From NCBI GenBank assembly GCA_021200475.1, contig JAJQGP010000087.1:24713-58819 (forward strand): DNA of 34,107 nucleotides, given 5' to 3'. Position 1 is the first letter of the stretch; each line of letters starts with the position of its first letter. Position numbers and translations under genes: made by a program. This DNA is from Lachnospiraceae bacterium. GTDB lineage: Bacteria > Bacillota > Clostridia > Lachnospirales > Lachnospiraceae. A model generated the notes under the pieces. That model was not told where the DNA came from. It searched no databases and worked only from the letters and a program-made list of their open reading frames with translations. Positions 1 to 34,107 of the stretch are shown here, piece after piece.

Positions 1-198
1 CTCGGCGGCAGGTCGCTTCGCCCATTCCAATGCGCTTCGCGCAGGGCTCCGCTCTGACAGGAAACGCCCCGCCAGCCATACTGTGACGGGGCCATCCTGC
101 GGAGTGTTCGCTCCGCGCAGCAGTCTGAAACGACAGATACGATTTCCTATGTACTTCACAACAAGTGTGAAGGACTGTTCCGAATCCTTTTCTCGCTC
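1..198. other. Noncoding edge region with short GC-rich palindromes
   Basis: I find no supportable gene here. The first ~120 bases hold several short hairpins with TTCG-like loops: GCGCTTCGCGC near 32-42, GGAGTGTTCGCTCC near 101-114, and GCCCCG (66-71) pairing with CGGGGC (87-92). CTTCACA and TGTGAAG (about 153-171) form a 7-bp hairpin downstream of the solute-binding protein stop, but it lacks a clear U-tract, so I do not call it a terminator. The region may be a decayed intergenic repeat cluster. Confidence 0.5.
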
Positions 199-1353
199 TT
201 ACTCGGCCGGCTCGATGGTCATCAGCCACTTAATCTGGCCATCTTCATAGGTATTTACAACCACCGGCTTAATTGCGTCGCCATTCTCATCAAGGTAAAT
301 ATCACCTGCGACACCGCTGAATTCCATCTCCGTCATGCCTGCCACAAGAGACGCCGTATCCGATCCGCCGCCGTCTTCCGCTGCCTGCAGAAGCATGTAC
401 ATCGCGTCATAATACAGAGCAGCGCAGGCATTCAGACTGTCTGTGCCATAAGCCTCGGTATACTTTGTAACAAAGTTCTGCACTGCCTCAGAGGTATCCT
501 CCGATGAATAGTGGTTTGTAAAATAGCAGTTATCAAAGTAATCCTCATAGCCAGTCGTGTCCGCGCCGTCCCAGCCGTCGCCGCCCATGATTGCGCCCTC
601 AAAGCCAGCATCTCTTACCTGCTGTACCAGAAGCGGAACTGTATCAAGGAAGCACGGATAGAATACAAAATCCGCACCGGACGCTACCGCGTTGGTCGCC
701 TGCGCGGTGAAATCGGTATCGGTCGTCGTGCACTCCGCAATGCCCGCGATCTCAATGCCAAGCGCCTCTGCGCTCTCCACAAACGCATCCTTCAGGCCGT
801 TGGAATAATCATCGTCCTTCGCGTAAATCACATATGCGGAAGTATACCCCTGCTCAGAGGCAAACTGCGCGGCCATCTCGCCCTGGAACGGATCAATAAA
901 GCAGTTGCGGAAAATGGTGTCGCCCGTCAGCGTGACATTTACATTGGTTGCGCCGGTTGCCAGAAGCAGCATGCCGTCGTCCGCCGCCAGCTCCGCCATC
1001 GCCAGGGTCGGCGTAGAAAAGAACGACCCAACGATTGCCTCCGGCGCCTCCGCCATCAGAGAATTGTAGGCATTGACCGCTTCCGTCGCATCCTTCGCGT
1101 CATCCGCCACATTTCCATTGTTCAGAATCTCGATCGTGTACTCGGAATCCGATGCGTTGATCTCCTCCACAGCCATGTTAATCGCGTTCTGCGCGCCCTC
1201 GCCGTACACAGCGGAACCGCCGGTCATCGCACAGATCACGCCAACTTTGATGACATAGTCCTCTTCTTCATCCGCCAATGCCGTCATCGGAGCGACCGTA
1301 GTCGCTGCCAGTGAAAGCGCAAGCGCCATACTGAACCATTTTTTCATTTTCAT
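199..1353 (-). CDS. Branched-chain amino acid-type ABC transporter substrate-binding protein
   Basis: This is an extracellular type I periplasmic-binding-fold protein (Peripla_BP_6, LivJ/LivK-like), which would capture an amino acid or related solute for an ABC importer. The start is the ATG at 1351-1353, nine bases after AGGAGG; an upstream in-frame ATG at 1416 lacks such a site. The 384-residue product has a Lys-rich N-terminus, a hydrophobic core and an ALA|DEEE signal-peptidase I-like site around residue 28. The mature part begins with the family-typical KVGVICAMTGGSAVYGEG and continues with AAQFASEQGYTSAYVIYAKD. No lipobox Cys is visible, which is unusual for a Gram-positive binding protein. 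No livHMGF genes are adjacent, so the permease must be elsewhere or left of the window. The gene is divergent from the D-amino acid/5-oxoproline operon, so a related ligand is possible but unproven. Confidence 0.9.
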   Translation of the reverse strand: MKMKKWFSMALALSLAATTVAPMTALADEEEDYVIKVGVICAMTGGSAVYGEGAQNAINMAVEEINASDSEYTIEILNNGNVADDAKDATEAVNAYNSLMAEAPEAIVGSFFSTPTLAMAELAADDGMLLLATGATNVNVTLTGDTIFRNCFIDPFQGEMAAQFASEQGYTSAYVIYAKDDDYSNGLKDAFVESAEALGIEIAGIAECTTTDTDFTAQATNAVASGADFVFYPCFLDTVPLLVQQVRDAGFEGAIMGGDGWDGADTTGYEDYFDNCYFTNHYSSEDTSEAVQNFVTKYTEAYGTDSLNACAALYYDAMYMLLQAAEDGGGSDTASLVAGMTEMEFSGVAGDIYLDENGDAIKPVVVNTYEDGQIKWLMTIEPAE

Positions 1354-1425
1354 AATAAAATTCCTCCTCTTCTGCTTTTTCTGCTCCCGCAGCAGCATAA
1401 AATTGTTCTGGCACATTCACAAAGA

Positions 1426-1463
1426 AAGGGCGTCTGATGACCTTCCCGTCACCAAACGCCCTT
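1426..1463 (-). promoter_or_regulatory. Leader hairpin upstream of the substrate-binding protein gene
   Basis: On the minus strand AAGGGCGT (1456-1463) pairs with ACGCCCTT (1426-1433). The stem extends inward through G-U wobbles to about 15 bp around an 8-base loop and is followed by UCUUUGU. It lies between the mapped promoter and the ribosome binding site, so it could act as an attenuator or an RNA-stability element. The U-tract is weak. No leader peptide rich in branched-chain codons is visible. Confidence 0.5.
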
Positions 1464-1483
1464 GTTCGTCTGACCATGCGCCG

Positions 1484-1512
1484 ACTATACTCCAATCTTT
1501 CTGATCTGTCAA
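1484..1512 (-). promoter_or_regulatory. SigA-type promoter of the substrate-binding protein gene
   Basis: On the minus strand TTGACA (1507-1512), a 17-base spacer and TATAGT (1484-1489) form a near-perfect vegetative promoter. Transcription would start near 1477 and give a 5' leader of about 125 bases that contains the hairpin at 1426-1463. Confidence 0.8.
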
Positions 1513-1655
1513 CTCCGGCTCCGGCCTGTTTTTCCGAAAGAAACTCCCCGGATTTGGAAACCGTCCGGATTTCTTTTGGTTCTTTTTGTTCTTTTTAAAA
1601 ATTATTTTTCCTGTTTTTTATTTTTACAAAATTATTTGTGAATTTTAAATGGTGG

Positions 1656-1684
1656 TTGACAATTCCCGCGAATCTTCCTAAAAT
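1656..1684 (+). promoter_or_regulatory. SigA-type promoter of the D-amino acid/5-oxoproline operon
   Basis: TTGACA (1656-1661), a 17-base spacer and TAAAAT (1679-1684) form a strong vegetative promoter. A very A/T-rich stretch (about 1575-1650) lies just upstream and could act as an UP element. The predicted start near 1691 leaves a leader of about 170 bases before the ATG at 1861. Confidence 0.8.
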
Positions 1685-1695
1685 CATGACAGATT

Positions 1696-1747
1696 GAGGC
1701 GACAGGGAAGTCACGGAAGAACCGGATTTCCCTGCGTCTCTTTTTTT
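1696..1747 (+). terminator. Intrinsic terminator in the operon leader (probable attenuator)
   Basis: GAGGCG-A-CAGGGAA (1696-1709) pairs with TTCCCTG-CGTCTC (1728-1740), giving a 13-bp stem with one bulged A and one G-U pair, followed directly by seven T (1741-1747). It begins only about five bases after the predicted transcription start, so it cannot terminate an upstream gene: the neighbour is divergent. It most likely stops nascent operon transcripts conditionally. The loop contains a small CGG/CCG mini-stem. Confidence 0.7.
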
Positions 1748-1826
1748 GTCCAATAGGATGGAAAGAATCCGAACTTCCCTATTGGACAAAAATGTATGCG
1801 CAGGGTATTTTATCATTTCGCATACG
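1743..1826 (+). promoter_or_regulatory. Further leader hairpins upstream of the transaminase gene
   Basis: TTTTTGTCCAATAGG (1743-1757) is a perfect 15-bp inverted repeat with CCTATTGGACAAAAA (1778-1792). Its 5' end uses the U-tract of the preceding terminator. A third stem, GTATGCG (1794-1800) with CGCATAC (1820-1826), follows. The loops of the first two hairpins share the pattern GGAA-GAA-CCG-A-TTCCCT, which suggests a tandem motif. It does not match a riboswitch class I recognise. Confidence 0.55.
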
Positions 1827-1860
1827 CATCGGATGCTGCAATAAAGGGAGGCGGATTTTT

Positions 1861-2715
1861 ATGAAAACACTCGGATACTATAATGGAACCTTTGGAGAAC
1901 TGGACGAGATGTCCATTCCGATGAATGACCGGGTCTGCTGGTTTGGAGACGGTGTGTACGATGCCGGTCCCTGCCGCAATTACCACATTTTCGCGCTCAA
2001 CGAGCACATTGACCGTTTTTTTAACAGTGCCGGCCTGCTGAAAATTCAGATGCCGGTCACAAAAACAGAGCTGAAAGACCTGCTGAACGAGCTTGTTCAG
2101 AAAATGGACAGCGGTGATCTCTTTGTCTATTATCAGGTGACACGCGGCACGGGCGCGCGCAATCATGTGTTTACGGAAGGCCCGGGAAATCTGTGGATTA
2201 CCCTGACCCATCAGGAGATTTCGGATGGAAAGACGCCGATCCGGCTCATCACAACGGAGGATACCCGTTTCTACCATTGCAACATTAAGACACTGAACCT
2301 GATCCCTTCCGTGATGGCGGCGCAGCGCGCAAAGGAAGCCGGATGCCAGGAAGCGGTCTTCTATCGTCCGGGCGGGCGCGTAACCGAATGCGCGCACAGC
2401 AATGTTCATATCATACAGGATGGCATGCTCCGCACCGCGCCGACAGACAATCTGATTCTGCCGGGCATTGCGCGCGCACATCTGATCCGCACATGCAAAA
2501 AGCTTTGTATTCCGGTAAACGAGACGGCCTTCACGCTGGATGAACTGTACGCGGCAGAAGAAGTCCTTGTCACCAGCTCCAGCAATCTCTGCCTCTGGGC
2601 AAATGAGATTGACGGAAAACCAGTCGGCGGGAAACAGCCGGAGCTGCTCGAAAAAATCCGCGGGGCCCTGATCACCGAATTCCATGAAGCGACAAATGGC
2701 TGCGCACCTGTTTGA
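1861..2715 (+). CDS. dat: D-amino acid aminotransferase (PLP class IV)
   Basis: This enzyme would exchange amino groups between D-amino acids and 2-oxo acids, typically D-Ala + 2-oxoglutarate to pyruvate + D-Glu. The 284-residue length is normal for fold-type IV transaminases. Lys143 in NIKTLNL corresponds to the PLP Schiff-base lysine of the DIKSLNL motif in D-alanine transaminase. The carboxylate-binding motif R100-N-H102 in TRGTGARNH and Glu176 in RVTECAHSN also fit the D-specific group better than branched-chain transaminases. The ATG at 1861 is preceded by AGGGAGG; an in-frame ATG at 1792 would add residues encoded by the leader hairpins and is unlikely. It is the first gene of an operon with 5-oxoprolinase and D-glutamate cyclase-like genes, so D-Glu is the expected product or substrate. 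A D-specific reaction is well supported by motifs; the exact substrate is inference. Confidence 0.88.
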   Translation: MKTLGYYNGTFGELDEMSIPMNDRVCWFGDGVYDAGPCRNYHIFALNEHIDRFFNSAGLLKIQMPVTKTELKDLLNELVQKMDSGDLFVYYQVTRGTGARNHVFTEGPGNLWITLTHQEISDGKTPIRLITTEDTRFYHCNIKTLNLIPSVMAAQRAKEAGCQEAVFYRPGGRVTECAHSNVHIIQDGMLRTAPTDNLILPGIARAHLIRTCKKLCIPVNETAFTLDELYAAEEVLVTSSSNLCLWANEIDGKPVGGKQPELLEKIRGALITEFHEATNGCAPV

Positions 2716-2767
2716 TACAGCTCTGTAATCACCGGCCTGCGATCCTGCATAGAAAGTGTTTGAGATC

Positions 2768-3502
2768 ATGAATTCTACGACAGAAACTGTACGAATACTG
2801 CCTGCCGGAGACCACGCGCTGGCAGTGGAATTTGGAGACAAAATTGATCCGGCGGTAAATGACCGGGTGCACGCGCTGGCTGCACGGATTCGGGAAGCAT
2901 CCATCATCGGTGTTACAGAGCTGGTACCGACGTTCCGTTCTCTGCTCGTTGTTTACGAGCCGTCCATCCTGAAGTACGGGGAATTAAAATCCACAGTCGA
3001 ACGGCTGGCATGCCTTCCGGAGACTTCGGCATCTGACACAGGCCGGGTGCTGCACATTCCCTGCTGCTACGGCTCCCACTTCGGACCAGACCTGCCTGAT
3101 CTGGAGCGATATACCGGTATTGACCGGGATGCGATCATCGCCATACACAGCGGCACCGAATACCGCGTCTATATGCTCGGTTTTTTGCCCGGCTTTGTTT
3201 ACCTGGGGGGACTCGATGAGCGGATTGCCATGCCCAGACTCTCTACGCCGCGCGTCAGAATACCAAAAGGCTCCGTCGGCATCGGCGGAAATCAGACCGG
3301 GGTCTATCCGCTCGAATCGCCGGGCGGCTGGCGGCTGATCGGAAGCACGCCGCTGGATTTTTATAATCCGGAGCGGGAAGCGCCTGTACTCTGCCGCGCA
3401 GGGGACAGAATCCGCTTTTACCCGATCAATTCCAGCGATTATTATGACATCCGCCGGATGCAGGCACACGGAGGAGGCGATGCAGTATGGCAATTCGCGT
3501 GA
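2768..3502 (+). CDS. pxpB: 5-oxoprolinase subunit PxpB (KipI family)
   Basis: PxpB, with PxpA and PxpC, forms the bacterial ATP-dependent 5-oxoprolinase that opens 5-oxoproline (pyroglutamate) to glutamate in the cytoplasm. The 244-residue chain has the family C-terminal signature, from about residue 139: GFLPGFVYLGGL, then PRVRIPKGSVGIGGNQTG, then SPGGWRLIGSTP. The start is uncertain. ATG at 2768 gives the family length, but an in-frame GTG at 2756 is possible and neither has a convincing Shine-Dalgarno sequence. The gene follows the transaminase by about 50 bases and overlaps pxpC by 16 bases, so the two subunits are probably translationally coupled. The B. subtilis homologue KipI also inhibits the sporulation kinase KinA; whether this one does so cannot be read from sequence. 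Confidence 0.93.
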   Translation: MNSTTETVRILPAGDHALAVEFGDKIDPAVNDRVHALAARIREASIIGVTELVPTFRSLLVVYEPSILKYGELKSTVERLACLPETSASDTGRVLHIPCCYGSHFGPDLPDLERYTGIDRDAIIAIHSGTEYRVYMLGFLPGFVYLGGLDERIAMPRLSTPRVRIPKGSVGIGGNQTGVYPLESPGGWRLIGSTPLDFYNPEREAPVLCRAGDRIRFYPINSSDYYDIRRMQAHGGGDAVWQFA

Positions 3503-4383
3503 TCAATCCCGGTGCGCTGACGACCGTACAGGACATCGGACGTACCGGTTATCAGGAACTGGGAATGCCCTGCTCCGGCGTAATGGATACGTGCGCGTAC
3601 CAGGCAGCCAATACACTGGTTGGAAACGAACACGGCGAGGCTGTCCTTGAATTTACCCTTTTCGGCGGCATTTATCAGATCGAAGAGGATGCCATTCTGG
3701 CGCTCACCGGTGCGGATATGGCTCCGCTGCTGGATGGGGCGGCCTGTCCGATGAACCGTCCGTTTCCGGTCAGAAGAGGTCAGATTCTGATGGTTGGAAC
3801 CGCTCTTTCCGGCTGTCGAAGCTACCTCGCCGTCAGCGGCGGCATCGATGTCCCCACCGTACTCGGCAGCCGCTCTACAAACCTGAAATGCGCGATCGGC
3901 GGATTCGAAGGGCGCGCGCTGAAAGCCGGTGACCTGCTTCCCGTCGGAGTTTCTTCTATTATATATAGGGAGGTCGCTGACCGTTTTGCTCCAGAGCGCA
4001 TCTTTCCGGAAATGCTTACCGTTCGCGCGATCGGCGGGCCACAGGAAGACCTGTTTACGGAGCAGGGACGAAAGACCTTTTACACAGGCACCTACACGGT
4101 TTCACAGGAGAGCGACCGCATGGGCTGTCGGCTGAGGGGAGCCGCCATCGAGAGCAGACATGGAACGGATATTGTCTCCGACGCCATCGTTTTCGGCTCC
4201 ATCCAGGTCACACCCGCGGGGCAGCCCATCATTCTGCTCGCCGACCGCCAGACAACCGGCGGATATGCGAAAATTGCCACAGTCTGTACGGCGGATTTAC
4301 CGGCACTCGCTCAGGCGCGGCCAGGGTACACTATTCACTTTCAGAAAATCACCGTCGAAGAGGCACAGAAGCTGCTGCAATAA
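3487..4383 (+). CDS. pxpC: 5-oxoprolinase subunit PxpC (KipA family)
   Basis: PxpC is the biotin-carboxylase-C-like subunit of the 5-oxoprolinase complex and pairs with PxpB, to which it is fused in some bacteria. The 298-residue chain opens with the family motif GALTTVQDIGRTGYQELG (residues 8-25), followed by PCSGVMD. Later conserved pieces are AVSGGIDVPTVLGSRSTN and ILLADRQTTGGY near the C-terminus. The length is slightly below the 310-335 residues usual for the family but no conserved block is missing. The ATG at 3487 overlaps the 3' end of pxpB and has a GGAGGCG site upstream. Biotin-dependent carboxylase was an old annotation for this family; with pxpA and pxpB present, 5-oxoprolinase is the better call. 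Confidence 0.93.
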   Translation: MAIRVINPGALTTVQDIGRTGYQELGMPCSGVMDTCAYQAANTLVGNEHGEAVLEFTLFGGIYQIEEDAILALTGADMAPLLDGAACPMNRPFPVRRGQILMVGTALSGCRSYLAVSGGIDVPTVLGSRSTNLKCAIGGFEGRALKAGDLLPVGVSSIIYREVADRFAPERIFPEMLTVRAIGGPQEDLFTEQGRKTFYTGTYTVSQESDRMGCRLRGAAIESRHGTDIVSDAIVFGSIQVTPAGQPIILLADRQTTGGYAKIATVCTADLPALAQARPGYTIHFQKITVEEAQKLLQ

Positions 4384-4467
4384 AAAACAGGCAAATATTT
4401 CGCCGGTATTCAGCATCCCTGCTCTCCATAATCGTATGGCACATTACACTACAGGAGGAAAAACCTC

Positions 4468-5262
4468 ATGAAACAAGAAGACGATACCACCATGTCCCCA
4501 CGTGAGGTGCGCGCACGCATCCGCGACGGACGGATCACCGGACAGACCTCCGGCATGTGTGCCGGATACGCGCAGGCGAACCTGGTCGTGCTTCCGGCGG
4601 CCTACGCCTATGATTTTCTGCTGTTTTCACAGCGCAACCCACGTGCCTGCCCCCTTCTGGAGGTCAGTGACACCGGCAGCCGCTTTCTGAAAGAAATCGC
4701 CAAAGGCGCAGACATCGCGCGCGAAATCCCGCGCTATCGGATTTTCCGAAACGGCATTCTCGCCGGGGAATACACCGACGTGTCTGATTTCTGGCAGGAG
4801 GATTTTGTCAGTTTTCTGATCGGCTGCAGTTTTTCCTTTGAAGCGGAGCTGCTCGATGCAAGGGTTCCCGTCCGCCATATCGAAGAAGGACGCAACGTTC
4901 CCATGTACCGCACCAGTATCAGCTGCGCCCCGGCCGGTATTTTTCACGGAAACATGGTCGTCAGCATGCGGCCCATCCCCTTTGAACTGGTGCCGCGGGC
5001 CGTCCAGGTGACCGGCGCCATGCCCCGTGTTCACGGTGCTCCGATCCACATCGGATGTCCGGAGGTCATCGGTATTACCGATCTCCATCATCCGGATTTT
5101 GGCGATATGGTTACGATCCGTGAGGGAGAAGTACCCGTTTTCTGGCCCTGCGGCGTCACCCCGCAGAATGTAGTGATGGAGTCGAAACCAACGCTCGCGA
5201 TCACACATGCGCCGGGACATATGCTGATCACGGACATTCGGAATACGGAATTAAAGTTCTGA
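4468..5262 (+). CDS. DUF1445/YcsI (UPF0317) family putative hydro-lyase, D-glutamate cyclase-associated
   Basis: This 264-residue protein belongs to the DUF1445 (YcsI, UPF0317) family, often annotated as putative hydro-lyase. Family-like segments are TSGMCAGYAQANLVVLP near the N-terminus, DFVSFLIGCSFSFEAELL in the middle, and VFWPCGVTPQNV with APGHMLITD at the C-terminus. The ATG at 4468 follows AGGAGGA. In B. subtilis ycsI sits in the same cluster as the pxpA, pxpB and pxpC homologues, which supports a role in 5-oxoproline metabolism. In the animal enzyme DGLUCY a DUF1445-like N-terminal part is fused to DUF4392; here the DUF4392 gene lies two genes downstream. The reaction of this half alone is unknown. 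It could assist cyclisation, interconvert stereoisomers, or dehydrate a related acid. Family assignment is firm; function is inference. Confidence 0.85.
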   Translation: MKQEDDTTMSPREVRARIRDGRITGQTSGMCAGYAQANLVVLPAAYAYDFLLFSQRNPRACPLLEVSDTGSRFLKEIAKGADIAREIPRYRIFRNGILAGEYTDVSDFWQEDFVSFLIGCSFSFEAELLDARVPVRHIEEGRNVPMYRTSISCAPAGIFHGNMVVSMRPIPFELVPRAVQVTGAMPRVHGAPIHIGCPEVIGITDLHHPDFGDMVTIREGEVPVFWPCGVTPQNVVMESKPTLAITHAPGHMLITDIRNTELKF

Positions 5263-5268
5263 ATAAAT

Positions 5269-5330
5269 GTTACAGGTCACACGATAGCCATATTTACCTT
5301 ATTTCAACCACTACAGGTGTGACCTGTAAC
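5269..5330. repeat. Palindromic intergenic repeat, copy A
   Basis: GTTACAGGTCACAC (5269-5282) is a perfect 14-bp inverted repeat with GTGTGACCTGTAAC (5317-5330) around a 34-base loop containing ATTTACCTTA. It lies inside the operon between the DUF1445 gene and pxpA. A second copy at 21810-21865 shares both arms and the central ATTTACCTTA, and a decayed third copy is near 33197. No U-tract follows, so it is a repeat or RNA-structure element rather than a classic terminator. Confidence 0.8.
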
Positions 5331-5380
5331 GGCATCCGGCCAATGAAATATTTATCATCACCTTTCCGGGAGGAACTGTT

Positions 5381-6157
5381 ATGCAAACTATTGATCTGAA
5401 CTGTGATCTGGGAGAAAGCTTTGGAAACTACAAATGTGGGATGGACGAGGAAATCCTTCCCTGTATCACCTCCGCAAATATCGCCTGCGGCTTCCATGCC
5501 TCGGATCCGCTTGTCATGCAGAAAACCGTACGCCTCGCAAAAGAAAATCAGGTGCACATCGGCGCGCATCCCGGATTTCAGGATCTGGTCGGCTTCGGCC
5601 GCCGCAATATGAGCCTGCCGCCGTCTGAAATCACCGCCATCGTAGAGTATCAGATTGGAGCACTGCAGGCTTTTTGCACGGCGAACGATGTCACATTACA
5701 GCACGTAAAGCCCCACGGTGCCCTTTACAATATGGCAGTAAAAGACGCTTCCATCGCCGATGCGATCTGTGAGGGCATCGCGGCGGTCGACCCAGACCTG
5801 ATTCTGCTCGGTCCCGCCAAAAGCCAGCTGATCCTCGCCGCTAAAAAATACGGTCTGCACGCCGCACGGGAGATTTTCGCCGACCGCGCATACGAAGAGG
5901 ATGGTTCTCTGGTCGCCCGCAGCAAGCCTGGTGCCATTATTTCCAACCAGGAAGAAGCGCTCACCCGCGTCATCGGGATGATAAAATACGGCACGGTAAC
6001 CGCCATCACCGGCCGGAAAATCGAAGTGGAAGCAGATTCCGTCTGCATCCATGGCGACAATCCGGCAGCGCTCGCCTTTGCAAAAAGCATTCGCGAAGCA
6101 CTCCAGGCGGAGGGCATTACACCCATGCCGATGGACGAGGTGATCTCCTGCGTATAA
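5381..6157 (+). CDS. pxpA: 5-oxoprolinase subunit PxpA (LamB/YcsF family)
   Basis: PxpA is the third subunit of the PxpABC 5-oxoprolinase, which hydrolyses 5-oxoproline to glutamate using ATP. The 258-residue length matches the LamB/YcsF family. It opens with IDLNCDLGESFG (residues 3-14), then ITSANIACGFHASDP and GAHPGFQDLVGFGRR. HVKPHGALYN at residues 108-117 carries conserved His and Lys residues, and EIFADRAYEEDGSLVARS follows. The ATG at 5381 has a GGGAGGA site. It is separated from pxpBC by the DUF1445 gene and from that gene by palindromic repeat copy A, so its expression may be tuned separately by that hairpin. Confidence 0.95.
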   Translation: MQTIDLNCDLGESFGNYKCGMDEEILPCITSANIACGFHASDPLVMQKTVRLAKENQVHIGAHPGFQDLVGFGRRNMSLPPSEITAIVEYQIGALQAFCTANDVTLQHVKPHGALYNMAVKDASIADAICEGIAAVDPDLILLGPAKSQLILAAKKYGLHAAREIFADRAYEEDGSLVARSKPGAIISNQEEALTRVIGMIKYGTVTAITGRKIEVEADSVCIHGDNPAALAFAKSIREALQAEGITPMPMDEVISCV

Positions 6158-6217
6158 GGGCATTCCGACTGTATTTCCTGCCAGCAATTTGTAAAAGAAT
6201 ACAAGGGAGAAACAGGC

Positions 6218-7072
6218 ATGAGCACAAACCAACCGTCAGACACCATCGAAGATATTGTCCTGCGCTACTCGGAACGCGGGATGTCACAGCTGAAGGAATA
6301 CCTGGAAGCGGCCTACTGCAAAAAAGCTGCCGAGCGTCTGCTCGCACTGGAGCGCGGGATCGTTTTCCTTACCACCGGGTTTTATGTGGCCGGGCATGCG
6401 GAAACGGATGGCCCGCCCGGTACCTTAAGCATCGCGCTGGCCCTCAAAAAGCTCGGATTTACCCCCATCATCATAACCGACCGTATCTGCGATGGCCTCT
6501 TTGAGCCGGAGGGTCTTTTCGTCCTCTATGTCGGAATCCAGGCAGACACGGCCTGGTATGAGAGTATTCTCGATCATTTTCACCCGGTATGCCTGATTTC
6601 CGTCGAGCGCTGCGGCAGAAACCAGAATCAGGAATACGCGAACATGAGGGGTGTCAGTATTTCCGAACAAACTGCTCACATTGACACCATGTTTGAGCTT
6701 GCGTCCGATGCCCACATCCTCACAATCGGGATCGGAGATGGCGGCAACGAAATCGGCATGGGAAACCTGAAAGGCGTGATTTCTGAAAAGCTTTCTCTCA
6801 CGCCCTGCGAGATCAGAGTGGATGAACTGATCATTGCTACCACTTCAAACTGGGGAGCCTATGCGCTGGTCGCCTATCTGGATCTTCTGCAGGAGCAGCC
6901 ACTCTTTCCTTCCTATGAAGCCTTATCTGGCTACCTCTGCCGGATCGTCGCGCTCGGCTGTGTGGACGGTGTCACAAAGCAACCCATCCCCAGCGTGGAC
7001 GGTTTTTCGCCTGAAATTGAACGGGAAATCGTTGATTTGCTCTGGCAAATCACAAACCATACTTACCGTTAA
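6218..7072 (+). CDS. DUF4392 family protein, putative D-glutamate cyclase
   Basis: The DUF4392 domain is the C-terminal catalytic part of the animal mitochondrial D-glutamate cyclase DGLUCY, which converts D-glutamate to 5-oxo-D-proline. This 284-residue bacterial form covers the domain alone. The hallmark GDGGNEIGMG lies at residues 173-182, preceded by an N-terminal segment with FLTTGFYVAGHAETDGPPGT and a helix GTLSIALALKKLG. The C-terminal part includes TTSNWGAYALVAYL. The ATG at 6218 follows AAGGGAGA. It closes the operon dat-pxpB-pxpC-DUF1445-pxpA-DUF4392 and converges with a minus-strand gene 17 bases away. Joint occurrence of a D-amino acid transaminase, a D-Glu cyclase domain and 5-oxoprolinase strongly suggests D-glutamate turnover. 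The activity itself is inferred from family and context. Confidence 0.87.
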   Translation: MSTNQPSDTIEDIVLRYSERGMSQLKEYLEAAYCKKAAERLLALERGIVFLTTGFYVAGHAETDGPPGTLSIALALKKLGFTPIIITDRICDGLFEPEGLFVLYVGIQADTAWYESILDHFHPVCLISVERCGRNQNQEYANMRGVSISEQTAHIDTMFELASDAHILTIGIGDGGNEIGMGNLKGVISEKLSLTPCEIRVDELIIATTSNWGAYALVAYLDLLQEQPLFPSYEALSGYLCRIVALGCVDGVTKQPIPSVDGFSPEIEREIVDLLWQITNHTYR

Positions 7073-7088
7073 GGCTGCCGCAGCAGGA

Positions 7089-7475
7089 TTATTTCCCTGC
7101 TTTTCCCGCCTTCTCAAAAAACAGTCCGGTCAAAAACCAGATCGGTGCGTAGTCAAGACGGATGACTCCGTTTACCTGATAAGGGGAGCCGCTATAGTCC
7201 CAGGGACACCGGTCTCTCTTTTTCAGCCACATTCCGGAGGAATATTCAACAGCAAAAATGCCGACCATGTAAATCAGGCCTCTCGTAAATGTATTGAACC
7301 GCTTCAGGGCACCCGAGAGCGGTGCGATCAGAGAGGCCAGGCCATAAATGGGAAACATATGCAGGGAAGAAAACCCCAGCAGCTTTGGGTCGTGGTGCGC
7401 GAGGGAGTGCAGGCCGGTCCAGAGAACCTCCAGACACCATCCATACATCCCACAGCGGATAAATCGATTCTTCAT
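7089..7475 (-). CDS. Small membrane protein of the putative ABC-transporter type IV family (PF06541)
   Basis: A 128-residue integral membrane protein with about four hydrophobic segments. The C-terminal family signature is clear: an EY-S pair after a membrane helix, then W-DYSGSPYQVNGVIRLDY and a final helix ending FLTGLFFEKA. The family resembles WDYS--P-N-NG-I-L, which is named after ABC-type permeases although no transport function is established. I chose the ATG at 7475, which has AAAGGCGG ten bases upstream. An in-frame ATG at 7526 would add 17 polar residues without a better site. It stands between the cyclase gene (convergent) and the ThrE-like gene (same strand, about 145 bases upstream). 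Confidence 0.7.
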   Translation of the reverse strand: MKNRFIRCGMYGWCLEVLWTGLHSLAHHDPKLLGFSSLHMFPIYGLASLIAPLSGALKRFNTFTRGLIYMVGIFAVEYSSGMWLKKRDRCPWDYSGSPYQVNGVIRLDYAPIWFLTGLFFEKAGKAGK

Positions 7476-7620
7476 TGGCAGAAAACCGCCTTTCTGACAG
7501 GTTTCATCCGTCCTGTCTTCCGTCATTTTCTTTCTGCCTTAGTCTGTACCGGCTTCCCATAAATTATGTTTCCATTTTGTAACAGTTCAGAACCGCATCA
7601 AAATGAAAAGACAGACTGCC

Positions 7621-8835
7621 TCACTTTTTTAAACTCCCCCACCGCGCCATTGTCGATACCATCAGGATGGCAACTGCAATGATTCCGGCGACCGCAACGG
7701 TATACAGTCCCTGTCCATACACGCGCTCCGTCTCCTGCCGCACGATATAATTCATCGTATAATATACGCTCGCTCCGGGGATGAGCGGAAAGATCGATAC
7801 AACCAGGTACGAAATCGCCGGGAATTTGCGAATGCGCGCCATAATTTCCGAATAGGCCGCTGCAAACACGGATGCCATAAAATAAGCCATCAGATCGGTG
7901 CTGCCAGAACGCAGGGCAAAAAAATAAATAGACCAGGAGAGCATCCCGCCCAGACAGCAGAGCAATGCGCCAATCCCGTGGATATTAAACAGCATCGAAA
8001 AGCCTGCACACGCAATGAAACAGGCAATCGCCTGAAGAGCATAGGGATAGCCCGCATCGGATGCGGCAAGAGGAATCCCCCACAGCTGTTCCGCCAGGTT
8101 CCAGGCGGCGCCCGTACCCAATGCGATTGCAGCAGCAATCAGAAAGACCTGCACAATCCGATTGGTGCCGGAATTGGTATCGCCAAAAATAATATCCCGC
8201 ATCGCGTTTGTAAAAAGCAGTCCCGGAACCAGAAGCATCAATGCGCCGATGACAACCGCATCCGCATTGTCTGCAAGGCCGTACGCCCCCATGGCATAAG
8301 CGGGAACGGCCATCAGAAAAGCCGCAAGGATCGTACGGAAAAAGGGATTTGCGCGAAAGCGGTCCAGAATCGCATCAATCGCTCCAATGAACAGACCGCA
8401 GATGCCTGCGCACAGGGCGTCCCTCCATGTCCCTCCAAAAAGGATGGAAAATCCGCCCGCTCCCAGGAAGCTGCCAAGCAGCCGTATGAGCCAGGGAAAT
8501 TCCAGACGCTGCTTCTTTGTATCCTCCAGCCAGCGCTCTATGAGCGCCGGTTCCGGCTTTTCCAGGCAGATCCGGCGGCTGAGATTGCTCAGCTTCTCCA
8601 CCTCATCCAGATTGTTCCCATGATAACCAATGCGGCGCATCCGGGTCAGGGCATTTCCATCCGGCGTGCGGATGCTGACCGTCAGGCAGTTGGGGATAGC
8701 AAACGCCTCTGCCCTGGCACCATAGGATTTTAGAATCCGGACAATGCTCTCCTCAATTCGAAATGTTTCCGCCCCGTTCATCGCCAGCTGGTAGCCCAGC
8801 TCGGTCGCCAGATCCAGCAAAGCTTCGTAATCCAT
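7621..8835 (-). CDS. ThrE-type threonine/serine exporter, both domains fused
   Basis: This 404-residue membrane protein joins the cytosolic/N-terminal ThrE domain (PF06738) and the C-terminal ThrE_2 membrane domain (PF12821). The N-terminal motif NGAETFRIEESI (about residues 19-30) is typical, followed by polar sequence to residue ~130 and then about ten hydrophobic segments. FSILFGGTWRDALCAGICG and VSIFPLIPGASVYYT match the two membrane halves. Firmicutes often split the protein in two genes; here it is one chain as in Corynebacterium ThrE. The ATG at 8835 is chosen because upstream in-frame sequence to 8955 overlaps nudC and lacks homology; its ribosome site (GAAGAG) is modest. It is probably co-transcribed with nudC. 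Substrates are inferred; this family has also been linked to small peptides or other amino acids. Confidence 0.88.
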   Translation of the reverse strand: MDYEALLDLATELGYQLAMNGAETFRIEESIVRILKSYGARAEAFAIPNCLTVSIRTPDGNALTRMRRIGYHGNNLDEVEKLSNLSRRICLEKPEPALIERWLEDTKKQRLEFPWLIRLLGSFLGAGGFSILFGGTWRDALCAGICGLFIGAIDAILDRFRANPFFRTILAAFLMAVPAYAMGAYGLADNADAVVIGALMLLVPGLLFTNAMRDIIFGDTNSGTNRIVQVFLIAAAIALGTGAAWNLAEQLWGIPLAASDAGYPYALQAIACFIACAGFSMLFNIHGIGALLCCLGGMLSWSIYFFALRSGSTDLMAYFMASVFAAAYSEIMARIRKFPAISYLVVSIFPLIPGASVYYTMNYIVRQETERVYGQGLYTVAVAGIIAVAILMVSTMARWGSLKK

Positions 8836-8923
8836 AATTGTTCTCTTCGTTTCCTTTCCAGTGTTGCCTGCGCAGCCTGTCTGCGAATGTCTCTTAACAT
8901 TCTCACAGCTTCTCTTTTCACGC

Positions 8924-9892
8924 TTAAAGCGGAATCTGATTGTACTTAAACACACTCATCATTTCCCGTGTCAGGCTCACCCCGTCGTTCTCCGGCACCT
9001 CACTGCGCGTACACCATTTGCCCTCTGAGAGTTCTCTCTCATCCAAAAGAATGTCACTGTCCCCGTCTACCTCCGCGAAGAACCCCATCAGAAGCGTATC
9101 GGTGAAGGACCATGGCTGACTTTTGTAATAGCGAATGTTTTTGACCTTCAGCCCGACTTCTTCCATCACTTCCCGCTCTACGGTCTCCTCAATTGTCTCC
9201 CCGATTTCCGCAAATCCGGCAATCAGCGCATAATTTCTGAGCGAACGCCCGGCATACTTCGTGAGAAGGATTTTATCCTTACAGGTCACGCCGACAATTA
9301 CCGCCGGACAGATTTTCGGGTATTCCATCTGTCCGCAGGCTTCGCAGTGCATCATGCGCTCCTTTTCCGAGTGAACCATACGTCTGCCGCAGGCCGGGCA
9401 GAAACGGCGGCTTTTGTACCAGCCATAAAGCTGCATCCCCGTAACGCCCGCAAAGGCCGCCTCTTTCGGCCCGGCAGTGCGCATAAGTTCAATTTTTTCC
9501 CAGGTATAACCCGGAAACAATTCCGGCAGACCATTCGCATTCCACAAAGCTTCCCCATAGCTGCCCCGGCTGTCTTTCCCTTTGGGGCTGTCATGTCCCT
9601 GATGCTCATCCGGTTCCGTTCGTTCCAGGCGGGAAATGTCAATCTTCTCTTCTCCAAACATCCGGAACAGAAAATAATCCGTCCCATCCATCGAAAACAA
9701 AAAGGTCGCTTCCTCATCCGGATCAGGACAGACCCGCATGACTTCCTCATAGCGCAGAAAGGAAACCGAATCTTCCCTGCGTTTTACCAAAATCTCTCTG
9801 CCCCGATAAAACAAAACCCTGCTGTCCGCCTTCGGCTGCGCGCATGGCTGGTACTCATTATGAAATCTGTGTTTTCCGATCTCCTGAATCAT
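8924..9892 (-). CDS. nudC: NAD+ diphosphatase (NudC-type Nudix hydrolase)
   Basis: NudC cleaves NAD(H) to NMN(H) and AMP and can remove NAD caps from RNA 5' ends. The 322-residue chain has the full NudC layout: a variable N-terminal domain, a zinc ribbon with CPAC and CEAC pairs (about residues 164-187), and a Nudix domain. The Nudix box GX5EX7REUXEEXGU is visible as GFAEIGETIEETV followed by EREVMEEVGL. The NudC-specific motif SQPWSFTDTLLMGF follows, close to the canonical SQPWPFP. The ATG at 9892 has AAGGGG upstream; the longer reading from 9964 begins at the promoter. It is followed by the ThrE-like gene after about 90 bases. Confidence 0.92.
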   Translation of the reverse strand: MIQEIGKHRFHNEYQPCAQPKADSRVLFYRGREILVKRREDSVSFLRYEEVMRVCPDPDEEATFLFSMDGTDYFLFRMFGEEKIDISRLERTEPDEHQGHDSPKGKDSRGSYGEALWNANGLPELFPGYTWEKIELMRTAGPKEAAFAGVTGMQLYGWYKSRRFCPACGRRMVHSEKERMMHCEACGQMEYPKICPAVIVGVTCKDKILLTKYAGRSLRNYALIAGFAEIGETIEETVEREVMEEVGLKVKNIRYYKSQPWSFTDTLLMGFFAEVDGDSDILLDERELSEGKWCTRSEVPENDGVSLTREMMSVFKYNQIPL

Positions 9893-9954
9893 AAGTTTCC
9901 CCTTTCTTTCTGTCACCATCCAGCTTTTCCATTTGTTTTGGATTCTTCTCAGGA

Positions 9955-9983
9955 ATTGTACCATACGAATCAGATAAAGTCTA
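9955..9983 (-). promoter_or_regulatory. Probable promoter of nudC and the ThrE-like gene
   Basis: On the minus strand TAGACT (9978-9983), a 17-base spacer and TACAAT (9955-9960) match the vegetative consensus at 4/6 and 5/6 positions. The start would fall near 9948, leaving a leader of about 55 bases before the nudC ATG. Confidence 0.55.
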
Positions 9984-10198
9984 TTCTGTTTTCTGCCTGT
10001 CTATTTTTCTATATGGTCTCCGGTTCCGGATTATAACCGCACCCGGCACTCTTAAATCTACATTTGTGTCTGAGAAAAACTTACTAATTTTTTCCCTCTT
10101 AAAAGAAAAACTACATGTTTTTTTGCCAGACCTCGTGTATCAGCCACAGGATTTCCCCCAACAACACTGCCAAATCGCAATTTTTGCTTCTTAAATAC
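9984..10198. other. Intergenic stretch between divergent nudC and megaenzyme promoters
   Basis: This A/T-rich stretch separates two divergent promoters. I see no gene with a ribosome site, and the short open frame from 10115 runs through the downstream promoter and leader, so it is not credible. There is no strong inverted repeat. Any operator for the megaenzyme gene would be expected here. Confidence 0.5.
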
Positions 10199-10227
10199 TT
10201 GAAAAGCCCTTCTGAACTTGCTATAGT
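10199..10227 (+). promoter_or_regulatory. SigA-type promoter of the megaenzyme gene
   Basis: TTGAAA (10199-10204), a 17-base spacer and TATAGT (10222-10227) give 5/6 matches in each box. Transcription would begin near 10234, about 70 bases before the ATG at 10305. Confidence 0.75.
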
Positions 10228-10304
10228 GGCGAATAGCAGTAAATATTGCTGTTTTTCATATAACGTAATGATTCAAGGCATCAAAGAACAAGTGAGGATT
10301 TTCT

Positions 10305-13300
10305 ATGATTACAAAAAATCAGACAAAAACGATCTATGATCTGTTACATAACGCGGGCCGGGAATACGACAGCCGGATTTTTCTGCGCTACGAAACGCAG
10401 GATGTCCTGCGCGAAGTCTCTTACCGGACCTTCATGGAGGAATGCGACGCGTTTTCCGCATGGCTGGAGGCACAGGATCAGACGGTTGGCCGCAAAATGC
10501 GCGTCGCCATCTTAGGCGGCAGCAGCCACGCCTATCTCACCATACTTCTTGGTGTTATGAGCCACGGGAACGTCGTGATCCCGCTGGATGTCCAGCTGGA
10601 CTATCAGGGACTGGTGGATTGCCTGAACCGCTCCGACGTCGATATCCTGTTTTATGACTGGGAACATCACTCCGTCGTGGAAGGCGCCCGGCCGCTCTGT
10701 CCGACGGTCACCTCGTATATTTCTCTGCAGCACGGCAAGCACGTCCCCTGTCTGGACGGCATTCTGACCGCGTTTAAAGGACAGGCTGTCCCGGCAGATG
10801 TGCGGGAAAAGGACTGCGCGATGGTACTTTTTACCTCCGGAACCACCGGCAAAAGCAAGGGTGTCATGCTCTCCAACGCGAACCTGATTGACAATGTTTT
10901 CAACGCGGACGCGGATGACAATGCCCAGAACCGGGTTCTGCTCAATGTTCTTCCGATTCACCATGTCTTCTGTATCAACTGCGATGTTCTTTCCACGCTT
11001 CGCTATGGCAGCGTGCTGGCGTTAAATCAGGATATGACACGTCTCTCCGAGCACCTGAAGCTGTTCGCACCCACCGAGATGCGCGTCGTCCCGATGATCG
11101 CGAAGGCGCTCTACAACCGCATCGCCCTGCTCGCAAGACAGGAGCCAAATCGTTCTATTTTTGAGATCCGCTCTGAGGTTCTCGGAAAAAATATGCGGCA
11201 GATCACCACCGGCGGCGGTTATCTCGCACCGGAGCTCGCAGCAAACTTCTGGCGGATCGGCGTACCGATCGCGCAAGGCTACGGCATGTCTGAATGTGCG
11301 CCGAAAATCGCCTCCGCGGACTGGAACCGCCCTGACAAGGTTTCTTCCGTCGGACGAATCGTGAAGGGCTGCCAGGTACGTATTGTCGAAGGAGAGATTC
11401 AGGTCAAAAGTCCATCTGTCATGATGGGATACTACAAGGAGCCGGAACGCACCGCTGAAGTAATGACCGAAGACGGCTGGCTCTGCACCGGAGACCTCGG
11501 TTATGTCGATGAGGACGGTTTTCTCTGGCTCACCGGCCGCAAGAAAAACCTGATCGTCCTCAGTAACGGAGAAAATGTCGCACCGGAGCAGCTGGAAAAT
11601 CTCTTTGAGGGCGAACAGCTGATCGAAGAAATACTCGTGTACGGCGAGGACGACGCAATTGTAGCTGAGGTATTCCCGAATTTCAAATACGCAGACGCAG
11701 CCAGCGTTCAGGATATCCACTCTGCCATATCCGAAATCATCAACCGGCGCAACCAGGATCTTCCTTCCTATAAGAAAATCGTGCGCTTTACTCTGCGGGA
11801 TACGCCTTTCCCGAAGACCTCTTCAAAGAAAATTCTGCGCAGCCATTATTTTGAGCAGAAAAAGAACCATCTGGAGACAGAGACAAGCGCCCTCAGGCCG
11901 GAGAATGAGCTTCAGCAGCAGATTTATGATATGATTGCCGCGCAGCTCGGCCACAGCCGCTTCGGCATTGACACCGACATTTATGAAGCCGGTCTGGATT
12001 CCATGGGCAGCGTCATGTTGCTGGCAGACCTGTACGAAAAGCTGCAGTTTTCCATCACCTTAAACGAGCTGATGAACAATACCACGGTAGAAAAGCTGGA
12101 AGCACTCTGCCTGCAGTCCCGGGAACGCGAGTCGATCGACTACTCGCCGCGTGAGATTTACCCGCTCACGAATCTTCAGCTTTACTTCGCATACGTCGTG
12201 CGCGGAAACACCACCGCGAATCTTCCTTACTTCTTCCGGCTCGGGAGCAAAATTGATCTGCCCCGGCTGAAAAAAGCGATCGAGGATTTGTTTGACATAC
12301 ACCCGGCCATGAAAAATATTGTCCAGTTCCACGAGGGGGCTTTCAAAAACTTCCGCGATGACAGCCGCAAGATTGACATACCCATCGTGAAGCTCAGTGA
12401 CGACGAATGGTCGAAAGCAAGGGAGACCCTGCTTGTTCCCTATATGTACACGCCGAATGAGCCGCTGTACCACATTGCGATTTACGAGACGGATTCCGCG
12501 AATTATCTGTTTTTCGACCTCGCACACATTGTCGGCGACGGAACGACGATGCACGTTCTCTTTGAAGATCTCGACGCCCTGTATCAGGGGAAACCGGTGG
12601 AAAAAGAGACTTACTCTTTCTATGAATACATTCTGGATGAGAAAAAACGTGACGCCGACGGTCTGCGAACGGAAAATGAGAAGTACTTCCAGACTCTGAT
12701 GAAAGACTTCCGCATCCGTAAAAGCATCCTCACCAGAAAGGACTGTCACGACCTCGAAACCGGCCAGAATGCCTCTCTGAAAGGCCGCTTTTCCAGTCTG
12801 ACAAAAAAGAAGCTGCTCGCTTTCTGCCGGGAAAATGCGGTATCCGAAAACGTGCTCTTCCTGACCGCGTTCAACTACACGGTCGGTATTTTCAGCAATG
12901 AGAAGGATGTGGTCAGCAGCAGTATTCACAGCGGGCGGACGGACAGCCGCTGGGCGAGGATCGCCGGTCCCCTGTTCCTGACCTACTTCTTCCGCTATAC
13001 CAATGTCCCACACGAGACGGTGCCGGAGCTGCTGAAGAAATCGGCACACCAGATCATGGATACCATGAACTGCTACATCTCCACCCTGCACGCGGATGAA
13101 ATGTTCTTCCAGTACCAGGGCGACCTGCTGCACGTGGAAGAGATCGGCGGTGAGCCTCTGACGCGCGAATCGGTACAGCTGGATTCCCTGCCCTTCCACC
13201 TTCAGGTCATGGCGGACGAGCGAGGCTATTTCTACGAGCTGCGCTACTGGGAAAACCGCTTTGACGGCAGCCAGCTGGAGCTTTTCCTTGTCGCCATGGA

Positions 13301-13910
13301 AGCCGTCACCCGGGCCATGCTGGACGAGTCCTCCGTGCGCCGGCTGAAGGGCTACCTGCCACAGTCACTCTTCCCAAAGCATTATTTCACTACCGTCGGG
13401 GAGGTCAATCAAGCCGCCGGATACCCCCTGATCCCAACCGTTGCTGCGGATACCAGAGTAAAGGCCTACGTCTTTGATGAAACCTGCCGCAAGCAGCCGC
13501 TGGGCGCCTGGGGATCGCTTTACATCATGGACTATCCGACCGAAGGCTATCTGGATCAGATCACGAACCCTTACGGCCCCGGTATCCTCTACCAGACCGG
13601 AAAGACCGCCCGCATCCTGCCGGACGGCTCCATCGATCTGCTGGAACAGGGCGGAAGAACCGTCATCCACGAGGGCATCAAAGGCCGGCACTTCCTCGAT
13701 CTGTACCGTCTGGAGACCGTCCTTACCGCCTATGAGGGAATTCACCATGCCGAAGCCTATGTTCGCTACGCCGAGAAAAACCAATTGGTACTCACCGCGG
13801 ACGTCTACGGCACCGAAGAGCCCGACCAGGAGAAGCTGCGCGCATATCTTGCAGAACACTGTGAAGAAGCGCTGATACCAGGAGAGATACGGTTTATCGC
13901 TGAACCGTAA
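10305..13910 (+). CDS. NRPS-like megaenzyme: acyl/aminoacyl-AMP ligase, carrier, condensation domain and adenylation-domain stump
   Basis: A 1201-residue protein with domains ligase-carrier-condensation-partial adenylation. The ligase (residues ~1-515) has FTSGTTGKSKG (~175-185), GYGMSE (~325), TGDLGY, GRKKNLIVLSNGENV and FPKTSSKKILR; it resembles acyl-CoA/fatty-acyl-AMP ligases more than classical amino-acid adenylation domains. The carrier (~530-605) has Ser566 in GLDSMG, the 4'-phosphopantetheine site. The condensation domain (~615-1040) has AH-IVG-DG at 740-746, so the first His of HHxxxDG is Ala while the second His, Asp and Gly remain. Residues ~1054-1201 resemble only the C-terminal A7-A10 part of an adenylation domain, with YQTGKTARILPDGSIDLL where TGD is expected; the ATP-binding core is absent. 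The ATG at 10305 follows GTGAGGA. No thioesterase, phosphopantetheinyl transferase or tailoring gene adjoins. Product unknown; an N-acyl or amide lipid is a guess. Confidence 0.85.
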   Translation: MITKNQTKTIYDLLHNAGREYDSRIFLRYETQDVLREVSYRTFMEECDAFSAWLEAQDQTVGRKMRVAILGGSSHAYLTILLGVMSHGNVVIPLDVQLDYQGLVDCLNRSDVDILFYDWEHHSVVEGARPLCPTVTSYISLQHGKHVPCLDGILTAFKGQAVPADVREKDCAMVLFTSGTTGKSKGVMLSNANLIDNVFNADADDNAQNRVLLNVLPIHHVFCINCDVLSTLRYGSVLALNQDMTRLSEHLKLFAPTEMRVVPMIAKALYNRIALLARQEPNRSIFEIRSEVLGKNMRQITTGGGYLAPELAANFWRIGVPIAQGYGMSECAPKIASADWNRPDKVSSVGRIVKGCQVRIVEGEIQVKSPSVMMGYYKEPERTAEVMTEDGWLCTGDLGYVDEDGFLWLTGRKKNLIVLSNGENVAPEQLENLFEGEQLIEEILVYGEDDAIVAEVFPNFKYADAASVQDIHSAISEIINRRNQDLPSYKKIVRFTLRDTPFPKTSSKKILRSHYFEQKKNHLETETSALRPENELQQQIYDMIAAQLGHSRFGIDTDIYEAGLDSMGSVMLLADLYEKLQFSITLNELMNNTTVEKLEALCLQSRERESIDYSPREIYPLTNLQLYFAYVVRGNTTANLPYFFRLGSKIDLPRLKKAIEDLFDIHPAMKNIVQFHEGAFKNFRDDSRKIDIPIVKLSDDEWSKARETLLVPYMYTPNEPLYHIAIYETDSANYLFFDLAHIVGDGTTMHVLFEDLDALYQGKPVEKETYSFYEYILDEKKRDADGLRTENEKYFQTLMKDFRIRKSILTRKDCHDLETGQNASLKGRFSSLTKKKLLAFCRENAVSENVLFLTAFNYTVGIFSNEKDVVSSSIHSGRTDSRWARIAGPLFLTYFFRYTNVPHETVPELLKKSAHQIMDTMNCYISTLHADEMFFQYQGDLLHVEEIGGEPLTRESVQLDSLPFHLQVMADERGYFYELRYWENRFDGSQLELFLVAMEAVTRAMLDESSVRRLKGYLPQSLFPKHYFTTVGEVNQAAGYPLIPTVAADTRVKAYVFDETCRKQPLGAWGSLYIMDYPTEGYLDQITNPYGPGILYQTGKTARILPDGSIDLLEQGGRTVIHEGIKGRHFLDLYRLETVLTAYEGIHHAEAYVRYAEKNQLVLTADVYGTEEPDQEKLRAYLAEHCEEALIPGEIRFIAEP

Positions 13911-13988
13911 ACCGTTCTATATTTTCATACGATCTTCGCAGCCGGAGAGGGATTTTCTGAGCAGCTGCAATTGTTCTTCATGAATGAC

Positions 13989-14024
13989 AAAATCGGATAA
14001 GGGAGTATTTTCTCCCCTATCCGA
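13989..14024 (-). terminator. Rho-independent terminator of the Uma2-family gene
   Basis: On the minus strand TCGGATAGGGGAG (14012-14024) pairs with CTCCCTTATCCGA (13993-14005), with one G-U, around a six-base loop, then TTTTG follows. It lies about 25 bases past the Uma2 stop. On the plus strand no T-tract follows the hairpin, so it is probably not the terminator of the megaenzyme gene. Confidence 0.7.
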
Positions 14025-14050
14025 ACTGTGAAGGTTCTGAGACGTTACAA

Positions 14051-14560
14051 TTATTCTATCTCTTCAAACAATTCTTCCCAGGTGATTTTTATATTCGGGA
14101 AATGAATGATTTTTAATTTCTCCTTATTGGACTCCGTTATCGTATCCCAGAGGTAATATTTGGGTTCATCTTCTTCATAATCAAGCTCATATATTTCAAC
14201 CGAGCGGCTGCGCCAGTCAACAATCCAATATTCCTCAATCTCCTGCTTACGATAAAGGTCCATTTTATCACCGCGATCATATTTTTCTGTCGAAGGTGAC
14301 AACACTTCCATTACAAAACGCGGAGAATCTATAAAAGAATTTCCCCGACGGGATTTTACTCTACAATTAATTGACGCATCCGGGATAACCGTTTGCAGTT
14401 TTCCCTCTTCGTCATGAAACTTATATTGAACATTATCAGAATATACAAAGCAGGTGCTATTTCTTAACTGCTTTCTGATAGCGGAGACAAAATTCACCAC
14501 AACCGTCGAATGTTCCGGTGATGCTCCCGCCATATCCATAATCTTTAGATTTGAATCCAT
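14051..14560 (-). CDS. Uma2 family protein (DUF820, restriction-endonuclease-like fold)
   Basis: A 169-residue protein of the Uma2 (DUF820) family, a PD-(D/E)XK nuclease-like fold often present in many copies and frequently linked to mobile DNA; its physiological role is not established. Visible family motifs are VIPDASINC in the first half, FVMEVLSPSTEKYDRGDK with the conserved Glu and Asp/Lys region, and YWIVDWRSRSVEIYEL near the C-terminus. The ATG at 14560 has GGAAGGAGGA immediately upstream. The longer frame to 14734 would translate palindromic repeats and is rejected. The gene is alone between the megaenzyme and tsf, has its own promoter and terminator, and its leader is made of repeats, which suggests a recently acquired cassette. 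The A/T content is higher than in its neighbours. Confidence 0.82.
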   Translation of the reverse strand: MDSNLKIMDMAGASPEHSTVVVNFVSAIRKQLRNSTCFVYSDNVQYKFHDEEGKLQTVIPDASINCRVKSRRGNSFIDSPRFVMEVLSPSTEKYDRGDKMDLYRKQEIEEYWIVDWRSRSVEIYELDYEEDEPKYYLWDTITESNKEKLKIIHFPNIKITWEELFEEIE

Positions 14561-14626
14561 CCGATTCCTCCTTCCTTTCAATCCTACGATTTTCTCAACC
14601 GTTTGTCGTTCTGTTTTTCCGCGGGT

Positions 14627-14661
14627 CGCCGCAAGCGGCGCAAATTTCTTCGAGTCACATT
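14627..14661. repeat. 35-bp repeat with palindromic core, copy 1
   Basis: The sequence starts CGCCGCAAGCGGCG and ends TTCGAGTCACATT. It is identical over 35 bases to copy 2 at 14703-14737. The first 14 bases form a GC hairpin. This copy lacks the complementary left half seen beside copy 2, so it looks like half of a larger palindrome. It lies in the predicted 5' leader of the Uma2 gene. Confidence 0.85.
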
Positions 14662-14687
14662 CAGACTCGCAGCATAGCTGCTCGTTG

Positions 14688-14737
14688 ACTCTCGAAATTT
14701 CCCGCCGCAAGCGGCGCAAATTTCTTCGAGTCACATT
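14688..14737. repeat. 35-bp repeat, copy 2, in a full palindrome
   Basis: The copy at 14703-14737 is preceded by TGACTCTCGAAATTT, so the whole 50-base stretch folds as ACTC/GAGT, GAAATTT/AAATTTC and CGCCG/CGGCG stems around a four-base loop. Its edge (ATT at 14735-14737) overlaps the -10 box of the Uma2 promoter, so transcription would begin inside the repeat. Between the copies, GCAGC-ATA-GCTGC forms a further small hairpin. Confidence 0.8.
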
Positions 14738-14763
14738 ATACTACGTTTTGCTTGCAGCAGCAA
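14735..14763 (-). promoter_or_regulatory. Promoter of the Uma2-family gene
   Basis: On the minus strand TTGCTG (14758-14763), 17 bases and a perfect TATAAT (14735-14740). The predicted start near 14728 lies inside repeat copy 2, giving a leader of about 165 bases that contains both repeat copies. Confidence 0.65.
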
Positions 14764-14773
14764 TGTCTGGCAT

Positions 14774-14809
14774 TAAAAAAAGTGCCGCTTCTCTAAAGCG
14801 ACACTTTTT
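14774..14809 (-). terminator. Terminator of rpsB-tsf (looks bidirectional)
   Basis: On the minus strand AAAAAGTGTCGCTT pairs with AAGCGGCACTTTTT across a five-base loop, and more T follow. Flanking A and T runs make it functional in both directions in principle. It lies about 65 bases past the tsf stop. Confidence 0.85.
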
Positions 14810-14873
14810 ACAGCAAACACCTGTCCTCAAAAAACAGGCAAAATATTTTCAGACTTTATGTGCCTTTTAGGGC

Positions 14874-15815
14874 TCAATTGCCGCCCATCTGCTTCGCCAC
14901 TTCCGTCGCGAAGTCTTCCTGCTTTTTCTCAATGCCTTCGCCGGTCTCATAGCGAACAAAGCCTTTGATCGTGATCTTCGCACCGTTAGCCTTCGCAACC
15001 TGAGCGACATAATCACCTACGGACTGCTTGCCATCCTCAGCCTTTACATAAACCTGATCAAGCAGGCAGATCTCTTTGAGTTCTTTCTTGATACGACCCT
15101 GGATCATGCCCATGATTACCTTCTCCGGCTTCTGGGATTCCTTCGGATCGTTCTTGATCTGCGCGAGAAGAATCTCTTTCTCATGTGCGATATAATCCTC
15201 GCTGACTTCCTTATCACTGGTGTAGAGCGGCTTCAGTGCTGCCACCTGCATCGCCACGTTCTTTGCCATCTCTTTGACCGCGTCATTGACCACATCGGTC
15301 TCTACGTCTACCAGCACGCCGATCTTTCCGCCCATATGCGTATAAGAAGCTACAAAACCAGCATCTTCCTTTACCTGAGCAAAACGGCGGATATTCATGT
15401 TCTCACCGATCACGGCGATCATGCCGGCCAGCGCCTCGTTTACCGTCTTGGTCGTATCAAACTTCCACGGCTGTGCCAGGAAGCCTTCAATGTCAGACGC
15501 CTCAGTCTCCATCGCCTGCTCCGCTACCTGCGCTACATAATTCTGGAACTTCTCATTCTTCGCTACGAAGTCTGTCTCAGAATTGACCTCTACCGCTACC
15601 GCACTCTTGCCATCCTCAGATACAAGCACCTTCGCAAGTCCTTCCGCCGCGATTCTGCCAGCCTTCTTCTGCGCAGTCGCAAGGCCTTTCTCTCTCAGCC
15701 ACTCAATCGCCTTGTCCATATCTCCTTCCGTCGCTGTCAGAGCCTTCTTGCAGTCCATCATGCCAGCGCCGGTCATCTCTCTTAACTCTTTTACCATTCC
15801 TGCTGTAATAGCCAT
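14874..15815 (-). CDS. tsf: Elongation factor Ts
   Basis: EF-Ts is the guanine-nucleotide exchange factor that regenerates EF-Tu-GTP in the cytoplasm. The 313-residue chain starts MAITAGMVKELREMTGAG; the N-terminal UBA-like domain includes TGAGMMDCKKAL (residues 16-27) and the core includes VNSETDFVAKN, the EF-Tu contact region. It is somewhat longer than the usual 280-300 residues, with the extra length in the C-terminal half. AGGAGG lies ten bases before the ATG at 15815; an ATG-TGA start-stop pair sits between them, probably by chance. It follows rpsB as in most bacteria, separated by 134 bases holding a strong hairpin. Confidence 0.97.
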   Translation of the reverse strand: MAITAGMVKELREMTGAGMMDCKKALTATEGDMDKAIEWLREKGLATAQKKAGRIAAEGLAKVLVSEDGKSAVAVEVNSETDFVAKNEKFQNYVAQVAEQAMETEASDIEGFLAQPWKFDTTKTVNEALAGMIAVIGENMNIRRFAQVKEDAGFVASYTHMGGKIGVLVDVETDVVNDAVKEMAKNVAMQVAALKPLYTSDKEVSEDYIAHEKEILLAQIKNDPKESQKPEKVIMGMIQGRIKKELKEICLLDQVYVKAEDGKQSVGDYVAQVAKANGAKITIKGFVRYETGEGIEKKQEDFATEVAKQMGGN

Positions 15816-15894
15816 CTCACATATTCCTCCTGCCTATCTTCAATCCTGTAACTGTTCCATACACGCACAGCTCCAGAAATTTCTTTTCACGATT

Positions 15895-15927
15895 GCGCCA
15901 GCCTTTCCTGCCGGAAACGGCTGGCGC
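15895..15927 (-). promoter_or_regulatory. Strong intercistronic hairpin between rpsB and tsf
   Basis: GCGCCAGCC (15895-15903) pairs with GGCTGGCGC (15919-15927), and TTTCC/GGAAA extends the stem to 14 bp with a single bulge and a TGCC loop. No U-tract follows on either strand, so a processing or stability element between the two cistrons is more likely than a terminator. Confidence 0.55.
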
Positions 15928-15949
15928 CAGAAATCAACGGTCTGTTTTC

Positions 15950-16696
15950 TCAGAATGCCTCTACCGGAGCTTCCTCGTAAGCTTCTTCTGCTGCCTCAGG
16001 AGCAGCTTCCTCAAAGCCCTGTCTGGCCTCGATCACAGCATCTGCCATTTTGGAAACGATCAGCTTCACCGCACGGATCGCGTCGTCGTTGCCTGGGATG
16101 ACATAGTCAAGCTCTTCCGGATCGCAGTTCGTATCACAGATACCGATCAGCGGAATACCAAGTGTATGTGCTTCCTGTACGCAGATGTGCTCTTTCTTCG
16201 GATCCACCACGAAAATCGCATCCGGGAGCTTCTTCATCTCCTTGATACCGCCAAGGTTCTTCTCCAGCTTCTCGATTTTCTTCTTCAGAGCAATGACTTC
16301 CTTCTTCGGAAGGACATCAAAGGTACCATCCTCCTGCTGTCTCTCCAGATCCTTCAGATATTTGATTCTGGCCTGAATGGTCTTGAAGTTTGTCAGCATA
16401 CCGCCGAGCCATCTCTCATTCACGTAGAACATTCCGCATCTTTCCGCCTCGGTCTGTACTGCGTCCTGCGCCTGCTTCTTTGTACCGACGAAAAGAATCG
16501 TGCCGCCGTCCGCCGCGATATCAGCGACCGCCCGGCATGCCTCGTCCACCTTTACCACCGACTTCTGAAGATCGATGATGTAGATGCCGTTGCGCTCTGT
16601 GTAGATGTACTCAGCCATCTTCGGGTTCCATCTTCTGGTCTGATGACCAAAATGAACACCTGCTTCCAGTAACTGTTTCATTGAAATAACGCTCAT
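15950..16696 (-). CDS. rpsB: 30S ribosomal protein S2
   Basis: S2 binds the 30S subunit between head and body and is needed for S1 binding and initiation. The 248-residue chain has the family hallmarks [22 protein letters not shown] at the start (residues 6-27), [26 protein letters not shown] and [26 protein letters not shown] in pieces along the chain, ending in an acidic Ala/Glu tail. The ATG at 16696 follows AAGGAGA at seven bases; the longer frame from 16765 lies in the leader. It heads the rpsB-tsf operon. A leader of about 150 bases could hold autogenous control, as S2 leaders do in other bacteria, but I do not recognise a known motif. Confidence 0.97.
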
Positions 16697-16849
16697 GTTT
16701 TTTCTCCTTTTGGTTTGATTCTTCCGCATGCATCTTCTTCCAGAGAGACCCGTCCGCCTGTGCATGGAACGCGTTCCTCCGTCTGCTCCCGTACCGCCTC
16801 AGGGCACCGTCCCCGGAATCAACACACGTGTTTGGTTTTCAACTCGACA

Positions 16850-16879
16850 AGTATAACACAGGGACCTGCCATATGGCAA
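16850..16879 (-). promoter_or_regulatory. Promoter of rpsB-tsf
   Basis: On the minus strand TTGCCA (16874-16879), an 18-base spacer and TATACT (16850-16855) each match consensus at 5/6. The -35 box and spacer lie inside a palindrome (GGGAC-CT-GCCATATGGC-AA-GTCCC) that is followed by six T on the opposite strand. The transcript would start near 16843 with a leader of about 150 bases that contains an AACACGTGTGTT near-palindrome. Confidence 0.65.
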
Positions 16880-16890
16880 GTCCCTTTTTT
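16861..16890 (+). terminator. Terminator-like hairpin facing plus strand, overlapping the rpsB promoter
   Basis: GGGAC (16861-16865) and GTCCC pair outside an inner GCCATATGGC palindrome, and six T (16885-16890) follow on the plus strand. No plus-strand gene needs it. It could block antisense transcription, or the hairpin could weaken read-through from the upstream permease gene on the minus strand. Confidence 0.5.
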
Positions 16891-16922
16891 ACGTTTTTAA
16901 CAATTCAGAACAGCAGCATCCA

Positions 16923-18182
16923 TCATTCTCTCCTCAGCGCCTCGATCGGATCCAGGTTTGCCGCCTTCATGGACGGCATCAGACCAAAGATAATACCGAT
17001 CACCATAGAGAACAGCACTGCGATCGCCGAAGCAGGGACACTGATCGCGACAGCCGTCCCGGAAATTTTGTTAATGATATAAGCCATGCCAATACCTGCC
17101 CCCACGCCAAGCAGACCGCCGATGCTGGTCAGCACCACCGCTTCCGTCAGAAACTGTCCGAGAATCGCCCCTTTTCTGGCTCCGATCGCCTTTTTCAGAC
17201 CAATCTCACTGGTACGCTCCGTAACAGATACCATCATGATATTCATAACGCCGATGCCGCCGACCAGCAGGGAAATACTCGCTACCCAGATCATCAGCGT
17301 CTGTGTGGAGCTGGAAAGACTCGCAAGCTCTCTGGCCTGTTCCACCAGATTCTGCGCCACATACTTCACCTCCGTCTGGGAACTGGAAATCAGGGTATTT
17401 AAAAGATCTTCCGCGTCAGAACCCGCTTTTTCCATATCATCGGTGCTTGTCGCTTTCACAATGACATTTTCCGGCTCATCAAAGCTGTAAATAATCGGCC
17501 AGCAGGCACTCGGAATATACAGAGTGCCATAGGAATCCTGCACATAGGTGTAATAATCCGAAATCGTGCTGATCGAGGAACTGGTATCACTGGTATCTGT
17601 GACAACCCCGATGATCGTGAAGGGAACACCGCCTATTTCCAGTGTCTTGCCCACCGGATCTTCGTTCGGAAAGTATTTGTCCGCCAGTGATCCGTCAACG
17701 ATCACCACTGTACGGAAATTCGTATAATCGCTCTCCACAAAGCCGCGCCCAGTCCGTAACGTATAACCAACCGTCTCAAAATAACTGGTATCAATTCCCC
17801 GGATCGTCAGATAATTCATCACCGTATCCTGATAATACACCGTCTCGTAAAGATAGGTTCGCTCTGTATAGCAGGTCATATTTTCCACTGTATCCAGTGC
17901 CAGAATCTCCTCCCGGATCTCGTCCGTCACCTGAGGTACCCCGTAAGGAATTTCAGAGGAGGAATAAATGCTGAGCTGCTGACCATTCTGTATCAGGTAA
18001 ATATCAACCGTATTGGTACCCGCACCAATCAGCTGATTTTTGATTTCTTCATTTGTCCCCTGAATCGTGGACACAATCGCAATGATCGACGCAATGCCAA
18101 TAATGATGCCGAGCATCGTGAGGAATGACCGCATTTTATGTGCCCAGATACTCTGAAAGGAGAGCCGCAAATTTTCTAACAA
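16923..18182 (-). CDS. MacB/FtsX-type ABC transporter permease
   Basis: A 419-residue inner-membrane permease of the MacB/FtsX type, with one N-terminal helix (AHKMRSFLTMLGIIIGIASI, from about residue 14), a large extracellular MacB_PCD domain (~45-275), and three C-terminal helices. WVASISLLVGGIGVMNIMMV and ERTSEIGLKKAIGARKGAI are hallmark sequences, and the end PIEALRRE is typical. The start is TTG at 18182 with AGGGGGA upstream. It is the last gene of the unit MFP-ATPase-MFP-permease. Such exporters move peptides, antibiotics or lipids outward by mechanotransmission. Substrate is unknown; no two-component system or peptide gene is adjacent. Confidence 0.93.
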   Translation of the reverse strand: MLENLRLSFQSIWAHKMRSFLTMLGIIIGIASIIAIVSTIQGTNEEIKNQLIGAGTNTVDIYLIQNGQQLSIYSSSEIPYGVPQVTDEIREEILALDTVENMTCYTERTYLYETVYYQDTVMNYLTIRGIDTSYFETVGYTLRTGRGFVESDYTNFRTVVIVDGSLADKYFPNEDPVGKTLEIGGVPFTIIGVVTDTSDTSSSISTISDYYTYVQDSYGTLYIPSACWPIIYSFDEPENVIVKATSTDDMEKAGSDAEDLLNTLISSSQTEVKYVAQNLVEQARELASLSSSTQTLMIWVASISLLVGGIGVMNIMMVSVTERTSEIGLKKAIGARKGAILGQFLTEAVVLTSIGGLLGVGAGIGMAYIINKISGTAVAISVPASAIAVLFSMVIGIIFGLMPSMKAANLDPIEALRRE

Positions 18183-18198
18183 AATCTATTCCCCCTTT

Positions 18199-21048
18199 TT
18201 ATCCCCAGGCCGCGTCCAGCGCGTCAACCTCTTCCGTCTTTGCCCCCTCATAGACGTTGTCTCCATACGGAAACGCAATCTTGTCAGAAAGACTCAGTCC
18301 TCCGATTATTTTCACAATATACCCTTCATCCGGCGAAGTCCCCAGCGTAACATATCTCTGTTCAAGCGTCCCATCCGAGCCCTGTACATAAACATAATTA
18401 TTTCCGGCCGCATCTGTACGGACAAAATACGGCTCCAGATAAATCGCGTCACTTCCTTCTGCATACGCCATGGAAAGGGTCAGATCCGCATAGCCTTCCT
18501 CCAGATCCCCGGTGTCGTCAATCTGCGCATAAAACAGATAGTAAGAAGTATTCTCCGGATAAGAGTAAATGTCATAGTTGTACAGCTCCGAAGAGGAGAT
18601 CGGGTATTCGGAAATCTCTGTGATCACCGCGGTAAAGGAATTACCGGAATAATCTACTCCGGAAATGGAATCTCCTACATTTACCGTGTCCAGCGCGCGC
18701 TCACTGATGGCGCTTTTCACATACAGCCCTTCACTGCTTGTGATTTTCACAAAATAGTCGTTATCATCATCCGTATTGCCGTCCTCATCCCCGATCGTGA
18801 CGACAGTGCCATTGACTGTACTGGTAACAACCTTTTTGTCCACAACTCTCTGCTGCTTTTCCAGTTCAAGGGAAGATTCCCGAATATTCAGCTCCATTTC
18901 CTGGATATCCGTCTCCAGATCCTCAATGATCTCTTTGAGTTCCTCTGCTGTATAGCCGGAATCATAATCCGAATAATAATCATCACCCCAGCTGTCATAA
19001 TCATCCGTCTCGGACTCCGATTCTTCCTCCAGAAGTCCGTACAGACTCAGCAATTCAAACAACGTGTCCGCGTTCCAGACGAGAGCCAGCTGTGTATCCG
19101 TCAAAGACAGATAATCCCAATACAGATCCGCCAGCAGTTCCAGATAATCACTCGTCTCTGTCTCCTCCTCTGAATCAGCCTCTGCTTCGCTTTCGGACTC
19201 CTCCCCGGCATTTTTCCACTGCTCTTCTTCGGACAGGGCGTCCAGTTCCCCGATCCGCAGGACAATATCATACGCAGTCAGATAATCCGAAATACAGGGG
19301 AACCCATCCTCTGCGGAGGCATCCAGGGCAATCGCCCAGGCCGTCCCCAGGAGATCATAGGCTTCCTGCGCTGCATTCAGTTCTTCCCGCGTCATTGTCT
19401 GCGCATCCAGAGACAAAACCAGGTACTCCACGTAATCCAGGCAGAGCTCCTGATAAGTGTCTGTCAGCGTGATCTGCGCTGCAGCGCCCTCGCTTCCAAG
19501 CGCCGAAAAATACGCCAGCGCCTCTTCGCTCAGGGTATACGCTTCCATCTGTGCTCCGGTATCCTCATCCACAATATCCGCGGGAGGCACTGCAAGGTAC
19601 ATCTGATAAAACGCAATTGCGTTCTGATAGTCAATTGCCTCCGGAGACGCCGTCTCTGAGAGCACGGCATCCGCCATCATAAGGAAACTGCTGATCCGTT
19701 CCTCTATGCCAACCTCGTCGGAAGCGTATTCGCTCTCTTTCTCTGATTCTGATTCGACTGTGGAGGAACTCCCCGTCCCAGTCTCACTCTCATTCTCATG
19801 CGCTGCATCTGATTCCGATTCGGTCTCACTTTCCGTCACGTTCATCGTTCCGGCTTCCGTACTGCTTTCTGTCTCGTTCTGCCCGCTTCCGTCCGGTTCC
19901 ATACCGGATTCTCCCTCTGTCGCCCCGCTTTCCGTTTCCGAATCGTCTTCTGTCAGATCCGTCTCCGTCCCGGTTTCGGTCTGCTCCCAGGCGGCAAGCT
20001 TTGCTTCCAGCTCCTCCAGCTCTTCCAGCAGCGTCACGTCTTCCCGGGCGTCAGCGCTCAGATTTTCATATTCCTCCCGCGCTGTTTCCACCGCCTCTCT
20101 CAGGCTGTCTCCCTCCTCACCCATGGCCGCTTCGATCAGCATATCCACATAAGCCGCATGATAGCGCTCCATCAGAGCCACGCAGGCCTCCAAAGTCTTA
20201 ATCTCCTCCGAGGAGAGAAGCCCCTTCACAGAATCCTTCAGAGAATAGGATTTCACTATCAACGGCTCACCGTCGTTTCCTGTCGTTTCCTCTTCTTCCT
20301 CATCCGCCAGATATTCCCGGTAAAATTCGATTGCTTTTGTCAGCGACTCGCCGATCATTTCGACATCCTCAGAGGTAAGCTCTTCGTCAAACTCCTCCAT
20401 CAGATCCCGAAGCGCACTCATCAGCAGCTCAAAATTCGTCACAGAGGTCAGCAGCACGGTATCCTCGTTCTCATTCGGTTCCACCGTCTCAATCCCCTCA
20501 ATTTCAAGGCCGGAGCCATCTGCTCCGTCCGAATCATCCTCCGCGGAACCCTGCTCTGCCGTGCTGTTCTCCGTCGATTCAGCAAGGATCGCGTCGCTAG
20601 AAGAAGAAGTCAGCGTGGTCGCAGTCGTCTCCAGGGAAGCCGTTGCGGTCATATTCTGATAATTTTCCAGTTCTTTTTGCAAACGCCGAAGCCGGAGCTC
20701 ATAGGTCTGAACCTCGATATCCTTAGACTCCAGATCAATCTCTTCTTTCGTCATGTCATACGAAAAAAGCGGTGTGCCCACCGTCACCTCATCGCCCTCT
20801 GACACATAAATCTCCTCAATGTCATAGTCCTCCAGAACCACCGTCTGAGAGACCTGCGAGGTCACAGTACCAGTAACCGTATCAGAGGAATAATAGTATT
20901 CTCCATACCAGGATTCATTTACATTTTTCACCGGGACGACCTCCACCGGAGATACCTGCCCCTGCATGGTATAATAAGCCGCGTACGCGACACCAGCGAC
21001 CAGTGTGCCCGATACGGTAATACTGATCAAAGCTGTCCTGATTTTCAA
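18199..21048 (-). CDS. Giant membrane-fusion (HlyD/MacA-like) adaptor with long acidic insert
   Basis: A 949-residue efflux adaptor; ordinary members are 350-500 residues. Residues 1-30 are a signal anchor. A split biotinyl-lipoyl domain follows (YVSEGDEVTVGTPLFSYD about 80-98, then TSTVNGTVVTIGD near 740), with coiled-coil flanks at ~100-132 and ~696-735 and beta-barrel/membrane-proximal domains to the end. Between the coils lies an insert of about 565 residues: alpha-helical segments, one FIVAR-like (AREEYENLSADAREDV), joined by linkers rich in Glu, Ser and Thr. The start is TTG (21046-21048), overlapping the ATPase stop as TTGA, with AGGAGGT upstream. It adjoins the permease by 16 bases. 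The insert lies where the adaptor hairpin would extend outward, so it could contact the peptidoglycan or an extracellular partner; that is inference. Confidence 0.88.
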   Translation of the reverse strand: MKIRTALISITVSGTLVAGVAYAAYYTMQGQVSPVEVVPVKNVNESWYGEYYYSSDTVTGTVTSQVSQTVVLEDYDIEEIYVSEGDEVTVGTPLFSYDMTKEEIDLESKDIEVQTYELRLRRLQKELENYQNMTATASLETTATTLTSSSSDAILAESTENSTAEQGSAEDDSDGADGSGLEIEGIETVEPNENEDTVLLTSVTNFELLMSALRDLMEEFDEELTSEDVEMIGESLTKAIEFYREYLADEEEEETTGNDGEPLIVKSYSLKDSVKGLLSSEEIKTLEACVALMERYHAAYVDMLIEAAMGEEGDSLREAVETAREEYENLSADAREDVTLLEELEELEAKLAAWEQTETGTETDLTEDDSETESGATEGESGMEPDGSGQNETESSTEAGTMNVTESETESESDAAHENESETGTGSSSTVESESEKESEYASDEVGIEERISSFLMMADAVLSETASPEAIDYQNAIAFYQMYLAVPPADIVDEDTGAQMEAYTLSEEALAYFSALGSEGAAAQITLTDTYQELCLDYVEYLVLSLDAQTMTREELNAAQEAYDLLGTAWAIALDASAEDGFPCISDYLTAYDIVLRIGELDALSEEEQWKNAGEESESEAEADSEEETETSDYLELLADLYWDYLSLTDTQLALVWNADTLFELLSLYGLLEEESESETDDYDSWGDDYYSDYDSGYTAEELKEIIEDLETDIQEMELNIRESSLELEKQQRVVDKKVVTSTVNGTVVTIGDEDGNTDDDNDYFVKITSSEGLYVKSAISERALDTVNVGDSISGVDYSGNSFTAVITEISEYPISSSELYNYDIYSYPENTSYYLFYAQIDDTGDLEEGYADLTLSMAYAEGSDAIYLEPYFVRTDAAGNNYVYVQGSDGTLEQRYVTLGTSPDEGYIVKIIGGLSLSDKIAFPYGDNVYEGAKTEEVDALDAAWG

Positions 21049-21743
21049 AAAACTGCCACCTCCTGTGCCGGGATCTCGTGCGCTCTCAGTTCCCCGTCAA
21101 AAATATCCACAATCCGCTTCGCATGCCCCGCGATCTTACTGTCATGCGTAATCATAATGACCGTCACGCCCTCCTGGTTCAGCTGCGCAAACAGGTCCAT
21201 GATCTGCAGCCCGGATTTGGAATCCAGCGCTCCGGTCGGCTCATCCGCCAGCAAAATTGTCGGCTGGTTCACCATGGCCCGCGCAATCGCTACCCTCTGC
21301 TTCTGGCCGCCCGAGAGCTGCGTCGGCTTAAAACTGATTCGCTCTTCCAGCCCTACCCGTACCAGAGCTTCTTTCGCCCTCTGTTTGCGGACTTTCTTGC
21401 GCACGCCCGCATACACCAGTGGCAGCGCTACATTATCCAGCGCCGTCATACGGGGAAGCAGCTGAAAATTCTGAAATACAAACCCAAGCTCCTTCAGACG
21501 CAGATCCGCCAGCTGCGAATCATTCAGTCCCATGACATTCTGGCCTGCCAGCTCATAGCTGCCGGAGGTTGGCCGGTCCAGGCAGCCTATGATATTCATC
21601 AGTGTGGATTTCCCGGAGCCGGACGGCCCCATAACCGCTAGGTATTCCCCCTCCTCCACTTCCAGGCTGACATCCTTCAGAGCGGGAACCTTCATTTTTC
21701 CGAGAATATAATCTTTATAAATATGTTCCAGTCTCAGTATCAT
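21045..21743 (-). CDS. MacB/LolD-type ABC transporter ATP-binding protein
   Basis: The 232-residue ATPase drives the permease encoded downstream. Walker A GPSGSGKST, Q-loop FVFQNFQLLP, signature LSGGQKQRVAIARA, Walker B ILLADEPTGALD and the H-loop MITHD are all intact. The MacB/LolD group is indicated by the LDRPTSGSYELAGQNV region and TGALDSKSG. The ATG at 21743 gives the family start MILRLEHIYKDY; the longer frame to 21821 would run into the palindromic repeat. AAGGA lies 12 bases upstream, a long spacing. The stop overlaps the TTG start of the giant adaptor by four bases. Confidence 0.95.
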   Translation of the reverse strand: MILRLEHIYKDYILGKMKVPALKDVSLEVEEGEYLAVMGPSGSGKSTLMNIIGCLDRPTSGSYELAGQNVMGLNDSQLADLRLKELGFVFQNFQLLPRMTALDNVALPLVYAGVRKKVRKQRAKEALVRVGLEERISFKPTQLSGGQKQRVAIARAMVNQPTILLADEPTGALDSKSGLQIMDLFAQLNQEGVTVIMITHDSKIAGHAKRIVDIFDGELRAHEIPAQEVAVF

Positions 21744-21809
21744 AACAGAAGAATATCCTTTCCTACAAATGGGTTTCCCCCGTAGCTGCGAATGCACGGA
21801 ACCGTTCCC

Positions 21810-21865
21810 GTTACAGGTCACACCCTGACCAGATTTACCTTAACCACTACAGGTGTGACCAGTAA
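21810..21865. repeat. Palindromic intergenic repeat, copy B
   Basis: GTTACAGGTCACACC (21810-21824) pairs with GGTGTGACCAGTAA (21852-21865) with one mismatch. The inner ATTTACCTTA and ACCACTACAGG are shared with copy A at 5269-5330. It lies between the first adaptor gene and the ATPase gene of the export operon, so in both good copies the element is inside an operon. No U-tract follows. Confidence 0.8.
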
Positions 21866-21874
21866 ACCACACCC

Positions 21875-23287
21875 TTACTCTTCTTCCTCAATCACAGCAA
21901 AGGAATCCTCATACTCCTCATCGTCATCCTCTTCATAGAAGACATCGTCATCTTCCTCAATCGAATAATATATCCCTTCGTCTACATCATAATAAACATC
22001 CGGGTCCACTTCTTCCTCATCCGCGTCCGCGTCATAATACTCTTCCTCATCATCCAGATCCGCGCTGTCATCCACTTCACTGACGACCGCAATATCTGAA
22101 TAAATCACCGGATCTCCTTCTGAAATTCCATCGTACGGGAATGCAATATAGTCGTCCACCTCCAGCCCGTCAAGGACCTCATACTCTGCCAGCTCTTCGT
22201 CGTACTCACCAAGCGTGATCTCGTGCTTTTCAATGAGATTGGATGTATTCGCCAGCCATACGTACGCGCTGTCGCCCTCCTGGATAATGTAGAATTCCTC
22301 CAGCCACATGCCGGTTTTCTCCTCTGACTGTCCGGAATCCACTTCAATATAAACATGCTGTCCGAGGAGAAGCCCTTCCGAGCTGTCCAGATCAATATAA
22401 AAGCTATAGGTAGAGGTATCTGACGAAGAACTCGAGTAATAATAATAGCTGTCAGAGTCCTTCTCATCCTGCTCCGTGCTGATGTCCGTAATCTCACCCG
22501 TCCAGGTCTGAGAAGCGTCTACGCGGGAATAGACGATCACAGCGATTCCCTCATAAATATCATAGTAATTCAGCTCGTTGATCGTGCCCTTGATTCGATA
22601 GTCTCCTTCCGCCAGGATCGTAATATACACGGAACTATCTGAGCTGGAATAATAGGAGTCGGAGTCATCCTCCGTATCGGAAATCTTCTGGACAATGCCG
22701 CCCATGTCCGCCGTCACAACCGCCCCATCAATCGTCTCCTGCAGACTCTCATTTTCTACCTGCAGGGACTGGATTTCATATTCCAGAGAGCGGATCGAGT
22801 TCTGGAAGGACTGAATCTGCAGATTCGCTTCCAGAATATCATCCTCATCCTTATAGGTCGCAATCAGTTTTTCATAGGACGTGATCTGCGCTTCATAAGA
22901 CTGAATCTCCATCTGCTGTTTCTCTATATCAATCTCGTTCTGGGCAATCTGATCCTCTTCCTCCTGCGTCTCATAAGAAAAAAGGGCCTGCCCTTCCTCC
23001 ACCACGTCACCGACCTCTACATAGCACTCATCCACTGTGCGGTTCGAGTCCAGCTTAATCTCCAGGGTTGCCTGCGCTTCCACCTCACCGCTGTAACGGT
23101 CGACAACTCCTGTACCGGAACCATAGCCAGTGATGACCGATACCTTCTCCACATACACAGCATCCTCGCTGGAGGAGGATACGCGTTCCGTCGCCGCAGA
23201 ACCTCCCAGATAAAAATAGTAATACGCACCATAACCCCCGCCGCCAAGCAAGGCCAGAATCAGGATCGTAATCATTGCTTTTTTCAT
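21875..23287 (-). CDS. Membrane-fusion (HlyD/MacA-like) adaptor with acidic C-terminal tail
   Basis: A 470-residue adaptor that is first in the exporter unit. Residues 1-30 form a signal anchor (MKKAMITILILALLGGGGYG). The lipoyl-domain halves are YVEVGDVVEEGQALFSYE (~90-107) and GAVVTADMGGIVQKI (~187-201), separated by a coiled coil of about 75 residues, then beta-barrel and membrane-proximal domains with Ser/Tyr-rich loops (DSYYYYSSSSSD). The last ~70 residues are almost wholly Asp, Glu and Tyr (for example EEDDDVFYEEDDDEEYED) and are unusual for the family; they could bind cations or a basic substrate. The ATG at 23287 follows AGGGAAGA. A second adaptor follows the ATPase, so the system encodes two adaptors for one ATPase-permease pair. 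Confidence 0.9.
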   Translation of the reverse strand: MKKAMITILILALLGGGGYGAYYYFYLGGSAATERVSSSSEDAVYVEKVSVITGYGSGTGVVDRYSGEVEAQATLEIKLDSNRTVDECYVEVGDVVEEGQALFSYETQEEEDQIAQNEIDIEKQQMEIQSYEAQITSYEKLIATYKDEDDILEANLQIQSFQNSIRSLEYEIQSLQVENESLQETIDGAVVTADMGGIVQKISDTEDDSDSYYSSSDSSVYITILAEGDYRIKGTINELNYYDIYEGIAVIVYSRVDASQTWTGEITDISTEQDEKDSDSYYYYSSSSSDTSTYSFYIDLDSSEGLLLGQHVYIEVDSGQSEEKTGMWLEEFYIIQEGDSAYVWLANTSNLIEKHEITLGEYDEELAEYEVLDGLEVDDYIAFPYDGISEGDPVIYSDIAVVSEVDDSADLDDEEEYYDADADEEEVDPDVYYDVDEGIYYSIEEDDDVFYEEDDDEEYEDSFAVIEEEE

Positions 23288-23370
23288 AAACTGTCTTCCC
23301 TTAAACTTTCTGTATAGTTACTAAGGATCTGTTACAAAATAACCTATCTGTTTTGCACCGCCAGAGCGCA

Positions 23371-23493
23371 CTGCGGCCTGCTGCGGTTGCGTGTCATTTA
23401 CAATATAACACACCCACAGCCAAAAGTTCCACAATTTTTCTTAAGTATTTCTGAACTTAACAAAAAATAACGATTCAGAGCGGCAGGCCGCAG
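23371..23493. repeat. Inverted pair of a GC-rich repeat flanking the exporter promoter region
   Basis: CTGCGGCCTGC (23371-23381) and GCAGGCCGCAG (23483-23493) are an 11-bp perfect inverted pair enclosing about 100 bases upstream of the exporter operon. The right arm extends to an 18-base match (AGAGCGGCAGGCCGCAGA, 23477-23494) with 34006-34023 at one mismatch; the left arm matches 34009-34022 over 14 bases in reverse complement. This is a dispersed short repeat. Confidence 0.6.
23403..23411 (-). promoter_or_regulatory. Possible extended -10 promoter of the exporter operon
   Basis: On the minus strand TGTTATATT (TG-N-TATATT) resembles an extended -10 element. No good -35 box lies 16-18 bases upstream. 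The start would fall near 23396, about 110 bases before the first adaptor gene. A weaker alternative (TATACA near 23311) also exists. Confidence 0.3.
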
Positions 23494-23548
23494 AAACAAA
23501 AAGAAAGGAAGAACTCCCTCAGCCAATCGGCGAACCGGAATTCTTCCT
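23494..23548 (-). terminator. Rho-independent terminator of glyA
   Basis: On the minus strand AGGAAGAA (23541-23548) pairs with TTCTTCCT (23506-23513), followed by a T-rich run (TTCTTTTTGTTT). The loop is long (about 27 bases) and holds small internal pairs. It lies about 80 bases after the glyA stop; the bases between the two show no gene. Confidence 0.6.
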
Positions 23549-23628
23549 GAAACATGAAATGATTCGAACAGCAAAACTTCTATTGTGCTAAGACGCAATA
23601 CGAATCAGCAGGCTTCCTGGCAGTCAGA

Positions 23629-24870
23629 TCATCCGATCAGCGGATATCGGTCTGTAAGCGCTTTCACCAGCGCCCTGGCCTTCTCCTCACATCCCGGCTC
23701 ACTCTTCACTACGCACGCAATCGCTTCCGCAATCGTGTCCATATCTGCCTCATTCATACCGCGCGAGGTAACTGCCGGCGTCCCCAGACGCACACCGCTG
23801 GTCACGAAAGCGGACTGCGGGTCATTCGGAATCGTGTTCTTATTGCAGGTAATATTTACCGAATCCAGCAGATGCTCGACCTCCTTGCCAGTCTTGCCTA
23901 CACTGGTCAGGTCTACCAGCATCAGATGGTTGTCTGTGCCGCCGGATACAATCCGTACCCCACGGTTCATCAAACCGGCGCAGAGAGCCTTCGCATTCTT
24001 TGCGACATTCTCCTGATAAGTCCTGAACTCCGGCTGAAGCGCCTCTTTGAAGCAAACAGTCTTTGCCGCAATCACATGCATCAGCGGCCCTCCCTGTGTT
24101 CCCGGAAATACCGCTTTATTAAAATTCGCTTTCTTCGCGAACTCCGCGTCTGACAGAATCAGGCCTCCACGCGGTCCGCGCAGAGTCTTATGCGTCGTCG
24201 TTGTAGTCACATGCGCATAGGGAATCGGGCTTGGATGGATCCCAGCGGCCACCAGACCCGCAATGTGCGCGATATCTACCATCAGATACGCCCCCACCTC
24301 GTCTGCGATCTCGCGAAAACGCTTAAAATCAATCGTGCGCGCATAAGCGCTCGCTCCGGCCACGATCATCTTCGGGCGGCATTCCAGCGCAATCCTCCGC
24401 ACCTCGTCATAGTCGATAAAACCGTCGTCATTGACACCATAAGGTGTAACGTCAAAATAGGCTCCTGAAAAATTCGCAGGACTTCCATGCGAAAGATGAC
24501 CGCCCTGGGAGAGATTCATACCCATCACCTTGTCGCCAGGCTTCAGCAGCGCAAAGAACACTGCCATATTCGCCTGCGCCCCGGAATGCGGCTGTACATT
24601 TGCATAAGTACATCCAAACAGCTCCATGGCTCGCTCTCTCGCGAGGTTCTCCACAACGTCCACACATTCACAGCCGCCATAATAGCGCTTCCCCGGGTAG
24701 CCTTCCGCATATTTATTCGTCAGGGGACTTCCCATTGCCGCCATCACAGCCCTGGAAACCCAGTTTTCCGATGCGATCAGTTCAATGTGGCTGTTCTGCC
24801 TCTCCTGCTCCGCGACAATCGCATCTGCGATCTCGCTGTCCACGCGCCGCACTTCATCCAGTGAATACAT
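23629..24870 (-). CDS. glyA: Serine hydroxymethyltransferase
   Basis: GlyA interconverts serine and glycine with transfer of the one-carbon unit to tetrahydrofolate, using PLP. The 413-residue chain has the full family pattern: [13 protein letters not shown] near residue 32, [36 protein letters not shown] and the PLP-lysine site [14 protein letters not shown] near residue 228. The ATG at 24870 follows AAGGAGA. It is monocistronic, with its own promoter and a terminator at 23494-23548. There is no glycine riboswitch motif in the leader. Confidence 0.97.
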
Positions 24871-24952
24871 AATATTTTCTCCTTACTGTTTTATCGTAGC
24901 CTTCGAAACTGTTCGACCTTCCCAACAGTCTTCTTATTTACACACTTCGCAT

Positions 24953-24981
24953 ATCTTACTTTGCTTTCCAATAAAAGTCAA
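24953..24981 (-). promoter_or_regulatory. SigA-type promoter of glyA
   Basis: On the minus strand TTGACT (24976-24981), 17 bases and TAAGAT (24953-24958). The start near 24946 gives a leader of about 75 bases. In front of it an A/T-rich stretch of about 245 bases to the next promoter (24982-25226) holds no supportable gene. Confidence 0.75.
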
Positions 24982-25226
24982 GACCGTTCGCCCTGTTTTT
25001 TTCCATGCTCTTTCACCGGTTTTTTTCAGAAATACATTTTCTGTAATGCCAGTCCCGTCATAAAAACACAGAAGCCAAACTTTTTGCGAAATCACATTAT
25101 TTCCGAAGCTTTGTTTGTTTTCCATTTAAAAGGCAAATCAGCTGTTCACTTTGTGCGCGAAACCGGACGATTTTTATCGAATTATGTCAGATACGATTTG
25201 AATTTGAAAATTATTTAAAGTAGAGT

Positions 25227-25255
25227 TTGACAAATACAATCATTTCGTGTAAAAT
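25227..25255 (+). promoter_or_regulatory. SigA-type promoter of the DUF1294 fusion gene
   Basis: TTGACA (25227-25232), a 17-base spacer and TAAAAT (25250-25255), preceded by A/T-rich sequence. The start near 25262 leaves about 30 bases before the ATG at 25291. Confidence 0.8.
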
Positions 25256-25290
25256 CTTTCCATCAAAGGTACTTATTGTCAGAGGTGAAA

Positions 25291-26613
25291 ATGAAGGTTT
25301 TTTTGATTACATACACCATTCTCATAAATATCATCGGGCTGCTGGTTATGGGACTGGACAAGCTGAAGGCCCGGCGGAGAAAAAAGCGGATTCCGGAGCG
25401 AACGCTTTTTCTCATTGCGCTTATTTTCGGCAGTGTCGGCATCCTGGTGGGTATGTACCTCTTCCATCATAAGACCAAAAAGCGGCGTTTCTCCATCGGG
25501 ATCCCTGCAATTCTGGCAGTGCAGCTTCTGTTTGTCGGTCTCCTCTATCAGTGGAACAGGAAGGAGATGGAACGTCCTTCTCAGGCCGTTCTGCAAGAGC
25601 TGGAACAGATCCGAGAGCTTGATGAGGATACCATTGCCTCCTTTATCTCTTATGAAAATCTGATCAATTCGAACCTGGCCTCCGGCGAAATCGGCTCAGA
25701 CGCCGCAGAAGCGGTCAGTCTCTTCTTTCAGGATTTTTCGTACCGCATTCAAGAAGAAACCATTAACGGCGATAACGCTACCGTTGCCGTCCAGATCACC
25801 AATATAGACGCAAAAGCCCTTGCCCGTGATCTCTGCACGGAAATTTTAAAACAATCGGTCGAAATATATCCGGAAGATAACACAGAATCAACTACAAACG
25901 ATTACTATTGTCTCCTGCGTGATACGCTTGCTGCCAACACTTATGACACCGCTGTCACCACCGCCTATTTTCATCTTCAGAAAACAGATGATATCTGGAC
26001 GATTCTCTCAGACTCTGATCTGGAGAATGAGCTGGTCGGCGGATTTATCACTTATATGAATGATCCCTATATCTTAAGCGCTTCTGAGGTTCTTGAAATC
26101 CATCTGGAAGCGCTGCGTGAGCTGTCCGCAGATGAATGGATGGATTATCTCGAAGTGGAAGATATTTTTGCTACCTGCAACACAGAATACTACTCTTTGA
26201 TTGATGAGGCGTACATTCGGCAGCTGACCGATGCGTTTGACTGCGAAATTCTCCGATGTACAGAAAACGGATCCTCTGCCGAAGCAGTGATCCGTGTCAC
26301 AAGCGTTGATATGACCAGTGTACTGGAAGTGTATAAAAAAGCGCTCCTGGCCTACGCCGGAACGACGCAGTCCATCCGGGACAACTCTGTCGTCTTTTCC
26401 AATGAAACCTCCCGGATGCTTCTGGAGGCTTTGCAGGAAAACACAGCCACCACATCCATTGACGTTACCATTACGTTTTCCAACAATGGTTCCACCTGGG
26501 AGATCTATTTCGATAACGAATTCACGGACGCCCTTATGGGCGGGATGACTGCGGCGATCGAAGCCTTCTCTTCCTCAGGAGAAGATACCCAGGAGGTATC
26601 CCCGTCGGAATAA
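25291..26613 (+). CDS. DUF1294 membrane protein with large extracytoplasmic domain
   Basis: A 440-residue protein. The first ~85 residues are a DUF1294 domain: helix ITYTILINIIGLLVMGLDKL, basic loop ARRRKKRIPERTLFLIAL, GSVGILVGMYLFHHKT and a helix ending near 85. DUF1294 has no known function and usually makes up the whole ~90-residue protein. The remaining ~350 residues are acidic, apparently outside the membrane, and contain two similar modules (ALARDLCTEILKQSVE and SVLEVYKKALLAYAG each follow a beta-strand VQITNID or IRVTSVD), reminiscent of NTF2-like domains in secreted Firmicutes proteins. The ATG at 25291 follows AGAGGTGA; a TTG at 25276 would add five residues. It stands alone, convergent with hisS. 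I do not recognise a function. Confidence 0.75.
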   Translation: MKVFLITYTILINIIGLLVMGLDKLKARRRKKRIPERTLFLIALIFGSVGILVGMYLFHHKTKKRRFSIGIPAILAVQLLFVGLLYQWNRKEMERPSQAVLQELEQIRELDEDTIASFISYENLINSNLASGEIGSDAAEAVSLFFQDFSYRIQEETINGDNATVAVQITNIDAKALARDLCTEILKQSVEIYPEDNTESTTNDYYCLLRDTLAANTYDTAVTTAYFHLQKTDDIWTILSDSDLENELVGGFITYMNDPYILSASEVLEIHLEALRELSADEWMDYLEVEDIFATCNTEYYSLIDEAYIRQLTDAFDCEILRCTENGSSAEAVIRVTSVDMTSVLEVYKKALLAYAGTTQSIRDNSVVFSNETSRMLLEALQENTATTSIDVTITFSNNGSTWEIYFDNEFTDALMGGMTAAIEAFSSSGEDTQEVSPSE

Positions 26614-26636
26614 AAGGCGTTCGGCTGCCACCCGGT

Positions 26637-27887
26637 CTATTTTTCGGACAGAAACTCCGCGATCTGATCCAGTGCGACCTCTGTCTGTTCACCGGTAGCC
26701 ATATTTTTCAATTTCGCGCAATGATCCGAAAGCTCCTGCGTACCGATAATCACTGTATTTAAGACACCCAGCTTATTCGCGTACTTCATCTGCGCTTTTA
26801 CACTGCGGTCCATGTAATCCGTCTCAACGATCAGTCCTTTCTTTCGAAGATCGCTCACCAGCTGATATGCGCGGGGACGCGCTTCTTTTCCGAGAATCCC
26901 GACATAAAGATCCACCGGCTCCTCTTCCGGAAAGCAGACGCCCTCATTCTCCATAAAATACAGGATACGTTCAATTCCCATACCAAATCCGGCCGATGGG
27001 ATATCCTGTTTTTCATCCAGCTCATGAATCAGTCCGTCGTATCTGCCGCCGCCGCAGAGCGTAAATCCATCCGCATTCACAAATTCAAACACTGTCTTTG
27101 TGTAATAATCCAGGCCGCGGACAATCCCGGTGTCGATTTCATAGGGAATCGAAAGCTCATCCAGCAGAGACTGCAATTCTTCAAAATGCTCCCTGCACGC
27201 GTCATCCAGGTACTGAATGGTGCGGGGGGCATCCGCGACAATTGCCTTACAGGTATCTACCTTGCAATCCAATACACGCAGCGGATTTTTCTCCATGCGT
27301 TCGCGACAGGTTGGACAGAGCTGTGTCTCATATTTCTTCAGGTAAGAGAGCAGCGCGTCATTGTAAGCCTTCCGGCAATTCGCGCAGCCGATGCTGTTGA
27401 TGTGAAGCTTCACGTCGCGCAGACCAAGCTTGCCAAGCAGCTCCGTCACAAAGGTGATCAGTTCCATCTCCACAAGCGGGCTCTCTGAACCAACGATTTC
27501 CACACCAAACTGGTGATGCTGGCGAAGTCTGCCCTTCTGCGGCTTTTCATAGCGAAACGCCGGTGTCACATAAAAAAGCTTCGTCGGCGCCGCATTGGCA
27601 TAGAGGCTGTGCTCCAGATAAGCGCGCATCACACCTGCTGTGCCTTCCGGCTTCAATGTAATACTGCGTTTCCCCTTATCCTGAAACGTGTACATCTCTT
27701 TTTGCACGACATCCGTCGTATCACCCACACCGCGCTGAAAAAGCTCTGTGTGTTCAAAAATCGGCGTAATAATCTCACTCATATGATACGTACGTGCCGT
27801 CTCCCGCGCAAGCTTCTCCACATAAGCGCGCCTGCGCATATCCTCTCCATACCAGTCCTGTACACCCCTCGGTGCCTGTGTAATCAT
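26637..27887 (-). CDS. hisS: Histidine--tRNA ligase
   Basis: HisRS charges tRNA-His with histidine. The 416-residue class II synthetase shows motif 1 region ([11 protein letters not shown]), motif 2 [18 protein letters not shown], the HisRS-specific sequences [12 protein letters not shown] and GGGRYDGL, motif 3 GFGMGIER and an anticodon-binding domain ([19 protein letters not shown] onward). The ATG at 27887 has AAGGAGG nearby. It closes the apt-relA-hydrolase-hemZ-HD-GYP-hisS run; aspS, which often follows in Firmicutes, is absent here because the next gene converges. No T-box leader is visible upstream. Confidence 0.97.
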
Positions 27888-27911
27888 GTCAAAATCCTCC
27901 TTACCACCATT

Positions 27912-28490
27912 TCATATGTCAAAATTCCGGCTGTTCTCCGTTTCCGGCCACGCCATGCGCTTCTCCGGATTCCCCGCATCCAGCAATTCTTCCAGCTTTG
28001 TCTCCAGAGCGCCTGTGTCAAGCAGCTCCTCCAGCCCCGGCTTATGGACGACACGCAAAAAAGCCAGAAACACACCGATATCATAATCTTTCGATTCTTC
28101 GATCATCATCTCTACCGCCGTATCCACGTCAAAGGCCCGGCGGTACGGGCGATCCGATGTCAGCGCGGCAAACACATCACAGACACGCAGGATCCGCGCT
28201 CCTATGGGAATATCCTCTCTTGTCAGATTCATCGGATACCCGGTGCCGTCACAGTTTTCATGATGGTATTTAACCATATCCACCACGGTCCGTGGATATC
28301 CCATTTTTTCCAGAATCGCCGCACCAATCACAGAATGACGGCGAACATAGCGCATTTCCTCAATTACAAGTGTCTCGTTCTCGTGTCCGCGCACATAGTG
28401 CGCCAGTTCCAGCTTACCAATATCGTGAAGGAACCCGGCAACAGCAAGATCATGGCAGTCTTCCGGCAGCAGACCCATCTCTTCCCCCAC
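27912..28490 (-). CDS. HD-GYP domain protein, N-terminus probably frame-disrupted
   Basis: The reading frame encodes the HD-GYP core: LHDIGK (residues 21-26 from the GTG at 28490), then HHENCDGTGYP (76-86), IPIGARILRVCDVFAALTSDRPYR. HD-GYP proteins hydrolyse cyclic di-GMP; a short cytoplasmic relative may have another role. From GTG 28490 the protein is 192 residues but lacks the first helix of the fold. That helix (PIIRPSIVKELTHACTVSNL) is encoded in frame just upstream, yet no start codon exists before it. A GTG at 28588-28590, overlapping the hemZ stop as GTGA, is in the right place but out of frame by one base across an A8 run (28563-28570). Removing one A gives a 225-residue protein beginning MKTRLFTKKYPIIRPS. 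The start is therefore uncertain. It sits 24 bases before hisS. Confidence 0.75.
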   Translation of the reverse strand: MGEEMGLLPEDCHDLAVAGFLHDIGKLELAHYVRGHENETLVIEEMRYVRRHSVIGAAILEKMGYPRTVVDMVKYHHENCDGTGYPMNLTREDIPIGARILRVCDVFAALTSDRPYRRAFDVDTAVEMMIEESKDYDIGVFLAFLRVVHKPGLEELLDTGALETKLEELLDAGNPEKRMAWPETENSRNFDI

Positions 28491-28562
28491 GCGAAAAGCC
28501 AGATTGCTTACCGTACAGGCATGCGTCAGCTCCTTTACAATACTGGGGCGGATGATCGGATA

Positions 28563-28570
28563 TTTTTTTT
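28563..28570 (-). other. A8 homopolymer tract at the HD-GYP 5' end
   Basis: Eight consecutive A on the minus strand separate a GTG start coupled to the hemZ stop from the HD-GYP frame. Seven A would join them; eight leave the 5' codons out of frame. Such a run is prone to replication slippage and to RNA polymerase or sequencing slippage. Confidence 0.8.
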
Positions 28571-28586
28571 GTAAAGAGGCGCGTTT

Positions 28587-30164
28587 TCACCCATACAGCC
28601 CTGCCCTCTTTCTCTCTATCATTTCGTCGATTCGCTCCATGTAATTTTTAATATCCTTCACATTTTCCACCCGGGAAATCCGGTTCCCAGGCAGTACCAG
28701 TTTTGTAGAGGCTCCCGCGCCAAGGGCCAGGATGGTCTGGATTTCTTCCATGATCAGAATATTGTATAAACCCTCGCAGCCTTCCCTGGCGTATCCGACA
28801 TTTTCAAAATTACCCGCCATATTCTTCTGCCGGTACAGATAATAGGGGTGCAAACCAGCCTCCCGCGTATAAGCCGCCGTCATATCCATGATCGCACTGC
28901 TGTTTTCAAATGTAAGCTCCCTGTGCTCTTCGCGGAACAGACGCAGTCTGGCAGCCCGCTTCACTGCAAGAGAATGAACCGTAATGCTGTCCGGAGCCAT
29001 CGCGGAAAGCACCTGCATTGTGTGTTCCACTTCGGAAGCACCCTCGCCGGGCAATCCGACGATCAGATCCATATTAATATTGTCAAACCCCATCTCCCGT
29101 GCCAGGAAAAAGGCGTCCCTTGTCTCTTCTACCGTATGCTTCCTGCCTATAAAGTCAAGCGTCTCCTGATTCATCGTCTGTGGATTAATGGAAATCCGTG
29201 TGATGCCATGCTTCTTCAATACCGAGAGCTTCTCCCGCGAAATACTGTCCGGCCGGCCGGCCTCTACCGTATACTCCTGGGTACGTCCAAGATCAAAGCA
29301 GCTCTCCACCTTTGAGAGAAGCCGGTCCAGCTGTTCCGCCTCCAGCGTTGTCGGCGTACCTCCGCCGATATAGACCGTATCCGGCCCGCGCCCCGGCAGC
29401 AGCTTCGACACCCGCTCCATCTCATACAGGAGGGTATCCAGATAGGCGTCCACCTGATTTTTCCACAAAGCAATCGGGCTTGAGCTGAAGGAACAGTAAA
29501 GACAAATACTGGGGCAAAACGGGATGCCAATATAAAGACTGTAGCCGTTCCACAACGGCTCCGGAATTGTCTGCGTCCGATCTGCCTCCTGGTTCAGACA
29601 CAATTTCTCCAGCAAATAGCGCTCCCGATTCGCGATCGCGATGGCAAGCGCTGTTTTTTCATTGCTCGTGTAATAGGTTTTCCGCATATAATCAGCGATC
29701 GCGCTGTTTTTCCATCCCTGATTCAAAAGAGCCATCGGGATTTTCGTCGGGCGGATGCCTGTCAGATTCCCCCACGGCAGCGTTTTTCCGGAATATCCGG
29801 ACAGCAGCTGATAAAGCAGCCGTTTCAGCTCATTCTTCGTCTCATGGCGGTCTTCCTCACAGCAGAAGCTCTCCCTGCAGAGCCTCTCCTCTGCATTTTC
29901 AAAGAGAAGCATTCGAATCTGCGACCGGCCGTCCGCTTCCGGCACAAAAGTAATGTTCAGAAAAAACAGCTCCGTATCCGGCCGAACGGCATCCTTTTTA
30001 TCTGGTGCCTGCCGGCATTCTGCCGCAGGCACCCTGTCACTCTTATTTTCTTCATCCGCGCTCTGACCACAGTCTACCCGCACTTCCTCGCCCGGATAGA
30101 AAGCGCGTACCAGCGAATGAACATCGTATTGAAAACATTGTCTGTTTAAGCTTACCTGTATCAT
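28587..30164 (-). CDS. hemZ: Coproporphyrinogen dehydrogenase HemZ (radical SAM)
   Basis: HemZ is the Firmicutes radical-SAM protein related to HemN, annotated as oxygen-independent coproporphyrinogen III dehydrogenase. The 525-residue protein has a Firmicutes-type N-terminal domain (including LPWGNLTGIRPTKIP), then the radical-SAM core with C217-x3-C221-x2-C224 (FCPSICLYCSF), followed by GGGTPTTLEAEQL and TVEAGRPDSIS. MAGNFENVGYA belongs to the C-terminal region. A polar stretch at residues ~35-58 is an unusual low-similarity insert. The ATG at 30164 follows GAGAAG. Haem synthesis genes are otherwise absent, and in Clostridia this family may serve other tetrapyrrole or radical reactions. Confidence 0.92.
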   Translation of the reverse strand: MIQVSLNRQCFQYDVHSLVRAFYPGEEVRVDCGQSADEENKSDRVPAAECRQAPDKKDAVRPDTELFFLNITFVPEADGRSQIRMLLFENAEERLCRESFCCEEDRHETKNELKRLLYQLLSGYSGKTLPWGNLTGIRPTKIPMALLNQGWKNSAIADYMRKTYYTSNEKTALAIAIANRERYLLEKLCLNQEADRTQTIPEPLWNGYSLYIGIPFCPSICLYCSFSSSPIALWKNQVDAYLDTLLYEMERVSKLLPGRGPDTVYIGGGTPTTLEAEQLDRLLSKVESCFDLGRTQEYTVEAGRPDSISREKLSVLKKHGITRISINPQTMNQETLDFIGRKHTVEETRDAFFLAREMGFDNINMDLIVGLPGEGASEVEHTMQVLSAMAPDSITVHSLAVKRAARLRLFREEHRELTFENSSAIMDMTAAYTREAGLHPYYLYRQKNMAGNFENVGYAREGCEGLYNILIMEEIQTILALGAGASTKLVLPGNRISRVENVKDIKNYMERIDEMIERKRAGLYG

Positions 30165-30206
30165 ATCTTCTCAATCGTTTTCTACTGGTTGTTTCGCAAC
30201 AGCTCC

Positions 30207-30833
30207 TCAGTATGGATTAAAGCGCTTTTCATACTGGATCGTTGTCGGAGCCTCATGTCCCGGATAGACATCCGTCTCATCCGGGAGCAGAAAAAGTGTT
30301 TCATGGAGGGAACGATGCATATCACCCATGCTCCCGGTCGGAAAATCCGTCCGCCCTACGCTGCAGTGAAACAGGGTATCACCGGAAAACAAAACCTTCT
30401 CCCCGGAAAGGTAATAACAGGTACTTCCGATGGTGTGTCCCGGCGTATGCAGCACGGTAACGGCAAACCCGGCCAGGAGCAGCTCCTCTCCATCTGTAAA
30501 ATACCGATCTGCCGTCAGGCCATACCCACTGCCATACCAGCACGTCAGATTCTTTACCGGATCAGACAGAACCTCCTGCTCCTTATCCAGCGCATAAATG
30601 GGAATCCCATATCGGGTTTTCAGCTCCATGGCAGCGCCGATATGATCAAAATGTCCATGCGTCAGCAGGATGGCTTCCGGCTTCCCGCCCATGGCGGTAA
30701 TTTTCCGTACAATGTCATCCGCCCGATCCGCCGGATCCAGGATCAGCAGCGCACCGGACGACCTGTTTTTGGCCAGATAGCAATTCGTCCTCACCGGGCC
30801 AAGCACCAGCGTCTCAAGCTGAAGCTGATTCAT
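30207..30833 (-). CDS. MBL-fold metallo-hydrolase (glyoxalase II-like)
   Basis: A 208-residue beta-lactamase-fold hydrolase of the glyoxalase II/YqgX type. The metal-binding motif THGHFDHIG (about residues 67-75) is intact, followed by HTPGHTIGS, SGDTLF and YPGHEAPTT, giving the full set of His/Asp ligands. NCYLAKN near the N-terminus is also typical. The ATG at 30833 lies four bases past the relA stop (TGATAAGATG), so translation is probably coupled. The family has hydrolytic activity on thioesters such as S-lactoylglutathione analogues; the physiological substrate in this operon position is unknown although the location beside relA/hemZ is conserved in Firmicutes. Confidence 0.9.
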   Translation of the reverse strand: MNQLQLETLVLGPVRTNCYLAKNRSSGALLILDPADRADDIVRKITAMGGKPEAILLTHGHFDHIGAAMELKTRYGIPIYALDKEQEVLSDPVKNLTCWYGSGYGLTADRYFTDGEELLLAGFAVTVLHTPGHTIGSTCYYLSGEKVLFSGDTLFHCSVGRTDFPTGSMGDMHRSLHETLFLLPDETDVYPGHEAPTTIQYEKRFNPY

Positions 30834-30837
30834 CTTA

Positions 30838-33141
30838 TCACCCCGTCGTTCTCTCAATATCAATCACACTCTCAATCTGACGCAGACGCTCAATCAGATA
30901 TTGCAGCGTATCCTTTCCCACCACTTCGAAAGACATGGCAATCGTAGCGATTCCCTGCTTGCTGGTACGGGAATTGACCGACTGCACATCAATCTTGTTC
31001 TCTGTAAATACCTTCGTTATATCCACCAGCAGACCCGTGCGGTTGTTACAGTAAATCATGATCTCTGCCAGATACATCCCCTGATTGCCGGCAGTAGCCT
31101 CCTTTTGCCATTCCGCGTCGATCAGACGCATCCGCTCGCTTTCCGGCAGATTTACAATATTAATACAGTCTGTGCGGTGTATGGTTGCCCCTCTGCCGCG
31201 CGTAACAAAGCCGATAATCTCATCCCCCGGGATCGGACTGCAGCATTTCGCAAAGCGGACGCTAACGTCATTAATCCCCTGCACGGTAATCCCGCCCTTT
31301 GATTTGCGGATGCGCACCGGAGCAGTATCCTTCGCACTCTGTACAGCTTCTATAATCTCCGCATCCGTGATTTCCCTGCGGTGATCCTGGTCATAGCCTT
31401 CCAGCAGCTTATTGACAATCTGGCCTTCCTTCAGACCGCCATGCCCCAGCGCTGCCATCACGGAATCCCAGTCACGGAACCCATACTTAGACATCACACG
31501 GTCCATATAGGACTGCTTCATCAGGTCAGACTGCACCAGACCTTTGGATTTACAGTAAGCGGCAAGCATTTCCTTGCCTTTTACGATATTGTCTTCCTTC
31601 AATTCCTGGCGGAACCATTGATTAATCTTATTCCTCGCCTGCGAGCTCTTGACAATTTTCAGCCAGTCCCGGCTCGGACCGCGGGAATTCTGAGACGTAA
31701 TGATCTCAATCCGATCCCCGTTCTGAATCACATAATCAATCGTCACCAGCTTGCCATTGACGCGCGCACCGATCATGCGGTTTCCCACCGCGCTGTGAAT
31801 GCTGTATGCAAAATCAATCGGCGTGGAGCCGTTCGGAAGGTTCTTCACATCCCCTGCCGGCGTAAAGCAGTAAACACTCTCCGCAAACAGGTCGAAATCG
31901 CTCTTCAGAAGGCTCATAAACTCGCGATTGTCCGACATCTGCCAGTCCAGCACCTGCCGCAGCCAGCTCAGCTTTGCCTCCTCACTCCTGGTATCGCTCT
32001 TTTTGCCGTCTGCCGCTTCTTTATACTTCCAGTGCGCCGCAATACCATATTCTGCCGTACGGTGCATTTCAAAAGTGCGGATCTGAATCTCAAACGGCAT
32101 GCCGTTCGGACCGATCAGCGTCGTATGCAGGGACTGATACATATTCTGCTTCGGCATCGCGATATAGTCCTTAAATCGTCCGGGAATCGGCTTATACATT
32201 TCATGAATCACACCAAGGGCCGCATAACAGTCCTTCACCGTATCGACAATAATTCGAACTGCAAACAGGTCATAAATCTGATCCAGCGTTTTCTGCTGGT
32301 TCACCATTTTCTTATAAATACTGAAAAAATGCTTGATCCGGCCGTCAACCTGCGCCTTGATTCCTGCCTCTTCAATATGCCCGCGCACCTGCGCGACAAT
32401 GCTGTCCACATAGGCCTGCCGTTCATCCCGCTTCAGCGCGATCTTGTCTACCAGATCGTAATAAATATCCGGTTCCAGATACTTCAGAGATAAGTCGTCC
32501 AGCTCAACCTTAATCTTGGAAATACCAAGCCGATGCGCGATCGGCGCATAAATATCCATGGTTTCACGCGCTTTTTTCTTCTGCGTCTCCGGCGACCAGT
32601 ATTTCGCAGTACGCATATTGTGCAGACGGTCAGCCAGCTTGACAAGAATCACACGGATATCCCTCGCCATAGCAAGAAACATTTTTCGCAGATTCTCTGC
32701 CTGAACATCCAGTTTGTCAGCCGGATAACTGAGTTTGCCCAGCTTTGTCACACCATCGACCAGCAGTTCAACCTCCGCTCCGAATTGCTCCCGCAAATCT
32801 TCCGAGGTCATGACAGTGTCTTCCACAACATCATGTAAAAGTCCGGCCACGATCGTCTCTTTGTCCAGTTCCAGATCAGCAAGGATAATCGCCACACAAA
32901 GGGGATGAATGATATAAGGCTCACCGGATCTCCGCTTCTGGTCCTTATGCGCTTCATATGCAACGTGATACGCTTTCTCTATCATAGAGATATCGTCGGA
33001 AGGATGATATTTCCGGACGCTTGCGATCAGTTCCCGGTAAAGTTCATCCGGATCCGTAAAATCGTCCATCTTCTTCACACTGGCATCGGCTTTTTTGATT
33101 TCTTCTATCTCTTCTGATTTTACATCCAAATCCTTCGGCAT
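30838..33141 (-). CDS. relA: Bifunctional (p)ppGpp synthetase/hydrolase (RelA/SpoT, Rsh)
   Basis: Rsh makes and degrades the alarmone (p)ppGpp in response to starvation. The 767-residue chain has an intact hydrolase HD domain (HKDQKRRSGEPYIIHP about 65-80, HDVVEDT 103-109), a synthetase domain with GRFKDYIAMPK near 317-328 (RFKD type, as in bifunctional enzymes) and YQSLHTT, a TGS domain (VYCFTPAGDVKNLPNGSTP around 425), a zinc-finger/helical region with RFAKCCSPIPGDEIIGF, and a C-terminal ACT domain (~690-765). The ATG at 33141 follows AAGGCGGTGAG. It lies between apt and the MBL hydrolase, the usual Firmicutes order. Confidence 0.97.
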   Translation of the reverse strand: MPKDLDVKSEEIEEIKKADASVKKMDDFTDPDELYRELIASVRKYHPSDDISMIEKAYHVAYEAHKDQKRRSGEPYIIHPLCVAIILADLELDKETIVAGLLHDVVEDTVMTSEDLREQFGAEVELLVDGVTKLGKLSYPADKLDVQAENLRKMFLAMARDIRVILVKLADRLHNMRTAKYWSPETQKKKARETMDIYAPIAHRLGISKIKVELDDLSLKYLEPDIYYDLVDKIALKRDERQAYVDSIVAQVRGHIEEAGIKAQVDGRIKHFFSIYKKMVNQQKTLDQIYDLFAVRIIVDTVKDCYAALGVIHEMYKPIPGRFKDYIAMPKQNMYQSLHTTLIGPNGMPFEIQIRTFEMHRTAEYGIAAHWKYKEAADGKKSDTRSEEAKLSWLRQVLDWQMSDNREFMSLLKSDFDLFAESVYCFTPAGDVKNLPNGSTPIDFAYSIHSAVGNRMIGARVNGKLVTIDYVIQNGDRIEIITSQNSRGPSRDWLKIVKSSQARNKINQWFRQELKEDNIVKGKEMLAAYCKSKGLVQSDLMKQSYMDRVMSKYGFRDWDSVMAALGHGGLKEGQIVNKLLEGYDQDHRREITDAEIIEAVQSAKDTAPVRIRKSKGGITVQGINDVSVRFAKCCSPIPGDEIIGFVTRGRGATIHRTDCINIVNLPESERMRLIDAEWQKEATAGNQGMYLAEIMIYCNNRTGLLVDITKVFTENKIDVQSVNSRTSKQGIATIAMSFEVVGKDTLQYLIERLRQIESVIDIERTTG

Positions 33142-33196
33142 CTGGTCTCACCGCCTTCCGTGTCACATATTCTTTCGTCCTGTTCTCAGTACCTGT

Positions 33197-33242
33197 GTTA
33201 CAGGTCTTCCCATAACCAAATTACCCTTATCTCAGCCGCCGC
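33197..33242. repeat. Probable decayed third copy of the palindromic repeat
   Basis: GTTACAGGTC at 33197 is followed by CATAACCAAATTACCC-TTAT-TCA-CC-like sequence, matching the left arm and loop of copies A and B with gaps. The right arm is lost. It lies between the apt stop and the relA start. The match is by eye. Confidence 0.45.
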
Positions 33243-33250
33243 GGGGGATC

Positions 33251-33775
33251 CTATTTTCCTTCATAGCAGATCACGGAATCCACATCATACTTTGCAAGCT
33301 TCTCACGCCCCTTCAATCCCGCAAGCTCCATCAGGAACACAACCTTCACAACCTCGCCGCCCAGCTCTTCGATCATCTGAATCGCCGCCTCGATGGTTCC
33401 GCCTGTCGCGATCAGATCGTCAATCACTACGACCTTCTGTCCAGGCAGAATCGCATCCTTATGCATCTCAATCGTCGCGGAACCATACTCCAGATCGTAT
33501 TCCTTGGAAATCGTCTCACAGGGAAGCTTTCCCTTTTTGCGAACCGGAACAAACGGCTTATGCAGATTATATGCAACCGGCATTCCAAAAATAAATCCTC
33601 TGGACTCCGTTCCGACCACCACATCAAAATCAAGTCCGGCCAGCTTCTCCTGAATCAGATCAATGGAAAGCCGCAGCCCATCCGCGTCCTGCAGGATACT
33701 GGTAACGTCACGAAAGATAATGCCCTTCTCCGGAAAATCCGGAATACTTCTTACATAGTCTTCGATCTTTTTCAT
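33251..33775 (-). CDS. apt: Adenine phosphoribosyltransferase
   Basis: Apt salvages adenine with PRPP to give AMP. The 174-residue chain is of normal length: IPDFPEKGIIFRDVT near residue 11, GTESRGFIFGMPVA in the middle, RKKGKLPCETIS, and the PRPP motif VVVIDDLIATGGT near residue 115. The ATG at 33775 has a GGAGGAA site. It is the first gene of the apt-relA-hisS run and has its own promoter at 33928-33956. recJ, often upstream in Firmicutes, is not in the window. Confidence 0.97.
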   Translation of the reverse strand: MKKIEDYVRSIPDFPEKGIIFRDVTSILQDADGLRLSIDLIQEKLAGLDFDVVVGTESRGFIFGMPVAYNLHKPFVPVRKKGKLPCETISKEYDLEYGSATIEMHKDAILPGQKVVVIDDLIATGGTIEAAIQMIEELGGEVVKVVFLMELAGLKGREKLAKYDVDSVICYEGK

Positions 33776-33927
33776 TTTCTATTCCTCCGCTTCTTCTGTA
33801 CTTCCGTTCCGCAGAACCGCGCAAAACAGCTCTGCCTTATACGAAAAGCTTTACGTATCTTTCAGGTTTCCGGAACCTTCCGCCTGTTCCTGCCGGCTCT
33901 GAAGCTTCCAGTTCGACATTTTTTACG

Positions 33928-33956
33928 AGTATATCATTTTCCGCCATTTTTCGCAA
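33928..33956 (-). promoter_or_regulatory. Promoter of the apt-relA run
   Basis: On the minus strand TTGCGA (33951-33956), a 17-base spacer and TATACT (33928-33933; 5/6). The start near 33921 leaves a leader of about 145 bases. Confidence 0.65.
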
Positions 33957-34107
33957 CCATTTCCTTGTTATACGATTGAGTAATCAATGCTTTGATACTT
34001 TGTTTAGAGCAGCAGGCCGCAGACCGCCTGCTTCGCAGGCTATATGCCGCTATCCCCGTCTTCAGAAGTTAACGCTGAAATTTTCGGGAACAAAGTTCAC
34101 CTCTGAG
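33957..34107. other. Noncoding edge region with GC-rich hairpin and dispersed repeat
   Basis: No gene is supportable. AGAGCAGCAGGCCGCAGA (34006-34023) matches 23477-23494 with one mismatch. Just after it GCCTGC-TTC-GCAGGC forms a 6-bp hairpin (about 34026-34040). This recalls the TTCG-loop palindromes at the left edge of the window. The remaining sequence shows nothing. Confidence 0.5.

Follow-up and report, generated by a model that had tools for sequence, protein, structure and literature searches.

A stretch of 34,107 nucleotides from a Lachnospiraceae gut bacterium (hereafter the window) carries six same-strand open reading frames in the order dat, pxpB, pxpC, DUF1445, pxpA and DUF4392, and this operon likely forms a module for the salvage of D-amino acids. 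Judged by homology, it holds the two halves of the D-glutamate cyclase DGLUCY as separate genes, since DUF1445 is the counterpart of the half that DUF4392 lacks, together with the three subunits of 5-oxoprolinase. The co-occurrence pattern of these genes suggests DUF1445 as the missing D-to-L step on 5-oxoproline. The operon would give a substrate context to DUF1445 and DUF4392, two families known mostly by number.

Gene content, layout and leader of the operon

The one-strand arrangement had been proposed in an earlier, sequence-only reading, and was confirmed by the open reading frames and by Pfam, the six products matching PF01063, PF02682, PF02626, PF07286, PF03746 and PF14336 far above cut-off (Table 1). 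Pfam names PF07286 D-Glu_cyclase and PF14336 GLUCM-like_C. pxpB and pxpC overlap by 16 nt, and the remaining genes are separated by 40 nt (dat-pxpB), 84 nt (pxpC-DUF1445), 118 nt (DUF1445-pxpA) and 60 nt (pxpA-DUF4392). Upstream, livKHMGF continues past the window start.

Table 1. Features of the operon and its upstream region (window positions)
Feature	Position	Strand	Evidence
LivK-type substrate-binding protein, divergent, first gene of livKHMGF	199..1416	-	PF13458 E 1.4e-50
Promoter-like site TTGACA-17-TAAAAT	1656..1684	+	11/12 consensus positions
Leader, motif G(A/G)C-ANNGNN-GTC within terminator-like hairpin, then T run	1695..1747	+	motif in dat-led operons
dat, D-amino-acid aminotransferase-like, class IV	1861..2715	+	best solved match 1daa, E 1.5e-47
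pxpB, 5-oxoprolinase subunit	2756..3502	+	TIGR00370 203 bits, cut-off 146
pxpC, 5-oxoprolinase subunit	3487..4383	+	TIGR00724 325 bits, cut-off 230
DUF1445 (YcsI family), homologue of DGLUCY N-terminal half	4468..5262	+	PF07286 E 9.8e-70
pxpA, 5-oxoprolinase subunit	5381..6157	+	NF003814 379 bits, cut-off 226
DUF4392, homologue of DGLUCY C-terminal half	6218..7072	+	PF14336 E 1.7e-74

Relatives share the beginning MKTLGYYNG, and dat therefore most likely starts at ATG 1861, which is preceded by GGGAGG, and not at 1792, the earliest in-frame ATG. Its product belongs to the class IV family and retains the catalytic Lys, the Tyr and the Arg-x-His trap residues of 1daa, whose functions in that enzyme we take as given; Tyr33, Arg100, His102, Lys143 and Glu176 are invariant in all 23 collected dat rows (one gene counted twice). 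We call it dat-like because it scores below the NCBIfam equivalog TIGR01121 (217 bits, cut-off 277). The three 5-oxoprolinase subunits are encoded together and exceed the models of Table 1; PxpC falls under the PxpC equivalog NF045499 (270 bits, cut-off 500) and PxpA under the equivalog NF003813 (346 bits, cut-off 392).

Both putative DGLUCY halves carry conserved residues. Cys61, Cys120, Cys228, His189 and His247 of DUF1445, which has solved relatives 2pif and 3db9, are invariant in 53/53 sequences. DUF4392 is related to TON_0340 (4dwz, 5gl2, 5gl3, 5gl4), and the equivalents of its metal ligands in the window are six acidic residues: Glu62, Asp64, Glu130, Asp174 and Glu178, present in 53/53 DUF4392 rows, and Asp261, present in 51/53 (a few genes were fetched twice). 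These residue counts leave out L001, L002, L027 and L042, which are the same gene or near copies.

Of the single promoter proposed earlier, a well-matched site ahead of dat stands, to be read as a consensus match only, because promoter-like sites are plentiful (18 in positions 1-10000 vs a mean of 7.2 in shuffles). Of the 11 leaders listed, 10 have such a site ahead of them, and the leader motif is present in 12 of the 17 dat-led operon rows that were inspected. Because the motif served to select the rows of leader alignment A3, invariant positions in that alignment follow from the selection itself; it showed no covariation. A search of the leader against Rfam gave nothing at gathering score and sub-threshold matches only at E<=10. 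An ANTAR target or a PyrR site, suggestive by eye only, was set aside.

Conservation and genomic co-occurrence

We collected 25 related loci, which are not independent, since several are closely related to the window (L002 is 99% identical). All six genes are present in 12, ten of which keep the window's gene order; L010 has an alanine racemase inserted in the operon. The L024 locus has no dat, and pxpA is absent from L006 and L012, lying elsewhere in both genomes (L014 was left out of this genome-wide PxpA search). Five loci hold only DUF1445 and DUF4392, four hold only DUF4392 (among them L014, on a 4.8-kb contig), and L004 is a deletion remnant. Recurrent neighbours are a LivKHMGF transporter, an AGCS symporter or an alanine racemase, the last accompanying operon genes in two loci. 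A complete livKHMGF is divergent in L027 (the window's own contig), L003, L005, L007, L008 and L009, and at L089 and L090 it shares the strand of dat, with its end ~0.7 kb upstream of that gene.

A survey of 150 genomes of the family, set beforehand as the refuting test of the gene association, came out in its favour: DUF1445, PxpA and a dat homologue are present in 9/9 genomes with DUF4392 (Fisher p 6e-8 to 9e-12). Across 249 genomes of the phylum, the window genome included, PxpA is found in 44/44 genomes with DUF1445, and among the PxpA genomes DUF1445 accompanies 20/22 with DUF4392 vs 24/54 without (p 1e-4). These tests ignore kinship, save in their genus- and family-collapsed versions. 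As a partner, dat held in the family, with a more distant form in Pseudoalteromonas, and showed no enrichment with DUF4392 across the phylum (6/28 with vs 35/221 without, p 0.30). DUF1445 occurs without DUF4392 in 24/44 genomes of the phylum and 4/13 of the family, and DUF4392 without DUF1445 in 8/28 of the phylum; because each occurs alone, neither half strictly needs the other. The PxpA genomes with DUF4392 and no DUF1445 are G318 (DUF4392 split over two frames) and G365. Six DUF4392 genomes of the phylum lack PxpA, four of them from one genus, and some divergent DUF4392 genes lie in unrelated contexts. Genomes with a DUF4392 match under cut-off were dropped before counting (G108 in the family; G388 in the phylum, which has DUF1445 and PxpA), and those with only partial or split copies were kept (DUF1445 in G201, G214 and G327, 3/44; PxpA in G294, G318, G320 and G366, 4/76).

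Peptidoglycan is a major reservoir of D-Glu and D-Ala in the gut. Its earlier designation as the origin of the D-amino acids is an inference, for which the best hint is a GH3 enzyme adjoining the similar gene set of Pseudoalteromonas; it is nearest to beta-N-acetylhexosaminidase and below that model's cut-off. Within 8 kb of the Pseudoalteromonas set, neither pxpB nor pxpC turned up. The glutamate racemase MurI is over cut-off in the window genome and present in 9/9 DUF4392 genomes of the family survey (130/150 overall), and we therefore rejected, for the window genome, the operon as the supply of cell-wall D-Glu. MurL/MurD2 lie beside the operon in L010, L012 and L013 (by clusters; L010 by profile too), a lead dropped with MurL in 0/9 DUF4392 genomes of the family sample and 10/150 overall.

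A proposed route from D-amino acids to L-glutamate and its alternatives

The literature describes PxpABC as the opener of 5-oxoproline. The sequence-only reading had noted that this enzyme is known for the L-lactam while the cyclase product is the D-lactam, a gap that is real as far as we have seen. We infer a chain of steps that would bridge it. Amino acids would enter through the Liv-type ABC transporter (or an AGCS symporter in some relatives), whose substrate is a prediction. Dat would make D-Glu by transamination of 2-oxoglutarate, with D-Ala or some other D-amino acid as the amino donor. DUF4392, which we propose as a metal-dependent D-glutamate cyclase, would close D-Glu to 5-oxo-D-proline at a di-metal site, and DUF1445 would invert the alpha carbon, probably by a cysteine acid/base mechanism, to give 5-oxo-L-proline. 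PxpABC would then use ATP to open the L-lactam to L-Glu, from which glutamate dehydrogenase could regenerate 2-oxoglutarate. Because the opening consumes ATP, the conversion of D to L would run in one direction only, something that a freely reversible glutamate racemase cannot achieve. A route without a flavin D-amino-acid dehydrogenase would be a gain for strict anaerobes; for Raoultella and Pseudomonas growing on D-Glu, that dehydrogenase is the favoured enzyme (PMC6131576).

We hold this full chain, with DUF1445 as its inverting step, to be a tentative reading that falls a little short of even. The assignment of inversion to DUF1445, taken by itself, is plausible, our judgement leaning against it. 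Its furthest form appears doubtful: DUF1445 would be a cofactor-independent 5-oxoproline epimerase of a new racemase family and fold; together with DUF4392 and PxpABC it would drive the inversion of D- to L-glutamate in one direction at the expense of ATP, with no need for oxygen or flavin; and vertebrate DGLUCY would have inherited its N-terminal half from it. In the literature collection searched, no paper turned up on a racemase or epimerase of 5-oxoproline or pyroglutamate.

Several observations count against the full chain. No racemase was seen among the 50 Foldseek matches listed for DUF1445 (its own family, NrpR and weak matches), absence from the list excluding nothing. A cofactor-independent racemase would be expected to place two cysteines opposite each other across the substrate, in pseudo-symmetric halves; DUF1445 has three invariant cysteines, and an internal duplication equating Cys120 with Cys228 was unsupported at the sequence level (hhalign p 0.46). 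The phylum-wide behaviour of dat, the two genomes with DUF4392 and no DUF1445, the divergent DUF4392 genes in unrelated contexts, the single genus behind four of the six PxpA-less genomes and the Pseudoalteromonas set without pxpB/pxpC point the same way, as does MurI, by which the genome already has a D/L-Glu racemase. Finally, 5-oxo-D-proline was the reported product of mouse DGLUCY in work that ran standards of both enantiomers (PMC5339696); with an active epimerase half a mixture would be expected, and this product therefore also counts against the full chain.

The earlier designation of DUF4392 as the catalytic part of DGLUCY is not supported: the operon's DUF1445 corresponds to the remaining domain of that protein, and D-Glu cyclization has been published for the intact mouse protein with both domains (PMC5339696) rather than for either half. 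The two could jointly form one D-glutamate cyclase with no inversion by either, the D-to-L conversion being left to MurI acting on D-Glu or to a loosely selective PxpABC, or 5-oxo-D-proline being excreted. Fusion of the halves in vertebrates, the D-product of the fused protein (PMC5339696), the Pfam name of PF07286 and MurI in all nine DUF4392 genomes of the family survey speak for this, whereas the occurrence of either half alone and the dead end that would still arise in feeding an L-specific PxpABC speak against it, and we consider it rather unlikely.

Alternatively, PxpABC might be D-specific and the module reversed, turning imported 5-oxo-D-proline into D-Glu, from which Dat and pyruvate would give 2-oxoglutarate and D-Ala. 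The Dat reaction is reversible, and a second pxpA lies away from the operon in G070 and G124 (by PxpA count also in G152 and G153), as if the substrates differed; in G070 and G124 it sits within a pxpB-pxpC-pxpA locus without DUF1445 or DUF4392. Position 209 of PxpC is Ser in the operon and mostly Phe in canonical PxpC. However, across the three subunits the main operon clade differs from canonical PxpABC at only three positions at the thresholds used, and signature residues that would mark a D-specific PxpABC were set aside for showing almost no differences. The PxpA tree comprised 59 rows, two pairs of identical rows among them, and left out L001, L002, L027 and L042, plus L004, L029 and L048, the PxpA of L048 being only partly open. 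Moreover, a D-Glu cyclase within this operon would undo the reversed reaction at the cost of ATP, and we regard this reading as improbable.

Since TON_0340, a DUF4392 protein, has been reported as a phosphatase (PMC5132392), an observation that also weighs against the full chain, DUF4392 could be a Mn-dependent small-molecule phosphatase with conserved metal ligands, within an ordinary 5-oxo-L-proline operon with passengers. The recurrence of DUF4392 beside dat and DUF1445, joined by alanine racemase at two loci, argues against this, as does the build-up of D-Glu in knock-out mice without the DUF4392-containing protein (PMC5339696), and we judge it very improbable. The salvage of D-amino acids is the reading we hold likely, and the operon makes the division of labour in animal DGLUCY testable, namely which half is responsible for closing D-Glu and what role its partner has.

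Comparison with known systems

Split DGLUCY homologues are already known as such: a table in PMC11580864 on full-length and split gut-microbiome homologues gives 0 and 6 for GLUCM_HUMAN, its column heads lying outside the excerpt, and the excerpted passage does not describe the operon. Among the papers listed in literature searches on D-glutamate cyclase, PxpABC/DUF1445/DUF4392, YcsI/UPF0317, D-pyroglutamate, D-glutamate catabolism, and 5-oxoprolinase with D-amino acid aminotransferase, no title or abstract start describes it.

The operon shares pxpA, pxpB and pxpC with known PxpABC operons, namely the B. subtilis pxp operon with ycsG and ycsI, and C. glutamicum pxpTABC. We take B. subtilis ycsI to be a DUF1445 gene. 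Its membership of the pxp operon is published (PMC10448178). Unlike these systems, the window operon contains DUF4392, for which searches of the control genomes of B. subtilis and C. glutamicum were negative. Seven of the pxp loci fetched from the family carry NRAMP and AccB/AccC, with DUF1445, DUF4392 and dat all absent. With the Bacillus D-amino-acid aminotransferase (1daa), the operon dat shares the class IV fold family, the catalytic Lys, the Tyr and the Arg-x-His, but it scores under the equivalog cut-off and is part of a six-gene operon. Both domains of DGLUCY (mouse 9030617O03Rik, human C14orf159) are represented in the operon as DUF1445 and DUF4392; whereas they are fused in vertebrates, here they are two genes, with pxpA between them, in one operon with PxpABC and dat.

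Operon architecture and leader

The sequence-only reading had placed six genes on one strand behind a promoter, and open reading frames and profile matches confirm this operon, headed by a good sigma-70 match, whose nearest named relatives are in Lachnospiraceae MAGs.

Features of the window in and around the operon
Feature	Position	Strand or orientation	Basis or remark
livKHMGF, Liv-type ABC transporter	LivK 199-1416; remaining genes beyond the window	divergent, upstream of the operon	profile match
Promoter-like site	1656		good sigma-70 match
Leader motif in terminator-like hairpin	1695-1747		upstream of dat
Inverted repeat	1730-1757 / 1778-1805		28 nt, 82% complementary, 20 nt apart, between leader terminator and dat
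dat, best start	1861	+
dat-like aminotransferase, pxpB, pxpC, DUF1445, pxpA, DUF4392	1656-7072	+	ORF and profile search
Next ORFs downstream	from 7089	opposite
1201-aa ORF	10305-13910		by eye, AMP-binding, carrier and condensation-like multidomain enzyme

The leader motif, G(A/G)C-ANNGNN-GTC, recurs in 12 of the 17 dat-led operon rows (the window, L003, L005, L006, L007, L008, L009, L010, L012, L013, L093 and L099), while this pattern is absent from dat-led rows L011/L094, L017, L089 and L090. The leader may be a regulated attenuator. By eye, the motif with a T run also precedes a carA-like ORF (L083, about 9664) and an iron-type alcohol dehydrogenase-like ORF (L092, about 4287), so that the leader may control other genes too. 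In L003, a search of the sequence ahead of dat with up to 2 mismatches allowed did not recover the core of the inverted repeat.

A split DGLUCY and the spread of its partners

Pfam names DUF1445 'D-Glu_cyclase' and DUF4392 'GLUCM-like_C', and PMC5132392 and PMC5339696 describe them as the two domains of DGLUCY in animals, DUF1445 the N-terminal and DUF4392 the C-terminal one. Since both are present, the operon encodes a split DGLUCY; the sequence-only reading took DUF4392 as the catalytic part of that enzyme and overlooked DUF1445 as the other half. The metal site of TON_0340, an archaeal relative of the DUF4392 half, is built of six acids, according to PMC5132392. The window protein retains all six, and five are invariant across 53 collected DUF4392 rows, a few genes being present twice; the two exceptions for the sixth are L004, which has Asn, and L040, whose locus is truncated. 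L004 (9406-11060, against 7342-19281 of the window's own contig, L027) is a relative with flanks 82-92% identical from which most of the block running from Liv to pxpA is gone, some 8.7 kb that correspond to L027 9273-18018. In its orphan DUF4392 the metal ligand Asp261 is replaced by Asn, as if the protein had lost its use along with its partners, although misassembly is also possible.

DUF4392 is rare among the 150 Lachnospiraceae genomes sampled (9/150), and all nine carriers also hold DUF1445 (p 9e-12), PxpA (p 6e-8) and a dat homologue (p 6e-11; Fisher tests). DUF1445 and PxpA lie within 4 kb of DUF4392 in seven of them, six with dat also within 5 kb; in the remaining two (G014, G038) the DUF4392 genes are divergent, with 30-32% identity, and sit on other contigs. 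The arrangement of the genes varies, dat adjoining DUF4392 in G082, G121 and G148. Such a survey had been named as a refuting test, should dat and DUF4392 join pxp genes no more than by chance, and within this family sample their joint occurrence is beyond chance. Across the phylum sample (249 genomes), 20 of 28 DUF4392 genomes have DUF1445 and 22 have PxpA, whereas dat is not enriched with DUF4392 (6/28 against 35/221, p 0.30). The links of DUF4392 with DUF1445 and PxpA thus hold at both levels and that with dat in the family only, so dat joined the module in particular lineages.

Pseudoalteromonas is one such remote lineage. In the three regions opened, of five such records listed, a GH3 enzyme is followed by a run of DUF1445, PxpA, DUF4392 and an aminotransferase of class IV with 27-29% identity to dat. 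The model closest to the L048 GH3 is that for beta-N-acetylhexosaminidase (189 bits, below the cut-off of 207), and the PxpA of L048 is open over part of its length only; the L054 region has an M20 dipeptidase 2.3 kb further on. This set is absent from the other four of seven plasmid DUF4392 regions opened, one of which, from S. fredii, has DUF1445 2 kb from DUF4392. In the PxpA tree, which includes two pairs of identical rows, 15 of 25 operon rows form a single clade (99/99) and the others are scattered, with 7 changes, at least 2 of them forced.

A distant DUF1445 of Agrobacterium (L061, 4968-5747; 39% identity) forms a gene row with a dihydropyrimidinase gene, an SDR gene and ABC transporter genes; a role on another cyclic amide is possible there. 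In a distant genome (L104, G341) pxpA-DUF1445 is immediately preceded by Liv-type transporter genes, and in Methylobacterium (L064) such genes lie 1.6 kb past DUF1445, which suggests that they accompany this pathway more widely.

DUF1445 as a proposed link between DUF4392 and PxpABC

DUF1445 is confined to genomes with PxpA (44/44 in the phylum sample, 13/13 in the family). DUF4392 occurs without both in 6 of 28 phylum genomes, four of one genus. In a separate set, loci with DUF4392 and no DUF1445 (L018, L022, L023) belong to genomes without PxpA in 3/3 searched, L014 being left out, and where a locus holds just the DUF1445-DUF4392 pair, PxpA is elsewhere in the genome (5/5). Among phylum genomes with PxpA, DUF1445 is found in 20/22 with DUF4392 against 24/54 without (p 1.3e-4; collapsed by family, 11/12 against 12/25, p 0.011), and in the family sample in 9/9 against 4/18 (p 1.5e-4). 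Because DUF1445 is nearly always present where DUF4392 and PxpA meet, we read it as linking the DUF4392 product to PxpABC.

DUF4392 is predicted to yield the D-lactam by closing D-Glu, and the L-lactam is the known substrate of PxpABC; DUF1445 would therefore be expected to invert the alpha carbon from D to L. The alpha hydrogen is more acidic in the lactam than in free glutamate, which makes the ring form a sensible point for inversion. That DUF1445 is a 5-oxoproline epimerase is a bold claim, plausible but less likely than not; with it, the D-amino-acid chain proposed earlier, itself partly supported, would gain a D-to-L link.

Against an epimerase counts the product reported for mouse DGLUCY, 5-oxo-D-proline, for which D and L standards were both run (PMC5339696); were both halves to have their bacterial roles in that protein, a mixture would be expected. 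The assay described there is of whole mouse DGLUCY only, and in vertebrates the activity may have disappeared from the N-terminal half. The operon PxpABC carries few signature changes, so that a D-specific PxpABC is not indicated, although it may still exist; a second pxp locus lacking DUF1445 and DUF4392 is present in two sampled genomes (G070, G124). Seven family pxp loci (L065, L067, L068, L075, L079, L080, L081) read NRAMP-pxpB-pxpC-AccB-AccC-pxpA, with biotin carboxylase and carrier proteins beside 5-oxoprolinase.

Possible substrate sources and comparison with known systems

An alanine racemase within the operon in L010 and next to it in L025, AGCS symporters at 5 of 25 related loci and the Pseudoalteromonas GH3 point to alanine and cell-wall fragments as the source of the substrate. 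As MurI is encoded in the window genome, the cell wall need not rely on dat for its D-Glu. In the proposed cycle, D-Ala and 2-oxoglutarate would give pyruvate and D-Glu, D-Glu would become L-Glu by the lactam route with ATP spent, and a putative glutamate dehydrogenase would regenerate 2-oxoglutarate. Homologues of MurL (UDP-MurNAc-L-Ala-L-Glu epimerase; E<=1e-60 but under the model's cut-off) occur in 10 of 150 family genomes, all belonging to the 20 that gave no MurI match, and MurL is probably an alternative cell-wall D-Glu route in the family. Set against known systems, what is new here is a variant gene set and, more boldly, the claim of an epimerase for DUF1445.
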